A DNA stretch of 64,000 nt from contig JAGAQG010000063.1 in assembly GCA_017622875.1 (NCBI GenBank), forward strand, positions 1 to 64,000, given 5' to 3'. The notes under the pieces were generated by a model. That model was not told the origin of the DNA. It saw only the letters and a program-made list of their open reading frames with translations, and searched no databases. How positions within the stretch are numbered: position 1 is the first letter of the stretch; each line of letters starts with the position of its first letter. The position numbers were made by a program, and so were the translations under genes. Shown here in pieces: positions 1 to 64,000 of the stretch. This DNA is from Lachnospiraceae bacterium. GTDB lineage: Bacteria > Bacillota > Clostridia > Lachnospirales > Lachnospiraceae.

Positions 1-2
1 AT

Positions 3-125
3 AAATATTTTGACGAAATAAATGAGGATCCTGTCATTTATCACTGGAAATACAAGTTGGAAGAGATTGACTCAAGCGAAGCATTAGTCGTTGATACATT
101 ACCCTTGAAAAGTCCAGTTAATTAA
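3..125 (+). CDS. C-terminal end of an unidentified protein (5' end outside window)
   Basis: The frame starting at base 3 is open from the window edge to a TAA at 123-125, followed at once by a second TAA. This gives the last 40 residues of a protein that starts upstream. The tail is mixed charged and hydrophobic (KYFDEINEDPVIYHWKYKLE and onward), with no membrane segment, cysteine cluster or motif I can name. Its end touches the point where the neighbouring hydrolase remnant begins. I do not recognise the family. Confidence 0.5.
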   Translation, partial: KYFDEINEDPVIYHWKYKLEEIDSSEALVVDTLPLKSPVN

Positions 126-160
126 TAACGGTTATACTAGTATGCAAGGTAATCGCAGCA

Positions 161-592
161 TTGAAAGGATGGGAGCACCGCAGTGATTTTGTGAACAGCC
201 TTGTCATTGGCGGATTTGAGAAACAGATGGGAAAAGCGTGGCTGTCCAAGAATGAGGAAAATGTGCAGAAATATGCTGATGACCCATTATCAGGCTTTGT
301 ATTTACATTGAATGCCTTTTATCACATGTTCGATGGCATGTCAAAGATGAATGCGCAGGAAAAATCAGGGAATATTCCAAAAGAACTTCCGATCTTCTTT
401 GTTGCAGGAAGCGAAGACCCGGTAGGAAACAATGGGAAAGGTGTAGAAACTGTTTTCCACAGATATCAGGAAAAGGGCGCTAAGAATGCGAAAATCAAGC
501 TTTACGAAGGTGACCGTCATGAAATCTTAAATGAACTGGACAGAGAAGTTGTTTTTGGAGATATTCTTTCCTGGATAGAGGGTATCCTATAG
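161..592 (+). pseudogene. 5'-truncated alpha/beta hydrolase (lysophospholipase / serine aminopeptidase S33-like)
   Basis: The 143 codons match only the C-terminal half of Hydrolase_4 (lysophospholipase/monoglyceride lipase-like) proteins. The acid segment VAGSEDPVGNNGKGV and the terminal histidine segment EGDRHEILNE are present. The N-terminal half with the HGxxE oxyanion loop and the GxSxG nucleophile is missing. The frame is open back to about base 122 and still reads family-like (VIAALKGWEHRS) from about 150. The homology therefore runs past the TTG at 161 and stops near another gene's end, which suggests a deletion or recombination junction at about 125-150. Without the serine it cannot be an active hydrolase. 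It may still be translated, but I see no good ribosome site. Confidence 0.7.
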
Positions 593-625
593 AAAAGCAG
601 ATGGAATGAGGAGTGAAAAAATATT

Positions 626-1339
626 ATGGAAATAAAAGCGGTATTATTTGATCTGGATGGCACATTGCTGCCGATGGATCAGGATGAGTTTGTAAAAGCA
701 TATTTTGGCCTGTTGGCGAAAAAGCTTGCCCCTCTAGGTTATGAGGCAGAAAAACTGATCAAGGTTTTGTGGATAGGCGTGGGTGCAATGGTAAAAAATG
801 AGGGAAGTGGTACCAATGAAGAAGCTTTCTGGAAAGTATTCACAAGCAGTTATGGTGAAGAGTCTTTAAAAGATAAGCCTTTCATCGATTCCTTTTACAG
901 AGAGGAATTTAATCAGGTACAGGCTGTCTGCGGCTTTGATAAAGCAGCAAAAGAGATTGTGGAATTGGTAAAGGAAAAAGGCAAGTTGCCGGTTCTGGCT
1001 ACAAATCCGCTGTTCCCGCATATCGCTACAGAAAATCGTATGCGCTGGGCGGGTCTGCAACCGGAGATGTTCGCCGCATATACAACCTATGAGGATTGCC
1101 ATTTTTGCAAACCAAATCCAAAATATTATGAGGAATTGCTGCAGAAACTGGATTTAAAACCAGAAGAATGCATCATGGTAGGAAATGATTTTGACGAAGA
1201 CATTGTACCGACAGAGAAGCTTGGTATGCAGGTGTTTTTGTTAACAGATTGTATGATTAATAAAAATAATGCGGATATTTCAAAATACCCACATGGGGAT
1301 TTCGAAGCTCTGAGAAGATATCTTGAAGAAAATTTATAA
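626..1339 (+). CDS. HAD-superfamily hydrolase
   Basis: This 237-residue soluble protein has the four HAD phosphatase motifs. Motif I is FDLDGT, with nucleophile Asp9 and acid Asp11. The segment LATNPLF stands for motif II. The lysine of motif III is in CKPNPKYY, and motif IV is VGNDFDEDI. An alpha-helical cap lies between motifs I and II, so this is a C1-type phosphatase of the phosphoglycolate phosphatase/beta-phosphoglucomutase group. The substrate cannot be predicted. A GAGGAG ribosome site precedes the ATG. It follows the hydrolase remnant by 33 bases and ends in a hairpin terminator. Confidence 0.85.
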   Translation: MEIKAVLFDLDGTLLPMDQDEFVKAYFGLLAKKLAPLGYEAEKLIKVLWIGVGAMVKNEGSGTNEEAFWKVFTSSYGEESLKDKPFIDSFYREEFNQVQAVCGFDKAAKEIVELVKEKGKLPVLATNPLFPHIATENRMRWAGLQPEMFAAYTTYEDCHFCKPNPKYYEELLQKLDLKPEECIMVGNDFDEDIVPTEKLGMQVFLLTDCMINKNNADISKYPHGDFEALRRYLEENL

Positions 1340-1361
1340 AATGTTAATTTGAATCTTTTTA

Positions 1362-1412
1362 AGGTGAATGCTATACTCGATATATCGAGATGGTATTCAC
1401 CATTTTTCTTTT
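1362..1412 (+). terminator. Rho-independent terminator of the HAD gene
   Basis: GGTGAAT (1363-1369) pairs with ATTCACC (1395-1401), and CTCGAT-AT-ATCGAG closes the top of the same hairpin with an internal loop. A T-rich tract follows. The position just after the HAD stop fits transcription termination. Confidence 0.55.
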
Positions 1413-1470
1413 ATGGCAAATCGCCAAAATTTCCAATTTATTTTATTAAAAACAAAGGAGTTAAAGCAGA

Positions 1471-1987
1471 TGGACAGAAAAGTAAATATTGTAGAGGATT
1501 TGGATGGCAAAAAAATTGTCATGATTCACGACATTCGTTTCAAGGGAAAACGAAAAATTGATTGGGAGGAAGTTGAGGTATATTTAAAAGAATATGTAGG
1601 ATCATATTACGAGATTTCTGAAACAGCAGAGAAAATATATATCGGTTCTAAATTTCCGAATGAATTTGCAGGATCAGAGGACACTGGGAGGCTGCGAGGG
1701 ACATTGGCAAAAGCGAAAGCCAATATGACGCAGGGGCTTCCGCAGATTATAGAGGTGGCATCTAATTGTAGATTTCAAGAAAATATGAAAGAGAAGCATC
1801 ATGGTGATGCAAAAAATGATGGTACAGATATACATCTAATTTTGCATTGCCGGTATATGATGAGGAAGGTGGATTGCAAAGATATAATGTTTTTAGAATT
1901 GAAATGCTTGTGCGGCATTCTCAAGATGGAAAAAAATATTTATATGATTTGGTAAATATAAAAAAGAGAACCGAGCACCCCGCTTAG
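1471..1987 (+). pseudogene. Frameshifted mobile-element-type protein (LPD/barnase-like nuclease-associated C-terminal domain)
   Basis: An ATG at 1471 follows AAAGGAG and opens a frame reading VEDLDGKKIVMIHDIRFKGK. This resembles proteins commonly carried on Clostridia conjugative elements and at the ends of large polyvalent phage/ICE proteins. The family-like reading continues to HHGDAKN near 1815-1820. There it leaves frame: the original frame becomes nonsense, while the +1 frame continues with WYRYTSNFALPVYDEEGG and ends at 1985-1987. Reading ATGGATGG where the sequence has ATGATGG would restore one protein, so a single-base deletion is the simplest explanation. Function is unknown. The family placement is from memory and moderate. 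Confidence 0.6.
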
Positions 1988-2090
1988 CCTTATGCGTACG
2001 GTAACAAACCCAGTTCTCTTTCTTGAAACTAAAGTAACATGATTTTTGAGCTATGTCAAGAAAATAAGTTGTGTCAATTTTTTTCGCTGA

Positions 2091-2852
2091 TTAGATGTAT
2101 AATATATTTGATTTGCGCTCTGAACAGACAGGAGCCAATTTCTGTGTAAATGCGGCTGTCATTTCCGGTGTCAATGCTCTTGCCTGATTTGGACAGATGC
2201 TGACGCAGCGCATACAGGAAATGCAAAGGTCATAGTTTGTCTGTTCCGGATGCTCTTCGGAAATTGCTTCTACAGGACAGTTCCATGCGCAGATGGCACA
2301 TCCGCCACAGTTTTCATTTACGACTGGTTTTGCAGGAACTCCGTTAAATGTTTTATATGGATAGTTGCCCGGAAGCTCTAAAGCTTTTGTAACATCAGCT
2401 TTTGTAAGCTCTACAATCTGAGCAGCAAATCCCTGAAGTTCTGATAAATCCTGTTCATCAGGGCGATTTGCACCAAACTGGCGAACAAGAGAATGCTCTG
2501 CAACTGCACCAACGCCTGCAATTGGAGTAAATCCACCAGCAACAGCAATGTCCTGTAATTCTACCAATGTATCATCAAATTCACGGTTCCCATAAACTGC
2601 GATCAAAACAGCTTTTGCACCATTTCCTTTAATCTGAGCCAATCTGGAAGCAGCCACTGCAGGAACTCTGCCGCCATAAGCAGGTGCCGCGATAATGCAG
2701 ATGTCTTCTTTTTCAATTTCCAATGCAGAAAAATCATAAGCATAGTCTGTTAAATCTACCAATTCCGCTTCCTGGTCAAATGCTGCCGCAAATACATCGG
2801 CAACATTCTGGGTACCGCCTGTCGGGCTAAAAATAATTTCGTATATTTTCAT
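2091..2852 (-). CDS. EFR1-type flavodoxin-ferredoxin fusion
   Basis: The 253-residue cytoplasmic redox protein starts with a flavodoxin-like domain (residues 1-155). The FMN phosphate loop is FSPTGGTQNVA near residue 8, and the segment AAPAYGGRVP follows. The C-terminal domain (about 175-235) carries two 4Fe-4S motifs, CGGCAICAWNCP and CISCMRCVSICP. This order matches the EFR1 family of clostridial ferrodoxins, thought to carry electrons between partners that are not defined here. It is monocistronic, with an AAAGGTGG ribosome site. The direct redox partner is unknown. Confidence 0.85.
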   Translation of the reverse strand: MKIYEIIFSPTGGTQNVADVFAAAFDQEAELVDLTDYAYDFSALEIEKEDICIIAAPAYGGRVPAVAASRLAQIKGNGAKAVLIAVYGNREFDDTLVELQDIAVAGGFTPIAGVGAVAEHSLVRQFGANRPDEQDLSELQGFAAQIVELTKADVTKALELPGNYPYKTFNGVPAKPVVNENCGGCAICAWNCPVEAISEEHPEQTNYDLCISCMRCVSICPNQARALTPEMTAAFTQKLAPVCSERKSNILYI

Positions 2853-2994
2853 AAATTTCCCACCTTTTGTAAATTAATAATTTCATTATAAGGAATCAAA
2901 AAAATTTCTTCAAGTCCAATGAATGGATTGCAGTTTTTGAAAAAATGTGGGATGATACTCCGTGGGAAATTCTCAGATAGAGGAGTAGGATAAA

Positions 2995-3840
2995 ATGAAA
3001 AAAACAATAGAAACAGTCAAAGAATTTGTCATGATTACAATTGCCACAGCCATTGTAGCAGCGGCAGTGTTCTTTTTCCTTGTACCAAGTCATGTGTCCG
3101 TAGGAAGTATTTCGGGTCTTGCCATTGTCATTGGAAATTTTGTATCGCTTCCAATTTCAGCAATCACAATGATCTTAAATATTGGCTTGCTGATCATCGG
3201 GTTCCTGTTTGTAGGACGAGAATTTGGCGGAAAAACAGTTTATACCTCGGTTTTACTTCCAGTGATCATTGGTATTTTTGAAAAAGTATTTCCGAATAAT
3301 GTTTCCATGACCGCAGATCCATTTCTGGATATGATCTGCTATGTGTTTGTAGTAAGTATCGGACTTGCAATGTTGTTTAACAGGAATGCATCCTCCGGAG
3401 GTCTGGACATTGTAGCAAAGCTAATGAACAAATTTCTGCATATGGACCTTGGAAATGCCATGTCTGTATCGGGAATGGTAGTCGCATTATCCTCAGCATT
3501 TGTGTATGATAAGAAAATTGTTGTATTAAGTGTTCTTGGTACTTATTTGAACGGAATCGTTCTGGATCACTTTATTTTTGGATTTAATCTAAAGAAGAGA
3601 GTATGCATTGTTTCCCAAAAGGAAGAAGAAATCAGAAGCTTTATTCTGCATGAGCTTCACAGCGGAGCAACCATCTACGAGGCATATGGAGCGTATAAGC
3701 TGGAACCGCGCAGGGAAATTATCACGATTGTAGATAAAAATGAGTATGCGAAGCTGATGACTTTCATCGAGAAGGTAGATCCGGCGGCTTTTGTAACTGT
3801 TTACACAGTAAATAAGATTATCTATCGTCCGAAGGTGTAA
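2995..3840 (+). CDS. YitT family membrane protein
   Basis: The 281-residue protein has about five to six membrane helices (residues 10-195), with the family segments VPSHVSVGSISGLAIV and NRNASSGGLDIVAK. A soluble DUF2179 domain of about 80 residues ends in the VTVYTVNKIIYRPKV tail. Members are widespread in Firmicutes and their transport substrate is not established. The AGGAG ribosome site is well placed. It is convergent with trxB and shares a terminator region with it. Confidence 0.88.
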   Translation: MKKTIETVKEFVMITIATAIVAAAVFFFLVPSHVSVGSISGLAIVIGNFVSLPISAITMILNIGLLIIGFLFVGREFGGKTVYTSVLLPVIIGIFEKVFPNNVSMTADPFLDMICYVFVVSIGLAMLFNRNASSGGLDIVAKLMNKFLHMDLGNAMSVSGMVVALSSAFVYDKKIVVLSVLGTYLNGIVLDHFIFGFNLKKRVCIVSQKEEEIRSFILHELHSGATIYEAYGAYKLEPRREIITIVDKNEYAKLMTFIEKVDPAAFVTVYTVNKIIYRPKV

Positions 3841-3857
3841 TAGTGTCATTATAAAAC

Positions 3858-3883
3858 AACGGGACTCGAAAGAGCCCCGTTAG
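3858..3883. terminator. Bidirectional terminator between yitT-like gene and trxB
   Basis: AACGGGACTC and GAGCCCCGTT flank a GAAA tetraloop, with one mismatch. On the minus strand the hairpin is followed by TTGTTTTAT, so it serves trxA-trxB best. It may also stop the + strand gene. Confidence 0.65.
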
Positions 3884-3888
3884 CTATA

Positions 3889-4812
3889 TTATTTAATCTC
3901 TGCAAGGTATTCTTCCGCCTCGTGTGCCGCCATAGCTCCGTCAGCCACAGCAGTCACAATCTGCCGAAGCTTCTTCGTCCGGACATCCCCAATTGCAAAA
4001 ACACCAGGAATATTTGTTTTCGTGGATTCGTCCGCGATTACATATCCGGAAGCGTCCAGTTCTAATTGTCCTTTTACAAGTTCTGTAGCAGGCTTTCTGC
4101 CAACACTGATAAAAATTCCATCACAGTCAATTAAAGATTCTTCCCCAGTAGCTACATCCTTAATTTTTACGCCAGTCAATTTTCCGTCAGAAATCAGTTC
4201 AGAAACTGTGCTGTTCCAGCGAAACTCAATATTTTCAGCCTTCATAAGCGGTTCATGGTAGATTTTTGTGGCGCGAAGGGAATCTCTTCTGTGTACGATA
4301 ATGACTTTTTCGCAGATACGGGATAACTGCATTGCGTCTGCAGCAGCAGTATTTCCGCCGCCAACCACAACAACAGTCTTTTCTTTGTAGAACATTCCAT
4401 CACAAGCCGCACAGTAATTGACTCCTCGTCCTACCAATTCCTTTTCCTTTGGAACACCAAGTGTTCTTGGGTTTGCACCTGTGGCATAAATGACAGTATG
4501 TCCGTAGAAAGTTCCTTCACTTGCCTCAATAACCTTTGGAGAAGAAGAAAAATCCACAGATAGTACCTCTGCAATCTCTGTTTTCGCCCCGAAACGTTCT
4601 GCACTTGCCTGCATTTTTTCGCCCAATGTAAACCCGTCAATGCCATCCTCAAATCCAGGATAATTGTCAATCTGTGAGGTCAGTGCCATCTGCCCGCCAG
4701 CGGAAAGCTTTTCTAAAACGATAACGTCAAGACCGGCTCTGGCAGCATACAATGCTGCAGTATATCCGCCAGGTCCGCCGCCAATGATGACCATATCATA
4801 AATGTGTTTCAT
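3889..4812 (-). CDS. trxB: Thioredoxin-disulfide reductase
   Basis: The 307-residue FAD flavoprotein reduces thioredoxin with a pyridine nucleotide. The FAD dinucleotide site IIGGGPGGYTAALYAARAG is at residues 9-27. The redox-active CAACDG is at 134-139 (CATC in many relatives). The NADPH-domain loop is VVGGGNTAAADA, with the HRRDSLRA basic patch, and the closing FAD motif is GVFAIGDVR. Length and domain order are canonical for the low-molecular-weight type. It lies 10 bases downstream of trxA on the same strand, so the two form an operon. The candidate Crp/Fnr site upstream of trxA would control both. Confidence 0.95.
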   Translation of the reverse strand: MKHIYDMVIIGGGPGGYTAALYAARAGLDVIVLEKLSAGGQMALTSQIDNYPGFEDGIDGFTLGEKMQASAERFGAKTEIAEVLSVDFSSSPKVIEASEGTFYGHTVIYATGANPRTLGVPKEKELVGRGVNYCAACDGMFYKEKTVVVVGGGNTAAADAMQLSRICEKVIIVHRRDSLRATKIYHEPLMKAENIEFRWNSTVSELISDGKLTGVKIKDVATGEESLIDCDGIFISVGRKPATELVKGQLELDASGYVIADESTKTNIPGVFAIGDVRTKKLRQIVTAVADGAMAAHEAEEYLAEIK

Positions 4813-4822
4813 ATTCGACTCC

Positions 4823-5149
4823 TTACATATTCAGTGCTTCATTGATAAAAGCTTCAATCTGTGCCTTGGATTCTGGTGCAACGATAGAAGAGATTGCCTG
4901 TCCGCCTTTGTAAATTACCAGTGTCGGGATTACCTCAATCTGTTCTTTCATCGCCAGTTCCTGTTCTTCATCAATGTTAAGCTTTCCAATTACAATCTTA
5001 TCACTGTACTGTTCAGCAACCTTATCCAGTGCCGGAGCAATGCGGCGGCAATATACACACCAAGGTGCCCAGAAATCTATGAGAACCGCTTTGTTCTCAT
5101 CATTCACATATTTTTCAAAAAGTTCTTTATTTAAATTCATAGCTGCCAT
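4823..5149 (-). CDS. trxA: Thioredoxin with atypical CVYC active site
   Basis: The 108-residue thioredoxin fold has active site WAPWCVYCRR (Cys31 and Cys34) and cis-proline segment VIPTLVIYKGG. Most thioredoxins carry CGPC; Val-Tyr between the cysteines should shift redox potential and partner choice. The direct link to trxB indicates that it is reduced by that enzyme. The ribosome site AAAGGA precedes the ATG. The promoter region holds a CTGTGA-N5-TCACAG palindrome about 41 bases from a plausible start of transcription. Confidence 0.9.
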   Translation of the reverse strand: MAAMNLNKELFEKYVNDENKAVLIDFWAPWCVYCRRIAPALDKVAEQYSDKIVIGKLNIDEEQELAMKEQIEVIPTLVIYKGGQAISSIVAPESKAQIEAFINEALNM

Positions 5150-5235
5150 AATCGTCAGTTCCTTTCTTTTTTATCAGTATTTGTAAAGTTTATTTATTTA
5201 AGTCATCTTTAAAATATCAAAAGAAAAAGTTTTCC

Positions 5236-5254
5236 TCTGTGACTTCCTCACAGA
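5236..5254. promoter_or_regulatory. Crp/Fnr-type operator upstream of trxA
   Basis: TCTGTGA (5236-5242), spacer CTTCC and TCACAGA (5248-5254) form a perfect 7-base inverted repeat. A weak minus-strand -10 (TATTTT, complement of 5211-5216) would place transcription start near 5204, with the site centred at about -41. That is class II activator geometry. A near-identical palindrome occurs at 6921-6938. Confidence 0.6.
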
Positions 5255-5289
5255 ACTGTATCTGCACCAGTTTTGGAAGGTGCTGATAA

Positions 5290-5318
5290 TTGACATATCC
5301 CGGTAACAGATTTATAAT
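5290..5318 (+). promoter_or_regulatory. Sigma-A promoter of the Crp/Fnr gene
   Basis: TTGACA at 5290-5295 and TATAAT at 5313-5318 are separated by 17 bases, a consensus vegetative promoter. The operator at 5236-5254 lies about 80 bases upstream of the expected start. Confidence 0.75.
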
Positions 5319-5344
5319 TTTTCTATCAGGCAGGAGGAAGCAAA

Positions 5345-6004
5345 ATGGATTTTCAAAGCTATTTTCCAATTTGGGATAAATTAACACCAGCACAGCAGGA
5401 AAGACTAAAAAATGCAGTGATACCGTTTGAAGGCAAAAAGGGAATCATTTTACATAATGGAGATATCGACTGTATTGGTCTTTTATTGATTCGTTCAGGA
5501 CAGCTTAGAGTGTTTGTTCTTTCCGATGAAGGAAGAGAGATTACGCTGTATCGTTTGTTTGATATGGATATTTGTCTCTTTTCAGCATCTTGTGTAATGC
5601 CGGATATTCAGTTCAATATTGTAGTGGAAGCTGAAAAAGATACACAGATGTGGATCATTCCACCGTGTTTATATAAAGAATTGATGCAGGAATCCGCAGC
5701 GGTGGCAAACTATTCGAATCAACTGATCAGCAGTCGTTTTTCCGAGGTCATGTGGCTGATGGAACAGATTATGTGGAAAAGCTTTGATAAACGTCTGGCA
5801 GGATTCCTCCTTGAAGAATGTGCGTTGGAGAGCAGTGAGGTGCTGAAAATCACCCATGAAAAAATTGCCAATCATATGGGAACTGCCCGTGAAGTCGTTA
5901 CCCGAATGTTACGCTATTTCCAAAGTGAAGGAATGGTAAAACTTACCCGTGGAACAATCGAGATAACAGATTCGAAAAAGTTGGAAGAACTAAATGAAGC
6001 ATAA
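5345..6004 (+). CDS. Crp/Fnr family transcriptional regulator
   Basis: The 219-residue protein has an N-terminal cyclic-nucleotide-binding-type beta-roll (about 15-125), a dimerisation helix, and a winged helix-turn-helix near 160-200. The recognition helix GTAREVVTRMLRYF keeps the Arg-Glu-x-x-x-Arg triad with which E. coli CRP reads TGTGA. The two nearby palindromes have TGTGA half-sites, so this protein is their likely reader. Cysteines in the DMDICLFSASC segment could be a redox sensor, but there is no Fnr-type N-terminal cysteine cluster. The AGGAGG site is strong. It is divergent from trxAB. The effector is unknown. Confidence 0.9.
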   Translation: MDFQSYFPIWDKLTPAQQERLKNAVIPFEGKKGIILHNGDIDCIGLLLIRSGQLRVFVLSDEGREITLYRLFDMDICLFSASCVMPDIQFNIVVEAEKDTQMWIIPPCLYKELMQESAAVANYSNQLISSRFSEVMWLMEQIMWKSFDKRLAGFLLEECALESSEVLKITHEKIANHMGTAREVVTRMLRYFQSEGMVKLTRGTIEITDSKKLEELNEA

Positions 6005-6005
6005 A

Positions 6006-6045
6006 AGAAGTGCCTGTGCAGGAATCTGCAGCAGGCACTTCAAAT
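6006..6045. terminator. Terminator between crp-type gene and SDR
   Basis: GAAGTGCCTG-TGCAG-GAAT-CTGCA-GCAGGCACTTC forms a nearly perfect long hairpin between the two convergent genes. The flanking T tract is weak, but the stem is strong. Confidence 0.65.
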
Positions 6046-6070
6046 TTATGAGGCAAAAAATGTTACCAAA

Positions 6071-6823
6071 TTAAGTTCTGGCCATACCATCGACGCTTAA
6101 GACAACGCCTGTGATATAGGAAGCTTCATCAGATGCAAGGAACACAAATGCATTGGCAATGTCTTGTGGCTGACCCAGTCTGCGAAGCGGAATCTGTGCG
6201 ATCATTGGATCAATGATTTCCTTTGGAACGGCTTTCATCATATCTGTTTCTATGATTCCAGGAGCCACCGCATTCACGCGGATACCCTTTGGTCCAAGCT
6301 CTCTTGCAAGGGAAACTGTGAGACCATTTACAGCAAATTTGGAAGCCGGGTAAGCGATACCGCTTGGCTGTCCATAGATACTTACCATAGAAGAAGTATT
6401 CAAAATAACGCCGCTTCCTCTGGCAATCATGCATTCACACGCTGCACGTGTTGCATTGTAAACACCTTTTACGTTCAGGTCCATTACCTTGTCAAAAGCT
6501 TCTTCTGTATAGCTTGTAAAAGGAGTGCTTTCAGAAACGCCTGCATTATTTACTAAAATATCTACGCAGCCATATTTTGTGGTTGCTTCTACAAAGGTGC
6601 TGCGAACCGATTCGTAACTGCTAAGATCCGGGCTGAATCCACCGATGATTGCGTCTGGATATTTTTCCTTTAATTTTGCAACTGCCTTATCTGCGGATTC
6701 CTGTGAACTTGCGGAGAGGATGACAGTAGCGCCTTCCTTTAAAAATGCATCTGCAGTGGCATATCCGATACCGCGGCTTCCGCCAGTAATGATTGCAACC
6801 TTATCTTTTAATCTTTTACTCAT
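6071..6823 (-). CDS. Short-chain dehydrogenase/reductase (possible hydroxysteroid dehydrogenase)
   Basis: The 250-residue classical SDR has the cofactor loop TGGSRGIG (residues 14-21), NNAG in strand beta4, Ser in the NTSSMVS segment, the catalytic YPASK pair, and the PGIIETDM loop. SDRs reduce or oxidise carbonyl/alcohol pairs with NAD(P)H. Overall it resembles the BaiA/3-oxoacyl reductase branch, which in Lachnospiraceae includes bile acid hydroxysteroid dehydrogenases; that substrate is only a possibility. It is transcribed divergently from the flavodiiron gene, and the palindrome at 6921-6938 lies between them. The AGGAGG ribosome site is good. Confidence 0.85.
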   Translation of the reverse strand: MSKRLKDKVAIITGGSRGIGYATADAFLKEGATVILSASSQESADKAVAKLKEKYPDAIIGGFSPDLSSYESVRSTFVEATTKYGCVDILVNNAGVSESTPFTSYTEEAFDKVMDLNVKGVYNATRAACECMIARGSGVILNTSSMVSIYGQPSGIAYPASKFAVNGLTVSLARELGPKGIRVNAVAPGIIETDMMKAVPKEIIDPMIAQIPLRRLGQPQDIANAFVFLASDEASYITGVVLSVDGMART

Positions 6824-6920
6824 AAAACTACCTCCTCATTCAAATGATATTTATTTTATAAGATATATTTGCCTTCCTGTTTTGAAGTTAGTTGTATCTT
6901 ACGTGGTAATATCTGGTTTT

Positions 6921-6962
6921 TCTGTGACAAAATCACAGTTTTGAAAATGGATATGATATAAT
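6921..6962 (+). promoter_or_regulatory. Crp/Fnr-type operator and promoter of the flavodiiron gene
   Basis: TCTGTGA-CAAAA-TCACAG (6921-6938) repeats the palindrome found before trxA, with the same 5-base spacer. TATAAT lies at 6957-6962 with no -35 hexamer; the operator occupies that place, centred about -40 from the expected start. This is the classic class II activated promoter. On the other strand a TAAGAT (complement of 6896-6901) is at the same distance, so one site could drive both the flavodiiron gene and the SDR. Confidence 0.65.
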
Positions 6963-7009
6963 ATGATAACAACAAGAGGCGAGACCCGAAAATAAAGGAG
7001 GATTTCTAA

Positions 7010-8800
7010 ATGACAATCACAAAGGACATTAAATATATCGGAGTTAACGATCATGAGGTTGACTTATTTGAAGGCCAGTATATAGTACCAAATGGTATGG
7101 CTTACAATTCTTATGCAATCATGGATGAAAAGATTGCAATTATGGATACGGTAGATAAGAACTTTACACACCAGTGGCTGGATAATATTCAGCAGACCTT
7201 AGGTGATAAAAAGCCTGATTATCTGGTAGTTCAGCATATGGAGCCAGACCATTCTGCCAATATTGACAACTTCTTAAAAGTATATCCGGAAGCAGTGGTT
7301 GTTTCTTCCGCAAAAGCGTTTGCAATGATGAAAAATTTCTTTGGAACTGATTATGAAGACAGAAGAATCGTTGTAGGTGAAGGTGACACATTGAATCTTG
7401 GAAAGCACGTGTTGGCATTCGTAGCTGCGCCGATGGTTCACTGGCCGGAAGTTATCGTAACCTACGATACTTATGACAAAGTATTATTCTCAGCAGATGG
7501 TTTTGGGAAATTTGGTGCGTTAGATGTAGAAGAAGACTGGGCATGTGAAGCTCGCCGATACTACATTGGCATCGTTGGAAAATACGGTGCGCAGGTACAG
7601 GCACTCTTAAAAAAGGCAGCAGGACTTGATATTCAGATCATCTGTCCGCTGCATGGTCCGGTGCTGACAGAAAATTTAGGCTACTATATTAATTTATACG
7701 ATATCTGGTCTTCCTACGAAGTAGAAAGCGATGGAATCGTGATTGCCTATACCTCCATTTATGGAAATACAAAGGCAGCAGTGGAACTGCTTGCTCAGAA
7801 AGTAAAGGAAAAAGGCTGTCCGAAGGTTGTGATTCATGACCTTGCCCGCTGTGATATGGCAGAAGCAGTAGAAGATGCATTCCGCTATGGAAAACTGGTG
7901 CTTGCAACAACTACTTACAATGCAGACATTTTCCCATTTATGAAGGAATTTATCCATCACTTAACAGAAAGAAATTACCAGAAACGTATCGTTGGTCTGA
8001 TGGAAAATGGTTCCTGGGCTCCGTTGGCTGCGAAAGTTATGAGAAGAATGTTTGAAGGCAGCAAAAATCTTACATTTACAGATACGACTGTAAAAATTCT
8101 CTCTGCATTGAATGATGACAGCAAGGCTCAGATTGAAGCAATGGCAAATGAGCTTTGCATGGACTATTTACAGCAGCAGGAACACACAGCAAACAAAAAC
8201 GACCTGACAGCATTATTTAATATCGGATATGGTTTATATGTGGTAACTTCTAACGATGGAAAGAAGGACAATGGTCTGATTGTAAACACAGTTTCTCAGG
8301 TAACCAATACACCGAACCGTATTGCGGTAACAATCAATAAAGCGAACTATTCACATCATGTGATTAAACAGACCGGAATCATGAATGTAAACTGCCTGGA
8401 CACAACCGCCCCATTTGAAATCTTCCAGAGATTTGGCTTCCAGAGCGGACGTTCTGCAGATAAATTTGCGGGAATGGAAATATTGAAATCTGACAATGGA
8501 CTGGCATTTTTACCTAGATATATCAATTCCTTCATGTCCTTGAAGGTTGATGATTATGTAGATTTAGATACTCACGGAATGTTCATCTGCTCTGTTACAG
8601 AAGCACGTGTGATTTCCAAGAACGAAACAATGACTTACACATTCTACCAGAACAATGTAAAACCAAAACCACAGACAGAAGGCAAAAAAGGTTATGTCTG
8701 CAAGGTTTGCGGATGGGTCTATGAAGGAGATCCATTACCAGAAGACATCGTTTGCCCACTGTGTAAACATGGAGCAGCAGATTTTGAACCGATTGCATAA
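7010..8800 (+). CDS. Flavodiiron protein fused to flavin reductase and rubredoxin
   Basis: The 596-residue cytoplasmic enzyme reduces O2 to water and/or NO to N2O, from family knowledge. It has four domains in order. The diiron metallo-beta-lactamase domain (1-245) has ligands in QHMEPDHS, MVHWPE, LFSADGFG and CPLHGP. The FMN flavodoxin domain (about 247-395) has the loop YTSIYGNTKAA. A flavin reductase-like domain spans about 405-545. A C-terminal rubredoxin (about 562-596) has CKVCGWVY and CPLCKHG. All metal ligands are kept. Having both reductase modules in one chain suggests a nearly self-sufficient electron path. It is monocistronic with a strong AGGAGG and an activator-type promoter. 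Confidence 0.93.
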   Translation: MTITKDIKYIGVNDHEVDLFEGQYIVPNGMAYNSYAIMDEKIAIMDTVDKNFTHQWLDNIQQTLGDKKPDYLVVQHMEPDHSANIDNFLKVYPEAVVVSSAKAFAMMKNFFGTDYEDRRIVVGEGDTLNLGKHVLAFVAAPMVHWPEVIVTYDTYDKVLFSADGFGKFGALDVEEDWACEARRYYIGIVGKYGAQVQALLKKAAGLDIQIICPLHGPVLTENLGYYINLYDIWSSYEVESDGIVIAYTSIYGNTKAAVELLAQKVKEKGCPKVVIHDLARCDMAEAVEDAFRYGKLVLATTTYNADIFPFMKEFIHHLTERNYQKRIVGLMENGSWAPLAAKVMRRMFEGSKNLTFTDTTVKILSALNDDSKAQIEAMANELCMDYLQQQEHTANKNDLTALFNIGYGLYVVTSNDGKKDNGLIVNTVSQVTNTPNRIAVTINKANYSHHVIKQTGIMNVNCLDTTAPFEIFQRFGFQSGRSADKFAGMEILKSDNGLAFLPRYINSFMSLKVDDYVDLDTHGMFICSVTEARVISKNETMTYTFYQNNVKPKPQTEGKKGYVCKVCGWVYEGDPLPEDIVCPLCKHGAADFEPIA

Positions 8801-8833
8801 TCACGGATACTCATAAAAAGTGTCAGATAAAAT

Positions 8834-8868
8834 AAAAAACTCTCGTCAGTGACGGGAGTTTTTTATTG
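8834..8868. terminator. Bidirectional terminator between flavodiiron and CDF genes
   Basis: AAAAAACTC-CGTCA and TGACG-GAGTTTTTT pair around a short loop, with A and T tracts on both sides. It sits between two convergent genes. Confidence 0.8.
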
Positions 8869-8877
8869 GCAAAAGTT

Positions 8878-9783
8878 TTAACGCTGATGTGGATGCACAT
8901 GTACCATAATGTGCTTCACTTTTGGAAAATTCTTTTCAATCGCATCATGTACGCGTTCTGCAATCACATGTCCCTCAGTTAAAGTCAGACTGCCATCCGC
9001 ACAGATTTCAATATCAACATAAATCTTATTTCCAAACATTCGTGTATGAAACATATCAATACTTAAGACGCCCTCCTGGTCCATGGCGCATTGAAGCATT
9101 TCAACCTCCATTTCTTCCGGACAGGAGTGATCTACCATTTTCCCAATGGCATCCGTAAAAATATCATAAGCAGCTTTTAAAATGAATCCGCAGATCACAA
9201 GGCTGGCAATCGGGTCAAGGACAGGAAATCCCATTCTGGCACCAGCAATACCGATGAGAGCACCCACAGAAGAGAGGGCGTCGCTGCGATGATGCCATGC
9301 ATCAGCCATAAGAGCACCGGAATCTAAAGATAGGGCATAATGTTTCGTATACCAGAACATAGCTTCCTTGCTAATGATTGAGATAATCGCTGCAATCAAT
9401 GCAAGAATCCCCGGAACTTCCAGTAAATCATAATTTCCGGCAATGATTGTTTCTGCCGCATCAATACCGATGAAAAGACCGGTCATGCAAAGAATGATTG
9501 CCAGTACGATTGCAGCTACACATTCAAAACGTTCATGTCCATATGGATGATGAGCATCAGATTCTTTAGCAGAAATCTTAACACCCATAATAACGATAAT
9601 GCTGCTGAAAACATCAGAAGCAGAGTGAACAGCATCACTGACCATGGCTCCGGAATGTGCGATGATTCCTGCCATAGCTTTAAATGCAGAAAGAATCAGG
9701 TTTCCAACGATACTGACCATAGATACATGAGTGGCAATTTTTTCAAAATCATTGTTTACAGTTACATTTTTGTTTTCTTCCAT
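8878..9783 (-). CDS. Cation diffusion facilitator (CDF) metal exporter
   Basis: The 301-residue inner-membrane protein has six helices over residues 20-210 and a cytoplasmic metal-binding C-terminal domain rich in histidine (VHVHPHQR end). HxxxD occurs in helix 2 (SDAVHSASD) and helix 5 (ADAWHHRSD), the zinc/cobalt-type coordination pattern, not the DxxxD of manganese exporters. CDF proteins export divalent metals in exchange for protons. I start at the ATG at 9783, eight bases after GGAGGC; an in-frame TTG five codons earlier overlaps that ribosome site. Metal specificity is inference. Confidence 0.9.
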   Translation of the reverse strand: MEENKNVTVNNDFEKIATHVSMVSIVGNLILSAFKAMAGIIAHSGAMVSDAVHSASDVFSSIIVIMGVKISAKESDAHHPYGHERFECVAAIVLAIILCMTGLFIGIDAAETIIAGNYDLLEVPGILALIAAIISIISKEAMFWYTKHYALSLDSGALMADAWHHRSDALSSVGALIGIAGARMGFPVLDPIASLVICGFILKAAYDIFTDAIGKMVDHSCPEEMEVEMLQCAMDQEGVLSIDMFHTRMFGNKIYVDIEICADGSLTLTEGHVIAERVHDAIEKNFPKVKHIMVHVHPHQR

Positions 9784-9907
9784 AAGTAGTGCCTCCAAGA
9801 AAGAGTCTTTACATTATATGAAGTGGACATCAAAATGTCAAGAGTTTTGCTTTGGATAATTTGCACAAAAAAATAGTAAATTTTATGCAAATCTTTGTGA
9901 AAAACTA

Positions 9908-9936
9908 TCGACATTTTTTGCGTAAAGTGCTATAAT
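9908..9936 (+). promoter_or_regulatory. Promoter of the lactate oxidation operon
   Basis: TCGACA at 9908-9913 and TATAAT at 9931-9936 have a 17-base spacer, 66 bases before etfB. No clear operator palindrome was found close to it. Confidence 0.6.
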
Positions 9937-10001
9937 TCAGAAAGATTTTCGCAGTTTAAAGTGACGAAGCGAAAAAGTGAAGAGAGGAAAAAGCAAAAGT
10001 T

Positions 10002-10790
10002 ATGAAGATTGTAGTATGTATGAAACAGGTGCCTGCTACCTCAAAGGTAGACATCGATCCGGAAACAGGTGCAATCAAACGTACATCAGGTGCAGCCAGA
10101 ACAAATCCTTATGATCTGTTTGCATTGGAAACTGCTCTGCAGATCCGTGAAAAGCTTGGCGGAACAGTGACTGTATTGACCATGGGACCACCACAGGCAG
10201 AAGAAATGATGAAAGATGCCTATACCATGGGAGCTGACGATGCGGTGATCTTATCTGATAAAAAGTTTGCAGGTGCGGACGTACTGGCAACCTCCTATGC
10301 CTTGGCACAGGGAATTCAGGTATCTGGCGGAGCGGATCTGATCATTTGCGGAAAACAGACCACTGATGGAGATACTGCACAGGTTGGTCCGGCGATTGCG
10401 GAGCATATGCATATTCCACATGCAGCGTGGGTTTCCGAAATCGTAGATGTGACAGAAAAAGATATCAGTGTACGTCAGAATCTGGTAAGTGTATCACAGG
10501 TTTCCAAAATGTCCTATCCATGTCTGATCACTGTAGAAAAGGACATGTGTGTTCCAAGACTTCCGTCCTATTTGCTGAAAAAAGCAACGAAAGACAGAGA
10601 AGTAAAGATTTTAACATTTAACGATATGCCGGATCAGGATTTAAGCAGATATGGTCTGATCGGTTCTCCGACTTCCGTAGAGAGAATGTTTAATCCGCCG
10701 GAAAAAGAAAAACAGGTATATCTGGAAGGAAATGCAGAAGAAAAAGCAGATGCATTATTTAGCATCCTGACAGATAAGAAAATCATATAG
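10002..10790 (+). CDS. etfB: Electron transfer flavoprotein beta subunit (lactate dehydrogenase complex)
   Basis: The 262-residue EtfB/FixA protein starts MKIVVCMKQVPATSKVDIDP and contains the adenine-nucleotide/FAD loop CGKQTTDGDTAQVGP near residue 115. EtfA and EtfB form a heterodimer. In bifurcating Ldh/Etf complexes the EtfB FAD splits NADH-level chemistry between ferredoxin and lactate/pyruvate. It is first in a tight operon (11-base and 3-base gaps) with ferredoxin-fused EtfA and a GlcD-type dehydrogenase, the LctBCD arrangement of Acetobacterium-type lactate oxidation. Confidence 0.92.
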   Translation: MKIVVCMKQVPATSKVDIDPETGAIKRTSGAARTNPYDLFALETALQIREKLGGTVTVLTMGPPQAEEMMKDAYTMGADDAVILSDKKFAGADVLATSYALAQGIQVSGGADLIICGKQTTDGDTAQVGPAIAEHMHIPHAAWVSEIVDVTEKDISVRQNLVSVSQVSKMSYPCLITVEKDMCVPRLPSYLLKKATKDREVKILTFNDMPDQDLSRYGLIGSPTSVERMFNPPEKEKQVYLEGNAEEKADALFSILTDKKII

Positions 10791-10801
10791 GAGGGAAGTT
10801 C

Positions 10802-11992
10802 ATGGATTTATTAAATTTTGACGTGCAGAAATGTACGCTCTGTGGTCTGTGTATTGAAAAATGTCCCTTCGAAGCGTTGACCATTGAAGGGTCAGGAATT
10901 GTAGTCAATGAAAAATGTCGTGCCTGCGGACTTTGTGTACGCAATTGTCCTGAAAAAGCAATTAAATTTGAGCAAAAGGCAAAGGCATTTGATAAGAGTG
11001 TATGGAAAAACTTTTTAATCTATGTAGAGCAGGAGAGAGGAGACATCCATCCGGTGGTCTATGAGCTGATCGGCGAAGCTCGTAAGATGGCTAAAAAAGT
11101 AGATTATCAGGTAAATTGTGTGATCGTAGGCGGAGTGGGAACTGCTGAGAATGCAAAGAAGCTTTTGGCATATGGTGTAGACAAGGTATTTGTTTATGAA
11201 CATCCGGGCTTCGAAGGTTTCAGAGCTGACTGTTACGCAGATGCAGTGGCAGATTGTATTGCGGCAAATAAGCCAAGTTCCGTTTTGATTGGGGCAACAG
11301 CCCTTGGTCGTTCTCTGGCGCCAAGACTGGCTACCAGATTCCACACAGGACTTACCGCAGACTGTACGACATTGGATATTAAAGAAAATTCAGATATGAT
11401 TCAGATTCGACCGGCCTTTGGCGGAAATATTATGGCACAGATTGCCATTACAAGATCCAGACCACAGTTTGCCACAGTTCGCTACCGTGTCATGGATAAG
11501 GCCGCAAAGGTAGAAAATCCAACGGGAGAGGTTGTCATCTGTGAAGTCAATGATAAGATGGCGGAATCGAGAATCGAAATCTTAGAGTCGAAGGTGATTG
11601 AAAAGGTAAAGAGCCTTGAGGAAGAAGACATTCTGGTTGTAGCAGGACGAGGTGTCCGAAACGAAAAAGATGTGGAAATGTGCAGGGAGCTGGCAGAAGC
11701 CCTTGGCGGTCAGCTGGCGTTTACAAGACCGATGGTGGAAAACGGATTTGGGGATACCGCTCATCAGATCGGGCTTTCCGGCAGAACGGTTCGTCCGAAG
11801 TTAATCATCACCTGCGGCGTATCAGGTGCCATTCAGTTTACTTCCTGTATGACAGGCTCCGAATGCATTGTTGCCATCAACAATGACCCTGAGGCGCAGA
11901 TCTTTAAAGTGGCACATTATTGTATCGTGGATGACTTATACAAGGTTGTACCGCATCTGACAGAGCTTGTAAAGAATCGAAAGGAGGATTAA
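10802..11992 (+). CDS. etfA: Electron transfer flavoprotein alpha subunit with N-terminal 2[4Fe-4S] ferredoxin domain
   Basis: The 396-residue protein carries an N-terminal ferredoxin domain (residues 1-65) with CTLCGLCIEKCP and CRACGLCVRNCP. The EtfA body follows, with nucleotide-binding segment VIVGGVGTAENAKK and the C-terminal FAD motif IGLSGRTVRPKL...CGVSGAIQF. The ferredoxin extension is typical of Etf subunits in electron-bifurcating or -confurcating dehydrogenases and gives a route for low-potential electrons. It lies between etfB and the dehydrogenase with almost no spacing, implying one complex of the three. Confidence 0.92.
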   Translation: MDLLNFDVQKCTLCGLCIEKCPFEALTIEGSGIVVNEKCRACGLCVRNCPEKAIKFEQKAKAFDKSVWKNFLIYVEQERGDIHPVVYELIGEARKMAKKVDYQVNCVIVGGVGTAENAKKLLAYGVDKVFVYEHPGFEGFRADCYADAVADCIAANKPSSVLIGATALGRSLAPRLATRFHTGLTADCTTLDIKENSDMIQIRPAFGGNIMAQIAITRSRPQFATVRYRVMDKAAKVENPTGEVVICEVNDKMAESRIEILESKVIEKVKSLEEEDILVVAGRGVRNEKDVEMCRELAEALGGQLAFTRPMVENGFGDTAHQIGLSGRTVRPKLIITCGVSGAIQFTSCMTGSECIVAINNDPEAQIFKVAHYCIVDDLYKVVPHLTELVKNRKED

Positions 11993-11995
11993 GTC

Positions 11996-13414
11996 ATGGC
12001 ATATCCATATAAGAAAATGACAGAAGAAGACTTTGACTATATCCGTTCGGTTACAGCGAAGGAGCGTGTCTGGGTCGGCGATGAAATTGCCAATGAATAT
12101 TTCCGTGATGAAATGCCGGAATACGGTATCTATCAGCCGGAATTATATGTAGAAGTGATCAATAAAGAAGAAGTTTCAGCAATCATGGCTTATGCATACA
12201 AGGAAAACATTCCAGTGGTCTGCCGAGGCGCAGGAACCGGTCTTGCCGGCGGTGCCACCTGTAAATATGGCGGAATCATGCTGTCTGTAATGAGAATGAA
12301 CAAAATCTTCCCGATCGATCATAAAAATCAGACTATTACAGTAGAGCCGGGAGCATTGTTGATTGATGTTCAGACAGCAGCATCAGCAGAAGGGCTGTTC
12401 TATCCACCGGATCCGGGTGAAAAGACAGCTTCTATCGGCGGAAATGTCATTACCAATGCCGGAGGTATGAAAGCAGTTCGTTACGGTCTGACAAGAGATT
12501 TTGTGCGATGCATTGAAGCGGTATTGCCAGACGGTTCTATTATGAACTTCTCTTCCAATGTCGTAAAAAATACAACAGGCTATGATGTAAAGGATTTGAT
12601 CATTGGTTCAGAAGGTACTTTATGTATCTTAACGCAGGTCACTTTAAAGCTTCTTCCGGCACCAACCTGCAGCTGTACCCTGGTTATGCCATTTAACAGT
12701 CTGGAAGAGTGTGCAGATATGGTACCAAAGGTTTTAGAACTTCCGTTCGTACCGACAGCCATTGAATTTTTAGAGCGTGAGCTGATTGATATTGTAGAGC
12801 GTAACCTGAATAAATTGTTCCCAGTAAAACAGGGAGATGCGGTACTCATTGTGATGTATGATGCTTCCAGCAAACAGGAGCTGGACAGTGCAGTAGAAGC
12901 AGCGGCAGAAGCGGCCCTTGCAAATGGCGCATTGGACTGCTGTATCGCAGGAACTCCGGAACGTGCAGGTTCTGTATGGGCAGTTCGTGGAGCAATTTTA
13001 GAGGGCATGAAGGCAGATTCCGTATCACAGGAAGAATGCGACGTTGTAGTTCCAAGAGCAAGAATCGCAGAATATGTAAAAGCGGCAAAACGTATCGCAG
13101 GTGCTCATGGAATCCGCGTAGAGCCTTGCGGTCACTGTGGAGATGGAAATATTCATACGGAAATGCTTCGTGATCCAGGCATGACTGACGAGGAATGGAA
13201 GCAGGCCACCCATGCATCCCTGACAGAGCTTTATGCATTGTCAAAAGAGCTTGGCGGACAGCTTTCCGGGGAACATGGAATCGGAAATGGACGTATTGAA
13301 TTTTTAGAGGATTTCGTTGGAGAACGAATGATCAGACTCTACAAATCCATCAAACTTGCATTTGACGATAAATTGATCCTCAATCCAGGCAAGATGATTG
13401 AGTTCAATAAATAG
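11996..13414 (+). CDS. FAD-binding GlcD/LctD-type D-2-hydroxyacid (lactate) dehydrogenase
   Basis: The 472-residue flavoenzyme belongs to the GlcD/vanillyl-alcohol-oxidase family. The PP-loop CRGAGTGLAGGATC lies near residue 80, followed by the FAD segment PGEKTASIGGNVITNAGGMK, a cap domain, and the metal/active-site segments HCGDGNIHTE and LSGEHGIGNGR. It is predicted to oxidise lactate to pyruvate and pass electrons to the EtfAB pair encoded just upstream (3-base gap). Glycolate or another 2-hydroxyacid cannot be excluded from sequence alone. The AGGAGG overlaps the end of etfA. Confidence 0.9.
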   Translation: MAYPYKKMTEEDFDYIRSVTAKERVWVGDEIANEYFRDEMPEYGIYQPELYVEVINKEEVSAIMAYAYKENIPVVCRGAGTGLAGGATCKYGGIMLSVMRMNKIFPIDHKNQTITVEPGALLIDVQTAASAEGLFYPPDPGEKTASIGGNVITNAGGMKAVRYGLTRDFVRCIEAVLPDGSIMNFSSNVVKNTTGYDVKDLIIGSEGTLCILTQVTLKLLPAPTCSCTLVMPFNSLEECADMVPKVLELPFVPTAIEFLERELIDIVERNLNKLFPVKQGDAVLIVMYDASSKQELDSAVEAAAEAALANGALDCCIAGTPERAGSVWAVRGAILEGMKADSVSQEECDVVVPRARIAEYVKAAKRIAGAHGIRVEPCGHCGDGNIHTEMLRDPGMTDEEWKQATHASLTELYALSKELGGQLSGEHGIGNGRIEFLEDFVGERMIRLYKSIKLAFDDKLILNPGKMIEFNK

Positions 13415-13427
13415 GAGGAAATTTAGG

Positions 13428-14609
13428 ATGAGTGAAAAGAAATCGTTTTTGATTGATAAAAATAAAATGCCTCTGGTAATGGGAATTGCCTTTGTAGCAT
13501 TTACAACACAGTTTGGTGGAGGTTTTGCTTCCGGTGCACAGATTTACCAGTACTTTATTAACTACGGTATCTGGTGCCTAATCTTACCGGTTTTAACACA
13601 GGGATTATATTCACTGTTCTTCTGGTATGGCATGAGATATGCATATAAACATAAAACATACGATTACAGAAGCTTTTCAGACAGCATCTATGGAAAATCA
13701 AGAGCCGTCATGTCAAATCTTTATGAAATTACCTATTTGATCATGATTGGCACAGCTTCAGCAGCAGCGTTTGCAACTGGCGGTTCTACATTAGAAACAT
13801 TGTTTGGACTTCCATACTGGCTCTGCACAGTCATCATCGGTGTGTTTATTTTTGTGATCGCATTATTTGGAACCAATGTGGTTCGTAAATGTGCATCCAC
13901 ATTGAGCGTTATGATTCTCGTTGGCCTGGTACTTGTATTAGTACCAAATATCATTGCACAGTGGCCTGCAATCGCAGAATCCGCAGGACGTATGGCATCC
14001 GGCGAGATGACAGTGCTTTCTTCTGAATCCGGTGCATTTGGTTCCGCATTATGGTCAGCTGTATTATACTTCTTCTTCCAGCTGGCATCCGTATCTGTTA
14101 CCTACCAGCAGATGGAACATGTAACAGACGAATCACAGATCAATAAAGCAGCAATCTGGATGTTTATCTGTAACTTCTTTGCAATGGAATTATCCATCGT
14201 AGGACTTCTTGCAGTAGCATATGTGGCAGAGCTTGCGACAGCTTCTGTACCAATGCTGGTACTTGTACAGAATGGTGTGGGTGCAGGAATCTTAACACCG
14301 ATCATTTCCATCCTGATCATTTTAGGTGCGATTTCTACAGCAGTAAATATGATTTCCGGTATCGTAACACGCTGTGTAAACTCCATCGAACGTCGTATGG
14401 ATTCTGATGAAAAACGTGCAAAAGGACATTTGGGAAGAAACGCAGTGTTTACACTGATCTTCACATTGCTTGCATTCGCAATTGCTCAGTTTGGTCTGAT
14501 GGCAGTTGTTAAGAAAGGATATGCATACCTTGGATATGCATCATTTATTACATTGTTCATTCCTTTTATCATTCATGCAGTGATCTTTTTTTGTTGTCAA
14601 AATGCATAA
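13428..14609 (+). CDS. YkvI-type (COG3949) membrane transporter in the lactate operon
   Basis: The 393-residue integral membrane protein has about ten to eleven helices and belongs to the poorly characterised YkvI family, distantly related to APC amino acid/neurotransmitter symporters. The glycine-rich first helix FTTQFGGGFASGAQIYQYF (about residues 25-43) is its clearest signature. I start at the ATG at 13428 after AGGAGG; a longer reading would begin inside the upstream gene. The 13-base gap to the lactate dehydrogenase implies co-transcription. The position suggests uptake of lactate or another 2-hydroxyacid in place of an LctP/LldP permease. That role is inference. Confidence 0.82.
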   Translation: MSEKKSFLIDKNKMPLVMGIAFVAFTTQFGGGFASGAQIYQYFINYGIWCLILPVLTQGLYSLFFWYGMRYAYKHKTYDYRSFSDSIYGKSRAVMSNLYEITYLIMIGTASAAAFATGGSTLETLFGLPYWLCTVIIGVFIFVIALFGTNVVRKCASTLSVMILVGLVLVLVPNIIAQWPAIAESAGRMASGEMTVLSSESGAFGSALWSAVLYFFFQLASVSVTYQQMEHVTDESQINKAAIWMFICNFFAMELSIVGLLAVAYVAELATASVPMLVLVQNGVGAGILTPIISILIILGAISTAVNMISGIVTRCVNSIERRMDSDEKRAKGHLGRNAVFTLIFTLLAFAIAQFGLMAVVKKGYAYLGYASFITLFIPFIIHAVIFFCCQNA

Positions 14610-14667
14610 TTAGAAAGAATTTTTGTGGACAATATTTACAAAAATAATTTTTGGAGAAGAAATCTCA

Positions 14668-14719
14668 TTGACATTATTTCCTAAGAAAGATATGATTATA
14701 ACGCAAATTGGTTCAACCA
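14668..14719 (+). promoter_or_regulatory. Promoter and GntR/FadR-type operator of the PLP lyase-transporter operon
   Basis: TTGACA (14668-14673), a 17-base spacer and TATGAT (14691-14696) form a good promoter. TGGTTCAACCA at 14709-14719 is a perfect palindrome of the TGGT-N3-ACCA kind bound by FadR-subfamily GntR repressors. It covers the first transcribed bases, which fits repression. The GntR gene at 17512-18210 is the natural candidate. Confidence 0.65.
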
Positions 14720-14756
14720 GTGAGTAGGTATACCAAAAAGAAAAGGAGAGAAAGGA

Positions 14757-15923
14757 ATGACAAGCAAAAAGGATTTACTGGCGCTGACTCATGTAGGAGA
14801 AGATCCACACAAATACATGAACTCAGTAACACCACCAGTCTTCATGAACACCCTGCACATCTTTGATTGCATGGCCGACTATTATGCAGCAGATGTTTTT
14901 GAAGATGAATTCTGCTATTGCAGATCAGGTAACGCAACAGGTGCCATCCTGGAGAAAAAAATCGCTGCATTGGAAAACGGTTCCAGAGCAGTTGTATTCT
15001 CAGCAGGAATGGCTGCATGTACAGCTGCGATCATGGCAACATGTAAAGCAGGAAGCCATATCATTTGTATCAAAGAATCTTATGGTCCTGTACAGCACTT
15101 ACTGGATGATGTCCTGAAAGAAAAGATGAATCTTTCTGTAACTTATGTAGATGGAAAGAAATTATCAGACTTCGAAGAAGCAATTCAGGAAAACACAAGT
15201 CTGATCATCTTAGAAAGCCCGACAACATTGTTATTCTCAGTTATTGATCTGGAAGGTGTCGCAAAACTTGCAAAAGAACACGGTATCAAAACCTATATTG
15301 ATAATACGTATTCCACACCTTTATTCCAGAAACCATTAGACATGGGAATCGACATTGTAATGCACACAATGACAAAGTACATCGGAGGACACAGCGACCT
15401 TCTCGGAGGCGTGCTCGTTTCCAAGGATGAAGAACTGATGAGAAAAGTTTTAAGCCAGAGAGATTTGTTCGGAAGCTTACAGGGCGGAATGGAAAGCTGG
15501 CTTGCAATCAGAGGTCTTCGTACTTTAGATGTACGTCTGCGCAGACATCATGAAACTGCATTAGAGGTTGCAAAATATCTTGAAAAGCATCCAAAGGTAA
15601 AACATGTATATTATACAGGTCTTGAATCCCATCCACAGTATGAGCTTGCGAGAAAGCAGCAGAAGGGTGAATGTGGATTATTAAGCTTTGAGCTTGATGG
15701 AGATAAAGAAACAACAGCGAAATTCGTAGATGCATTAAAGGTATTTGAAAGAGGAGCTTCCTGGGGCGGTTTTGAAAGCTTGGCAATTTCTTATACATAC
15801 AGCTGGACAAAAGAACAGTGTGATTTCTTAGGCATTAACAACAGCATTGTCAGATTACACTGCGGTCTGGAAGGTGCAGAAGCGCTGATTGAAGATTTAG
15901 AGCAGGCATTTGCACAGATTTAA
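14757..15923 (+). CDS. PLP-dependent Cys/Met metabolism enzyme (trans-sulfuration family lyase)
   Basis: The 388-residue protein is full length for the cystathionine gamma-synthase/beta-lyase/methionine gamma-lyase family. Substrate and cofactor segments include CRSGNATG, FSAGMAA and ESYGPVQHLL, and the PLP-binding lysine is in MTKYIGGHSD (about residue 205). At the tyrosine loop it reads YGP, closer to the YEP of MetC beta-lyases than to the YGC of classical methionine gamma-lyase, so the exact reaction is open. It is co-transcribed with an NhaC-type transporter. ridA, whose product clears the imine intermediates of such lyases, is close by. A catabolic role on sulfur amino acids is inferred. 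Confidence 0.88.
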   Translation: MTSKKDLLALTHVGEDPHKYMNSVTPPVFMNTLHIFDCMADYYAADVFEDEFCYCRSGNATGAILEKKIAALENGSRAVVFSAGMAACTAAIMATCKAGSHIICIKESYGPVQHLLDDVLKEKMNLSVTYVDGKKLSDFEEAIQENTSLIILESPTTLLFSVIDLEGVAKLAKEHGIKTYIDNTYSTPLFQKPLDMGIDIVMHTMTKYIGGHSDLLGGVLVSKDEELMRKVLSQRDLFGSLQGGMESWLAIRGLRTLDVRLRRHHETALEVAKYLEKHPKVKHVYYTGLESHPQYELARKQQKGECGLLSFELDGDKETTAKFVDALKVFERGASWGGFESLAISYTYSWTKEQCDFLGINNSIVRLHCGLEGAEALIEDLEQAFAQI

Positions 15924-15945
15924 TTCACAACATAAGGAGAAAAAC

Positions 15946-17433
15946 ATGGGAGAAAATACAAATAAGACAGCAAAAACTCCTGGAACTCTGTTAGCTGCAT
16001 TACCACTGATCTTCATGGTAGTGACACTGGTTCTCGGATTGGCAAACGGTATTGACATTAAGATCTTAATCTTATTATGTGCGATCGTTACAACAATTTA
16101 CACAATCTGCTTAGGCCATACATGGGCTGAAATTGAACAGGAATTTACGACCAAATTAGCAAAAGCATTCCCGGCCATCATGATCTTACTTGTTGTAGGT
16201 CTTATGATCGGTGCATGGATCGTAAGTGGAACCATTCCATATCTTGTCTACATTGGTCTGAAGATCATCAGCCCGAAATACATGATCCTTACATCCTTCT
16301 TAGTTACAGTAATCCTTTCTGTCAGCACAGGTACTTCCTGGGGTGCGGCAGGTACTGTTGGTGCAGCTTTAATGGGTGTTGCAGCAGGTATGAACGCTCC
16401 ACTTCCAGCAGTAGCAGGTGCGATCGTAGCAGGTGCTTACTTTGGGGATAAATTATCTCCACTTTCTGACAGTACAAACATGGCAGCTCTTGCATCAGAT
16501 ACAAAGCTGTATGACCACATTGGACATATGTTCTACACAACACTTCCAGGATTCGCTGTATGTGTTGTTGTTTATCTGATCGCAGGCTTCAGCTCTTCAG
16601 GAGCAGCTTCCGTAGACCAGATTGACGAAGTTCTGGTTGTACTTGGACAGTTATTCAACTTCTCTATGCCAATGGGATTAGTTTTATTAGTTCCACCAAT
16701 CATCGTTATTGCAGGTTCTCTTCTGAAAAAACCTACAATCCCGGTTATGATGCTTTCTTCTACAGTTGCGATCATCATTGCACTTGTATGCAACGGATTC
16801 TCATTTGCTGACTGCTCTACAGCAATGTTAACAGGATTCAAGCTTGAAATGCTCACAAACATGGGAATTGATGTAACTGCACTTCCTGCAACAGTTGCAA
16901 ACCTGTTACAGCGTGGTGGTATGTCATCCATGATGAACACAGTATTAATGGCATTCTGCGGATATGCATTTATTTCTGCTTTAACAGTATCAGGTGCATT
17001 AAATGTACTGATTTCAAAGGTTATGAAACATCTCCACACAACAGGTCAGTTAATCGCTGCTACAACAATCCTTGGTGTAGTTGTAATCACTGTTGTTGGT
17101 GAAGCTACTGTTACATTCTTAATGATCGGTGGTATGTTCAAAGATGAATATATCAAACGAGGTTTGGAAACAAAGAACCTTTCCAGAACTCTGGAAGACT
17201 CTGTTACAGTTATCGACCCACTGGTGCCATGGACAATGGCAGGTATCTACATGGCTTCTACTTTAGGAGTTCCAACATTATCTTACTTACCATGGGCTTG
17301 CCTGTGCTACACAGGTGTTATCTTCGCAATCATCTGGGGATTCACAGGCTTTGGTATTGCTAAGATCAAAAAAGGCGGCCATCAGTATGATGACTACGTA
17401 AGATTAACAGGGAAGACAGAACTTCCAGAATAA
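15946..17433 (+). CDS. NhaC family Na+/H+ antiporter-like transporter (possible sulfur amino acid uptake)
   Basis: The 495-residue membrane protein has about twelve helices and the NhaC family segments STGTSWGAAGTVGAAL and FGDKLSPLSDSTNMAA. Many NhaC members in Firmicutes are amino acid transporters (MetT for methionine, a lysine paralogue) and not pure ion antiporters. The start is the ATG at 15946 after AAGGAG; the frame extends upstream into the lyase gene. Co-transcription with the PLP lyase suggests import of its substrate or exchange of substrate and product. It ends at a strong terminator facing gntR. Confidence 0.85.
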   Translation: MGENTNKTAKTPGTLLAALPLIFMVVTLVLGLANGIDIKILILLCAIVTTIYTICLGHTWAEIEQEFTTKLAKAFPAIMILLVVGLMIGAWIVSGTIPYLVYIGLKIISPKYMILTSFLVTVILSVSTGTSWGAAGTVGAALMGVAAGMNAPLPAVAGAIVAGAYFGDKLSPLSDSTNMAALASDTKLYDHIGHMFYTTLPGFAVCVVVYLIAGFSSSGAASVDQIDEVLVVLGQLFNFSMPMGLVLLVPPIIVIAGSLLKKPTIPVMMLSSTVAIIIALVCNGFSFADCSTAMLTGFKLEMLTNMGIDVTALPATVANLLQRGGMSSMMNTVLMAFCGYAFISALTVSGALNVLISKVMKHLHTTGQLIAATTILGVVVITVVGEATVTFLMIGGMFKDEYIKRGLETKNLSRTLEDSVTVIDPLVPWTMAGIYMASTLGVPTLSYLPWACLCYTGVIFAIIWGFTGFGIAKIKKGGHQYDDYVRLTGKTELPE

Positions 17434-17469
17434 TGATTAAGTGAGAAATTTTTCCCTCTTCTAATTGAA

Positions 17470-17516
17470 AAAGAAGGTGTTGACTGGGGTCGCGTCCCAT
17501 CAACACCTTCTTTATT
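17470..17516. terminator. Bidirectional terminator between nhaC-type gene and gntR
   Basis: AAGAAGGTGTTGA (from 17471) and TCAACACCTTCTT pair perfectly around a loop containing GGGTCGCGTCCC. It ends in TTTATTG. The 3' end of gntR overlaps the distal arm. Confidence 0.8.
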
Positions 17517-18210
17517 GTTGTTCATTATTCGAAACTTCATAGCTGTATTTCAGTATTCGGTCCAGTGCCTCTAATGCAGTTGTTTCATTATTTTCTACAA
17601 TGGCCTGAGCCAATGCGTAATGATCTTTGACGGATGCAAGCCAGATAGAATTATTATCTGACACGTTTTCTTCGTTACTGCTGAAACGTACTGCGCGGAT
17701 ACTGTCCAAAAGCTGTCTGATCGCGGTATTTCTTGCAATCTCGTACAGTTTATTATGGAAATAAGTATCTACAGCATGGCTGTATACATAGCTTTCTGCC
17801 AGAATCGACATCTCTGTTGCACGGTCTAACAGCTCCTGTTTTTCCTCAGTAGTCGCATACAGAAAAACATTTTTTACCATCTGCTGTTCCAGTGCAGTCT
17901 GTAACTGATAAATTTCCTCCTTTGAGCACCCATTTAGATGAATAGAAAGTTTGTTTGCGGAACCATAAGGATTCTTTACGAAAGTTCCGCTTCCGGATTT
18001 GATCTCCAGTAATCCTTTATTTTCTAATATATGCAGGCCCTCTCGGAGAGAGTTGCGGCTTGTCCCTAAAATACTTGCCATTTCACGTTCAGAAGGGAGT
18101 TTGTCCCCCGGCTGAAGCTGATTGGTTCGGATATAGCTGTAAATTGCATCTGAGATCTGAACATATAACGATTTTTTTACAATCGGTTGTAGTTTAATTT
18201 TTTCTTGCAT
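17512..18210 (-). CDS. GntR-family (FadR subfamily, FCD domain) transcriptional regulator
   Basis: The 232-residue regulator has a winged helix-turn-helix at residues 10-75 (LPSEREMASILGTSRNSLREGLH) and an all-helical FCD effector domain from about 90 to 225, with histidine/aspartate residues typical of a metal-assisted carboxylate or amino acid pocket. It lies 26 bases downstream of ridA on the same strand, so they form one unit. It faces the lyase-transporter operon, whose promoter carries a FadR-type palindrome. I infer that it represses that operon and responds to its substrate or product. GAGGG precedes the ATG. Confidence 0.88.
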   Translation of the reverse strand: MQEKIKLQPIVKKSLYVQISDAIYSYIRTNQLQPGDKLPSEREMASILGTSRNSLREGLHILENKGLLEIKSGSGTFVKNPYGSANKLSIHLNGCSKEEIYQLQTALEQQMVKNVFLYATTEEKQELLDRATEMSILAESYVYSHAVDTYFHNKLYEIARNTAIRQLLDSIRAVRFSSNEENVSDNNSIWLASVKDHYALAQAIVENNETTALEALDRILKYSYEVSNNEQQ

Positions 18211-18236
18211 TTTTCCCTCTAATATGAAACAATCGG

Positions 18237-18605
18237 CTATTTTACAGCGATAGCTTCAATTTCGCAAAGAACTCCTTTTGGAAGATCTTTGACTGCAACA
18301 CAGCTTCTGGCTGGTTTGGATGTGAAGTATTTTGCGTATACTTCGTTAAATGCAGCGAAATCTGCCATGTCTGCGAGGAAGCATGTTGTTTTGAATACTT
18401 TATCAAAACCTGTGCCTGCAGCTTCTAAAATTGCGCCAACATTTTTACAGCTCTGTTCTGCCTGAGCAGCAATTCCTTCCGGAACTTCACCATTTGCCGG
18501 ATTTACAGGAATCTGACCGGATGTGTAAACCATACCGTTCACTTCAAAACCCTGTGAATATGGTCCGATTGCGCCTGGTGCTTTGTCTGTTGCAATAGCG
18601 TTCAT
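18237..18605 (-). CDS. ridA: RidA family enamine/imine deaminase
   Basis: The 122-residue protein has the YjgF/YER057c/UK114 fold. Family segments are APGAIGPYSQGFEVNGMVYTS near the start, QSCKNVGAILEAAG in the middle, and the catalytic arginine in KPARSCVAVKDLPKG near residue 103. RidA hydrolyses reactive 2-aminoacrylate/2-aminocrotonate made by PLP lyases to keto acids and ammonia. That matches the trans-sulfuration lyase encoded 2.3 kb away on the other strand. AAGGAGG gives a strong ribosome site. It is upstream of gntR in the same unit. Confidence 0.93.
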   Translation of the reverse strand: MNAIATDKAPGAIGPYSQGFEVNGMVYTSGQIPVNPANGEVPEGIAAQAEQSCKNVGAILEAAGTGFDKVFKTTCFLADMADFAAFNEVYAKYFTSKPARSCVAVKDLPKGVLCEIEAIAVK

Positions 18606-18728
18606 CTCATAAACCTCCTTATAAAAAATCTTGTAATATTATACGCTAAAACGGGTGGTTGTGCAAGGTTTTCAAGTGTGATAAAGTATGATGTATGGAT
18701 TTAAAAACATAAATGTGAGGAAGAGGTT

Positions 18729-19607
18729 ATGAAAAAAGAAAGCAGTGCCAGAATGTCACTCATTCTGGCGATGATAATTTTTGGAACAATCGGGATTTTT
18801 CGAAAATATATCCCGTTGTCATCCGGAATCGTTGCCTGGGTAAGAGGCGTGTTGGGTGTGGCATTCATACTGATTTTTATTAAGATGAAAAAGATTAAAA
18901 TGGATTGGAATTCCATCCGTGCGCATTTGAAGATATTATTGATTTCCGGCGGATTGATCGGGATGAACTGGGTGCTTTTATTTGAAAGCTATCGTTATAC
19001 ATCTGTTGCGGCAGCAACCCTGTGCTACTATATGGCGCCGATTTTTGTCATGATCGTTTCGCCTTTTGTATTGAAGGAAAAGATGACAGTGAAAAAGGCG
19101 GTCTGTGTGATCGTGGCGCTCCTTGGTATGGTGTTCGTATCAGGTGTTCTGGACGGAGAAATTTCAGATCTTTCTGAACTCAAAGGAATTTTATTCGGAC
19201 TTGGAGCGGCAGCGCTTTATGCAACCGTGATCATGATGAATCAGAAATTGAAAAAAGTACCAACTTATGATAAAACAATTATGCAGCTTGGAACAGCGGC
19301 AGTGATCCTGATTCCATACATTTTGCTCGTGGAAGATTTGTCGGCAGTTACTTTGACACCATTGATTATAATCATGTTAATTATTGTGGGTGTTGTACAT
19401 ACCGGAATTGCTTATGCATTGTATTTTGGTTCCATGAATGAGTTAAGGGCCCAGACAGTTGCATTATTTGGTTACATTGATCCAATCGTTGCAATCATTT
19501 TATCCGCCTTGTTCTTAAAAGAGCCAATGACCGTTTACAGTGCCATCGGTGCAGTGCTTGTTTTAGGCGCAACTATGATTAGTGAATTACCAGAGAAGAG
19601 AAAATAA
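18729..19607 (+). CDS. EamA (DMT superfamily) transporter
   Basis: The 292-residue membrane protein has ten predicted helices in two EamA repeats (about 8-140 and 150-285). Typical segments are IRKYIPLSSGIVAWVRG, SVAAATLCYYMAPIF in the first repeat and GVVHTGIAYALYFGSM, GYIDPIVAIILSALFLKEP in the second. DMT transporters usually export amino acids or other metabolites; the substrate is not predictable. The MATE gene starts one base after its stop, so the two are translationally coupled. Confidence 0.88.
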   Translation: MKKESSARMSLILAMIIFGTIGIFRKYIPLSSGIVAWVRGVLGVAFILIFIKMKKIKMDWNSIRAHLKILLISGGLIGMNWVLLFESYRYTSVAAATLCYYMAPIFVMIVSPFVLKEKMTVKKAVCVIVALLGMVFVSGVLDGEISDLSELKGILFGLGAAALYATVIMMNQKLKKVPTYDKTIMQLGTAAVILIPYILLVEDLSAVTLTPLIIIMLIIVGVVHTGIAYALYFGSMNELRAQTVALFGYIDPIVAIILSALFLKEPMTVYSAIGAVLVLGATMISELPEKRK

Positions 19608-19608
19608 A

Positions 19609-20967
19609 ATGAACGAAGAAAAAATGTCGATGACGGAAGGCACGGTCTGGAAAAATTTAGTCCGTTTTGCCATTCCGCTTCTTTTAGGAAATTTATTTCA
19701 GCAATTATATAATGCAGTGGATTCTCTTGTAGTAGGGAACTTTTGTGGAAATGAAGCGCTGGCGGCAGTCAGTTCTTCAGGAAGCATGCAGCACCTGTTG
19801 ATTGGATTCTTCCAGGGTGTTTTTATCGGTGCCAGTGTCATTATTTCCAGATGCTTTGGGGCAAAAGACAAAGAGGGTATGGACGAAGCAATTCATACAA
19901 CAGTAGTGTTTGCCTTTGTCATGGGAGTAATTTTAACAATTCTAGGAGTTCTATTTACACCAACAATTTTAGAATGGATGGGAACACCGGAAAATGTAAT
20001 GCCAAATTCTGTTACTTATTTTCGTATTTACTGCATGGGACTGCTTGGGATGGTACTTTACAACACGACCAACGGCATCTTTAATGCATTGGGTGACAGC
20101 AAGCACCCGTTGTATTATTTAATCATTTCCTCAGTAACAAATGCAGTTTTGGATGTGATCTTTGTCGGTGCATTCAATATGGGAGTTGCAGGGGCAGCGC
20201 TCGCAACAACCATAGGACAGTTTTTAAGTGCAATTCTGGGACTCATTCATCTGATGAGCGGACGATTTGTGGTGCAGATTAAAATTTCAAAGCTGCATGT
20301 AAATTTAAAAATATTAAAGCAGGTATTTTTACTGGGACTGCCAAGTGGTGTGCAGAATAGTGTGAATGCAATTGCAAATCTGGTGGTACAGTCCAATATC
20401 AACGCCTTTGGCGATCTTGCTATGGGCGGCTGTGGAAGTTATTCAAAGATTCAGGGATTCGTATTCATTCCGATACTTAGTATGTCTCTTGCTCTGACTA
20501 CCTATGTGGGACAGAATATGGGTGCCAATCGACCGGACCGAGTGAAGACTGGCATTCGCCAGGGAATGATGATTTCTGTTGTGATGGCAGAAATTTTTGG
20601 AGTCTTTGTATTTATTTTTGCTCCACAGTTGGTAGGAATGTTCAGTCAGGATCCGGCAGTCATTGCTTTTGGAGTGCAGCAGGCAAGAGTAGAATCACTG
20701 TTTTTCTTTTTATTAGCGATTACACATACCTGTGCAGGAACGCTTCGTGGAGCGGGAAAGACTATGATTCCAATGGCAGTTACTCTTGGTGCATGGTGTG
20801 TGCTTCGCATTGTGTACATTGAAGGGCTGGTGAGTATCATTCCTGACATCAATGTGGTATTTAGTGCTTACCCAGTGACATGGACCGCAAGTTCCCTTTT
20901 GCTTCTGTGGTTTGTAAAACGACAGAACTGGGATGAAAATACATTAAAAGTAGCAAAGAGTGTCTGA
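19609..20967 (+). CDS. MATE family efflux transporter
   Basis: The 452-residue membrane protein has twelve predicted helices in two bundles. MATE landmarks are ATIPLLLGNLFQQLYNAVDSL-like text near residues 18-40, FGAKDKEGMDEAIHTT, and the second-bundle segment AIANLVVQSNINAFGD. These proteins export cationic drugs or metabolites against Na+ or H+. The start is the ATG at 19609, one base after the EamA stop; a longer frame would begin inside that gene. No substantial ribosome site is visible, which fits coupling to the upstream gene. Confidence 0.88.
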   Translation: MNEEKMSMTEGTVWKNLVRFAIPLLLGNLFQQLYNAVDSLVVGNFCGNEALAAVSSSGSMQHLLIGFFQGVFIGASVIISRCFGAKDKEGMDEAIHTTVVFAFVMGVILTILGVLFTPTILEWMGTPENVMPNSVTYFRIYCMGLLGMVLYNTTNGIFNALGDSKHPLYYLIISSVTNAVLDVIFVGAFNMGVAGAALATTIGQFLSAILGLIHLMSGRFVVQIKISKLHVNLKILKQVFLLGLPSGVQNSVNAIANLVVQSNINAFGDLAMGGCGSYSKIQGFVFIPILSMSLALTTYVGQNMGANRPDRVKTGIRQGMMISVVMAEIFGVFVFIFAPQLVGMFSQDPAVIAFGVQQARVESLFFFLLAITHTCAGTLRGAGKTMIPMAVTLGAWCVLRIVYIEGLVSIIPDINVVFSAYPVTWTASSLLLLWFVKRQNWDENTLKVAKSV

Positions 20968-20995
20968 AAATGACAAAAAAGCCCGAAAAATAAGG

Positions 20996-21027
20996 AAAAA
21001 ACGCAAATTATCTATTGCATTTTTTCT
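20996..21027 (+). terminator. Weak terminator after the MATE gene
   Basis: AAAAAACGCAA and TTGCATTTTTT face each other across about eight bases, with one mismatch, 28 bases after the MATE stop. The T run supports a terminator role. The stem is short. Confidence 0.4.
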
Positions 21028-21057
21028 CCAGTAGTGGTACAAATGAATACGTATTTA

Positions 21058-21076
21058 TTGAATCTATTAGATTCAA
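21058..21076. repeat. 19-base perfect palindrome upstream of the lysine riboswitch
   Basis: TTGAATCTA-T-TAGATTCAA is a perfect 9-base inverted repeat about one base apart, 16 bases before the riboswitch. It overlaps where the promoter for the leader should be (TATAAA follows at 21077). It may be an operator. No regulator can be assigned. Confidence 0.45.
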
Positions 21077-21091
21077 TATAAAATGAATATG

Positions 21092-21254
21092 ACTGGATAG
21101 AGGCGCGAAGGACAAGAGTAACTTGCGGCATAGGGCTGGGGACAAGCTGCTGTAAGAGAAAGGGAAATTCGCCGAAGAAAGAAGTATCCCAAAGCTTTTT
21201 TCTGGGACGGTGCAGAAGATGCATCGGACTGTCACTTTTGTGGAGAGCTATCGG
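21092..21254 (+). ncRNA. Lysine riboswitch (L-box)
   Basis: The 5' side reads GGATAGAGGCGCGA and then AAGAGTAAC. The core has GAAAGGGAAATTCGCCGAAG. The 3' side has GGACTGTCA, a short loop and TGGAGAGCTATCGG, which closes P1 with GGATAG. These are the conserved blocks of the LYS element in the right order. Lysine binding is expected to stabilise the form that lets the terminator at 21274 fold, shutting off the transporter downstream. This element fills most of the 400-base gap between the MATE and transporter genes. Confidence 0.92.
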
Positions 21255-21273
21255 CACCAAATGATGAATGATT

Positions 21274-21310
21274 ATGCCATGGGTACTCTGCGTATTCATG
21301 GCATTTTTAT
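21274..21310 (+). terminator. Expression-platform terminator of the lysine riboswitch
   Basis: ATGCCATG (21274-21281) pairs with CATGGCAT (21297-21304), followed by TTTTTAT. It lies between the aptamer and the transporter start, as expected for transcription attenuation. Confidence 0.8.
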
Positions 21311-21367
21311 ATGTGTGAAATTTCACATGCCGAACTATTTGGTCAAAATGAGAGAGAGGGAAAAACA

Positions 21368-22987
21368 ATGAAAGCAAACATGAAAAAACTCGCAGGGCTC
21401 ATGACTGTTGTCGCAATCATGGTTATGTGTTGCCCAATGCTGGCATTTGCTGCAGAAGAAACTGTAGAATATGTGCCATCCATGTACGCTACTTTCTGGT
21501 CACTTGTTCCAGCATTTGTAGCGATTATCCTTGCACTGATTACAAAAGAAGTGTATAGTTCCTTATTCTTAGGTATCTTAGTAGGTGGTATTTTCTACTC
21601 AGGATTCAGCTTTGAAGGAACCGTAAACCATGTTTTCCAGACTGGTTTTATCGGAGTTCTCTCCGACAGCTACAATGTAGGTATCTTAGTATTCCTTGTA
21701 ATTTTAGGTTCTATGGTTAGTATGATGAATAAAGCCGGAGGTTCCGCAGCATTCGGACGTTGGGCTTCAACCCATATTAAAGGACGTGTAGGTGCACAGC
21801 TTGCAACGGTATTGCTCGGATGTTTAATTTTTATCGATGATTATTTCAACTGCTTAACAGTTGGCAGCGTTATGCGTCCGGTTACTGATAAGCATAAGAT
21901 CTCACGTGCAAAATTAGCTTACATCATTGATGCAACAGCGGCTCCTGTATGTATTATTGCACCAATTTCTTCATGGGCAGCGGCAGTAACAGGTTTCGTT
22001 GAAGGTGCAGACGGTTTCTCTATTTTCATCCGTGCAATTCCGTACAATTTCTACGCATTATTAACAATTGTTATGATGATTGTACTTGTAGTTGCAAAAG
22101 TTGAATATGGTCCAATGAAACAGCACGAGTTAAATGCATTAAAGGGAGACTTACATACAACACCTGCAGGCTGTAACGACACATTTGATGATGATGTTGC
22201 AGGTAACCCAAATGGTAAAGTCGTGGACCTTGTACTTCCAGTAGTTGCATTGATTATCTGCTGCATTATCGGCATGATCTACACAGGCGGATTTTTCGAT
22301 GGCGTTGGTATCGTTGAAGCGTTCTCAGGATGTGACGCATCTGTAGGTCTTGCTTACGGAAGCTTCTTCGGTCTTGTATTTACAATTATCTTTTACATGG
22401 CAAGAAGAGTTCTCTCTTTCAAAGATTGCATGAACTCTCTTCCAGAAGGCTTCAAAGCAATGGTTCCAGCTATTCTTATCCTTACAATGGCATGGTCCTT
22501 AAAAGCAATGACAGACAGCCTTGGTGCTGCTCCATATGTTGAAGCACTCGTAAGAGGCAGTGCATCTTCACTGATGAACTTCTTACCTGCGATCATTTTC
22601 TTAGTAGGATGTATCCTTGCTTTCGCAAGCGGTACTTCATGGGGAACCTTTGGTATCCTTATTCCAATCGTAGTTGAAGCATTTGCAGCAGATCAGACAA
22701 TGATGATCATTGCAATCTCTGCTTGTATGGCAGGTGCTGTTTGTGGTGACCACTGCTCGCCAATCTCCGATACAACCATCATGGCAAGTGCTGGTGCACA
22801 GAGTAATCACATCAACCACGTAAATACACAGCTTCCATACGTAATGACAGTAGCGGCAGTTTCTTTTGTAACATACATTGTTGCAGGCTTCGTAAAGACA
22901 GCTTGGATTGCGCTTCCAGTTGGTGTTGTTCTCATGGTTACAACATTACTTGTAATCAGAAGAATGCACGGAACAGTAGAAGAGTAA
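21368..22987 (+). CDS. NhaC-family transporter under lysine riboswitch control (predicted lysine transporter)
   Basis: The 539-residue membrane protein belongs to the NhaC superfamily. It has an unusual extra N-terminal hydrophobic segment that reads like a signal peptide (VVAIMVMCCPMLAFAAEET, about residues 14-32), then about twelve helices. Family segments are FIDDYFNCLTVGSVMRP, ASGTSWGTFGILIP and CGDHCSPISDTT. The lysine riboswitch directly upstream indicates lysine as substrate, as proposed earlier for riboswitch-linked NhaC proteins in Firmicutes. I start at the ATG at 21368, not at an earlier in-frame GTG that lies past the terminator and lacks a ribosome site. Confidence 0.88.
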   Translation: MKANMKKLAGLMTVVAIMVMCCPMLAFAAEETVEYVPSMYATFWSLVPAFVAIILALITKEVYSSLFLGILVGGIFYSGFSFEGTVNHVFQTGFIGVLSDSYNVGILVFLVILGSMVSMMNKAGGSAAFGRWASTHIKGRVGAQLATVLLGCLIFIDDYFNCLTVGSVMRPVTDKHKISRAKLAYIIDATAAPVCIIAPISSWAAAVTGFVEGADGFSIFIRAIPYNFYALLTIVMMIVLVVAKVEYGPMKQHELNALKGDLHTTPAGCNDTFDDDVAGNPNGKVVDLVLPVVALIICCIIGMIYTGGFFDGVGIVEAFSGCDASVGLAYGSFFGLVFTIIFYMARRVLSFKDCMNSLPEGFKAMVPAILILTMAWSLKAMTDSLGAAPYVEALVRGSASSLMNFLPAIIFLVGCILAFASGTSWGTFGILIPIVVEAFAADQTMMIIAISACMAGAVCGDHCSPISDTTIMASAGAQSNHINHVNTQLPYVMTVAAVSFVTYIVAGFVKTAWIALPVGVVLMVTTLLVIRRMHGTVEE

Positions 22988-22990
22988 ATT

Positions 22991-23221
22991 TTATCCAGGT
23001 AATTCTACAAGAATTACATCAGGACCAATTTGTTTAATACAACACCAGGGAATCACGACTTCATCATTGCAGAACAGGTTGAAGAAGTGAACTCCCTGGG
23101 AAACGATTAAGGCTGTCACATGACAGCTTTTTTTGTCGAATTCAATATCTACTACGCAGCCGATCTTTTTCCCGCAGCAGACATTGATCACATCCTTTTC
23201 CTTCAATTCACAAAGTCTCAT
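22991..23221 (-). CDS. YlmC/YmxH family sporulation-associated PRC-barrel protein
   Basis: The 76-residue protein MRLCELKEKDVINVCCGKKIG has the compact PRC-barrel pattern of YlmC/YmxH, a small family of endospore-forming Firmicutes with a suspected sporulation role. The segment GCVVDIEFDKKSCHVTALIV and the end VIPWCCIKQIGPDVILV are typical. It is convergent with the lysine transporter, only three bases after its stop. A GGAGGGGA ribosome site precedes the ATG. The molecular function is not established. Confidence 0.85.
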   Translation of the reverse strand: MRLCELKEKDVINVCCGKKIGCVVDIEFDKKSCHVTALIVSQGVHFFNLFCNDEVVIPWCCIKQIGPDVILVELPG

Positions 23222-23288
23222 AAAATCCCCTCCCTTATACTATATGCACAAGATGTAGCGGTTGTTTTTGGCAAACGCCTGCGAAATA

Positions 23289-23318
23289 TTGACATATGGT
23301 AAAAAAATGTAATATACT
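23289..23318 (+). promoter_or_regulatory. Promoter of nrdR-yqeG
   Basis: TTGACA at 23289-23294 and TATACT at 23313-23318 are separated by 18 bases, 39 bases before the nrdR start. Confidence 0.6.
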
Positions 23319-23356
23319 TTAGTCAGTTAAAGACTAACCATCGGGGGATAATATTT

Positions 23357-23806
23357 ATGAAATGTCCATTTTGTAACCAGGAAGCAACCAGAGTTATCGA
23401 TTCAAGACCTGCTGATGACAACAGCTCTATCAGACGACGCAGATTATGTGACGAATGCGGCAAACGTTTTACGACTTATGAGAAGGTAGAGACGATTCCG
23501 CTCATCGTTATCAAAAAGGATAATAATAGAGAGACCTATGACCGTTCAAAGATTGAAGCAGGGGTACTTCGTGCGTGTCATAAACGTCCGATTCCAGTTG
23601 CAGATATCAACGCATTGATCGATCAGGTGGAAATGGAAATCTTTAATCGTGAAGAAAAAGAGATTCCAAGCAAGGTGATCGGTGAGATTGTTATGGATAA
23701 GATTAAGGACTTGGATTCCGTTGCTTATGTACGTTTTGCCTCTGTTTACAGAGAGTTCAAGGACGTGAATACATTTATGGACGAGCTGAAGAAAATTTTA
23801 GAATAA
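23357..23806 (+). CDS. nrdR: Transcriptional repressor NrdR
   Basis: The 149-residue protein has the N-terminal zinc ribbon with CPFCNQEATRVIDSR and CDECGKRFTTYE (Cys3, 6, 31 and 34). An ATP-cone domain follows from about residue 46 to 136, including VIKKDNNRETYDRSKIEAGV. NrdR senses (d)ATP/ATP ratio and represses ribonucleotide reductase operons. No NrdR box or nrd gene is visible nearby. Length and motifs are canonical. It is followed by yqeG through an unusual hairpin-containing leader. Confidence 0.97.
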   Translation: MKCPFCNQEATRVIDSRPADDNSSIRRRRLCDECGKRFTTYEKVETIPLIVIKKDNNRETYDRSKIEAGVLRACHKRPIPVADINALIDQVEMEIFNREEKEIPSKVIGEIVMDKIKDLDSVAYVRFASVYREFKDVNTFMDELKKILE

Positions 23807-23812
23807 GGAGTT

Positions 23813-23829
23813 TGTAACGGTTCGTTACA
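23813..23829 (+). promoter_or_regulatory. Hairpin between the ribosome binding site and start codon of yqeG
   Basis: TGTAACG-GTT-CGTTACA is a perfect 7-base stem with a 3-base loop. AAGGAG (23805-23810) lies 27 bases before the yqeG ATG, too far to work directly. Folding the 17-base hairpin leaves a 10-base effective spacing. No other in-frame start codon exists between. Confidence 0.55.
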
Positions 23830-23837
23830 GAAATTTT

Positions 23838-24341
23838 ATGTTTCGTACATTTTACCCAAAGGAATATGTAGATTCCACCTATGTCATTGATTTTGACAGT
23901 TTTGCGAAAAAAGGATATAAAGGTGTCATTTTTGATATCGATAATACATTGGTTCCTCATGATGCTCCGGCAGATGAGAGAGCGAAAAAGCTGTTTACAC
24001 ATTTGAAGGAAATCGGCATGGATGTGTGTCTACTTTCCAACAACAAAGAGCCGCGTGTTGCCATGTTCAATAAAGAAATCCAGGTACACACCATTCACAA
24101 GGGCGGCAAACCAAATCCAAAAGGCTATCGAAAAGCCATGGAGCTTATGGGAACAGATGAGCAGACCACACTTTTTGTAGGAGATCAGCTGTTTACGGAT
24201 GTATGGGGTGCAAACCTGACTGGGATTTATTCGGTGCTTGTGAAACCGATTCATCCAAAGGAAGAGATTCAGATTGTGTTGAAAAGATATCTGGAAAAGA
24301 TTGTATTATTCTTTTACTTAAGGGAGCAGAAGAAAAAGTAG
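23838..24341 (+). CDS. YqeG family HAD-IIIA phosphatase
   Basis: The 167-residue protein is a YqeG-type HAD hydrolase. Motif I is VIFDIDNTLVPHD (Asp33 and Asp35), motif II is CLLSNNK, the conserved GGKPNPKGY supplies the lysine, and motif IV is VGDQLFTDVWG. YqeG proteins are near universal in Firmicutes. Relatives act on phosphatidylglycerophosphate-type substrates, but the role here is not settled. The start is the ATG at 23838, the only one available. It shares a transcript with nrdR and ends at a clear terminator. Confidence 0.9.
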   Translation: MFRTFYPKEYVDSTYVIDFDSFAKKGYKGVIFDIDNTLVPHDAPADERAKKLFTHLKEIGMDVCLLSNNKEPRVAMFNKEIQVHTIHKGGKPNPKGYRKAMELMGTDEQTTLFVGDQLFTDVWGANLTGIYSVLVKPIHPKEEIQIVLKRYLEKIVLFFYLREQKKK

Positions 24342-24346
24342 AATGT

Positions 24347-24373
24347 AAGGGCGGGGAATCCGCCCTTTTTTAA
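24347..24373 (+). terminator. Terminator after yqeG
   Basis: AAGGGCGG-GGAAT-CCGCCCTT is a perfect 8-base stem followed by TTTTTT. Confidence 0.9.
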
Positions 24374-24507
24374 GTCAAAAATTGAAATAAAATAGAACCC
24401 CCATTGTTTGGAACACATTTTCCATATAATCTGGTTTCTTGACACTGGATTAATCAGAATGTATAATGCAACTATAATGCAGTTGCAGATAGAACGGGTG
24501 AATTATA

Positions 24508-24843
24508 ATGAAAAAGAATGTATTAGAGTATAAAGCCTATTATACAGTGATTGAATTTGATTCAGAAACCAATACGTTAAGAGGAAAAATCGAAGGAATT
24601 AATGACTATGTAGATTTTTCGAGTACCGATGCTACCATGATTGAAGAGGAATTCCATAAAGCGGTAGATGATTATCTGGAATTTTGTGAAAGTGTGGGAA
24701 AAGAACCGGAAAAGGAATATAAGGGGACTTTTAACGTGAGAATACAGCCATTACTGCATAAAAAATTGGTTGTTTTTGCTGTGAAGAATGGAGAAACCTT
24801 AAACAGTGTTGTAGGAAAAGCAATTGAAAACTATATAGGATAA
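24508..24843 (+). CDS. Orphan HicB-like antitoxin/regulator
   Basis: The 111-residue protein combines a HicB-type degenerate RNase H fold (residues 1-65, with YYTVIEFDSETNTLRGKIEG and the FHKAVDDYLEFCE helix) with a C-terminal ribbon-helix-helix-like tail (FNVRIQPLLHKKLVVFAVKN). HicB normally neutralises the small HicA mRNA interferase. No HicA-like gene lies on either side: aroK follows 15 bases later, and the 130 bases upstream hold no suitable frame. It may be a solitary regulator. Confidence 0.75.
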   Translation: MKKNVLEYKAYYTVIEFDSETNTLRGKIEGINDYVDFSSTDATMIEEEFHKAVDDYLEFCESVGKEPEKEYKGTFNVRIQPLLHKKLVVFAVKNGETLNSVVGKAIENYIG

Positions 24844-24858
24844 GCGAGTGTGAATGTT

Positions 24859-25356
24859 ATGAAAAATATTGTACTAATGGGATTTATGGGAGCAGGAAAA
24901 ACGACGGTAGGAAAACGTCTTGCAAAAGCCTTATCCTGTGAATTTATCGACACAGATGAACGAATTGAAAAAGAACAGGGACGGAAGATTTCAGATATCT
25001 TTGCGGAAGATGGCGAACAGGCATTTAGAGATATGGAAACTGATCTATTGAAACGCCTGCAGGATAGTAAAGATACGTTTGTTCTTTCCATTGGGGGCGG
25101 TATGCCAGTTAGAGAAGAAAATCGGGCGCTGCTTCGAAAGATTGGTACAGTTGTTTATTTGAAAACTTCGAAAGACGAAATTATCAGAAGAGTTTCTGGT
25201 GATACGAAACGTCCGCTGCTGCAGGGGGGAGCACTGGAAGAGAAAGTAACTTCTCTTATGAACGCCAGAGAACATATTTATATGGAAACTGCACATAGAG
25301 AAGTTGTGACGGATGGAAAATATCCACAGCAGATTGTGGAAGAATTAATGAAATAA
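24859..25356 (+). CDS. aroK: Shikimate kinase
   Basis: The 165-residue kinase phosphorylates shikimate at the 3-hydroxyl, the fifth step toward chorismate. It has Walker A GFMGAGKTTVGKRL near residue 8, the shikimate-binding Asp/Arg segment DTDERIEKEQGRKISDIF, the glycine loop SIGGGMPVREENRALL, and the lid arginines in RPLLQGG. I start at the ATG at 24859; an in-frame GTG three codons earlier is also possible, and neither has a strong ribosome site. Other shikimate pathway genes are not in the window. Confidence 0.93.
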   Translation: MKNIVLMGFMGAGKTTVGKRLAKALSCEFIDTDERIEKEQGRKISDIFAEDGEQAFRDMETDLLKRLQDSKDTFVLSIGGGMPVREENRALLRKIGTVVYLKTSKDEIIRRVSGDTKRPLLQGGALEEKVTSLMNAREHIYMETAHREVVTDGKYPQQIVEELMK

Positions 25357-25374
25357 AGAATATTGTGACATAGG

Positions 25375-25407
25375 AACAGGAGAGCGGAAGTTCTCCTGTT
25401 TTTCTTA
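25375..25407 (+). terminator. Terminator after aroK
   Basis: AACAGGAGA-GCGGAAGT-TCTCCTGTT is a perfect 9-base stem followed by TTTCTTATTTTTT. Confidence 0.88.
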
Positions 25408-25495
25408 TTTTTTACATAGATTTTTCATAGGAAGTAGTTTGAATTTAACATTCGCCCTGTAGAATTAGGTCGAATATTGAAGGAGGTACAATACG

Positions 25496-26449
25496 TTGCA
25501 AATTCGATTAACGAATATCACAAAATCATTCGGAGAAAAGAATGTAATTGATGACGTTAGCTTGAGTATTGACAGCGGCAGTTTCACAACATTGTTAGGT
25601 GCATCCGGTTGCGGAAAGACCACATTGCTGAGAATGATTGCCGGTTTAGAGACACCGGATACAGGCGAAATCTGGTTCGGTGATAAATGTATCTTTTCCT
25701 CAGAAAAGAAGATCAATATCCCGCCGGAAATGCGAGGCTTGGGATTTGTATTTCAGGACTTTGCCCTGTGGCCGCATATGACGGTATTTGAAAATGTTGC
25801 CTTTGGTTTAAGAGCAGCAAACAATACAGAGAATCTGGAAAGTAAAGTTATGGAAGCATTACGTGCAGTTCAGCTGAAGGATTTTGCAAAGAGATACCCA
25901 CATCAGTTATCAGGTGGTCAGCAGCAGCGAGTAGCTTTTGCCCGTGCCATTGTCATTGAACCGGAATGTATCCTGTTTGATGAACCTTTATCAGCACTGG
26001 ATGCGCTTCTTCGTGAAGAAATGCGTACAGAATTAAAGGAACTGATGTCAAAATTAAAGATTACCGCAGTATTTGTTACGCACGACCAGACAGAAGCCAT
26101 GAGTATGAGCGATAAGATTGCAGTCATGCATGCGGGTGTGGTGGATCAGTATGAGGAGCCGGAAGAAGTCTATGCACATCCAAGCACAGAATTTGTCGCA
26201 AAATTTGTGGGTTCTTCCAACTGGATTGATGAACATCAGATGTTCCGTCCGGAGAAAGCGTCACTGACTCCAAGCAGTGATGGAAAGAAATTTGATGTAG
26301 AAGTGTTATCTACACAGTTCTTAGGAAATGCATACGAAGGAAAAATGAAATATAAAGATCAGATTTGGAGTTATGTGACATCTTCCAAAATGAAAACAGG
26401 AGAGAAAGTTTCCTTATATTTGAATGAAAAGGATATTGTGAGAGTTTAA
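25496..26449 (+). CDS. ABC transporter ATP-binding protein (FbpC/PotA-like importer)
   Basis: The 317-residue nucleotide-binding subunit has Walker A LLGASGCGKTTLL (about residue 32), Q-loop VFQDFALWPHMT, signature LSGGQQQR, Walker B ECILFDEPLSALDA, and a C-terminal TOBE-like region from about 235. It belongs to the ferric iron/2-aminoethylphosphonate/thiamine branch. The start is a TTG at 25496 with AGGAGG nine bases upstream. It heads an operon with a lipoprotein binding protein, a fused permease and a metallo-beta-lactamase fold enzyme. The transported substrate is not clear. Confidence 0.9.
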   Translation: MQIRLTNITKSFGEKNVIDDVSLSIDSGSFTTLLGASGCGKTTLLRMIAGLETPDTGEIWFGDKCIFSSEKKINIPPEMRGLGFVFQDFALWPHMTVFENVAFGLRAANNTENLESKVMEALRAVQLKDFAKRYPHQLSGGQQQRVAFARAIVIEPECILFDEPLSALDALLREEMRTELKELMSKLKITAVFVTHDQTEAMSMSDKIAVMHAGVVDQYEEPEEVYAHPSTEFVAKFVGSSNWIDEHQMFRPEKASLTPSSDGKKFDVEVLSTQFLGNAYEGKMKYKDQIWSYVTSSKMKTGEKVSLYLNEKDIVRV

Positions 26450-26462
26450 AAGGAGAAAAACT

Positions 26463-27461
26463 ATGAAAAAGAAAATCATTGCAGGTTTATTAGCAGCCAT
26501 GATGGTATTAGGTCTTACTGCATGTGGCGGCAGCAAAACAACAGAAACAGCTGAATCAGGCTTATCAGGAAAAGTAACTGTTTATATGCCATCTCCAGCA
26601 GGTCTTGCTGACGAAATCGCAGCAGGATTTACAGCAAAAACAGGTGTAGAAGTTGAAGTGTTCCAGGGGACAACAGGAGAAATCCTTGCGAGACTGGAAG
26701 CTGAAGAAGCAAATCCGGTAGCAGACGTTGTAATCCTCGCTTCCTGGACAGACGGACTTTCTATGAAGAATGATGGAAAGATCATGTCCTATACACCGGA
26801 AAATGCAGACAAAGTTGCAGAAGGCTGGATTGATGAAGACAGCATGTTATTTGGTTATAGTGCATCAGCAGTTGGTGTCATCTATAATACAACAGTCATC
26901 CCGGAACTTTCCGCTGACTGGAGCGAGCTTGCCTCAGCAGAATATAAAGATTTACTGGCAATTCCGGATGCTGAAAAATCAGGTGCATGTAAGGATTTCG
27001 TAGCTGGCTACACAAATGCAAACGGTTGGGATGATTTTGAAGCGCTGGCAGCAAACGGAATGATCAACGGTGGCGCAAACAAAGCAGCTCTTGAATCTGT
27101 TACAACCGGTGAAATCGGTATCTTAGTAGCAGGTGTTGACTACAATGCTTATTCTTCTATCGATAAAGGAGAACCACTTCAGATTTATTACCCAGCAGGT
27201 GGAACAGTTGTAAATCCACGTCCTGCAATGATCATGAATACAAGTCCTAACGTAGAAAATGCAAAAGCATTCATCGATTATCTGTTTTCAGATGAAGCAC
27301 AGACAATGGCAGCAGGTGCATATTTACTCCCAGGACGTACAGATATCACCTGTGATAATCGTACAAATTTATCCGATATCCCACAGATTCAATGTGATTG
27401 GGATAAAATGGTAGAAATCTCTGCAGATGCTGCTGCAAAGATGAATGAACTTTGTAAATAA
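26463..27461 (+). CDS. ABC transporter substrate-binding lipoprotein (ferric/phosphonate type)
   Basis: The 332-residue extracellular lipoprotein has a signal peptide ending in lipobox LGLTACGG (Cys about 21) and a type II periplasmic-binding fold. The core text GKVTVYMPSPAGLADEIAAGF, SWTDGLSMKNDGK and IYYPAGGTVVNPRPAMIMNT is characteristic of the FbpA/PhnS/AfuA group. That group binds Fe3+, 2-aminoethylphosphonate or sugar phosphates. The tandem tyrosine pair of classical FbpA is not clearly seen in the expected context, so iron is only one option. Confidence 0.88.
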   Translation: MKKKIIAGLLAAMMVLGLTACGGSKTTETAESGLSGKVTVYMPSPAGLADEIAAGFTAKTGVEVEVFQGTTGEILARLEAEEANPVADVVILASWTDGLSMKNDGKIMSYTPENADKVAEGWIDEDSMLFGYSASAVGVIYNTTVIPELSADWSELASAEYKDLLAIPDAEKSGACKDFVAGYTNANGWDDFEALAANGMINGGANKAALESVTTGEIGILVAGVDYNAYSSIDKGEPLQIYYPAGGTVVNPRPAMIMNTSPNVENAKAFIDYLFSDEAQTMAAGAYLLPGRTDITCDNRTNLSDIPQIQCDWDKMVEISADAAAKMNELCK

Positions 27462-27476
27462 TCTGTGGAGGCAGCA

Positions 27477-29141
27477 ATGAAAGAAAAAACAGCTATTAAG
27501 AAACAGGTGCCAATGATTGTTCTTAGCGCATTGCTTATTTTTCTGATTGTCTGTCCATTACTTACGATTTTTGCGAAAGCGGTCATGACAGATGGCCGCT
27601 TTCAATTAGGTGTGGTTTGGCAGACATTATGTGAAAGTCAGAATGCTAAGATGATTGGAAATTCTTTGCTTTTAGGAGTTTTGGTAGTCATTGTTTCTTC
27701 CGTGATCGCTTTGCCGCTGGCATATTTATTTTCAAGAACAAAATTTGCGAAATATCGATTTTTTGATATCGTTTTTATGATTCCGTTTATGACTCCGCCT
27801 TATATTGCATCTATGGGATGGATTCTGTTTATGCAGAAAAACGGACTTTTGCAGCAGTTATTTCCAGCGACGGCAGGTTGTGAGAATTATTTCTTTACTC
27901 TGGGCGGGCTCGTACTTGTCATGAGTTTGCATGTATTCCCATTTATGCTGACCATGATGAAAAATGCAATGCTGAATATTCCATCCAGTCTGGAAGAGTC
28001 CGCAGCTGTGTTTGGCGCAGGATTTGGAGCAAGACTCAAAAAAGTATTTATGCCTTTGCTGACAGGAAACTATGCCATTGGTGCATTATTGGTATTTGTA
28101 AAGACAATCGCAGAATACGGTACACCTGCGACTTTGGGAAAACGTATCGGCTTTGATGTGTTTACAACAGAAATCCACCGATATGCGACAGTGGCGCCAA
28201 TTGATTTTGGAAAATCCGCCACACTGGCAAGTGTTCTTGTAGGAATTTGTTTAATGATGTGGATGCTTCAGAACTACATTACCAATCGCCATACATACAA
28301 TCTGGTAAGCGGTAAGGGAACACGAGTAGCGCAGACAAAAATGAATAAACTGGCAACAGTCATCGCATGGATTTATATTGCAGTTGTTCTACTTCTGGCA
28401 ATTGGAGTACCTTATTTTTCAGTAATTTCTACATCTTTGATCAAATTGCGTGGATATGGTCTGCAGGCAGGAAACTTTACATTCCAGCATTACATTGATC
28501 TGTTTACAGCAAATGCAAAGGGGCTCAATGCAATGAAGAACAGCTTTTTCCTTGCAGTCAGCTCAGCGAGCATTTGTGCGGTTTTAGGGACACTCATTGT
28601 TATCGCGATTCGTAATGCAAAATCGAAGTTTGGAAAAGTATTGGAAGCAATCAGCTTATTGCCTGAAATGATTCCAAGCATTGTACTGATCATTGGTATC
28701 ATGCTGTTCTGGAATCAGATTTACAATGTACTTCCATTATATAATACATTGGGAATCATGATCTTAGCGTATGTGGTACTGTTTCTGCCATATACCATTC
28801 AGTATGTAACCTCTGCGTTTACACAGATTTCTAACAGTCTGGTGGCTGCGGGACAGGTATTTGGAGGAAGTTCAACTTATATTTTCAGAAGAATTACTTT
28901 ACCGTTGATTATGAAAGGCGTGATGACAGGATGGATGATGACATTTATTATTGCATTCCGTGAACTGGTAACAGCGAGTTTGATCGCACCGCCAAACACA
29001 CTGGTAATTTCTACTTATATTGTTCGCGAATTTGAGCAGGGCAGTGTGTCTGTTGGTATGGCGATGGCAGTATTATGTGTGCTCTTTACGACAACTGCAT
29101 TACTGATTTTAAATCGCGCAATTGACAAACAAAAGGGTTAG
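27477..29141 (+). CDS. ABC transporter permease, fused two-domain (FbpB/ThiP type)
   Basis: The 554-residue membrane protein carries two binding-protein-dependent transport domains in tandem (about 65-265 and 345-545), giving roughly twelve helices. EAA-loop segments are SSLEESAAVFGAGFGARLKK and NSLVAAGQVFGGSSTYIFRR. A fused permease is usual for FbpB and ThiP importers. I start at the ATG at 27477, with GGAGG just upstream; a GTG four codons earlier overlaps that ribosome site. It sits between the binding protein and the metallo-beta-lactamase gene. Confidence 0.9.
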   Translation: MKEKTAIKKQVPMIVLSALLIFLIVCPLLTIFAKAVMTDGRFQLGVVWQTLCESQNAKMIGNSLLLGVLVVIVSSVIALPLAYLFSRTKFAKYRFFDIVFMIPFMTPPYIASMGWILFMQKNGLLQQLFPATAGCENYFFTLGGLVLVMSLHVFPFMLTMMKNAMLNIPSSLEESAAVFGAGFGARLKKVFMPLLTGNYAIGALLVFVKTIAEYGTPATLGKRIGFDVFTTEIHRYATVAPIDFGKSATLASVLVGICLMMWMLQNYITNRHTYNLVSGKGTRVAQTKMNKLATVIAWIYIAVVLLLAIGVPYFSVISTSLIKLRGYGLQAGNFTFQHYIDLFTANAKGLNAMKNSFFLAVSSASICAVLGTLIVIAIRNAKSKFGKVLEAISLLPEMIPSIVLIIGIMLFWNQIYNVLPLYNTLGIMILAYVVLFLPYTIQYVTSAFTQISNSLVAAGQVFGGSSTYIFRRITLPLIMKGVMTGWMMTFIIAFRELVTASLIAPPNTLVISTYIVREFEQGSVSVGMAMAVLCVLFTTTALLILNRAIDKQKG

Positions 29142-29144
29142 AAT

Positions 29145-30197
29145 ATGAGAATGAAGATAGCAGGCGGTTGCGGCGAACATGGCCGCAACTGCTTTTATAT
29201 TGAAACATCTAAATATGCTTTTCTGGTGGACTGTGGTCTGATGGCAGGAGAAGCGGGCGGTGGATACCCGCATTTGACGGAGGCAGAGATCAAACGTCTG
29301 GATTATGTTTTTCTGACACATTCCCATGCAGACCATACAGGGGCTCTGCCATGGATTACAGCAAATGGATTTGACGGATCTATTGTAGCCAGTGAAGAAA
29401 CATTGAACCAGCTGCCATTTCCGGTAAACAATGCAATGACTCTGGAACAGTATCAGGCAGGAAATCATCCGATTTCTATGGAATATGGCCGCAGCGGCCA
29501 TTGCGTCGGAAGCGTGTGGTATCAGTTTGAATGTGAAGGGAAAACACTGTTCTTTTCCGGTGACTATGTGGAAAAGAATTATGTGCATGAAATCGACCTG
29601 ATCAGAGAAAAACAGGCGGATATCGCAGTGGTTGACTGTGCTTATGGCAATGATAAGACAAGTTTCGACAGCTATTGTACAGAACTGGTCAAGTATGTTC
29701 GAAAAGCGAAAACGGAGTATCGGACATTGCTGTTTCCAGTTCCGAAGTACGGAAGAGGACTGGAACTTTACTGGCTGTTAAAGAAACGTTTTCCGAAGTG
29801 GACATTCAGCGGAGATGCACATTTTATAAAACAGGTAATCTCGGCGCAAGAAAGCAAATGGATAAAGAAAGATGTGGTACTGTCAGGGGATATTTCGCTA
29901 TTTTCAGAAGAACATCCAACCGATGTGGTGTTTGCAAGTGACCCGCAGTTACGAAAAGCGGAAGCGCAGGAGATTGCAGAGAAAGTTCTGGAACATGGAT
30001 ATGCCATTATGACAGGAACTGTAGAATCTGGAACCATGAGCGCCAGACTTCTCGAGGAAGGGAAGATGAGTATGTTAAGATTCCCGGTACATTTAAATTA
30101 TCCGCAGTTTAGAAACGTCGCTATGAACAATTCTTTCAAGCAGATCATTATCTATCATTCACCAGAGTTTGACTGTGAGAAGGAAATCATAAAATAA
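29145..30197 (+). CDS. Metallo-beta-lactamase fold hydrolase with beta-CASP-like features, in the ABC importer operon
   Basis: The 350-residue protein has the metal motif THSHADHTGALPW near residue 62, a second histidine in GRSGHCVGSVWY and aspartate in FFSGDYVEKN. This pattern is close to CPSF73/RNase J-type enzymes. The later segment ESGTMSARLLEEGK resembles the small beta-CASP signature, which would point to nucleic acid or phosphoester cleavage. It starts three bases after the permease stop and ends at a terminator, so it belongs to the transporter operon. What it hydrolyses is unknown; a role on the imported compound is a guess. Confidence 0.78.
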   Translation: MRMKIAGGCGEHGRNCFYIETSKYAFLVDCGLMAGEAGGGYPHLTEAEIKRLDYVFLTHSHADHTGALPWITANGFDGSIVASEETLNQLPFPVNNAMTLEQYQAGNHPISMEYGRSGHCVGSVWYQFECEGKTLFFSGDYVEKNYVHEIDLIREKQADIAVVDCAYGNDKTSFDSYCTELVKYVRKAKTEYRTLLFPVPKYGRGLELYWLLKKRFPKWTFSGDAHFIKQVISAQESKWIKKDVVLSGDISLFSEEHPTDVVFASDPQLRKAEAQEIAEKVLEHGYAIMTGTVESGTMSARLLEEGKMSMLRFPVHLNYPQFRNVAMNNSFKQIIIYHSPEFDCEKEIIK

Positions 30198-30200
30198 CAA

Positions 30201-30236
30201 AAAGGATGTCATTGCTCGATGACATCCTTTGCTTAG
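30201..30236. terminator. Terminator after the ABC/MBL operon
   Basis: AAAGGATGTCAT-TGCTCG-ATGACATCCTTT is a perfect 12-base stem. It lies between two convergent genes and can act both ways. Confidence 0.85.
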
Positions 30237-30246
30237 GTATGTAATG

Positions 30247-30663
30247 TTATTCAGAAAAAAGTACAACTTCCGCGATTGCAGCGGCATCCATAATGCATCC
30301 TGCGCAGTCGCGTTTTACTTCTCCAGTTTCAGGATCTTTTGCTTTTAATTCACAGCAGATCACAGTTCCGTTTTTCTTTTTGAATGCTTCCACGATTGTT
30401 TTAGAAAGTTTATAAGTCTTAGCTTTAGACTTTGGTGCGCCAACAACGCCATCCGCATTTTTCAGCCCTGCTAAAAATACAGCCCCGGAAACAGCACCGC
30501 AGGTAGCCTGCATACCGCCCATACCAGCACCAAAAGCTTCGGTAGCGCAAAGAGCAGTCTTTTCATCGATGCCAACCAGATCACAGTAAGCACATGCGAC
30601 AGCCTGTGCACAGTTATAACCTTTGTCATGAAGTTCTATTGTCTTTTTAATTCTGCTTTCCAT
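30247..30663 (-). CDS. C_GCAxxG_C_C family putative redox protein
   Basis: The 138-residue protein carries the conserved cysteine pattern that names the family: Cys in GYNCAQAVACAYCD, then ATCGAVSGAVFLAG, and a C-terminal CCELKAKD...RDCAGCIMDAA. Members are common in anaerobes and are thought to bind a metal or redox cofactor. No reaction is proven. It is monocistronic with its own start after a weak GGGGACT ribosome site. Confidence 0.87.
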   Translation of the reverse strand: MESRIKKTIELHDKGYNCAQAVACAYCDLVGIDEKTALCATEAFGAGMGGMQATCGAVSGAVFLAGLKNADGVVGAPKSKAKTYKLSKTIVEAFKKKNGTVICCELKAKDPETGEVKRDCAGCIMDAAAIAEVVLFSE

Positions 30664-30750
30664 AAGTAGTCCCCATTTCTTTATGATTAAGTAATTATCA
30701 TTATTTTACTCTTTCTATATAGTCTTTTCAACTCAAAATTTCACATAAAA

Positions 30751-30814
30751 TGTAAAATACGCTTGACATTTAATGTAAAGCAAACTATACTAAAAATGTA
30801 AAGAGAACTTTACA
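30751..30814 (+). promoter_or_regulatory. Promoter and repeated TGTAAA operator region of the Xre gene
   Basis: TTGACA (30763-30768), a 17-base spacer and TATACT (30786-30791) form a consensus promoter. TGTAAA occurs at 30751, 30774 and 30797, exactly 23 bases apart. The last forms the palindrome TGTAAAG-AGAA-CTTTACA (30797-30814) just after the expected start. Autoregulation by the Xre protein is the likely purpose. Confidence 0.65.
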
Positions 30815-30828
30815 AAGAGAGGTGTGAA

Positions 30829-31035
30829 ATGAAGAACAAAATTAAAGAACTACGAAAAGAACGACGGATTTCACAGGAAGAGCTGGCAGCGGCAGTCAGT
30901 GTTACGAGGCAGACCATCATATCTTTGGAAAATGGGAAGTATAATGCGTCGTTAATTCTGGCACACGAAATCGCCAAATATTTTGGCAAGACCATTGAAG
31001 AAGTATTTTTGTTTGAGGAGGAAACATCATGTTAG
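30829..31035 (+). CDS. Xre-type helix-turn-helix regulator
   Basis: The 68-residue protein is almost only a HTH_3 domain: [20 protein letters not shown] with recognition helix [18 protein letters not shown], then a short amphipathic tail ending FLFEEETSC. This compact type is widespread in Firmicutes and often pairs with a small membrane protein. Here the next gene overlaps its end by seven bases. The promoter region carries regularly spaced TGTAAA repeats that may be its own binding sites. Signal and targets are unknown. Confidence 0.9.
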
Positions 31036-31490
31036 TAAGTGAATCAAGAGCAGGAAAAACAATCGAAAAAAGAGTAAAACTTAGAATCGTCTATGCAGTT
31101 TTGTTATGTATTTTAGGAATTGCATCTGTCTGCGTAGGAACTTTTGTACCTCTTGCATCTGGAAATGGGGATTACTCTGCAGGGTTCTATACCGGAGTCG
31201 GATGCGGGCTTATAGAAGCATCGGTAATCACAATTATTAAAAATGTGCGTATGCTTAAAAATGCAGAAGCTTTAAAAGAGCGTGAGATTTATGAATCAGA
31301 CGAAAGAAATCGACTGATCGGACTAAAAAGCTGGTCCTATGCAGGATATGCAATGTTTATCATCCTTTACATCGCCTTACTTGTAGCAGGTGCAGTAGAT
31401 GTTGTGATTATGAATACTATTCTGGTAGTCTTAGGTGTGTTTGCCTTATGCCTGCTGATTTCAAGAAAAGTTGTGGAAAAAACAATATAA
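31029..31490 (+). CDS. Small four-helix membrane protein coupled to Xre regulator
   Basis: The 153-residue protein has four predicted membrane helices in two pairs (about 22-62 and 100-148). They are separated by a charged cytoplasmic stretch [20 protein letters not shown], which resembles DUF2178-type proteins. The ATG at 31029 overlaps the end of the Xre gene, with GAGGAGG just upstream. Such HTH-membrane pairs are frequent in Clostridia. The protein may sense envelope stress or modulate the regulator. I cannot name a function. Confidence 0.75.
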
Positions 31491-31503
31491 AAAGAGAAGG
31501 AAA

Positions 31504-31538
31504 AAGTCGGTCAATGAAAGTTGGCCGATTTTTTATTG
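31504..31538 (+). terminator. Terminator after the Xre-membrane protein operon
   Basis: AAGTCGGTCAA and TTGGCCGATTT pair with two G-U pairs around a short loop, followed by TTTTTATTG. Confidence 0.7.
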
Positions 31539-31599
31539 TTAAACACCAAAGAAGTTCTTGCAAATTATTGATTTTACTGTAAAATAGAGTAGGTATGAA

Positions 31600-31662
31600 A
31601 TGATAAACTTAAGAGTCCTATGGGCTCTCTTAACTCTCTTAAAGAAAGGTCAGATAAAATGA
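31600..31662 (+). CDS. Putative 20-residue leader peptide overlapping the ABC-F start
   Basis: An ATG at 31600 opens a 20-codon frame, leucine-rich in the middle (LRVLWALLTLLKK). It ends in a TGA sharing ATGA (31659-31662) with the ABC-F start codon. Two tandem copies of CTCTCTTAA (31625-31633, 31634-31642) lie within it, both able to pair with TTAAGAG (31609-31615). Leader peptides of this size control several antibiotic-related ABC-F and Erm genes. A promoter-like TTGCAA...TAAAAT (31558-31585) would start transcription only about 8 bases before this ATG, which weakens the case. No protein evidence exists. Confidence 0.4.
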   Translation: MINLRVLWALLTLLKKGQIK

Positions 31663-33296
31663 TTAGTGCAAACAATGTAACATTACGTTTAGGTAAGAAA
31701 GCATTATTTGAAGATGTAAATATCAAATTTACAGAAGGAAACTGCTACGGTCTCATCGGTGCCAACGGTGCAGGAAAATCCACCTTCCTGAAAATCCTCT
31801 CAGGAGAACTGGACTCCACAAACGGTGACATCGCAATCACTCCAGGCCAGCGTCTTTCTTTCTTAAAGCAGGACCATTTCCAGTACGACCAGTACACAGT
31901 TATGGACACCGTTATCATGGGTAACCAGAGACTGTTCGACATCATGAAAGAAAAAGATGCGATTTACGCAAAAGAAGACTTCACAGAAGAAGACGGTATC
32001 CGTGCTTCTGAATTAGAAGGCGAATTTGCTGATATGGACGGATGGGAAGCAGAATCCAACGCAGCATCCCTTTTAAATGGTCTTGGTGTAGAAACAGAAT
32101 GGCATTATGCAATGATGAGTGAACTTCCAGGTGCATTAAAAGTCAAAGTACTCCTTGCTCAGGCATTATTCGGAAATCCGGATATCCTTCTTCTGGACGA
32201 ACCTACGAACCATTTGGATTTAGATGCCATTGCATGGTTAGAAGAATTCTTAATTAATTTTGAAAACACAGTCATCGTTGTATCTCATGACAGATACTTC
32301 TTAAATAAGGTATGTACTCATACAGCAGATATTGACTACGGTAAAATCCAGCTTTATGCAGGTAACTATGATTTCTGGTACGAATCCAGCCAGTTAATGG
32401 TTCGTCAGATGAAAGAAGCAAACAAGAAGAAAGAAGAAAAGATCAAGGAATTACAGGAATTTATTTCCAGATTCAGTGCTAATGCTTCAAAATCTAAACA
32501 GGCTACTTCCCGTAAAAAAGCCCTTGAAAAAATCGAGCTTGATGAAATTAAACCATCCAGCCGTAAATATCCATACATCGACTTCAGACCAAACCGCGAA
32601 ATTGGTAATGAAGTACTTACTGTAGAAGGAATTTCAAAAACAATTGATGGTGTAAAAGTACTTGATAACATTTCCTTTATTTTAAATCATGATGATAAAG
32701 TAGCATTCGTAGGAAGCAATGAGCTTGCAAAAACTACATTATTTAAGATTCTTGCAGGTGAAATGGAACCAGATGAAGGTACTTACAAATGGGGAGTTAC
32801 AACAAGCCAGTCCTATTTCCCGAAGGATAATACAAAGGAATTCGATAACGATTACACAATCGTAGACTGGTTAACACAGTACTCTGAAATCAAAGACGTA
32901 ACTTATGTACGTGGTTTCTTAGGAAGAATGCTCTTCGCAGGAGAAGACGGCGTGAAAAAAGTACGCGTTCTCTCAGGTGGAGAAAAAGTACGTTGTATGT
33001 TAAGTAAGCTGATGATTTCAGGCGCCAACATCTTAATCTTAGACGAACCGACTGACCACTTGGATATGGAATCTATCACAGCACTGAATAATGGTATGAT
33101 GAAATTCCCAGGAGTTTTATTATTCTCCTCACGCGACCATCAGATCGTTCAGACAACAGCAAACCGTATCATTGAAATTCTTCCAAATGGAAGCATGATT
33201 GATAAGATTACAACTTACGATGAATATCTTGAAAGCGATGAAATGGCTAGAAAGAGAACAGTCTTTGTTGCGCAGAGAGACGAAGACGCAAACTAA
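31659..33296 (+). CDS. ABC-F family ATPase (YbiT-like) with one degenerate nucleotide site
   Basis: The 545-residue soluble protein has two ABC domains joined by a charged linker (about 240-300) and no membrane segment. Such proteins act on the ribosome, either as translation factors or in antibiotic protection. The first domain has Walker A GANGAGKST and Walker B DEPTNHLD but signature LPGALKVKV. The second has signature LSGGEKVRC but Walker A GSNELAKTT, and SRDH where the switch histidine SHDR is expected. One of the two ATP sites therefore looks degenerate. I start at the ATG at 31659 (AAAGG upstream), not at earlier in-frame codons in the leader. Confidence 0.9.
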   Translation: MISANNVTLRLGKKALFEDVNIKFTEGNCYGLIGANGAGKSTFLKILSGELDSTNGDIAITPGQRLSFLKQDHFQYDQYTVMDTVIMGNQRLFDIMKEKDAIYAKEDFTEEDGIRASELEGEFADMDGWEAESNAASLLNGLGVETEWHYAMMSELPGALKVKVLLAQALFGNPDILLLDEPTNHLDLDAIAWLEEFLINFENTVIVVSHDRYFLNKVCTHTADIDYGKIQLYAGNYDFWYESSQLMVRQMKEANKKKEEKIKELQEFISRFSANASKSKQATSRKKALEKIELDEIKPSSRKYPYIDFRPNREIGNEVLTVEGISKTIDGVKVLDNISFILNHDDKVAFVGSNELAKTTLFKILAGEMEPDEGTYKWGVTTSQSYFPKDNTKEFDNDYTIVDWLTQYSEIKDVTYVRGFLGRMLFAGEDGVKKVRVLSGGEKVRCMLSKLMISGANILILDEPTDHLDMESITALNNGMMKFPGVLLFSSRDHQIVQTTANRIIEILPNGSMIDKITTYDEYLESDEMARKRTVFVAQRDEDAN

Positions 33297-33307
33297 ATTT
33301 GTTTATG

Positions 33308-33338
33308 ACGGGCATCCTGATGGGTGTCCGTTTTTTAC
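33308..33338 (+). terminator. Terminator after the ABC-F gene
   Basis: ACGGGCATCC-TGAT-GGGTGTCCGT pairs with G-U tolerance, followed by TTTTTT. Confidence 0.85.
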
Positions 33339-33409
33339 GTGTGGGGCAGACTTGAGAAAAAAATAAGTTTCTGTTATGGTATATCTAATGAGATAAAGGA
33401 GGAGACATT

Positions 33410-35119
33410 ATGGAAAAGAAGGAGTACTCTATGGGAGAATTGATGAAACGATTTCTGCCATATTATGGAAAATACAAACATATTTTAATTCTGGATCTGA
33501 TCTGTGCAGGACTTACATCCATTTGTGAACTGGTATTGCCAATGATCATGCGTCAGCTTACCAATATGGCTGCCAACAATGCAGCGGCACTTACAGTTCA
33601 ATACGTGCTGCAGTTGGGTGTCCTTTATCTGGGCCTTCGAATGATTGACGGTGCTGCGAACTTTTATATGGCTGGTATGGGACATATTATGGGTACCTAT
33701 ATGGAAACCGATATGCGAAGAGATGCTTACGCGCACCTGCAGAAGCTTTCCAATACCTACTATAATAATACAAAGGTCGGCCAGATCATGGGACGTATCA
33801 CCAATGACCTGTTCGATGTTACAGAATTTGCACACCATTGTCCGGAAGAATTTTTTATTGCAGCCTTAAAAGCTGTGTTTTCATTCATAATTCTGCTTGG
33901 AGTCAGTCCGTTGCTGACCTTACTGATTTTTATCTGCTTACCGATTATGTTTCTGGTATGTCTGAAAATTAATAGAAAACAGAAAGCAGTTTTCAGAGAA
34001 CAGCGTCACCAGATTGGGGAATTAAATGCCCGTATTGAAGACAGTTTATTAGGTCAGAGAGTCGTAAAAGCTTTTACGAATGAAGAAAAAGAAAAACAGA
34101 AATTTGAAGAAGATAATCAGAAATTTCTTGGAATCAAAAAACACAGCTATCATATCATGGCTGCTTTTAGCACAACGAACCGTTTGTTTGACGGAATGAT
34201 GTACCTGATCGTTATCGCAGCTGGCGGTATTTTTCTGACAAAAGGATTGATTTCGGCGGGAGATCTGGTTGCCTATACAATGTATGTCAGCACAATGATT
34301 GCCACAATTCGAAGGATTATTGAATTTGCAGAGCAGTTCCAGCGTGGTATCACAGGGATTGAACGTTTTCTGGAAATCATGGATTCAGAAATTGAAATCT
34401 TTGACGAGCCGGATGCTGTGGAGATGCCTGCGCCAAAGGGAGAGATTGTATTTGACAATGTAAGCTTTGAATATTCCGACGATCATAATGAAGTATTAAG
34501 AAATATATCCCTTCGTATTCATGCAGGAGAAAAGCTTGCGCTGGTGGGGCCATCTGGAGGCGGAAAAACCACACTCTGCAATCTGATTCCACGTTTTTAT
34601 GACGTAACAGATGGAAAGATTCTCATTGATGGGGAAGATATCAGAAAATATACCTTAAAGAGCCTGCGCGGCAATATCGGGGTAGTTCAGCAGGATGTTT
34701 ATCTGTTCTCAGGAACGATCAGAGAGAATATCCTATATGGAAAGCTGGATGCAACGGAAGAAGAGGTTATCGAGGCTGCGAAAAAGGCGGAAGCTCATGA
34801 GTTCATCATGAATTTAAAAGATGGGTATGACACTTATGTTGGTGAACGAGGTGTCAAACTTTCCGGAGGACAAAAACAGCGTATCAGCATTGCCAGAGTA
34901 TTTTTAAAGAATCCTGCAATTCTGATTTTAGATGAAGCAACCTCTGCGCTGGATAATGAAAGTGAAGCAGCAATCGTAAAATCCCTGGATAAATTATCAG
35001 AGGGCAGAACAACTCTTACCATTGCCCATCGTCTCAGCAGCATTCAGAACTCAGACAGAGTGCTGGAATTAACAGATGATGGAATCCGCGAAAAGAATGA
35101 ACTTCTGACGGGACGTTAG
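33410..35119 (+). CDS. ABC exporter, fused permease-ATPase (MdlB/MsbA-like)
   Basis: The 569-residue half-transporter has six membrane helices (about 20-320) followed by an ATPase domain. Walker A is VGPSGGGKTTLC (about residue 378), the Q-loop is VVQQDVYLFSGT, the signature is LSGGQKQR, Walker B is ILILDEATSALD, and the switch is IAHRLSS. All catalytic elements are intact, so it probably works as a homodimer. The substrate (drug, lipid or peptide) is unknown. AGGAGG precedes the ATG. The DUF1015 gene begins 22 bases later and is likely co-transcribed. Confidence 0.9.
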   Translation: MEKKEYSMGELMKRFLPYYGKYKHILILDLICAGLTSICELVLPMIMRQLTNMAANNAAALTVQYVLQLGVLYLGLRMIDGAANFYMAGMGHIMGTYMETDMRRDAYAHLQKLSNTYYNNTKVGQIMGRITNDLFDVTEFAHHCPEEFFIAALKAVFSFIILLGVSPLLTLLIFICLPIMFLVCLKINRKQKAVFREQRHQIGELNARIEDSLLGQRVVKAFTNEEKEKQKFEEDNQKFLGIKKHSYHIMAAFSTTNRLFDGMMYLIVIAAGGIFLTKGLISAGDLVAYTMYVSTMIATIRRIIEFAEQFQRGITGIERFLEIMDSEIEIFDEPDAVEMPAPKGEIVFDNVSFEYSDDHNEVLRNISLRIHAGEKLALVGPSGGGKTTLCNLIPRFYDVTDGKILIDGEDIRKYTLKSLRGNIGVVQQDVYLFSGTIRENILYGKLDATEEEVIEAAKKAEAHEFIMNLKDGYDTYVGERGVKLSGGQKQRISIARVFLKNPAILILDEATSALDNESEAAIVKSLDKLSEGRTTLTIAHRLSSIQNSDRVLELTDDGIREKNELLTGR

Positions 35120-35141
35120 AAGTGCCAGGAGGATATGGAAC

Positions 35142-36386
35142 ATGAATTTATTCGAGCCGGCAGATATTTTGATCCCGGAGAATGTGGAAATGGAAAAATG
35201 GTCTGTCATTGCTTGCGACCAGTTTACGTCTCAGCCGGAATATTGGGAAAGAGTGGAAAGCTATGTGGGAGAAGCCCCATCTTCCTTAAAACTGATTTTG
35301 CCGGAAGCAAAGCTTGGAGAAGATTCGGCAGGTATGATCGCTGAAATCAGGAAGACCATGGAAACGTATTTGAAGCAGAATCTGTTCAGAGAGTATCAAA
35401 ATACTTTTGTTTATGTGGAGAGAACGCTTTTGGATGGAACCATCCGTAAAGGAATCGTAGGAGCAATCAATCTGGAAGAATATGATTATTCTCCCCATTC
35501 GTTGTCAGGCATTCGCGCAACAGAAAAAACAGTGATTGAGAGAATTCCGCCGCGCAAGATCATTCGTGAAAATGCAGTGCTGGAACTGCCGCACATTTTA
35601 CTGTTTTCCGATGACGAGAAGGACATTATGTGCGGATATCTGGAGACGATTAAGGAAAAGCTTCCATTATTATATGATTTTGATTTAATGGAAGAGGGTG
35701 GACATATTTCCGGCAGACTGATAGCAGGGAATGAAGTTGAGAAATTTTTAGAAAAGCTGGAATCCTATGGAGATTTTATCCAGGAGAAATATGCAGATTC
35801 AAAGAAAGTGCCGATGATGTTTGCTGTGGCAGATGGAAACCATTCCCTTGCGACAGCAAAAGCCTGCTATGAGGATATAAAACTGAAGAATCAGGGAAGG
35901 GATTTGTCAAATCACCCGGCGAAGTATGCTTTGGTGGAAGTGGTAAACATTCATGATGAAGCTCAGAAATTTGAGCCAATCCATCGAATTGTAAAAAATG
36001 TAGACGTAAATGCAATCTTAGGAGCATTGATCCTGGATTCCTGCGCAGAAGAAGGGTATCCGGTAAAATGGTATAGCGGCGAAAAGCATGGAACTGTATT
36101 TTTAGACCCGGCGAAAGGCCAGCTTCCAATCGGAATCCTGCAGAATTTTCTGGATGAATATTTGTCCGTGCATTTGGGTGTGGTCGATTATATCCATGGC
36201 GGAAACGTTTTAAAGGAGTTATCGAAGGAAACAAACTGTATCGGGTTTGAGCTTCCTGCAATTGATAAGGATAAATTTTTCAAAGGAATCATTGAAGAGG
36301 GCGTTTTTCCAAGAAAAACCTTTTCTACAGGTCATGCACAGGAAAAACGATATTATCTGGAAGCAAGAAAAATTATTAATGAATAA
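35142..36386 (+). CDS. DUF1015 family protein
   Basis: The 414-residue soluble protein has the DUF1015 hallmarks: NLFEPADILIPENVEMEKWS at the start, VIACDQFTSQPEYW near 28-41, and the central MFAVADGNHSLATAKACYE (about residue 226). The family is conserved in many anaerobes, often near serine/phosphoglycerate metabolism, but has no proven activity. The ATG at 35142 lies nine bases after AGGAGG; a second ATG at 35135 is in another frame. It ends before a strong terminator. Confidence 0.85.
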   Translation: MNLFEPADILIPENVEMEKWSVIACDQFTSQPEYWERVESYVGEAPSSLKLILPEAKLGEDSAGMIAEIRKTMETYLKQNLFREYQNTFVYVERTLLDGTIRKGIVGAINLEEYDYSPHSLSGIRATEKTVIERIPPRKIIRENAVLELPHILLFSDDEKDIMCGYLETIKEKLPLLYDFDLMEEGGHISGRLIAGNEVEKFLEKLESYGDFIQEKYADSKKVPMMFAVADGNHSLATAKACYEDIKLKNQGRDLSNHPAKYALVEVVNIHDEAQKFEPIHRIVKNVDVNAILGALILDSCAEEGYPVKWYSGEKHGTVFLDPAKGQLPIGILQNFLDEYLSVHLGVVDYIHGGNVLKELSKETNCIGFELPAIDKDKFFKGIIEEGVFPRKTFSTGHAQEKRYYLEARKIINE

Positions 36387-36414
36387 AGCCGGAACATTTA
36401 GTAAAGAAAAGCGA

Positions 36415-36443
36415 AAAAGTCCTTGAATTTCAAGGACTTTTAC
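36415..36443 (+). terminator. Terminator after the DUF1015 gene, overlapping the next promoter
   Basis: AAAAGTCCTTG-AATTT-CAAGGACTTTT is a perfect 11-base stem. The possible -35 of the next operon (TTGAAT, 36423-36428) sits inside its top. Confidence 0.85.
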
Positions 36444-36517
36444 TATATAATATCAAATTGTGCATTGAATGAATATTTATGCATAAATATATGAATATTT
36501 TAATGAATATTCATTGA
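36423..36517 (+). promoter_or_regulatory. Promoter with ARG-box-like operators of the amino acid ABC operon
   Basis: TTGAAT (36423-36428), a 17-base spacer and TATAAT (36446-36451) make a promoter. Downstream, AATGAATATTTATGCATA (36468-36485) fits the ArgR consensus core TGnATwwwwATnCA. TAATGAATATTCATTGA (about 36501-36517) is a weaker relative. Their position after the start suggests ArgR repression. The ArgR gene is not in the window. Confidence 0.55.
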
Positions 36518-36549
36518 AAAATAAATTTAATATAAAAGGAGAATGAGTT

Positions 36550-37347
36550 ATGAAGAAGAAATTATTATCACTCATGTTAGTAGCAGCTATGGCTCTTGCA
36601 GCAGTAGCTTGTGGATCTAAAGAAGAAACAGCAGAAGCTCCGGCAGCTGCAGAAGAAGCTACAGAAGAAGCAGAAGCACCAGCTGACAAAGCTGTATTAG
36701 TAATGGCAACAAACGCTGAATTCCCTCCATATGAATACTATGAAGGCGGCGAAATCGTTGGTATCGATGCTGAAATCGCTGCAGCAGTTGCAGAAAAATT
36801 AGGCTGCGAACTTGTAATCGAAGATATGGCATTTGACTCTATCATCGCAGCAGTTACATCAGGAAAAGCTGATTTTGGTTTAGCAGGTATGACAGTTACA
36901 GAAGACCGTTTACAGAGCGTAAACTTCTCTGATACTTATGCACACGCTACACAGGTAGTTATCGTTGCAGAGGGTTCTGATATCACAGGCGTTGCAGACT
37001 TAGATGGCAGAAAAGTTGGTGTTCAGTTAGGAACAACAGGTGACATCTATGCAGAAGATATCACAGACGTAACAATCGAACGTTACAACAAAGGTTTCGA
37101 AGCTGTTCAGGCACTTTCTCAGGGCAAGATCGATGCAGTGATCATCGACAACGAGCCTGCAAAAGTATTCGTAGCTGAAAACGAAGGCCTTGTACTTCTT
37201 GATGAAGCATTCACAGAAGAAGATTATGCTATGGCAATTGCAAAAGACAACACAGACTTACTTGAAAAAGTAAACACAGCACTTGCTGAATTAACAGAAG
37301 ACGGAACATTACAGGCAATCGTAGACAAATACATCGCAGCTGAATAA
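36550..37347 (+). CDS. Polar amino acid ABC transporter substrate-binding lipoprotein
   Basis: The 265-residue lipoprotein has a signal peptide ending AVACGSK (lipid Cys about 21) and an acidic Ala/Glu-rich linker (residues 25-46). An SBP_bac_3 domain follows: TNAEFPPYEYYEGGEIVGID, the GKADFGLAGMTVTEDR ligand segment, and VGVQLGTTGD. This family binds Arg, Lys, His, Gln or cystine. The ARG-box-like sites in front point to arginine, as for ArgR-controlled artP-type operons in Firmicutes. That choice is inference. Confidence 0.9.
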   Translation: MKKKLLSLMLVAAMALAAVACGSKEETAEAPAAAEEATEEAEAPADKAVLVMATNAEFPPYEYYEGGEIVGIDAEIAAAVAEKLGCELVIEDMAFDSIIAAVTSGKADFGLAGMTVTEDRLQSVNFSDTYAHATQVVIVAEGSDITGVADLDGRKVGVQLGTTGDIYAEDITDVTIERYNKGFEAVQALSQGKIDAVIIDNEPAKVFVAENEGLVLLDEAFTEEDYAMAIAKDNTDLLEKVNTALAELTEDGTLQAIVDKYIAAE

Positions 37348-37364
37348 GAATAGGAAATCAAATC

Positions 37365-38099
37365 ATGGGATTTTTTCAGAATCTGGCTGACAGATTTTAT
37401 TTGAACTTTATCGCGGATGAACGCTGGCATTATGTGACAGACGGTCTGAAGGCAACACTGATCATTACTTTTTTTGCATTGATCATCGGTGTTGTTTTGG
37501 GATTTCTTCTTGCGCTGATCCGTTCAACCTACGACAGAACCGGCAAAAAATTCTTAAAGTGGGAAAGCATTGGTGATTTCCTGCTCTGGATTCTTAACAT
37601 TTTTGCAAAAGTTTATCTGACGATCATCAGAGGAACACCAGTTGTTGTACAGCTGCTCATTATTTACTTTGTCATTTTTGGAAGTGTCAACATTGAGAAA
37701 GTAGTCGTAGCTGTGCTTGCCTTTGGTTTAAACTCTGCGGCTTATGTTGCAGAAATCTTCCGAAGCGGTATCATGTCTATCGATATTGGACAGACAGAAG
37801 CAGGACGAAGCCTTGGTTTTAACTACTGGCAGACCATGTGGTACATCATTCTGCCACAGGCATTTAAGAATGTATTGCCAACATTAGGTAATGAATTTAT
37901 TGTACTTTTAAAAGAAACATCAGTATCCGGTTATATCGCACTGCAGGATTTGACAAAGGGCGGCGACATTATCCGAAGCCGTACATATGATGCGTTTTTT
38001 CCATTGATCGCAGTAGCAATCATTTACCTTGTGATGGTCATGATCTTTACAAAACTGGTATCCATGCTTGAAAGGAGGTTACAGCAGAGTGAGCGATAG
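37365..38099 (+). CDS. Polar amino acid ABC transporter permease
   Basis: The 244-residue membrane protein has five predicted helices and the His/Glu/Gln/Arg/opine family permease domain. The EAA loop is [25 protein letters not shown], in which Glu-Ala-Gly-Arg contacts the ATPase. It is slightly longer than usual, with about 35 extra residues before the first helix. It lies 17 bases after the binding protein gene, and its end overlaps the ATPase gene by 11 bases. Two copies would form the channel of the importer. Confidence 0.92.
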
Positions 38100-38832
38100 T
38101 GTAAAACCTTTAATTAAAGCAGTGGGCGTTCAGAAGAGCTTTGGTAATCTGGACGTATTAAAAGGAATTGACCTTGATATTTACAAAGGTGATGTGGTCG
38201 TTATCATTGGACCGTCAGGTTCTGGTAAAAGTACCTTTTTGCGATGCTTAAACCTTTTGGAAGAGCCAACAGGCGGACAGATCATTTTTGAAGGTACAGA
38301 CATTACCGGTAAAAAGGTAAATATTGATAAACACCGTCAGAAAATGGGAATGGTGTTCCAGCACTTTAATTTATTCCCGCACATGACAATTTTAAAGAAC
38401 ATGACCATTGGACCGATCAAGTTAAAGGGAATGTCAAAAGAAGAAGCAGAAGAGAAAGCAATGAAACTTTTGGAACGCGTTGGTCTGGCTGACAGAGCAG
38501 ATGCTTATCCTAGCCAGTTATCCGGCGGTCAGAAACAGCGAATTGCAATCGTTCGTGCCCTGTGTATGGAACCGGAGGTTCTGCTTTTTGATGAACCGAC
38601 TTCAGCCCTTGACCCGGAAATGGTTGGTGAAGTTCTTCAGGTAATGAAAGATCTTGCAAAAGAAAATATGACCATGGTCGTGGTAACACACGAAATGGGA
38701 TTTGCAAAAGAAGTTGCAAACCGTGTCATTTTCATTGATGAAGGTATCATTCAGGAAGAAAATGAACCGAAGGAATTCTTTGAACATCCGAAAAATGAAC
38801 GATTAAAAGGATTCTTAAGCAAGGTTTTATAA
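38089..38832 (+). CDS. Polar amino acid ABC transporter ATP-binding protein
   Basis: The 247-residue ATPase has Walker [15 protein letters not shown] near residue 37, Q-loop [12 protein letters not shown], signature LSGGQKQR, Walker [15 protein letters not shown], and the His switch VVTHEMGFA. This is the GlnQ/ArtM-type set for amino acid importers. I choose the GTG at 38089, ten bases after AGGAGG; an in-frame TTG at 38068 lies before that ribosome site. It completes the binding protein-permease-ATPase trio and is followed by a terminator. Confidence 0.93.
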
Positions 38833-38842
38833 GGAATTTAGT

Positions 38843-38878
38843 GGGCAGATCCGGATAGGGTCTGCTCTTTACATTTTT
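38843..38878 (+). terminator. Terminator after the amino acid ABC operon
   Basis: GGGCAGATCC and GGGTCTGCTC pair over ten positions with two G-U pairs around GGATA, followed by a T-rich stretch. Confidence 0.75.
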
Positions 38879-38913
38879 TCTTCTTTTACCGAACTGTTTG
38901 GGAATTTTCTTAC

Positions 38914-38941
38914 AAAAGAAGAATCAATTTTCTTTTATAAT
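38914..38941 (+). promoter_or_regulatory. Promoter region of the PTS operon with inverted repeat
   Basis: TATAAT lies at 38936-38941 with no good -35. AAAAGAA (38914-38920) and TTCTTTT (38930-38936) form an inverted repeat overlapping the spacer. It could be the site of the PRD regulator encoded in the operon. Confidence 0.4.
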
Positions 38942-38979
38942 GGACAAGGTAAAAAAATCTTAACATAGGAGGAATTAGT

Positions 38980-40239
38980 ATGAACAAAATTCAAGCATGG
39001 CTTCAGAAATGGCTGATGCCAATCGCAACAGCACTGGAAAATCAGAGACATCTCCAGGCAATCAAAGATGGTATCGTTGGTATCGTTCCAATTATTATCA
39101 TCGGTTCATTCTGCCTTGTACCGACTGGTATCGGAAACCTGATCGGCGGCGGAGTACAGGAATGGGTAAATGCACATAACAGCATCATCACTTTTCCTAC
39201 TTATTTTACAACTAATATCATGTCATTGTATGCAGTATTGTATATTGCAAACTCTCTGGCAAAAAGTTACGACATTAAGAATGTACTGGTAGGTGCATCT
39301 GCAATCTTAGTACATTTACTTCTTTCTGTAACAATTACAGAAGAAGGTGCATGGACAGTCAGCTACCTTGGTGCAGAAGGTCTTTTCGTAGCAATGATCT
39401 CTGCAATCCTCGCAGTAGAAGTAATGAGACTGTGCAGCAAACATAACCTGACAATTAAAATGCCTGACAGCGTACCACCAATGGTAGCAGACAGTTTTTC
39501 TATTTTAATTCCATTAGTAATCGATGTAGTAATCGCAACAGCAATCGCTACATTATGCCAGAACCTTGGCGGAACAACATTCCCACAGGTAATCATGAAC
39601 ATTCTTGCTCCAGCAATCTCCTCTATGGATTCTCTGCCAGCAGTTATGATCGTAATCTTTATCACACAGCTTCTGTGGGTATTCGGTCTTCATGGTGCAG
39701 CAATCACATCCAGTGTATGGGCTCCATTTGCCATCGCAAACGCTACAGCAAACGCAGCAGCAGTAGCAGCAGGAGCAGATCCTACACATGTATTTACATT
39801 TGGATTCTACTATGGATTCTTACAGGTAAGTGGTTCTGGTATGACACTTGGTCTTGTTATCATGATGATGCTTTCCAAAGCAAAATCCTTAAAGACCATC
39901 GGTCGTGTAGGTATTATCCCATCTCTGTTCGGTGTTAACGAACCGATTATTTTCGGTGCTCCAATCATTATGAACCCATTCTTAATGATTCCATTCGTAT
40001 TTGGACCAGTAATCGTAGCAGCAATCGATTATCTTGCAATGGCATCCGGATTAGTAGGACTTCCACTTTGGGAAGCACCAGGTTTCCTGCCACCAGGATT
40101 CCAGGCATTCCTTTTAACATTAGACTGGAAGGCTGCTGTACTTGCAATCTTTAACGTTGTTTTAATGACAATCTTCTACTATCCATTCTTCAAGATGATG
40201 GAAGCAGACGAACTTAAGAAAGAAGCTGCAAATTCATAG
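38980..40239 (+). CDS. PTS transporter subunit IIC, lactose/cellobiose family
   Basis: The 419-residue membrane protein has about ten helices and lacks fused IIA or IIB domains. The substrate-site segment GVNEPIIFGAPIIMNP (about 315-330) and LLWVFGLHGAAI are signatures of the Lac family EIIC. It translocates a sugar or sugar-like compound while IIB phosphorylates it. The cognate IIB and IIA lie 2.4-3 kb downstream in the same operon. No phospho-glycosidase is encoded here, so the substrate is probably not an ordinary disaccharide; a nucleoside phosphorylase lies in its place. Confidence 0.9.
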   Translation: MNKIQAWLQKWLMPIATALENQRHLQAIKDGIVGIVPIIIIGSFCLVPTGIGNLIGGGVQEWVNAHNSIITFPTYFTTNIMSLYAVLYIANSLAKSYDIKNVLVGASAILVHLLLSVTITEEGAWTVSYLGAEGLFVAMISAILAVEVMRLCSKHNLTIKMPDSVPPMVADSFSILIPLVIDVVIATAIATLCQNLGGTTFPQVIMNILAPAISSMDSLPAVMIVIFITQLLWVFGLHGAAITSSVWAPFAIANATANAAAVAAGADPTHVFTFGFYYGFLQVSGSGMTLGLVIMMMLSKAKSLKTIGRVGIIPSLFGVNEPIIFGAPIIMNPFLMIPFVFGPVIVAAIDYLAMASGLVGLPLWEAPGFLPPGFQAFLLTLDWKAAVLAIFNVVLMTIFYYPFFKMMEADELKKEAANS

Positions 40240-40301
40240 AAGAAGTTTCTGGAATTGAATATGAGCTTATGATATACTTGACAGCAGAGGGGGAGTTTCT
40301 T

Positions 40302-41789
40302 TTGCTGTCAAGTCGTCAAAAAACAATTATTCTGTATGTATTAGGACATCCGGAGGGTGTTTCCGGGAAAAAGCTTTCTGAACATTTTCATGCCAGTGAA
40401 AAAACCATCAGAAAAGATCTTTCGATGGCAAATCAGTGGTTAAGATCGGAAGGCTTTGAGATTCGTGCGTCTCAAAGAAATGGATATTACATCGCTGGAG
40501 AAAACCGCGGCCGAATCAACGATCTTTTGGAGGAACAGTGTTATTTCGTAAAAGGAATGGAAAGCCAGACGCCTTTAGAGCGCAGACTTTCTGTGATGGA
40601 TCGTGCGCTTGGAAGGCCGGGAAGTAGTCTGGATGTGATTGCAGAGTACCTGCACGTGCCTGAAAATACAATCTATAAAGATATCTCTTATATGGAAAAG
40701 TTGTTTGAGGAGGAATACGGACTTCCGGGAATGGTGGTGCAAAATCATCAGATCTATATGAAAGCCGGAGAGAAAGAAATCCGAAAACTTGTGTTTCGAA
40801 TCATCGAAGGCTGTATCGTAACAAACGGGCAGTTGATGGATAATTCTCTGTATCACCTGATGCGCGGCATTGTAAACTTAAAAGAGATTAATACCTTCTA
40901 TCAATATGTCGTAGAGTTCTGTAAGGAGAGGAAAATCGTGGTCTCCGATCAGGTGCTCTATATGGCAGCCTGGAAGATATTTTATGTAAATGTCCGAAGA
41001 GAAGAAACACATTTCATGGAAGATTCAGAATGGATTTTCAGACAAGATCAGTTGGCAGATTTTCTGCAATACATGAATCAGACGCTGTTTCTGGAGATGG
41101 AAGACTGCGATCTGGAATTTATATATCAGGAATTAGAAAGAATCGGATTTCCGACCGGAAAAGACGAGACAGATGAAAAACTCAGAGAGCTGCTTGACGG
41201 ATTTTATCATCAGGTCAATGAAAAATACCAGATTTCCTTTGACGAGAATGCAGAGCTGAAAGCAGATTTTGAAAAGGATGTAGCATGTCTGGTAAAAAGA
41301 ATCCTGTCAGACAGTCAGATTTCCAGAATTCCGGGTACGAAGAGTGTAATTTCCGGATCCGATGAGGAAAATGAAATTCCAAAACAGGCAGTTGGCATTC
41401 TGACAGATATGCTTTTTAATGAATACGGAAAAAAAGTAAATAGTTTCGAAACGGAAAGACTTTTGGAATATATCCACGCAGTAGGATGGAAAACGGAAAC
41501 AGAACTTCATGTTCTGGTGATTTATGGTGCTGATAAGGGTTGGTATCATCGTGTATGCCGCTGGATTGGAGAAAAGTTCAGAGGTATTGTACAGATTTGC
41601 GGTGCATGTCCATTGTATCTTTTGGAGGATGAGTGCATCAAAGTAAAACCGGATCTGGTAATCACACCACAGACCATGGATGTTCAATTCCAGATCCCAC
41701 AGCTCGTTTTTTCGGGAGTTCCATCAGAGACAGAGGAACGAAGAGTTTATACCTTCTTAGAAGGAATTATGAAAAATAAGAATCATTGA
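40302..41789 (+). CDS. PRD-containing transcriptional regulator (BglG/MtlR-like)
   Basis: The 495-residue protein has two N-terminal helix-turn-helix units (GKKLSEHFHASEKTIRKDL and LDVIAEYLHVPENTIYKDIS). PRD-like helical regions run about 150-370, with histidines that PTS proteins could phosphorylate. A C-terminal IIB-like Rossmann segment follows from about 400 (LHVLVIYGADKGWYHRV). It probably senses PTS activity and controls this operon. I choose the TTG at 40302 because AGAGGGGGAG lies seven bases upstream; an ATG at 40269 in the same frame has no ribosome site. It sits 62 bases after the IIC gene. Confidence 0.82.
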   Translation: MLSSRQKTIILYVLGHPEGVSGKKLSEHFHASEKTIRKDLSMANQWLRSEGFEIRASQRNGYYIAGENRGRINDLLEEQCYFVKGMESQTPLERRLSVMDRALGRPGSSLDVIAEYLHVPENTIYKDISYMEKLFEEEYGLPGMVVQNHQIYMKAGEKEIRKLVFRIIEGCIVTNGQLMDNSLYHLMRGIVNLKEINTFYQYVVEFCKERKIVVSDQVLYMAAWKIFYVNVRREETHFMEDSEWIFRQDQLADFLQYMNQTLFLEMEDCDLEFIYQELERIGFPTGKDETDEKLRELLDGFYHQVNEKYQISFDENAELKADFEKDVACLVKRILSDSQISRIPGTKSVISGSDEENEIPKQAVGILTDMLFNEYGKKVNSFETERLLEYIHAVGWKTETELHVLVIYGADKGWYHRVCRWIGEKFRGIVQICGACPLYLLEDECIKVKPDLVITPQTMDVQFQIPQLVFSGVPSETEERRVYTFLEGIMKNKNH

Positions 41790-41815
41790 TCAGTGTAATG
41801 CTAAATGGAGGTTGT

Positions 41816-42550
41816 ATGGCGACAATACATAACGAGGCTGCTTTAGAGGAGATCGCGCAGGTAGTTCTGATGCCGGGAGATCCTCAGAGAGCAAAGCTGA
41901 TCGCTGAAAACTATCTGGAAGATGCCAGATTATTTAATCAGGTTCGCGGAATGTACGGATATACCGGCTGGTATCAGGGAGAGCGGATTTCAGTCATGGG
42001 AAGCGGCATGGGCGCACCTTCCATGGGGATTTATTCCCATGAGCTATTTCGCAAATATGATGTCAATACGATCATTCGTATAGGGTCCTGCGGAGCATTC
42101 TCAGAAGAAATATCCATGAGAGAGATTCTTCTGGTGGAAAGCTCCTGGAGTGAGTCAACTTTCGCAAGAACCTATGACGGAGATGAAAACGATACACAGT
42201 ACGCATCTGCCTTGCTGAATCAGGAAATTCTGAATGCTGCAAAGATATGCGGAAAAGAATTAAAGCCTGCAAAGGTTCATTCGACGGACTGTTTTTATCG
42301 AATGGACAAGGAGGCGAACTTTAAGATCCGTGACCGCTATGGATGTGTTGCGGAAGAGATGGAAAGCTTTGCGCTTTTCCATATTGCACAGGCAGCCGGA
42401 AAACATGCGGCGACTCTGTTAACGGTAAGCGATCATTCGATCACTCATGAAAAGCTTTCTTCCGAAGAACGTAGACGCTCTTTTGAAGATATGATGGAAA
42501 TCGCACTTTATGCGGCGGCACAGAGAACAAAAAAATTAAAAGAAAAATAA
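41816..42550 (+). CDS. deoD: Purine-nucleoside phosphorylase (DeoD family)
   Basis: The 244-residue phosphorylase cleaves nucleosides with phosphate to base and (deoxy)ribose-1-phosphate. DeoD motifs are VLMPGDPQRAKLIAENYL near residue 14, GSGMGAPSMGIYSHELF, IIRIGSCGAF, the ribose-binding EEMESFALF and the catalytic-Asp segment LTVSDHSITHE. Length is canonical for the hexameric trimer-of-dimers type. The ATG at 41816 follows GGAGG. It lies inside a PTS operon, between the regulator and IIB, which is unusual and suggests that the transported compound is nucleoside-related. That link is inference. Confidence 0.9.
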   Translation: MATIHNEAALEEIAQVVLMPGDPQRAKLIAENYLEDARLFNQVRGMYGYTGWYQGERISVMGSGMGAPSMGIYSHELFRKYDVNTIIRIGSCGAFSEEISMREILLVESSWSESTFARTYDGDENDTQYASALLNQEILNAAKICGKELKPAKVHSTDCFYRMDKEANFKIRDRYGCVAEEMESFALFHIAQAAGKHAATLLTVSDHSITHEKLSSEERRRSFEDMMEIALYAAAQRTKKLKEK

Positions 42551-42600
42551 AATATTTTTTTTTGCGCCGCCAGGGGCGAAGTGCGGAAAGGAGTTTCATA

Positions 42601-42897
42601 ATGAAAATTTTATTATGTTGTAATGCTGGAATGTCAAGTTCAATTCTGGTAAAAAAGATTCGCGAAGCTGCTGAAAAGAGAGGCATGGAAATTACGATCC
42701 AGGCAGTTGCAAATGCGGGAATCAAAGACGAAGTTGGTAAATGGGATGTTTGTCTCGTAGGACCGCAGCTGATGTATGCAGTTTCAAACATCAAATCACA
42801 GTTAAATATTCCGGTTGCAAGCATTGAACCACGTACTTATGCGCTGGCAGATGGCGACAAAGCGCTTGATTTTGCAATCAGTTTAATTAAAGGCTAG
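42601..42897 (+). CDS. PTS subunit IIB, lactose/cellobiose family
   Basis: The 98-residue soluble protein starts MKILLCCNAGMSSSILV, in which Cys7 before the NAGMSSS loop is the phosphorylated residue of Lac-family IIB. The rest is a Rossmann-like fold of typical length. It takes phosphate from IIA and passes it to the substrate carried by IIC. The ATG at 42601 follows AAAGGAG; the frame extends upstream without a start signal. IIA begins nine bases later. Confidence 0.92.
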   Translation: MKILLCCNAGMSSSILVKKIREAAEKRGMEITIQAVANAGIKDEVGKWDVCLVGPQLMYAVSNIKSQLNIPVASIEPRTYALADGDKALDFAISLIKG

Positions 42898-42906
42898 GAA
42901 ATTATT

Positions 42907-43230
42907 ATGGCAGATATCAGTAAGATCACTGAAACAGCGATGATCCTCATCACTTATTCAGGGATGGCAAAGTCCTGTTATATGGAAGCAATGGCTTTGG
43001 CTAAACAGGGAAAATTTGAGGAAGCGGACGCAAAGATCACAGAAGGTGACGGATATTTTGTGGAAGCGCATCATGGACATGGAGAGCTTCTTCAGGAAGA
43101 AATGTCTACAGAAGAATCTCAGGCAAGTCTTTTGATGACACATGCAGAAGATCAGTTGATGGGAGCAGAATCTTTAAAGATCGTAATCCTGGAACTGATC
43201 GATATTTATAAAAAATTGGAGGAAAACTAA
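42907..43230 (+). CDS. PTS subunit IIA, lactose/cellobiose family
   Basis: The 107-residue helical protein has the Lac-family IIA layout. The acceptor histidine lies in FVEAHHGHGELLQEE (about residues 57-60), and the metal-coordinating aspartate segment is MTHAEDQLMGAE near residue 80. It forms a trimer and carries phosphate from HPr to IIB. Position and length agree with LacF/CelC types. The next gene starts two bases after its stop, so that protein is co-produced with the PTS. Confidence 0.92.
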   Translation: MADISKITETAMILITYSGMAKSCYMEAMALAKQGKFEEADAKITEGDGYFVEAHHGHGELLQEEMSTEESQASLLMTHAEDQLMGAESLKIVILELIDIYKKLEEN

Positions 43231-43231
43231 A

Positions 43232-43837
43232 ATGGCAGCATTTAATATTTGGGCAGCATCAAAAACACTGAACGGATTTGCAACAGATGAAATCGTATCC
43301 TGCCTGCAGAAATCTATCCGCAGAGCAATGGTAGAGGAAGCATGTCAGTATGCTTACGAATTATATGTTTCAGGTCCTGTTTATCTGGAAAAAATGTGGA
43401 GAAGATTACTTACAATTTCTGTAGAAGATATCGGATTTGGTAATCTGGACGCAGCAGTACAGTTAAATGCACTGAACGAAATGCGCAAAAACTTCCCATA
43501 TGATGATGGGGATCAGCCAATGTATTTTATTCATGCAATCCGTATCCTCTGTGCAAGCACAAAGGACCGTTCCAGCGATTATCTGAAAAATATCATTATC
43601 AAAGAAGCTGCCATGGGTAAATTACCTGAAATCATGGATGTAGCACTGGATAAACATACAGTCAGAGGCCAGGAAATGGGAAGAGGTTCCAAACATTTCT
43701 TTGAGGAAGCTACAAAGGTAATTCCACAGCTTGAAATTGATAATGACTACAGAGAACGTTACGGAAAGATTCTGGAAACTTATTCTCCGGATAAAAATGT
43801 AGAAAATGCATTTAAATATAATACAGGACAGTATTAA
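43232..43837 (+). CDS. Free-standing RarA/MgsA C-terminal-domain-like protein
   Basis: The 201-residue helical protein lacks any AAA+ ATPase motifs but resembles the C-terminal tetramerisation region of RarA/MgsA (replication-associated recombination protein A). The stretch TDEIVSCLQKSIRR followed by MWRRLLTISVEDIGFGN (about 20-75) matches the HKSIRGS...RRLxRxxxEDIGLAD pattern of that domain. It lies between PTS IIA (two-base gap, GGAGG ribosome site) and an FAD dehydrogenase. No function for such a solo domain in a PTS operon is known to me. It could be a structural or regulatory partner of the neighbouring enzymes. Confidence 0.7.
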   Translation: MAAFNIWAASKTLNGFATDEIVSCLQKSIRRAMVEEACQYAYELYVSGPVYLEKMWRRLLTISVEDIGFGNLDAAVQLNALNEMRKNFPYDDGDQPMYFIHAIRILCASTKDRSSDYLKNIIIKEAAMGKLPEIMDVALDKHTVRGQEMGRGSKHFFEEATKVIPQLEIDNDYRERYGKILETYSPDKNVENAFKYNTGQY

Positions 43838-43860
43838 TTGTCGGAAAGCGGGGTAGCTAT

Positions 43861-45228
43861 ATGAACTATGATGTGATTATTATTGGCGCAGGGCCAGGAG
43901 GGATTTTTTCAGCATATGAGCTGATTAAAAAAAATCCGGAATTAAAGATCGGGGTATTTGAAGCAGGAAATGCACTGGAAAACAGAAAATGTCCGATTGA
44001 CGGGGACAAGGTAAAATCCTGTATCAAATGTAAGACTTGTGCGATTATGAGCGGCTTTGGCGGTGCAGGTGCCTTTTCTGATGGAAAGTATAATATTACC
44101 AACGATTTTGGTGGTACACTGCATGAACATATTGGTCGTGCCAAATCATTGGAACTGATGAGATATGTAGATGACATCAATGTTGCATATGGCGGAGAAA
44201 AGACCCGTATGTTTTCTACAGCAGGTACAAAATTTAAAAAGATCTGTATTCAGAACAAATTAAAGCTTCTGGATGCATCTGTTCGTCATCTGGGAACCGA
44301 TATTAACTATGTTGTTCTGGAAAATCTTTATGCCGAACTGAAAGAAAAAATGGATTTCTATTTCAGAACTCCGGTTGAAAAGATTGAGATCGTTGATGGA
44401 AAATACAGAGTCTTCTATAAGGATGAATATTCAGACTGCGATAAATGTATCGTTTCTGTCGGAAGAATCGGAAGCAAGTGGATGGAAAAAGTTTGTAATG
44501 AACTGGACATCCCGACAAAATCAAACCGTGTAGACATCGGTGTGCGTGTAGAGCTTCCTGCAGTTGTTTTCTCACATCTGACAGATGAACTTTATGAAAG
44601 TAAGATCGTTTACCGCACAGAAAAATTTGAAGATAATGTACGTACTTTCTGTATGAACCCAAATGGTGCAGTTGTAAATGAAAATACCAACGGAATCGTA
44701 ACTGTAAACGGACACAGCTACGAAGATCCTGCACAGCATACTGAAAATACAAACTTTGCACTTCTTGTTGCAAAACATTTTTCAGAACCGTTCAAAGACA
44801 GTAACGGATACGGTGAAAGTATCGCAAGACTTTCCAACATGCTTGGTGGAGGAGTTATTGTACAGAGATTCGGTGATCTGGTTCGAGGACGAAGAAGTAC
44901 TGTAAAACGAATCGAAGAAGGACTTGTTACACCGACACTGGCAGCAACACCAGGTGATTTAAGTCTTGTACTTCCAAAACGAATCCTGGATGGTATTATT
45001 GAAATGATCTATGCACTGGATAAAATTGCTCCAGGTACTGCAAATGATGATACGCTGCTTTATGGTGTAGAAGTAAAATTCTACAATATGGAAGTAGATA
45101 TTGATGAAAATCTGGAAACAAAATATCCGGGATTGTATGTCATCGGTGATGGAAGTGGTGTAACACATTCACTTTCTCATGCTTCTGCAAGTGGTGTTTA
45201 TGTAGCAAGAAGAATTTTAGAAAATTAA
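43861..45228 (+). CDS. FAD-dependent dehydrogenase (COG2509-like)
   Basis: The 455-residue flavoprotein has the FAD loop VIIIGAGPGGIFSAYEL at residues 5-21. A cysteine-rich patch CPIDGDKVKSCIKCKTCAIM (about 40-60) may hold an iron-sulfur cluster or zinc. The segment SGFGGAGAFSDGKYN follows, and the C-terminal FAD motif is GLYVIGDGSGVTHSLSHA. It is shorter than many COG2509 members because their N-terminal extension is missing. The substrate is unknown. It belongs to the PTS-phosphorylase operon, 23 bases after the RarA-C-like gene, and is followed after three bases by an AraC regulator. Confidence 0.85.
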   Translation: MNYDVIIIGAGPGGIFSAYELIKKNPELKIGVFEAGNALENRKCPIDGDKVKSCIKCKTCAIMSGFGGAGAFSDGKYNITNDFGGTLHEHIGRAKSLELMRYVDDINVAYGGEKTRMFSTAGTKFKKICIQNKLKLLDASVRHLGTDINYVVLENLYAELKEKMDFYFRTPVEKIEIVDGKYRVFYKDEYSDCDKCIVSVGRIGSKWMEKVCNELDIPTKSNRVDIGVRVELPAVVFSHLTDELYESKIVYRTEKFEDNVRTFCMNPNGAVVNENTNGIVTVNGHSYEDPAQHTENTNFALLVAKHFSEPFKDSNGYGESIARLSNMLGGGVIVQRFGDLVRGRRSTVKRIEEGLVTPTLAATPGDLSLVLPKRILDGIIEMIYALDKIAPGTANDDTLLYGVEVKFYNMEVDIDENLETKYPGLYVIGDGSGVTHSLSHASASGVYVARRILEN

Positions 45229-45231
45229 TTT

Positions 45232-46203
45232 ATGAATGAAGAACTGTTAAAGAAGCTTCGCCCGATCACGGAAGAAGAACGGAAAATTTTAGAAGAGCGA
45301 AAGGAAATTCAGAAGGAGATTTATACAGCTTCCGAAGAATTTACCATCGACAGTCGAAAAATGCTGGAAAAAGGACGTTTGATCGACATTCGAACTCACA
45401 CAAGGTTTATTCCGTTCCCGCAGCATCGGCATAATTTCATCGAAATTCTATATATGTGTGAGGGCCATACTTTTCACAGAATTGATGGAAATACAGAGAT
45501 TGAGTTAAAGGCAGGGGAGCTTCTTTTCCTGAATCAGTTATCTTATCAGGAAATTGCAGAGGCTGGAGAAAATGACATTGGAATCAATTTCATGATCCAG
45601 CCTCAATTTTTTGATCAGGTTTTGCCAATGCTGGAAAAGGGAAATGAGCTATCAGAATTTATTCTGCAGGGACTGCGTCAGAAAGGAGATGGCCCGAACT
45701 ATCTTCATTATCAGGTAGCGGATATTCTTCCTGTCCAGAATCTGGTGGAAAATCTGGTATGGAATCTGATCTATCGACCGAAAAATCATCGTCAGATGAA
45801 TCAGACCACCATGGGAATCCTGTTCATGATGCTTGCAAATCATACGGATAAGCTTGCTCAATACAATACAGATGTATATCAGGATGTGTTTGCTCCGGAA
45901 ATCCTCAAATACGTGGAAGAAGAGTATAAGACAGCAACATTAGAGGAATTGGCTGCAGAAATGAATGTGGCATTGTCCACTATGAGCAAAATTGTAAAAA
46001 AAAGTACTGGAATGACTTTCAAAGAGCTGTTAAAACAGCAGCGCCTTCTTCGTGCTACAAATCTTTTAGAGCATACAAAATTGCCGATTACAGATATCAT
46101 TGAAATGGTCGGATATGATAATACAAGTTATTTTCACCGCATTTTTAGAGAAGCCTATCAGATGAGCCCAAAACAATATAGAGATTGGAAAATAAGGACG
46201 TAA
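45232..46203 (+). CDS. AraC family transcriptional regulator with cupin sensor domain
   Basis: The 323-residue regulator has an N-terminal cupin sensor (about 55-140, with FPQHRHNFIEILYMCEGHTF and the LKAGELLFLNQ strand) and a C-terminal AraC double helix-turn-helix from about 222 (ATLEELAAEMNVALSTMSKIV, then ITDIIEMVGYDNTSYFHRIF). It starts three bases after the FAD dehydrogenase with no clear ribosome site, so translation is probably coupled. It could control the upstream PTS operon or rhaA just downstream. A terminator separates it from rhaA. Confidence 0.88.
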   Translation: MNEELLKKLRPITEEERKILEERKEIQKEIYTASEEFTIDSRKMLEKGRLIDIRTHTRFIPFPQHRHNFIEILYMCEGHTFHRIDGNTEIELKAGELLFLNQLSYQEIAEAGENDIGINFMIQPQFFDQVLPMLEKGNELSEFILQGLRQKGDGPNYLHYQVADILPVQNLVENLVWNLIYRPKNHRQMNQTTMGILFMMLANHTDKLAQYNTDVYQDVFAPEILKYVEEEYKTATLEELAAEMNVALSTMSKIVKKSTGMTFKELLKQQRLLRATNLLEHTKLPITDIIEMVGYDNTSYFHRIFREAYQMSPKQYRDWKIRT

Positions 46204-46231
46204 AATTAGTAAATTTGCGTCCTTGTTTTAT
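46194..46231 (+). terminator. Terminator after the PTS/AraC operon
   Basis: AAGGACGTAAA and AATTTGCGTCCTT pair around a short AT-rich loop, then GTTTTAT. The stem includes the AraC stop codon. Confidence 0.75.
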
Positions 46232-46310
46232 GCTTGGGGCTTGTATATAATACAATTAACAAAGCAATAGTGCTTAAATGAATCGTGATATTCTTAAGGG
46301 GGTAATTACA

Positions 46311-47579
46311 ATGTACGATGTAAAAAAAGGCTATGAATTAGCAAAAGAGTTCTACGCACAGTACGGAATCGACGTAGACAAAGCAATCGAAATCGCAGAC
46401 TCTACACCAATTTCTATGCATTGCTGGCAGGGGGATGACGTTGGCGGATTAGAATGTAAAGAAGATAAATCTTTATCAGGTGGTATCCAGACAACAGGTA
46501 ACTACCCAGGTAAAGCTACAACAGGTGCTGAACTTCGTGCAGATATCGAAGAAGCTATGAAACATATCCCAGGTGAATTAAAAGTTAATGTTCATGCAAA
46601 CTACTCTGAATCAGACGTATTTGTAGACCGTAACGAAATTGAACCAAAACATTTCCAGAAATGGGTTGACTGGGCAGTAGAAAAAGGATTAGGACTCGAC
46701 TTTAACCCTACATACTTTGCTCATCCATTAAGCACAGATAAGGGAACACTTTCCTGTGCAGATGAAAATGTACGTAAATTCTGGGTTGAACATGGTATCA
46801 GATGCCGTCAGATTGGTCAGTACTTTGCAGAAAAAACAGGTAAAACTTGTGTAATCAACCACTGGACACCAGACGGAGATAAAGAAGTACCAGTTGATAC
46901 ATTAGCTCCAAGATTAAGATTAAAACAGTCTTATGATGAAATCTTTGAAGCTACAAAAGACGTTACAGGCGTTATGGATGGTATTGAATCTAAAGTATTC
47001 GGTATCGGTGCAGAAAGCTACACAGTAGGTTCTCATGAATTCTGTATGGGATATGTAATGAGAGCAAACAAAGACCACATCATCATGACACTTGATAATG
47101 GTCATTATCATCCAACAGAAACAGTTTCTAATAAACTTTCAGGAGTTTACGCATTTGACAAACACGTATTACTTCATGTAACGCGTGCAGTTCGTTGGGA
47201 CTCTGACCACGTAGTAGGTATGGATGACGAAACAAAAGCAATCTTTGAAGAACTTGTACGTATGGGTAAATTACAGGATACTTACGTAGCAACAGACTTC
47301 TTTGATGCTTCCATCAACCGTATTGCTGCATGGGTAATCGGTATGAGAAATACAAGAAAAGCAATGCTTGCTGCATTATTACAGCCAAATGACAAGATGA
47401 AAGAAATCGAAGCTTCAGGTGATGTTACAGCAAGACTTGCATGGAAAGAAGAATTTAAAGCAGCTCCATTCTCACTCGTATGGGATTACTATTGCGAACA
47501 GAAAGGCATTAAGAAAGGCCTTGAATGGTTACTAGAAGTAAAAGCTTATGAAGAAAAAATCCTTGCTGAAAGAGCATAA
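46311..47579 (+). CDS. rhaA: L-rhamnose isomerase
   Basis: The 422-residue TIM-barrel enzyme converts L-rhamnose to L-rhamnulose. RhaA hallmarks are ISMHCWQGDDVGGLE near residue 33, VNVHANYSESD, GLDFNPTYFAHPLS, VINHWTPDGDKEVP and the metal-ligand region MTLDNGHYHPTETVS. Length is canonical. The ATG at 46311 follows AAGGGGG; an upstream in-frame ATG at 46278 precedes that ribosome site and is unlikely. A TATAAT-like box is at about 46246. rhaB (kinase) and rhaD (aldolase) are not adjacent. The rest of the rhamnose genes follow after a two-component system. Confidence 0.96.
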   Translation: MYDVKKGYELAKEFYAQYGIDVDKAIEIADSTPISMHCWQGDDVGGLECKEDKSLSGGIQTTGNYPGKATTGAELRADIEEAMKHIPGELKVNVHANYSESDVFVDRNEIEPKHFQKWVDWAVEKGLGLDFNPTYFAHPLSTDKGTLSCADENVRKFWVEHGIRCRQIGQYFAEKTGKTCVINHWTPDGDKEVPVDTLAPRLRLKQSYDEIFEATKDVTGVMDGIESKVFGIGAESYTVGSHEFCMGYVMRANKDHIIMTLDNGHYHPTETVSNKLSGVYAFDKHVLLHVTRAVRWDSDHVVGMDDETKAIFEELVRMGKLQDTYVATDFFDASINRIAAWVIGMRNTRKAMLAALLQPNDKMKEIEASGDVTARLAWKEEFKAAPFSLVWDYYCEQKGIKKGLEWLLEVKAYEEKILAERA

Positions 47580-47594
47580 AATGATATCCAAATA

Positions 47595-47630
47595 AAAAAG
47601 GTCTGTCCGAAAGGACAGATCTTTTTTTGC
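47595..47630. terminator. Bidirectional terminator between rhaA and the sensor kinase
   Basis: AAAAAGGTCTGTCC-GAAA-GGACAGATCTTTTTTT is a strong GNRA-loop hairpin with A and T tracts between convergent genes. Confidence 0.92.
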
Positions 47631-47635
47631 TATGG

Positions 47636-49462
47636 TCATATCTCATCTTCAGATTCATGAATGACTACAGGAATACGGATTTCAACTTCTGTTCCGATGC
47701 CCAGAGTGCTTCGGTAGGTAAGACCAAAATCCTGGTTATCATAATAAAGCTGGAGTCTGCGGTGTGTGTTATAAATACCGATATTGCTTCCAGATTCACT
47801 TTTTCCATCTCCGGAAAGGATTTTATCCATCTGTTCCTGTGGAATGCCGACTCCGTCATCCGATACAACGAAAACGATATCTCTGCCTTCCAGCCAGGCC
47901 ATGATAACAATACTTCCAGCTTTGGACTCTTTCCCAAGAATCCCATGAAGAATGGCATTTTCAACGATTGGCTGTAAAACAAGCTTTGGTATTTCGCAGT
48001 CCAGAATTTCATCCGGAACATCAATTAAGAAATCAATCTTATTTTCAAAACGCATATTTTGAAGTTTCACATAAAGGGATACATGATTTAATTCTTCTGC
48101 AACGGTCGTAGTAACTTCTTTTTTACTTAAGGTCAGCTTGTAAAATTTGGAAAGTGACTGTACGGCAATGGATACTTCCTCGGACTTTCCGCTTTTAGAA
48201 AGCCAGTTGATCATATCCAGCATATTATAAAGAAAATGCGGATTGATTTGCGCCTGTAAAGCACGGTATTCAGCGATTCGAAGTTCTTCTGCAGAGTGCT
48301 TCTGCTGTTCCATCAGGTTTCCGAGCTCGTCAGCCATGTAATTATAGGTGGTAATTAAATCCCCGATTTCATCACGGTCATCTGTTTCCGGCAGCTTTTC
48401 CGGGGTGGTTAAATGGGAGCCAAGACGTACGGTTCTCATCTGATTAATGACACTGGAAATCCTGCGGGTAATATTGCTGGTGGTAACCATCGGCATAATG
48501 CAGGAAATAATTAGCAAAAAAACTGAAAGCAGCAGGAATTGTCTTAACAGATTATTCTGCTCTGAGTAGACCTGACTTGCAGGGACAACAGATACCAGGT
48601 ACCAGTCTGTCTCATCAATGCTTCGATAACCCATATACATTTCCTGTTCTACAAGCACACGGGATACGAATTCCTTTTGGGTGGGAATGGTGTTTGGAAT
48701 ATCTTCATAACGCATGAAATATAAGCCCGCCAAAGATGCATTGCTATAGGAAACAAAGGATTGACGGCTGTTAATGATGTAGGCAACGCTGTCCTCTGTT
48801 CTGGAATTCTCTTTTAATATTTTCTCAAAAAGAGAAGACGAAAAATAGACTGCAATATAGGAATTTGTCCCGGCGTATTCTACGCGCTGGATAAATGCCA
48901 GGTCACCATTATTTTTAATCTCATTGGAAGAGAGATAAAACTCAGGACAAAACAGCTTTGTCATGTCTGAGGAACTGAAAATTCCATACCAGTAGGAGCC
49001 CTCTGCTTCAGAAATAGGCAGAAAGATACGGCTGTCAGGATAATCTTCCAGCAGCTTATATTTTGATTCCTCTACATAGATTTTAATATCTTTTATATGA
49101 TTTTCGCCTTCTGTACTATAGAGATAAGAAAAGAAGGCGGTGGCATCCGGAGCGTAGTCCGGGGTGTTGCGATAGGTTGTAAATCTGGTAGAACGCAGCG
49201 TATTAATATAGAAGTCCTGCTCCTTGATATTATCGGGAATCGCAGTGATTTTCGAAACAAGGGCCGTAATATTGGTATCCATCTGGTCAATTAATGATTC
49301 CTCTGTACGGATTGTATTGGAAATCAATACATCTGAAATCTGCGTAAAGAGAAAGTATGCAATCAAAAGCATTGGAATCAATACGAAAAAGATATGAGAA
49401 AGCATTAATTTCGTTTTCAGTTTAATATTTCTATTAAAGTTGTGAAGTAAGTTGCGTTTCAA
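47636..49462 (-). CDS. Sensor histidine kinase (YesM family)
   Basis: The 608-residue kinase has a first membrane helix (about 19-40), a large extracellular sensor region (about 45-300), a second helix (about 308-330) and a HAMP linker. A His_kinase domain follows with QAQINPHFLYNMLDMINWLS, in which the histidine is phosphorylated, and a GHKL ATPase with VVSDDGVGIP and SNIGIYNTHRRL. YesM kinases control carbohydrate uptake genes with YesN-type regulators. The partner gene is two bases upstream on the same strand. The adjacent CUT2 importer is the likely target. Confidence 0.92.
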   Translation of the reverse strand: MKRNLLHNFNRNIKLKTKLMLSHIFFVLIPMLLIAYFLFTQISDVLISNTIRTEESLIDQMDTNITALVSKITAIPDNIKEQDFYINTLRSTRFTTYRNTPDYAPDATAFFSYLYSTEGENHIKDIKIYVEESKYKLLEDYPDSRIFLPISEAEGSYWYGIFSSSDMTKLFCPEFYLSSNEIKNNGDLAFIQRVEYAGTNSYIAVYFSSSLFEKILKENSRTEDSVAYIINSRQSFVSYSNASLAGLYFMRYEDIPNTIPTQKEFVSRVLVEQEMYMGYRSIDETDWYLVSVVPASQVYSEQNNLLRQFLLLSVFLLIISCIMPMVTTSNITRRISSVINQMRTVRLGSHLTTPEKLPETDDRDEIGDLITTYNYMADELGNLMEQQKHSAEELRIAEYRALQAQINPHFLYNMLDMINWLSKSGKSEEVSIAVQSLSKFYKLTLSKKEVTTTVAEELNHVSLYVKLQNMRFENKIDFLIDVPDEILDCEIPKLVLQPIVENAILHGILGKESKAGSIVIMAWLEGRDIVFVVSDDGVGIPQEQMDKILSGDGKSESGSNIGIYNTHRRLQLYYDNQDFGLTYRSTLGIGTEVEIRIPVVIHESEDEI

Positions 49463-49464
49463 TT

Positions 49465-51027
49465 TTATGCTCCTGTTACCTGATCACGGTATTCTGTAGG
49501 GGACAGCCCAACGATCTTCTTGAAGGTCTTACCAAAATAATTTCCGTCACTGTAGCCAACCTTGGAGGAAATGTCTGAAATTTTATTGCGTGGATCTGCC
49601 AAAAGTTTTTTCGCCTTATCCATGCGGTATTTGGTAATGTACTGGTTTAGGGTCTGACCGGTTTCGTTCTTGAATAAAGTACAAATATAGGAAGTACTTA
49701 AAAATACATGGTCACTGATATCCTTGATAGACAGGGATTCATCCTGATAATGGGAAGCAATGAAATTTTTAATTGCTGTGACAGGAGAACTTTCTTCTCT
49801 GGAAAGATCAGTCTGTGTAAAAAGGAGATTCAGCTCCTGAACCAATAACTGGTTTAGTTCAAAGATGGTTTCGCAGGAAAATATCTGTTCAAAAAAATTT
49901 GTACTGTTTAGTTTCTGTTCTGGAAGAGGTATCTGCAAAATGTGATAAGCTTCCTGAATAGAGCTGAATAACTGATAATATAAATCCTTTACCTGATTCG
50001 GCATGACATTTTTCTGCAGCACCAGATTTTCATAAACGGATTTTACAGTCTCCATGGCTTTCGGATTTTTCTGGTGCAGCAGCTCACGGAATTCATCCAT
50101 GGAAATCGGAAGCGTAACAAAGGTGCTGATATTGATATTATCATTTTCGGCAATGAACCAGCTTCCGTAAGGATAGTAGAAGCTGCTCTGAAGCTGGATG
50201 ACAGCAGAATTGTAGGAGTCATATACATTGGAGGCTCCGATGACCTTTTTTCCTATGACAATGAAAAAATCGTTGCCAAGAACAGCAGCCATTTTAGCAG
50301 CGGATGAGGCAAAATGTTTCAGAAGCTCCTTTGATGGTGCGAAACCGAAGATATGATAAATCAAAAAACGTTCCTGCTTAATACCATGAATTTCTGAAAG
50401 CCCATAGTTTTCTAAAAAATCATGGAACTGAATGTAAAAAGAGGTAAGTACATGTTCGGCTGTCTGGGAAAGTGAGTTCCTGAAAGCAAAAATCATTGTA
50501 TGAAAAGCAGTGTTTTCAGTGATGTTTAAAGATAATTTTTTAAAATCGGCAGTCAATTCAGCGGTTGTTACAGCTCCCGGATAGATCAGTCTGGCAGCCA
50601 GAGAAGAGGTGGCAAATCTGTGGTGCTCTTTCTTGGTATCAGTGGTTTCCTCAATTTCCTGCTTATTTTTCAGTGCTTCTAAAACTGCCTCACGGATTTC
50701 CTCCGGATCGATCGGTTTTTCTACATAACTGATGGCTTTTAATTTAATAGCAGCTTTTAAGTATTCTTTATCGGAGTAACCGCTCATAAAGATAATATTA
50801 ATATTAGGAAACAATTCTCTTAAGCGGGATGCCATTTCAATCCCGTCAAGACGAGGCATACGCACATCACTTAAGACAATATCCGGATGAACATCTTTTG
50901 CAAGCTCCAGTCCATGGATTCCATCATCTACCTGATAAATTTCTGAAATTCCAAGAGATTTCCAGTCAATACTGGAAATGATTCCTTCTCTTGTTAATTT
51001 TTCATCATCAGCGATCAGCAGCTTCAT
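49465..51027 (-). CDS. Response regulator with AraC-type DNA-binding domain (YesN family)
   Basis: The 520-residue regulator begins with a receiver domain (residues 1-120): acidic pair DDEK, phospho-acceptor Asp in DIVLSDVRMPRLDG (about 55), switch residues FMSGYSDKEYLKAA and lysine in VEKPIDPEE. A long helical linker region of about 280 residues follows. The C-terminal AraC domain (about 415-515) reads LSIKDISDHVFLSTSYICTLF and ISDISSKVGYSDGNYFGKTF. It pairs with the YesM-type kinase downstream and is divergent from the sugar ABC operon. Confidence 0.92.
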   Translation of the reverse strand: MKLLIADDEKLTREGIISSIDWKSLGISEIYQVDDGIHGLELAKDVHPDIVLSDVRMPRLDGIEMASRLRELFPNINIIFMSGYSDKEYLKAAIKLKAISYVEKPIDPEEIREAVLEALKNKQEIEETTDTKKEHHRFATSSLAARLIYPGAVTTAELTADFKKLSLNITENTAFHTMIFAFRNSLSQTAEHVLTSFYIQFHDFLENYGLSEIHGIKQERFLIYHIFGFAPSKELLKHFASSAAKMAAVLGNDFFIVIGKKVIGASNVYDSYNSAVIQLQSSFYYPYGSWFIAENDNINISTFVTLPISMDEFRELLHQKNPKAMETVKSVYENLVLQKNVMPNQVKDLYYQLFSSIQEAYHILQIPLPEQKLNSTNFFEQIFSCETIFELNQLLVQELNLLFTQTDLSREESSPVTAIKNFIASHYQDESLSIKDISDHVFLSTSYICTLFKNETGQTLNQYITKYRMDKAKKLLADPRNKISDISSKVGYSDGNYFGKTFKKIVGLSPTEYRDQVTGA

Positions 51028-51085
51028 AACAGGTACTCCTTCGTAAAATATTACTATAAATTTAACAAATTTCTATGTGAATTGG

Positions 51086-51108
51086 AAGTAAAATAAGTAA
51101 AATTTTAC
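51086..51108. promoter_or_regulatory. Tandem AAGTAAAAT repeat in the two-component/ABC intergenic region
   Basis: AAGTAAAAT occurs twice head-to-tail (51086-51094, 51095-51103). The second copy overlaps the palindrome GTAAAATTTTAC (51097-51108). AraC-type response regulators often bind direct repeats, so this may be the YesN site controlling the ABC operon about 90 bases downstream. Confidence 0.4.
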
Positions 51109-51195
51109 CCATAATCGAAAAAAAGTACCATGGTATTTTGAAGGGCGGGATGGTAAGATATTATTAAGGTAAAACGTCAATAGGAGGGGCAAGAG

Positions 51196-52701
51196 ATGTC
51201 GGAGTATGTTCTTGAGTTAAAAGGAATTACAAAGATCTTCCCTGGTGTGAAGGCGCTGAACAACGTACAGTTCCAGTTAAAGCCTGGTGAAATCCACGCA
51301 CTGATGGGGGAAAATGGTGCAGGTAAATCAACTTTCATTAAAGTTATTACCGGTGTACATAAGGCAGAAGAAGGCGAAATGTATCTCGATGGCAAGAAGG
51401 TAAACTTCAAAGGACCAAAGGATGCACAGAATGCCGGAATCGCTGCTATTTATCAGCATGTTACTTCTTATCCACACTTAACAGTTACTGAAAATATTTT
51501 CATGGGTCATGAAAAAAAGAAAAACGGTATCATTCAGTGGAAAGAAATGCATGAAGAAGCAAACAGCTACTTAAAAGAGTTAAATGCTGACTTTAAAGCA
51601 ACTGATGAAATGGGTACTCTTTCTGTTGCACAGCAGCAGATGGTTGAAATTGCAAAGGCTTTATCTATGAAAGCGCGTATCATCATCATGGACGAGCCTA
51701 CCGCAGCTTTAACAAAGAGAGAATCTGAAGAATTATATCGTATCGCAGAAAAGCTTCGTGATGAAGGCGCTTCCATTATTTTTATTTCTCACAGATTTGA
51801 AGATATGTACCGTCTGGCATCCAGAGTAACTGTATTCCGTGATTCCCAGTATGTTGGAACATACGATGTTGATGGTATCACAAATGCGGATTTAATCACT
51901 GCGATGGTAGGTCGTGAAATCAAAGACCTCTTCCCAAAACCACAGGTGGAAATTGGAGAAGAAGTATTAAGAGTAGAAAATCTTACTAGAACAGGTTATT
52001 TCAAAAATGTATCCTTTGCAGTTAGAAAAGGAGAAATCCTTGGTCTGACAGGTCTTGTTGGTGCAGGCAGAACAGAAGTTGTTCAGACAATTTTTGGTGT
52101 GGAACATTTTGATTCCGGTAAAGTTTATCTTGAAGGAAAAGAAGTAAAAATCAAAAAACCGGTTGATGCTATGAAACATGGTATCGGTCTTCTTCCGGAA
52201 GACAGACAGAAACAGGGACTGATTCTTGACTGGGGTATTGGCAGAAATATTACATTACCGGAAGTTGCATCCTATGGCAAAAATGGCCTTACAAATGACA
52301 AAAAAGAAAGACAGGTTGCCAAAGAATTAGCAGAACGAGTAGATACAAAGGTTGTTACTGTATTTGATAAAGCCAATACTTTATCAGGTGGTAACCAGCA
52401 GAAAGTAGTAGTAGCAAAAATTTTAGCTTCTGACTTAAAGGTAATCATCCTTGACGAACCGACAAAGGGTGTTGACGTAGGTGCGAAGGCTGAAATTTAC
52501 GAAATCATGGGCGAACTTGCACAGCAGGGCTATGCGATTATTATGATTTCCTCAGAAATGCCGGAAATCTTAGGTATGTGCGATAGAATCGTTGTTATGT
52601 GCGAAGGTAAGGTTACAGGAGAACTCGATAGAAAAGAAGCTGATCAGGAAGGCATCCTTAAATTTGCGATGGCAAAATCCCTGAAGGCTACACAGGAATA
52701 G
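51196..52701 (+). CDS. Sugar ABC transporter ATP-binding protein, CUT2 family (predicted L-rhamnose)
   Basis: The 501-residue protein has two ABC domains, as in RbsA/MglA/RhaT-type importers. The first has Walker A LMGENGAGKSTFIKV, signature-like LSVAQQQMVEIAKAL and Walker B IIIMDEPTAALT. The second has the modified Walker A GLVGAGRTEVVQ, signature LSGGNQQKVVVAKIL and IILDEPTKGVDVG. The degenerate second Walker A is normal for this family. Rhamnose is suggested by rhaA, two mutarotase genes and the downstream binding protein. AGGAGGGG precedes the ATG. It heads a four-gene transporter operon. Confidence 0.92.
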   Translation: MSEYVLELKGITKIFPGVKALNNVQFQLKPGEIHALMGENGAGKSTFIKVITGVHKAEEGEMYLDGKKVNFKGPKDAQNAGIAAIYQHVTSYPHLTVTENIFMGHEKKKNGIIQWKEMHEEANSYLKELNADFKATDEMGTLSVAQQQMVEIAKALSMKARIIIMDEPTAALTKRESEELYRIAEKLRDEGASIIFISHRFEDMYRLASRVTVFRDSQYVGTYDVDGITNADLITAMVGREIKDLFPKPQVEIGEEVLRVENLTRTGYFKNVSFAVRKGEILGLTGLVGAGRTEVVQTIFGVEHFDSGKVYLEGKEVKIKKPVDAMKHGIGLLPEDRQKQGLILDWGIGRNITLPEVASYGKNGLTNDKKERQVAKELAERVDTKVVTVFDKANTLSGGNQQKVVVAKILASDLKVIILDEPTKGVDVGAKAEIYEIMGELAQQGYAIIMISSEMPEILGMCDRIVVMCEGKVTGELDRKEADQEGILKFAMAKSLKATQE

Positions 52702-52711
52702 GGAGGGTAAT

Positions 52712-53713
52712 ATGAATAAGAAATTTGATCTGAAAAAACTTACCAGCTCCCGCGAAATGAGTTTGGTAATCGTATTAATTGTTTTATGTGTATTTATTCA
52801 GTTAAGAAACAGCACATTCTTACAGTTTGGAACCATTGAAGCTATGTTAAAGAACTATGCGGTTATGATGATCATGGCACTGGGAATGATGTGCGTACTG
52901 CTTACCGGCGGTATCGATATCGCAATTGGTTCCACACTTGCATTTTCAGGTATGTTCTCAGCTCTTATCATGAGAGATCATCCAGGAGTACCTGTAATTG
53001 GCGGCTTTTTAATTTCTATGGTAGTAGGTATGGTCCTTGGAGCAGTAATTGGTGTGGTTATTTCGAAAGGAAAAGTTCCGCCAATCGTAGCAACCCTTGG
53101 ATTCATGAATATCTATAGAGGATGTACTTATCTGATCGCAGACAGCCGTTGGGTAGCTGCTTATCAGGTTCCGGAAGGATTCAAAGCATTTGCGCAGAGC
53201 TACTATTTAACAGGCGGCCTGCTCAATAACATGATTACAGTTATTATTATCTGCTATGTAATTTTCTTCATCGCATTAAAATGGACAACTGCTGGAAGAA
53301 GAGTTTATGCAGTAGGTTCCAATGCAGAAGCAGCAGAAGTATCAGGTATCAATGTTGACAGCGTTAAAATTGGTGTATACAGCTTGATGGGACTTTTATC
53401 AGGTCTCGGCGGAGCTCTTTGGGTTTCCCTTTATGCATCTGCACAGGGCGATATGGCAACTGGACTTGAAATGGATGTTATCGCTGCTTGTGTAGTAGGT
53501 GGTGTAAGCTTAAATGGTGGTCGTGGTACAGTACCAGGAGTATTTTTAGGCGGACTCATTATGGCAATTATCGGAAAGGCACTTCCATTAATTGGTGTAT
53601 CACAGTTCTGGCAGAGTGCGATCAAGGGTCTGATTATTCTTTTCGCAGTCATCCTGAACGTAGTTACACAGAGAACTATGGATAAGAACGCATTGAAGAG
53701 GAGGGAAATGTAA
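52712..53713 (+). CDS. Sugar ABC transporter permease, CUT2 family (first)
   Basis: The 333-residue membrane protein has about nine to ten helices of the RbsC/BPD_transp_2 type. The family segments MCVLLTGGIDIAIGSTLAFSG (about residues 67-87), GFMNIYRGCTYL and AVGSNAEAAEVSGINVD are clear. It pairs with the next permease; two different permeases are typical of rhamnose (RhaPQ) importers and some other CUT2 systems. GGAGG precedes the ATG. Its TAA shares one base with the next gene's ATG. Confidence 0.92.
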   Translation: MNKKFDLKKLTSSREMSLVIVLIVLCVFIQLRNSTFLQFGTIEAMLKNYAVMMIMALGMMCVLLTGGIDIAIGSTLAFSGMFSALIMRDHPGVPVIGGFLISMVVGMVLGAVIGVVISKGKVPPIVATLGFMNIYRGCTYLIADSRWVAAYQVPEGFKAFAQSYYLTGGLLNNMITVIIICYVIFFIALKWTTAGRRVYAVGSNAEAAEVSGINVDSVKIGVYSLMGLLSGLGGALWVSLYASAQGDMATGLEMDVIAACVVGGVSLNGGRGTVPGVFLGGLIMAIIGKALPLIGVSQFWQSAIKGLIILFAVILNVVTQRTMDKNALKRREM

Positions 53714-54726
53714 TGGCAGGTAAATCAGGTAGAGAGATTATTGCTGAGCAGCCGTTTTCCTGGAAAACCTTTTTCTTCAAATGGGAATGGTTCCTGGTAT
53801 TAATCTTCATTTTAATCAATATTATGAACGCTAATCTTTCTCCATATTATGCGAGTGTATCTGGATTATTTACAGCTACAAACTCTTTCCTGGAGAAAGC
53901 ATTCATCGCATTGCCGATGGCATACATCTTAGTACTTGGTGATATGGATATTTCCGTAGGATCTATCGCATGTATTTCAGCAGTATCATTAGCGCTGGCA
54001 TATAATGCAGGAATTCCAATGGCAGCATGTATTGTGGTTTGTCTCCTTGTTGGAACACTTTGCGGTCTGATCAATGGTCTGATCATGACAAAATTCACAG
54101 AGCTTGCGCCTATGATCGTAACACTTGGTACACAGATCCTTTACAGAGGTATTGCAGAAGGTATCTTAGGTGATACATCTTCAGGCGGACTGACAGCAGT
54201 GAAATGGTTCAGTAATCTGTACTGGGGCAAGATTGGTGTAGTACCAATCATGTTTATCGTATTTATCATCTGCGCATGTGCTTTCGGTTTTGTATTACAT
54301 AAAACAGTATTCGGCAGATGGTTATACGCAATTGGAAGCAACAAAACAGCAGCAGAATATGCAGGCATTGAAGTTCAGAAGATTCGTCTGATCGTATTTG
54401 TTCTGACTGGTCTGTTCTCAGCGGTTACAGGTGTCTTCCTTGCAGCCAGAATGGGAAGTACAAAATCTGATATTGCCACATCTTACGAAATGGAAGCGAT
54501 TTCCATGGCAGTACTTGGCGGTTTCAGTACAAATGGTGGTAAAGGTAACTTCATCGGAGTTGTTCTTGCTATCTTTATCGTAGGTTTCTTAAGATACGGT
54601 CTTGGTCTGATCAATGTTCCGGCACAGGCAATGCTCGTAATCATCGGTTTACTGCTGATCATTACAGTTATGGCTCCGAACATCAAAAATCAGATTCAGT
54701 ACAGTATGAAAAAGAAAAATAAATAA
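53713..54726 (+). CDS. Sugar ABC transporter permease, CUT2 family (second)
   Basis: The 337-residue membrane protein is a second BPD_transp_2 permease, with LVLGDMDISVGSIACISAVS (about 75-95), ELAPMIVTLGTQILYRG and AIGSNKTAAEYAGIEVQ. The Ser/Gly-rich core matches the first permease, so the channel is probably a heterodimer. Its ATG overlaps the previous stop (TAATG), giving tight translational coupling. The binding protein gene follows after 84 bases containing a small hairpin region, a common place for differential mRNA stability. Confidence 0.92.
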   Translation: MAGKSGREIIAEQPFSWKTFFFKWEWFLVLIFILINIMNANLSPYYASVSGLFTATNSFLEKAFIALPMAYILVLGDMDISVGSIACISAVSLALAYNAGIPMAACIVVCLLVGTLCGLINGLIMTKFTELAPMIVTLGTQILYRGIAEGILGDTSSGGLTAVKWFSNLYWGKIGVVPIMFIVFIICACAFGFVLHKTVFGRWLYAIGSNKTAAEYAGIEVQKIRLIVFVLTGLFSAVTGVFLAARMGSTKSDIATSYEMEAISMAVLGGFSTNGGKGNFIGVVLAIFIVGFLRYGLGLINVPAQAMLVIIGLLLIITVMAPNIKNQIQYSMKKKNK

Positions 54727-54810
54727 TTCCTAATGGTACATTCAGTGTCGGTTGGGCGGCACTGTTGTATATAAACTATTCATAATAAATAATTTAGGGA
54801 GGAAAACAAC

Positions 54811-55905
54811 ATGAAAAAAAGATTATTAAGCGCACTTTTATGTGTAGCTATGGTAGCATCTCTCGTAGTAGGATGTGGCGGAAGCAAAGAAGAAGCAGCA
54901 GCTCCAGCAGAAGAAGCAACTGAAGAAGCAGCTCCAGCAGAAGAAGCAACTGAAGAAGCAGCTCCAGCAAACGATGGAGTTTATGCATTCATCTCTAAAG
55001 CAGCAGGTAACCCATACAATGAAAAAGAAGCTGAAGGCTTCCAGACAGCTATGGATGAACTTGGACTGAACTATGTTATCAAACATCCAGAAACAGCTAC
55101 AGCTGATGCTCAGATCACAATGATCAACGAATTAGTTGCTCAGAACGTAAGCTCTATCGCTATCGCAGCTAACGATGCTGACGCTTTACAGCCAGCTCTT
55201 GAAGCAGCTATGGCAGCAGGCATTAAGATCTGTTCTGTAGACTCTTCTACAAACGCAGCTAGCCGTGCAGTTCATGTAAACCAGGCTGGTACAGCTATCA
55301 TCGGACAGACACTTATGGATGCAGTTCTTGATTTAGCAGGTGGCGAAGGCCAGTGGGCTATCCTTTCTGCAACTTCTACAGCTACAAACCAGAACTCTTG
55401 GATCGCAGCTATGAAAGAAGTTATGGAAGGCGACGCTTATGCATCTCTTGAATTAGTAGAAGTTGCTTACGGTGATGACGAATATCAGAAATCTGTAGAC
55501 CAGACACAGGCTTTATTATCTAACTATCCAGAACTTAAAGTTATCTGTGCTCCTACAACTGTAGGTATCATGGCAGCAGCTAAAGCTATCCAGGATGCTG
55601 GATCTTCTGTTAAATTAACAGGTCTCGGATTACCATCCGAAATGGCTGACTACATCGGAACTGACGATGCTCATTCTTGCCCATATATGTACTTATGGAA
55701 CCCAATCGACTTAGGTAAATTAGCAGCTTATGTTTCTGTAGCATTAGTTGACGGAACAATCACAGGAGCAGCTGGTGACACATTCACATGTGCATTAGGT
55801 GACTACGAAGTTGTTGAAGCAGCTGACGGCGGCACAGAAATCATTGCTGGACCTCCATTCGCATTCACACCAGAAAACATCGAAGAATGGAAGACAGTTT
55901 ACTAA
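54811..55905 (+). CDS. Sugar ABC transporter substrate-binding lipoprotein (predicted L-rhamnose)
   Basis: The 364-residue lipoprotein has signal peptide and lipobox SLVVGCGG (lipid Cys about 22), then an Ala/Glu/Pro linker built from a 10-residue repeat. A type I periplasmic-binding domain follows from about 55 (VYAFISKAAGNPYNEKEAEG, IAIAANDADALQPALEAA, ATSTATNQNSW). The text resembles rhamnose-binding RhaS-type proteins. The gene is codon-adapted, with GGAGG before the ATG, fitting high expression. Specificity is inferred from context with rhaA and the mutarotases. Confidence 0.9.
   Translation: MKKRLLSALLCVAMVASLVVGCGGSKEEAAAPAEEATEEAAPAEEATEEAAPANDGVYAFISKAAGNPYNEKEAEGFQTAMDELGLNYVIKHPETATADAQITMINELVAQNVSSIAIAANDADALQPALEAAMAAGIKICSVDSSTNAASRAVHVNQAGTAIIGQTLMDAVLDLAGGEGQWAILSATSTATNQNSWIAAMKEVMEGDAYASLELVEVAYGDDEYQKSVDQTQALLSNYPELKVICAPTTVGIMAAAKAIQDAGSSVKLTGLGLPSEMADYIGTDDAHSCPYMYLWNPIDLGKLAAYVSVALVDGTITGAAGDTFTCALGDYEVVEAADGGTEIIAGPPFAFTPENIEEWKTVY
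54898..54969 (+). repeat. 30-base in-frame tandem repeat in the binding-protein linker
   Basis: A 30-base unit, beginning GCAGCTCCAGCAGAAGAAGC, occurs twice (54898-54927, 54928-54957) plus a 12-base partial copy. It encodes AAPAEEATEE repeats that lengthen the tether between lipid anchor and binding domain. Copy number may vary between strains. Confidence 0.85.
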
Positions 55906-55947
55906 GATTTAATTCTTTAGTATAAATACAATTTCATATTTCCAATA

Positions 55948-55962
55948 ATGAAAACGTTATGA
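55948..55962. promoter_or_regulatory. Candidate catabolite-responsive element (cre)
   Basis: ATGAAAACGTTATGA matches the CcpA cre pattern wTGnAAnCGnwnnCw at nearly all positions. It lies between the binding protein gene and the tandem mutarotase gene, 76 bases before the latter. It could let CcpA repress the mutarotase part of the cluster. Confidence 0.45.
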
Positions 55963-55975
55963 ATAGTAATGAGAG

Positions 55976-56007
55976 TATCCTGCGGAATCCCCGCAGGATA
56001 TTCTTGC
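55976..56007 (+). terminator. Terminator after the sugar ABC operon
   Basis: TATCCTGCGG (55976-55985), loop AATCC and CCGCAGGATA (55991-56000) form a perfect 10-base stem, followed by TTCTTG. Partial read-through into the mutarotase gene is possible. Confidence 0.75.
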
Positions 56008-56023
56008 ATAAAAGGAGTTAAAA

Positions 56024-56671
56024 ATGTTAAGACACGCATTTGCAATGGAAGTAAAAGAAGGACAGACTGCAGCGTTTAGAAGCGGACTTGGAAAAATCTG
56101 GAGAGAATTAACAGCCTTTTTAGATGAAAAGAAAATGGTAAATTTCAGCATGTGGAATGTAGAGAGAATGGTGTTCGGATATTATGAAACAGAAGATGAC
56201 TTTGCATTTTCAGAGGCAGATAGAGAAAAGGTAAAATCATGGGAAGCGCAGTATGGAGATTTCTATACATGGATTTCTGTACCGTTTGAAGAAATGCGCC
56301 TGATGTATCATGATTTTGGGATTGTGAGAGAAAGTAAAGAACTGATCAGACACCGTGTATTTATTACCAAATTGGTACCGGGTTCTGAGGAGGAATATAA
56401 AGCACGCCATGATGCGTTGGTAGAAGCAAGAGGAGATAAGGTCACAGAAGGACCTGACAGTAACTTCTCCATCTGGAATGCAGGCGGATATATTTTTGGA
56501 TATAACGAAATTGACACTACAATGGAACGCGACCGTACAGAAGAAGACCGACAGGGGGACATTGCGTGGGAAACAAGGATGTTGGAGATCATGAGCTGGC
56601 TGACAGATGATGTGGATTGGATCACAGGTCTGTGCCATGAAAACATCCGCAGAATCTGCTGGCACAACTAA
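56024..56671 (+). CDS. Tandem-domain L-rhamnose mutarotase-like protein
   Basis: The 215-residue protein is a head-to-tail duplication of the RhaM (DUF718-type) fold: residues 1-105 begin MLRHAFAMEVKEGQ, and residues 112-215 begin LIRHRVFITKLVPGS. Both halves keep the NFSMWNVERMVFGYYE or NFSIWNAGGYIFGYNE strand. The catalytic-type histidine of RhaM (EYxRRHN) is present only in the second half (EYKARHDAL); the first has AFRSGLGKIW. It may be a heteromeric-like dimer in one chain with one active site. AAGGAG precedes the ATG. It lies next to a normal rhaM gene. Confidence 0.8.
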   Translation: MLRHAFAMEVKEGQTAAFRSGLGKIWRELTAFLDEKKMVNFSMWNVERMVFGYYETEDDFAFSEADREKVKSWEAQYGDFYTWISVPFEEMRLMYHDFGIVRESKELIRHRVFITKLVPGSEEEYKARHDALVEARGDKVTEGPDSNFSIWNAGGYIFGYNEIDTTMERDRTEEDRQGDIAWETRMLEIMSWLTDDVDWITGLCHENIRRICWHN

Positions 56672-56730
56672 TAGCAAAATTCCGCAATTTTTCCACAAAT
56701 ATGTTTAATGTAAATCTTTTTCGAAAGGTG

Positions 56731-56736
56731 TATAAT
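56731..56736 (+). promoter_or_regulatory. Possible promoter (-10) of rhaM
   Basis: TATAAT at 56731-56736 lies 34 bases before the rhaM start, in an AT-rich gap after the tandem mutarotase gene. No clear -35 is seen, so activator dependence is possible. Confidence 0.35.
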
Positions 56737-56769
56737 AAATTTATCAAATACGCATCGGAGGTATTTTAA

Positions 56770-57081
56770 ATGATCAAAGGGTTTAAAATGAAACTTTATG
56801 AAGGACAGGAAGCAGAATACGAAAGAAGACACAATCTGCTCTGGCCTGAAATGAAAAACATGATTCATGAATACGGCGGAAAGAACTACACTATTTTTCT
56901 TGATAAAGAAACATTGACTTTGTTCGGCTATATTGAGATTGAAGATCCTGAAAAATGGGCACAGAGTGCAGATACAGCAATCAATCGTAAATGGTGGGAT
57001 TACATGGCAGACATCATGGAAACAAATCCAGACAACAGCCCGGTATGCATTGACTTACAGAATGTATTCCATTTAGATTAA
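56770..57081 (+). CDS. rhaM: L-rhamnose mutarotase
   Basis: The 103-residue enzyme interconverts alpha and beta L-rhamnose for RhaA. It matches E. coli RhaM in length and motifs: start IKGFKMKLYEGQEAEYERRHNLLWPEM, with the catalytic histidine in RRHN, NYTIFLDKE, FGYIEIED, and the C-terminal RKWWDYMADIM and NPDNSPV. It is single-domain and dimeric by family. TCGGAGG precedes the ATG. The gene is flanked by the tandem mutarotase and a convergent AraC regulator. Confidence 0.95.
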   Translation: MIKGFKMKLYEGQEAEYERRHNLLWPEMKNMIHEYGGKNYTIFLDKETLTLFGYIEIEDPEKWAQSADTAINRKWWDYMADIMETNPDNSPVCIDLQNVFHLD

Positions 57082-57097
57082 TTTGTAGGAAAAGTAT

Positions 57098-57135
57098 AAA
57101 AGAGTGGAAAAGCGTCAGCTTTTCCACTCTTTTCT
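57098..57135. terminator. Bidirectional terminator between rhaM and AraC gene
   Basis: AAAAGAGTGGAAAAGC (57098-57113) and its complement (57118-57133) form a perfect 16-base stem with a 4-base loop. The AraC stop codon lies in the loop/distal arm, so the hairpin contains the gene's end. Confidence 0.92.
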
Positions 57136-57984
57136 GTATACATAAGGCGTACAGCCTTCTCTTGCTTTAAACAAATTAATAAAATGACTGGTATGATAGA
57201 TGCCGCATTGCTCGGAAATTTCCTGCACGGTCTTTTCAGTATATTTTAAAAGATCCTTTGCATGGGATAACCGTGCAGTGATGATGTATTCCTTCAAAGT
57301 CAGTCCAGTGTATTTTTTGAATTCATGACTTAAATGAAATTTGTTAATATTCTGATATTCCGCGAGAAAATCAAGGGTCAGATCTTCTGAAAAATGCAGA
57401 TCGATGTATTTCATAACTGCTTTAATATATCCCGGAAGCAGCAGACTTGGCAGATTTCCGGTGGTGTTTTGGACGATCAGCTCCGTCAAAAGTGTATGGA
57501 TGCATTGCGAAGTCACAATGTCGGTGGTCGCACTTTTGTTTTGGTGGATATCAATTAATTGATAAAGGGTATCTTCAAAAAGCTGTGGCTGATTGATCTG
57601 GATAATCTTAAATCCATTTCTGGAAAATTCTTCAAAGTATCCCAAAGCATTTCCACCGTTAAAATGAAGCCATAAAAATTCCCAGGTGGAATCACCGGTA
57701 ACCTCATAGTGATGATATTCCATACAATTAATGAAAAAACATTGCCCTTTTTTGACAGTATAAGATTGATCTTTGTAGGTGAGCTGGCCTTCGCCGGATA
57801 GGGTGAAGACGATTAGAAAGGAATTTAAGTTTTCTCTCTCTGTAAAATAGGGCGGTCTGGTCTTAAAATATCCGACCTCCTGCAAATAGAAATAAATGGA
57901 CTTGGCGGTCTTTCCAGGGGTGTTGATAAATCGGATGGAATCCTCTGACCAGCTGCTGGAATAACGCTCTAAATATTTGTTCAT
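57115..57984 (-). CDS. AraC family transcriptional regulator
   Basis: The 289-residue regulator has an N-terminal AraC_binding cupin-like domain (about 50-150: FTLSGEGQLTYKDQSYTVKKGQCFFINC) and a C-terminal AraC DNA-binding domain from about 190 (LTLDFLAEYQNINKFHLSHEF, then VQEISEQCGIYHTSHFINLF). This architecture resembles RhaS/RhaR-type sugar-responsive activators. It is divergent from the AraA-like isomerase gene with 146 bases between and is a likely activator of that gene and perhaps of the rhamnose cluster. Confidence 0.9.
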   Translation of the reverse strand: MNKYLERYSSSWSEDSIRFINTPGKTAKSIYFYLQEVGYFKTRPPYFTERENLNSFLIVFTLSGEGQLTYKDQSYTVKKGQCFFINCMEYHHYEVTGDSTWEFLWLHFNGGNALGYFEEFSRNGFKIIQINQPQLFEDTLYQLIDIHQNKSATTDIVTSQCIHTLLTELIVQNTTGNLPSLLLPGYIKAVMKYIDLHFSEDLTLDFLAEYQNINKFHLSHEFKKYTGLTLKEYIITARLSHAKDLLKYTEKTVQEISEQCGIYHTSHFINLFKAREGCTPYVYRKEWKS

Positions 57985-58050
57985 AACATCACCGCAAAAA
58001 ACTGTTATTTATACTCAAGTTGCTTTGATGAAATTATATTGAAACTGGAT

Positions 58051-58056
58051 TATAAT
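58051..58056 (+). promoter_or_regulatory. -10 element of the AraA-like isomerase promoter
   Basis: TATAAT at 58051-58056 lies 75 bases before the start codon. No recognisable -35 is found at the right distance, as expected when an AraC activator recruits polymerase. Confidence 0.45.
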
Positions 58057-58130
58057 GTCAATAAGAACAGTGGTTGTGGAAAGCATAAAACTGTGAAAAT
58101 GCTCGGAAACATTAAAAGGGGGAAAACACC

Positions 58131-59633
58131 ATGGAAAAATTGAAAGCAGTAAAAAAAGCACGTATTGGTATTTACACAATGGGGTTAAAGGCATACTGGA
58201 ATCAGTTTGCAGGTCTTCATGACAGAATGATTGAATACGGCAAGTTTATTGAGAAAAAGGTTGCAGCAATGGAAGTAGAAGTATATAATTACGGCCTTGT
58301 TGACTGTGAAGAAGAAGGCAGAAAATGTGGAGAATATTTTAACAGAAATAATGTTGATTTAATTCTTGCACATTCCGGTACTTATGTAACAAGTGCATCT
58401 GTTCTGCCAATCCACCAGATCTGCAAAGCTCCTGCAGTTGTACTGAACTTACAGCCGACCGCAAAAATCAATTATTTAAAGACTTCTACAGGTGAATGGC
58501 TGGCACATTGCGGAGCATGTCCGGTTCCTGAACTTGCAAATGCATTCAACAGAGCAGGCATCAAATATCGTCAGGTCAATGGCCTTTTAGGTTTAGACTA
58601 TACACCGGAAATTTCCGTAACAGATGAAAATACAGCAGAAAGACCGGAAGCAATCAAAGCATGGCAGAAGATTGGTGAATGGGTAGACGCTGCAAAAGTA
58701 AAAGCGGCATTACAGCATTGCCGTTTTGGTTTCCTTGGAAACAACTACAATGGTATGCTTGACTTATATTCTGATTTTACAATGTTCTCTGCACAGACAG
58801 GCGCACATGTGGAAATCCTTGAAATGTGCGATTTGAACCGCATGCTGGAAACAGTTACTGATGAAGAAGTAGAAGAAAAGAAAAAGGAAATCGAAGAATT
58901 CTTTATCATCAGTGATGACGTTTCTGCTGACCCATTGGCAAAGAAACCAACACCGGAACAGTTAGAATGGTCTGCAAGAGTTGCAGTAGCACAGGAAAAA
59001 CTTGTAAAAGAATTTAACTTAGATGGTCTGGCATATTACTATCACGGTGCACCAGGCGGAGATTACGAAGCAATTCAGTCAGGATTTATCGTAGGACATT
59101 CTCTGTTAACAGCAAAAGGTATTCCATGCGCAGGTGAAGGAGACTTAAAGACTTGTGTGGCGATGAAGATTTGTGATATCCTTGGCAAAGGCGGAAGCTT
59201 CTGTGAAATCGTAGTAACAGATTATGAAGAAGGCACCATGTTACTTGGACATGACGGTCCATTCCACCTGGCAATCGCAAATGGAAAACCGTTACTCCGT
59301 GGTCTTGGCGTATATCATGGAAAACAGGGTACTGGTGTATCTGTAGAAGCAAAAGTACGTGCCGGAGATATTACAACACTCTGCTGTACACAGACAGTTG
59401 ATGGAAAAATGAAATTCATCATCACAGAAGCAGAATCTACCAATGCTCAGATCATGACTATCGGAAATACACAGACTCATGTAAAATTCAAAAAAGATCC
59501 GGATTCTTACATGGATGAATGGTTTGCTGAATTCCCAACTCATCATTTCGCAATGAGCGTTGGACATAATGCATCTTTATTTGAAAAAGTAGCAGATGTT
59601 TTAGGTATTCCATCCGTAACATTGGATAAATAA
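58131..59633 (+). CDS. L-arabinose/L-fucose isomerase family protein (AraA-like)
   Basis: The 500-residue protein has the length and fold of AraA/FucI-type ketol isomerases. AraA-like active-site segments are seen: GEGDLKTCVAMKICDILG (a metal-ligand Glu, about residue 340), LLGHDGPFHLA with a histidine, and the C-terminal HHFAMSVGH, which corresponds to the HHxxLS histidine of AraA. The substrate could be L-arabinose, L-fucose or another 6-deoxy sugar. Context with rhaM genes favours a deoxyhexose or a second pentose linked to rhamnose-rich glycans. AAGGGGG lies before the ATG. No kinase or aldolase follows. Confidence 0.82.
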   Translation: MEKLKAVKKARIGIYTMGLKAYWNQFAGLHDRMIEYGKFIEKKVAAMEVEVYNYGLVDCEEEGRKCGEYFNRNNVDLILAHSGTYVTSASVLPIHQICKAPAVVLNLQPTAKINYLKTSTGEWLAHCGACPVPELANAFNRAGIKYRQVNGLLGLDYTPEISVTDENTAERPEAIKAWQKIGEWVDAAKVKAALQHCRFGFLGNNYNGMLDLYSDFTMFSAQTGAHVEILEMCDLNRMLETVTDEEVEEKKKEIEEFFIISDDVSADPLAKKPTPEQLEWSARVAVAQEKLVKEFNLDGLAYYYHGAPGGDYEAIQSGFIVGHSLLTAKGIPCAGEGDLKTCVAMKICDILGKGGSFCEIVVTDYEEGTMLLGHDGPFHLAIANGKPLLRGLGVYHGKQGTGVSVEAKVRAGDITTLCCTQTVDGKMKFIITEAESTNAQIMTIGNTQTHVKFKKDPDSYMDEWFAEFPTHHFAMSVGHNASLFEKVADVLGIPSVTLDK

Positions 59634-59652
59634 TATTTAAATTAATTTTTTG

Positions 59653-59686
59653 AAAAGCTCTGAGGAAACTCGGAGCTTTTTTCTAG
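59653..59686 (+). terminator. Terminator after the AraA-like isomerase gene
   Basis: AAAAGCTCTGAG-GAAA-CTCGGAGCTTTT pairs with one G-U, followed by TTCTAG. Confidence 0.88.
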
Positions 59687-59745
59687 TATGAAAAAATGAA
59701 GTGTCACACATACTAATGCTGTAATCTAAAACCAGGAGGTATGAA

Positions 59746-59931
59746 ATGGCACAGTTATCCGAAAAAGAATTAGGAACGATCAATGATCTGCTTGCAGAAG
59801 AAGAGCTTTTGGTGAAAAAATTCCAGATGCTGGCAAAACAGGCGGAAGATACAGAGGTAAAACAGAAGTTTGAAAGTATTTCCACTCAGCATCAGGGACA
59901 TTTTAACGCATTGTATGCGCACTTAAAGTAG
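59746..59931 (+). CDS. Small spore-coat-associated protein (CotF partner-like)
   Basis: The 61-residue helical protein (AQLSEKELGTINDLLAEEEL...) resembles the N-terminal helices of ferritin-like/CotF coat proteins and probably forms a helix bundle with the next gene product. CotF-like genes occur in pairs in Clostridia and are produced in the mother cell during sporulation. AGGAGG precedes the ATG. The second gene starts ten bases after its stop, so the two are co-expressed. The coat function is by family only. Confidence 0.75.
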   Translation: MAQLSEKELGTINDLLAEEELLVKKFQMLAKQAEDTEVKQKFESISTQHQGHFNALYAHLK

Positions 59932-59941
59932 GAGGTAGCTT

Positions 59942-60205
59942 ATGCAGCAGGTATATACAGACAAAGAAGTTTTAAATGATGGACTTTGCGCCCAGAAGGC
60001 ATCTACAGGAAAATTTAATATGGCAGCCAATGAATGTGTACACAGTCAGGTCAGAGACACCATGTTAAATATTCTGGAACAGGAACACAGTATCCAGTAT
60101 GATGTATTCAATATGATGCACAAGAGAGGCTTCTATGAAACTCCGGCAGCAGAAGATAAGAAAGTATCAGATGCAAAGATGAAATACGCACAGAGCGTGA
60201 AATAA
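59942..60205 (+). CDS. CotF-like spore coat protein
   Basis: The 87-residue protein MQQVYTDKEVLNDGLCAQKA... has the CotF helix pattern, including NECVHSQVRDTMLNILEQEHSIQYDVFNMMHKRGFY, the most conserved part of small clostridial coat F proteins. It is probably a partner of the 61-residue product just upstream. AGGAGG is present before the ATG. Both genes end at a strong terminator. This supports an endospore-forming lineage. Confidence 0.85.
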   Translation: MQQVYTDKEVLNDGLCAQKASTGKFNMAANECVHSQVRDTMLNILEQEHSIQYDVFNMMHKRGFYETPAAEDKKVSDAKMKYAQSVK

Positions 60206-60244
60206 GTATTTGCATTAAGAAATGCTATCGTAGTATAAGCAAAC

Positions 60245-60273
60245 AAAAAACTCCCAATGCGGGAGTTTTTTGC
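60245..60273. terminator. Bidirectional terminator between coat genes and DUF362 gene
   Basis: AAAAAACTCCC-AATGC-GGGAGTTTTTT is a perfect 11-base stem between convergent genes. Confidence 0.92.
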
Positions 60274-60283
60274 GTTATAAAAA

Positions 60284-61408
60284 TTATTTAATCTCGATTA
60301 ATTCATATTCCTGAACTCCGAGTCCGAGCTTTTCGGCATGTTCTACACAAACTCTCCAGTCAGTATTTGGATGAGAGAAGTGGAAGTGGTCGCGGCATTC
60401 ATGCTGGTGTCCTTCGTGATCATGGTCAGTTAAGACACTTCCCTGAATGATCGGCATTGCATTGACTGCGTCTGCGCAGGCAACATCCAATGCAACCGGG
60501 TCAAAGGAAGCGAACATTCCTACATCTGGAACGATTGGCAGGTCATTTTCTGCATGGCAGTCACAGTTAGGAGATACATCCATAACGAGACTGATATGGA
60601 AGCAAGGACGTCCGTCTACCACTGCTTTTGTGTATTCCGCAATCTTTTTATTCAGGATATCACAGGATTCATCTTCTGCAGGTTTAACGGCGTCTTTTGG
60701 ACAGACACCGATACAGCGTCCGCAGCCGACACATTTGTTCTGGTCAATGGATGCCTTTTTGTTTGTGATGGAAGGTGCATCATGAGCACAGATCTTTACA
60801 CAGGCACCACAGCCGATGCATTTAGATTCTTTAATATATGGCTTTCCGGCAGAGTGCATTTCCATTTTACCTGCACGGGAACCGCAGCCCATACCGATGT
60901 TCTTTAAAGTTCCGCCAAAACCAGTCATTTCATGGCCTTTGAAGTGGGTCAGAGAGATGAAAACATCAGCGTCCATAATGGCACGACCGATTTTTGCCTC
61001 TTTTACATGTTCGCCGCCCTCCACTGGAATACAGATATCGTCAGTTCCTTTTAGCCCGTCACCAATCAGGATATGGCAGCCTGTGGCAAATGGATTAAAT
61101 CCATTTTCATAAGCGCTCTGAATGTGGTCAAGCGCATTTTTACGTCCGCCTACATATAATGTATTACAGTCTGTTAAGTATGGCTTTCCGCCAAGACTTT
61201 TGATTACGTCAACAACTGTTTTTGCGTAGTTTGGACGAAGATATGCCAGATTTCCCGGTTCGCCGAAGTGAATTTTGATTGCTGTATATTTTCCGTCAAA
61301 ATCAATATCGCCGATGCCTGCTTTACGAATCAGACGCTCCAGCTTCTGCTGAAGATTATCATTGTTTTTGGTTCTCAGATTGGTAAAATAAACTTTTGCC
61401 TTTTCCAT
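60284..61408 (-). CDS. DUF362 domain protein with two [4Fe-4S] clusters
   Basis: The 374-residue cytoplasmic protein has a DUF362 domain (about 1-185, KIHFGEPGNLAYLRPNYAKT, THFKGHEMTGFGGTLKNIGMG). An inserted ferredoxin domain follows with CIGCGACVKICAHD and CVGCGRCIGVCPKD (about 192-240), then a second DUF362 part. A His/Asp-rich segment DHDHEGHQHECRDHFHF near the end may bind metal. Such proteins are common in anaerobes and are thought to act in redox reactions; none is well characterised. GGAGG precedes the ATG. It is divergent from the T-box leader. Confidence 0.88.
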   Translation of the reverse strand: MEKAKVYFTNLRTKNNDNLQQKLERLIRKAGIGDIDFDGKYTAIKIHFGEPGNLAYLRPNYAKTVVDVIKSLGGKPYLTDCNTLYVGGRKNALDHIQSAYENGFNPFATGCHILIGDGLKGTDDICIPVEGGEHVKEAKIGRAIMDADVFISLTHFKGHEMTGFGGTLKNIGMGCGSRAGKMEMHSAGKPYIKESKCIGCGACVKICAHDAPSITNKKASIDQNKCVGCGRCIGVCPKDAVKPAEDESCDILNKKIAEYTKAVVDGRPCFHISLVMDVSPNCDCHAENDLPIVPDVGMFASFDPVALDVACADAVNAMPIIQGSVLTDHDHEGHQHECRDHFHFSHPNTDWRVCVEHAEKLGLGVQEYELIEIK

Positions 61409-61515
61409 AGAAGTCCTCCGAAGATAAATAGTAGTTGTGCATCCATAAGCACAAATAATTAATATTATTATAAAATTTTCCAGAAAAAAAGTCTATGAAA
61501 AAATAAAAAAGGGGG

Positions 61516-61544
61516 TTGACTTTAATACGACAAAGTGGTAATTT
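61516..61544 (+). promoter_or_regulatory. Promoter of the T-box-controlled trpXYZ-type operon
   Basis: TTGACT (61516-61521), a 17-base spacer and TAATTT (61539-61544) precede the T-box leader. Confidence 0.55.
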
Positions 61545-61573
61545 GATAACAACATAAACATAGTAAGTACAAA

Positions 61574-61850
61574 CCGTTGAGAAAGAGTAGTAGGTTTGAT
61601 ACGCAAGATCACAGAGAGCTGCAGGTGGTGGGATTGCAGTATGGAGCGTCAGATTGAATGGACTTTCGAGGGCAGGTCCGAAAGGGAAACTTAGTAGGGA
61701 CTGTCGGGAACCCGACCCGTTATCCATAGGGAGCGTATGATGGTACGTGCATAAAGTGGTCGTTCGACAAATTGAGTGGTACCGCGATTATAATTTTACT
61801 TATAACCGTCTCAAGCAAAGATGCTTGTGGCGGATTTTTTATTTTCAGGA
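61574..61850 (+). ncRNA. T-box leader with a TGG (Trp) specifier
   Basis: The 5' block CCGTTGAGAAAGAGTAGTAG, then AGAGAGCTG and GGTGGTGGGATTGCAG, form stem I. The specifier loop reads GAATGGACT, placing TGG (61659-61661) as specifier for tRNA-Trp. The T-box sequence GAGTGGTACCGCG lies at 61774-61786. CCGTCTCAAGCA-AAGA-TGCTTGTGGCGG with a T run (about 61807-61846) is the terminator. Uncharged tRNA-Trp should favour the antiterminator and switch on the transporter. With the promoter, this accounts for the 520-base gap. Confidence 0.9.
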
Positions 61851-61928
61851 AATTTTTTGGAAATAAAAGATGGTTTTGTTCTTATGCTGGTTATGTAACA
61901 AATTAATCAGAAAAGTGAGGAAAAAAGT

Positions 61929-62978
61929 ATGAAGAAAAGAATGTTAGCAACTGTATTGGCACTGGTAATGACAATGGCGATGATGACCGGATGTGGTGGA
62001 AGCAAAGAAACATCAAACGCGTCAGCAGGAACTACAGAAACAGCTGAAAACACAGAAGAAGCACAGTACACCATCGGTATCAGCCAGTTCGCAGAACACG
62101 GTTCCTTAGACAATTGCCGTGAAGGATTTTTAGCAGGACTTGCAGAAGAAGGTATCGTGGAAGGTGAAAACCTGACCGTATATTTTGAAAATGCACAGAC
62201 AGATACAGGAATTGCAGGACAGATTTCAGATAATTTTGTTTCTAAAAATGTGGATCTTATCTGTGCAATCGCAACACCAAGTGCATGCAGTGCCTACGCA
62301 TCCTGCATGAATACAGAGATTCCGGTTGTTTATACAGCAGTTTCAGACCCGGTAGGAGCAGAATTAGCAAATGAAGATGGTTCAAGCGTTGGAAATGTAA
62401 CAGGTACTTCTGACAAACTTCCTGTAGAACAGCAGCTTGAAATGATTCGTACCATTTTACCGGAAAGCAAATCCATCGGTATTATTTATACAACAAGTGA
62501 AGCAAACTCCGTATCAACCATCGCTGAATATGAAGCAGCAGTTGCAGAATACGGATTTACCTTAGAGACAGTAGGAATTACAGATTCCAGTGAACTTCCA
62601 ACAGCAGTGGATTCTATCATCGCAAAAGGTGTAGACTGTATCAACAATTTAACTGATAACACAGTGGTTCAGGGTCTTGCGACAGTGCTTGCAAAAGCAG
62701 AAGATGCAAACATCCCGGTATTCGGAAGTGAAGTTGAACAGGTCGCAAATGGATGCCTTGCATCTGTAGGAATTGAATATACAGACCTTGGTATCCAGAC
62801 TGGTAAAATGGCAGCGAAAATCTTAAAAGGTGAAGCGACAGCAGAAGAAATGCAGTTTGAACTGATCTCAGAATGTGGTTTATACGTAAACAATGCAGTA
62901 GCAGCAAATCTTGGAATCACATTAGATGAAGCATATTTAGAAACAGCAGTCGAAACATTTGACAGTATCGCAGAATAG
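61929..62978 (+). CDS. trpX: ABC substrate-binding lipoprotein, TrpX type (predicted tryptophan)
   Basis: The 349-residue lipoprotein has lipobox MMTGCGGS (lipid Cys about 22), a Ser/Thr/Glu linker, and the ABC_sub_bind fold of TrpX/YtgA proteins: TIGISQFAEHGSLDNCREGF, VDLICAIATPSACSAY, VYTAVSDPVGAEL and INNLTDNTVVQGL. Members bind tryptophan, tyrosine or other aromatics. The Trp-specifier T-box directly upstream supports tryptophan uptake. GAGGAAA precedes the ATG. It is the first gene of a binding protein-permease-ATPase operon. Confidence 0.88.
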   Translation: MKKRMLATVLALVMTMAMMTGCGGSKETSNASAGTTETAENTEEAQYTIGISQFAEHGSLDNCREGFLAGLAEEGIVEGENLTVYFENAQTDTGIAGQISDNFVSKNVDLICAIATPSACSAYASCMNTEIPVVYTAVSDPVGAELANEDGSSVGNVTGTSDKLPVEQQLEMIRTILPESKSIGIIYTTSEANSVSTIAEYEAAVAEYGFTLETVGITDSSELPTAVDSIIAKGVDCINNLTDNTVVQGLATVLAKAEDANIPVFGSEVEQVANGCLASVGIEYTDLGIQTGKMAAKILKGEATAEEMQFELISECGLYVNNAVAANLGITLDEAYLETAVETFDSIAE

Positions 62979-63031
62979 AAGCAGTTGAGAGCTTCTCATA
63001 GAATGTAACAGGAAATTTGGAGGAACTTCGT

Positions 63032-63916
63032 ATGGGTGTCATCATAGGCGTATTAGAACAGGGATTCATCTACGGAATCGTAGCTTTGGGAATCTATATC
63101 ACATATCAAATATTGGATTTTCCGGACCTTACGGTAGATGGAAGCTTTCCGTTAGGAGCAGCGGTATCCGCAATCTTGATCGTAAATGGAATGAACCCAT
63201 ACCTGGCTCTTATGATTTCTTTTCTGGTGGGTGTGCTGGCAGGAATCTGTACGGGTATCATTCACGTAAAATTAAAGGTAAGAGATTTACTTTCCGGCAT
63301 TATCATGATGACAGGACTTTACAGCATCAATCTTCGAATCGCAGGAAAAGCAAATGTAACCATGTTCAAGCAGGAAACTGTATTTGAAAATGCAGCCTAT
63401 GGAGCATTGATACCGGAAGCATTAAGAAGTTATCAGACGGTAATTATGGCATTTGTTATTGCAGTGATCATGAAGCTGTTACTGGATGCCTATTTAAAAA
63501 CAAAATCCGGTTATCTATTAAGAGCAGCAGGAGATAACGCTACATTAGTAACGACTCTTGCGAAAGATCAGGGGATGGTGAAGATTGTAGGCCTTGCCAT
63601 TGCAAACGGTCTGGTCGCTTTGGGCGGCGGTGTTATGGCACAGCAGCAGAGATATTTTGACGTGTCCATGGGAACAGGAACTATGGTACTGGGGCTTGCA
63701 AGTGTCATCATTGGAACAAAGCTTTTAAAAAATGTTTCTTTTGTAAAACCGACAACAGCGGTACTGTTCGGTGCAGTGGCATATAAAGCATGCGTGGCAT
63801 GTGCGATTTCTTTAGGACTGGAAGCAAGAGATATGAAGCTCGTTATGGCAACATTATTCCTGGTAATTTTAGTAGTCACAGTAGACAGAAAGAAGAAGGT
63901 GAAAGGCAATGCTTGA
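63032..63916 (+). CDS. trpY: ABC transporter permease, TrpY type
   Basis: The 294-residue membrane protein has about eight to nine helices of the BPD_transp_2 kind, as in TrpY/livH-like permeases that pair with TrpX. Distinct segments are ALGIYITYQILDFPDLTVDGSF (about residues 16-37, in part), VRDLLSGIIMMTGLYSINLR and AIANGLVALGGGVMAQQQRYFD. The ATG at 63032 follows GGAGG; a TTG 15 bases earlier overlaps that site. Its stop lies inside the start of the ATPase gene (8-base overlap). Confidence 0.88.
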   Translation: MGVIIGVLEQGFIYGIVALGIYITYQILDFPDLTVDGSFPLGAAVSAILIVNGMNPYLALMISFLVGVLAGICTGIIHVKLKVRDLLSGIIMMTGLYSINLRIAGKANVTMFKQETVFENAAYGALIPEALRSYQTVIMAFVIAVIMKLLLDAYLKTKSGYLLRAAGDNATLVTTLAKDQGMVKIVGLAIANGLVALGGGVMAQQQRYFDVSMGTGTMVLGLASVIIGTKLLKNVSFVKPTTAVLFGAVAYKACVACAISLGLEARDMKLVMATLFLVILVVTVDRKKKVKGNA

Positions 63917-64000
63917 ATTACAACACGTAGATAAATATTATAATCCGGGCACTGTCAATGAAATGTGCCTCTTCAAAGACTTTAATTTAAAAATCAATGA
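63909..64000 (+). CDS. trpZ: ABC transporter ATP-binding protein, TrpZ type (3' end outside window)
   Basis: The ATG at 63909 overlaps the permease stop and opens a frame, MLELQHVDKYYNPGTVNEMC and onward, that runs past the window edge. This is the typical first strand of an ABC ATPase; the Walker A lies beyond the end. Context as third gene of a TrpX-TrpY operon makes it the importer's ATPase. Confidence 0.8.
   Translation, partial: MLELQHVDKYYNPGTVNEMCLFKDFNLKIN

What the first reader, a model, noticed from the sequence alone, without database searches (positions are those of the whole stretch)
38980..45228. Undescribed-looking PTS system: Lac-family IIC/IIB/IIA with purine nucleoside phosphorylase, RarA-C-like protein and FAD dehydrogenase
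Lac-family PTS operons usually carry a phospho-glycosidase. Here its place is taken by a DeoD phosphorylase, and the operon adds a solo RarA/MgsA C-terminal-like protein and a cysteine-rich FAD dehydrogenase, all tightly spaced with a PRD regulator. A PTS for a nucleoside or ribosylated compound, or a coupled uptake-phosphorolysis-redox pathway, would be new to my knowledge.
Basis: partly seen in the sequence, partly recalled or inferred. Interest (0 to 1): 0.78.

Follow-up and report, generated by a model that had tools for sequence, protein, structure and literature searches.

The report
Sugar-importer operon with nucleoside-cleaving enzyme
A gut-type bacterium carries a sugar-type import system wired to an enzyme that splits nucleosides and to a small unstudied protein that follows one branch of these importers across several bacterial phyla, which hints that some bacteria may eat nucleoside-like compounds by a route not yet described.

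Summary
The genes are there: Lac-family IIC, HTH regulator (no PRD found), DeoD-type PNP, IIB, IIA, a 201-aa RarA C-terminal-domain homologue ("RarC") and an FAD protein, one strand, tightly packed. Among mapped loci the exact order is unique, but the system is widespread. RarC lies within 6.5 kb of a same-strand Lac-family IIC in 73 of 80 named loci (four phyla). In 395 Lactobacillales genomes RarC and its IIC clade occur in 42 each, 41 shared, 21-371 bp apart. RarC-adjacent IICs group together. One branch carries a GlvA-like 6-phospho-alpha-glucosidase (GH4), another a distinct PNP clade (window plus eight genomes; four with phosphopentomutase). The window is a mosaic: IIC and PNP resemble the PNP branch; IIB, IIA, RarC, FAD the GH4 branch. 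Distant RarCs sit with nucleoside importers (7 of 19 Erysipelotrichales loci) or pentose genes; 9 of 19 do not. Best reading: uptake and phosphorolysis of a purine-nucleoside-like compound; PTS phosphorylation of the nucleoside is inferred from clade-specific basic residues in the PNP. The GH4 branch argues for ordinary alpha-glucosides. RarC's activity is unknown. Seven paper searches found no description.

The parts
38843..38867 (+). terminator-like hairpin upstream of the operon
   Evidence: 10-pair stem with T-rich tail; consensus match only
38980..40239 (+). PTS IIC, lactose/cellobiose family, 419 aa
   Evidence: TIGR00410 319 bits over cut-off 236; 198.5 bits to the cellobiose-type IIC structure 3qnq; H in GLHG and E in VNEP present
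40269..41789 (+). transcription regulator with HTH_11/Mga-type HTH, 506 aa; PRD not detected
41816..42550 (+). DeoD-type purine nucleoside phosphorylase (ORF list start TTG 41786)
   Evidence: NF004489 and TIGR00107 over cut-off; phosphate, ribose and catalytic residues of E. coli DeoD kept, V178 replaced by E in the window protein (roles recalled)
42601..42897 (+). PTS IIB, Lac family (ORF list start TTG 42562)
   Evidence: PTS_IIB 63.5/23.6; motif CNAGMS
42907..43230 (+). PTS IIA, Lac family, the only PTS_IIA found in this genome
   Evidence: PTS_IIA 99.4/27; single hit in the genome; His in HAED
43232..43837 (+). RarC: stand-alone homologue of the RarA/MgsA C-terminal domain, 201 aa, no AAA+ match
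43861..45228 (+). FAD-binding protein, FAD-depend_C family, with a CPIDG...C..C..C motif kept in 11 of 11 aligned sequences
   Evidence: Pfam PF21688 46.6/27; PDB 3nlc 5.4e-14; orthologues in related loci
45232..46203 (+). AraC-family regulator 3 nt downstream (RhaS-like, before rhaA): probably not part of the system
   Evidence: RhaA and this regulator were among the queries and no RhaA was listed near RarC

Best explanation
The operon is the PNP branch of a conserved 'RarC-PTS' module. SHOWN (by sequence): a complete Lac-family EII with its expected phosphorylation-site motifs; a DeoD-type PNP with the catalytic residues; RarC tied to this IIC group across phyla; a PNP clade that goes with the PNP-branch IIC. 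INFERRED: IIC imports a purine-nucleoside-like (ribosylated) compound, EIIB-P phosphorylates its hydroxymethyl group (5'-OH, or an attached sugar), and the dedicated PNP cleaves the N-glycosidic bond by phosphorolysis to base plus pentose phosphate, which phosphopentomutase (in the same gene string in four relatives, elsewhere in this genome) sends into the pentose phosphate pathway. RarC is a needed partner that acts on or binds the nucleoside/pentose moiety; its activity is unknown. The FAD protein is an optional accessory.
For: RarC-adjacent IICs group apart from generic LacE proteins (43 rows, SH-aLRT 93). RarC and its IIC clade in 395 Lactobacillales genomes: 42 each, 41 shared, same contig and strand, 21-371 bp. 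Eight genomes besides the window carry IIC-reg-IIB-IIA-RarC-PNP; in four a YczE-like gene, a second PNP and DeoB follow. PTS-linked PNPs form one clade (12 rows, 9 distinct, 99/97) near the PNPs at nucleoside-ABC/RarC loci (16 rows together, 66/85, weak). Mosaic: window IIC is nearer to all 8 PNP-branch IICs (63.5-67.1%) than to any of 13 GH4-branch IICs (52.2-60.5%), while RarC is the reverse (58.7-63.7% vs 76.1-91.0%; AU p 2e-50), so IIC and PNP seem to have moved together. Distant RarCs: BmpA-type nucleoside importer at 7 of 19 Erysipelotrichales loci, with ADP-ribosylglycohydrolase (7 of 7), nucleoside hydrolase (6), NDT (5) and PNP (4); a nucleotide-pyrophosphatase-type gene plus transketolase-like genes at 3 of 19; nucleoside ABC or DeoC/ribokinase at the four non-PTS bacterial loci. 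PTS-linked PNPs gained H74, K79, K164, K211 (4 basic of 7 clade-specific sites; 7 of 81 in four control clades, Fisher p 0.004, relatedness not corrected), as a phosphorylated substrate might need.
Against: The sister branch of the same PTS carries a GH4 close to solved 6-phospho-alpha-glucosidases, and RarC is common to both, so RarC is not proof of nucleosides. The 45 RpiR-type loci show neither PNP nor a GlvA-like GH4 within 6.5 kb. Lac-family IICs are known for disaccharides and glucosides (recalled). DeoD's ribose-site residues (H4, R43) are kept, which suits an unphosphorylated 5'-OH. 9 of the 19 distant RarC loci had no importer or nucleosidase in the fetched flanks, several of them short. 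In the 27-row tree the IIC grouping of the window is unresolved (held with the PNP branch p-AU 0.34; the best tree had it with the GH4 branch, support 72), and IIB and IIA tests do not decide either.
Confidence: 0.45

Rival explanations
1. An ordinary alpha- or beta-glucoside PTS. The PNP is a neighbour with a general salvage role; the phosphorylated glucoside is split by an enzyme encoded elsewhere or in the missing part of the genome (87.7% complete).
For: The closest relatives of IIB, IIA and RarC are mostly in operons with a GlvA-like GH4. A GH1 gene exists elsewhere in the genome. Canonical nucleoside genes are present elsewhere.
Against: That GH1 lies beside what look like its own Bgl-type PTS and antiterminator. 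A particular PNP clade, not just any PNP, recurs with the PNP-branch IIC in nine genomes, and IIC and PNP look as if they moved together.
Confidence: 0.25
2. The PTS takes up a glycosylated nucleoside or ribosylated glucoside: phosphorylation falls on the glucose, GH4 (in its branch) releases glucose 6-phosphate, and PNP with phosphopentomutase handle the nucleoside part.
For: GH4-branch loci also carry PNP and/or DeoB on the same strand in 4 of 14 (L025, L029 with DeoB ahead of IIC, L031, L033) and L045 on the other strand. In L019 the gene just before a phage RarC matches phrog_842, a beta-glucosyl-HMC-alpha-glucosyltransferase family, at 4.4e-10, and look-alike genes precede RarC in L018, L020, L021, L185, L195-L197 (read). 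It would explain why the PNP keeps a normal 5'-OH site.
Against: No direct evidence of such a substrate; the window branch has no glycosidase in the operon; the phage genes may have nothing to do with nucleoside uptake.
Confidence: 0.08
3. RarC is not an enzyme of the pathway but a binding, scaffold or regulatory protein (for example a ligand sensor with the RarA collar fold) that tunes transport or expression. (About RarC's role only; it can hold together with any of the substrate readings.)
For: Twelve columns, among them S23, K27, R30, R58, E65, D66, K111, D140, H142, G150, are invariant across 12 RarCs and 4 RarAs, so these are not RarC's own inventions. RarA has a tetramerisation domain (passage of PMC6374455; that it is the C-terminal one is recalled) and works as a tetramer (passage of PMC8735627).
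Against: 48 invariant positions in 56 sequences from four phyla plus a Gemmatimonadetes MAG are many for a mere scaffold; in the 45 RpiR-type loci it is, of the genes queried, the only one beside IIC and the regulator that recurs.
Confidence: 0.35

Closest known systems
Lactose/cellobiose-family PTS operons (lacE/celB/chbC type)
   Same: IIC, separate IIB and IIA, phosphorylation-site motifs, an HTH regulator in the operon
   Different: a nucleoside phosphorylase in place of a phospho-glycosidase, and the RarC partner protein
Deo nucleoside catabolism (deoD, deoB, deoC; E. coli deoCABD)
   Same: DeoD-type PNP, and DeoB in the gene string of four relatives
   Different: coupled to a PTS instead of Nup-type symporters or ABC importers; the PNP is a separate clade with extra basic residues
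RarA/MgsA/WRNIP1 AAA+ ATPases
   Same: homologous to the C-terminal domain
   Different: no AAA+ ATPase domain, metabolic context; the genome has its own RarA at C59
BmpA/NupABC nucleoside ABC importer loci with PNP and nucleoside hydrolase
   Same: carry a RarC relative, and PNPs near the PTS-linked PNP clade
   Different: ABC import without phosphorylation instead of PTS

Membership tests
Lactose/cellobiose-family PTS (EII-Lac) | IIC over the lacE subfamily cut-off | tested here: met
   TIGR00410 319 vs 236 bits
Lactose/cellobiose-family PTS (EII-Lac) | separate IIB and IIA of the Lac type with phospho-acceptor Cys and His | tested here: met
   Pfam PTS_IIB and PTS_IIA over cut-off; CNAGMS and HAED motifs (roles recalled); below the narrower NCBIfam cut-offs TIGR00853 and TIGR00823
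Lactose/cellobiose-family PTS (EII-Lac) | PEP-dependent phosphorylation of a glycoside during uptake | not testable with these tools
   needs a transport/phosphorylation assay
Lactose/cellobiose-family PTS (EII-Lac) | cognate phospho-glycosidase in the operon (usual, not strict) | tested here: not met
   PNP in its place; only a distant GH4 and a separately clustered GH1 found in the genome
DeoD purine nucleoside phosphorylase | subfamily cut-off and active-site residues | tested here: met
   269.8 vs 230 bits; H4, G20, R24, R43, R87, S90, D204, R217 kept (residue roles recalled)
DeoD purine nucleoside phosphorylase | phosphorolysis of purine nucleosides | not testable with these tools
   V178E in the base pocket and clade-specific lysines may change the substrate
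RarA/MgsA AAA+ ATPase | AAA+ ATPase domain | tested here: not met
   201 aa, no AAA match in Pfam
RarA/MgsA AAA+ ATPase | MgsA_C domain over the Pfam cut-off | tested here: not met
   18.5 vs 27 bits; homology supported by 2r9g 3.3e-9 and hhalign 1.4e-13
PRD-containing PTS regulators | PRD domain | tested here: not met
   HTH matches only, no PRD listed at E<=10
FAD-depend_C (VP0956-like) flavoproteins | Pfam PF21688 over cut-off | tested here: met
   46.6 vs 27 bits; the CPIDG...C..C..C motif is not in the part of 3nlc aligned

The most novel reading that the evidence does not exclude
A nucleoside-translocating PTS: PEP-dependent group translocation turns an imported nucleoside into its 5'-phosphate, which a specialised PNP clade (new basic residues H74, K79, K164, K211) cleaves directly, while RarC, a stand-alone derivative of the RarA collar domain, is a new protein family (possibly an enzyme) of nucleoside and pentose metabolism shared by PTS, ABC and phage settings. 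The boldest form is that the GH4 branch feeds on glucosylated nucleosides such as those from glucosylated phage DNA.
Probability: 0.25. Interest if true: 0.85.

Novelty: new variant of a known kind. Interest (0 to 1): 0.6.

Why it matters
If the PTS takes nucleosides, group translocation would extend to a substrate class for which the searches made here found no described PTS, and would yield nucleotides or pentose phosphates straight from PEP. Independently of that, RarC is a conserved protein that the annotated plasmid records call 'hypothetical protein', bound to one branch of Lac-family IICs across four phyla; a function for it would annotate many loci and might say what the RarA C-terminal domain recognises.

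Tried and rejected
Structure prediction of RarC was switched off, so no fold search was run. Defence-system models: no match for four RarCs. RNA families in 34000-50000: none. RarC as a simple RarA fragment: rejected, since bacterial RarCs score about 201-368 bits against about 28-59 for RarA with the same profile (the tandem L017 and the phage relatives are more distant and were not scored with it) and the genome has a separate RarA. RarC-specific catalytic Asp/His: I first took D140/H142 as new to RarC; the alignment with RarA shows DxH in Clostridial RarA too, so this was dropped. A RhaA/rhamnose link: dropped, no RhaA was listed near RarC. A viral scan with the bacterial RarC profile found nothing. 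E. coli genomes hold no match to the Superficieibacter IIC-RarC stretch. Lactobacillus acidophilus isomaltose PTS (passages of PMC3446993): a different PTS, annotated EIIBC. A fully resolved mosaic for IIC: not claimed; the 77-row tree puts the window with the PNP branch (SH-aLRT 94), the 27-row tree leaves it open. The loci that I labelled GH4-branch for searches are 13, of which two (L028, L030) show no GH4. Paper searches without a description of this system: (search listings only, apart from passages of PMC3446993).
Full report
Observation. The window is contig C51 of a 2.74-Mb, 87.7%-complete genome. Searches confirm seven same-strand genes at 38980-45228: Lac-family IIC, an HTH regulator, DeoD-type PNP, IIB, IIA, a 201-aa homologue of the RarA/MgsA C-terminal domain (here 'RarC'; the name is mine) and an FAD-depend_C flavoprotein. 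No PRD domain was found. IIA is the only PTS_IIA found in the genome. A terminator-like hairpin lies before IIC. An AraC gene and L-rhamnose isomerase follow 3 nt after the FAD gene; no RhaA was listed near RarC elsewhere, so I leave them out.

RarC and one branch of Lac-family IIC belong together. A same-strand Lac-family IIC lies within 6.5 kb of RarC in 73 of 80. The seven others: two at contig edges (L023, L037), two beside a divergent PTS operon that holds its own second RarC (L038, L039), two GH4-RarC pairs (L040, L041) and one Gemmatimonadetes locus with none (L101). The loci with IIC cover Bacillota, Actinomycetota, Fusobacteriota and Pseudomonadota (origins also). In 395 Lactobacillales genomes, true RarC occurs in 42 (43 rows; one, at 58.8 bits in a 426-aa frame, I take as RarA and did not examine further) and the matching IIC clade in 42; 41 are shared, on the same contig and strand, 21-371 bp apart (Fisher p about 2e-53, not corrected for relatedness). 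The two exceptions are an IIC whose match is split in two (G980) and a locus with a transposase-like ORF between the IIC and a weakly RpiR-like gene and no RarC match (G1004; the transposase name is read from the sequence). RarC occurs in 51 of 294 Erysipelotrichales and in 3 of 393 genomes searched from the window's class, the window's own included. In 299 genomes of the window's family, 8 had a match: the window, three other genomes with bacterial-type RarC and four in prophage-like settings.

In a tree of 77 IICs, rooted at the midpoint, the IICs paired with RarC of the high-scoring kind, with the window's, fall in one group of 43 rows (SH-aLRT 93; one row labelled 'other' is a second fetch of the L057 gene with short flanks). 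Four rows labelled RarC-linked lie outside it: L084_5994, L088_4503 and L090_6448 are second IICs near RarC in loci whose other IIC is in the group; L165_11207 is a generic PTS one gene away from a RarC of the lower-scoring kind. The group splits into branch A (own regulator, IIB and IIA in most; 100) and branch B (mostly RpiR-type regulator, RarC-IIC; 100).

Branch A alternates between two enzymes. In GH4-type operons a glycosidase close to PDB 6dux and 1u8x (6-phospho-alpha-glucosidase and maltose-6'-phosphate glucosidase; E 3.5e-206 and 2.5e-198; 'GlvA-like' is recalled) precedes IIB or RarC, or follows RarC: 14 of 80 loci with IIC, four more without. In four (L057, L171, L178, L179) a YczE-like gene, a second PNP and DeoB follow; in some of the others the locus ends before that point. 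The PNPs next to RarC in these operons and the window's form one clade (12 rows, 9 distinct, 99/97). The PNPs of RarC loci with a nucleoside ABC importer share its DCFY motif and lie beside it (16 rows, 66/85, weak).

The window is a mosaic. Its IIC is 63.5-67.1% identical to 8 PNP-type IICs (eight genomes) and 52.2-60.5% to 13 IICs of the GH4 branch (two of these loci, L028 and L030, show no GH4); its RarC is 76.1-91.0% identical to 12 GH4-branch RarCs and 58.7-63.7% to 8 PNP-type RarCs; IIB has 51.9-91.8% against 51.0-58.2%, IIA 41.5-75.0% against 43.0-49.5%. The AU test rejects the window RarC with the PNP type (p 2e-50); for IIB, IIA, IIC and the regulator it does not decide. The FAD orthologue (79-81%) follows RarC in L023, L024 (GH4 present) and L030 (no GH4) and lies beside five PNP-type loci (71-73%). 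So transporter and enzyme of one type appear to sit on the phosphotransfer subunits, RarC and FAD gene of the other, which argues that the PNP acts on what the IIC brings in.

What RarC points to. More distant RarCs are mostly not with a PTS: L014 and L015 lie in a BmpA-type nucleoside importer operon (with the glycyl-radical protein YjjI; yjjI lies beside deoCABD in E. coli), L016 and L017 with a sugar ABC importer, DeoC and ribokinase (several of these names read from the sequence). One search listed 22 places of the two lower-scoring groups in Erysipelotrichales; I fetched 19 (three near contig ends left out). Of these 19, 7 adjoin a BmpA-type importer (L154, L155, L157, L158, L159, L160, L162), with an ADP-ribosylglycohydrolase-family gene in 7, IUNH-type nucleoside hydrolase in 6, NDT-like in 5 and PNP in 4 of the 7; 3 (L166-L168) have a nucleotide-pyrophosphatase-type gene (Pfam on L166) and transketolase-like halves (read); 9 show no such set in the fetched flanks, several of which are short (L164 of these has one ADP-ribosylglycohydrolase-like match, L165 the generic PTS). 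In phage loci the gene before RarC matches phrog_842 (beta-glucosyl-HMC-alpha-glucosyltransferase) in the one tested, L019; look-alikes, and PIG-L-, WbqC- and ParB-like genes, recur nearby (PIG-L and ParB read from the sequence). The common thread is nucleosides, pentoses and nucleotides, but it is an association, and the GH4 branch stands against a strict nucleoside role.

The PNP. All DeoD active-site residues checked are kept, except V178E and the variable positions 156 and 206 in the window protein (roles recalled). PTS-linked PNPs share H74, K79, K164 and K211: 4 of 7 clade-specific sites are basic against 7 of 81 in four control clades (Fisher p 0.004; the clades differ in size, 12, 4, 6, 3 and 3 rows, and near-copies are counted). 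This fits a negatively charged, perhaps PTS-phosphorylated, substrate, but no structure was available and H4 and R43 are unchanged.

RarC and RarA. Profile comparison gives E 1.4e-13 over 138 columns. S23, K27, R30, A37, R58, E65, D66, A102, K111, D140, H142 and G150 are invariant across 12 RarCs (bacterial and phage) and 4 Clostridial RarAs; W56, R113 and T143 are in 12 of 12 RarCs and C107 in 11 of 12, and in none of the 4 RarAs. An enzymatic role is therefore open. The genome keeps a full RarA elsewhere.

The rest of the genome. Nup-type ABC genes with a PNP, a cytidine-deaminase-like gene and DeoB lie on C59 and DeoC on C42, so pentose 1-phosphate made by the window PNP could be used. The one GH4 found is 25% identical to the GlvA-like type; the one GH1 gene found lies beside a Bgl-type PTS gene and a LicT-like antiterminator (both read).

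Verdict. That it imports nucleoside-like compounds is the best reading (0.45); the chemistry of uptake and the role of RarC are untested. Paper searches found no description of it.

Noticed in passing
L018-L021, L185, L195-L197: Prophage and phage RarC homologues follow a gene that looks like phage DNA glucosyltransferases (phrog_842 match tested in L019 only) in a variable cassette with PIG-L-, WbqC-, ATP-grasp-, PLP-decarboxylase- and ParB-like genes, which looks like DNA hypermodification.
   Followed up: partly
L017:8931-9926; L031:9379-10600: RarC occurs as a tandem fusion (331 aa, two matching stretches) and as adjacent duplicate genes.
   Followed up: no
L102 (Enterococcus faecium DO plasmid 3): RarC is carried on Enterococcus and Cetobacterium plasmids (12 and 2 records); in E. 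faecium DO an IS110 transposase gene lies between RarC and IIC.
   Followed up: no
L154, L155, L157, L158, L159, L160, L162: Nucleoside-importer loci with RarC also carry a roughly 650-aa ADP-ribosylglycohydrolase-family gene (7 of 7) and often a nucleoside deoxyribosyltransferase-like gene (5 of 7): perhaps ADP-ribose or NAD-derived ribosides are the substrate.
   Followed up: no
L165:7869-9809: In one Erysipelotrichales genome a RarC gene stands directly after a gene that reads like full-length RarA.
   Followed up: no
L024:7313-7948 and others: A YczE-like membrane protein (94.7 bits, below the 205 cut-off) recurs in RarC-PTS operons near GH4 and PNP.
   Followed up: no
window 45232-47579: RhaS-like regulator and L-rhamnose isomerase start 3 nt after the FAD gene with no predicted terminator between.
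   Followed up: partly
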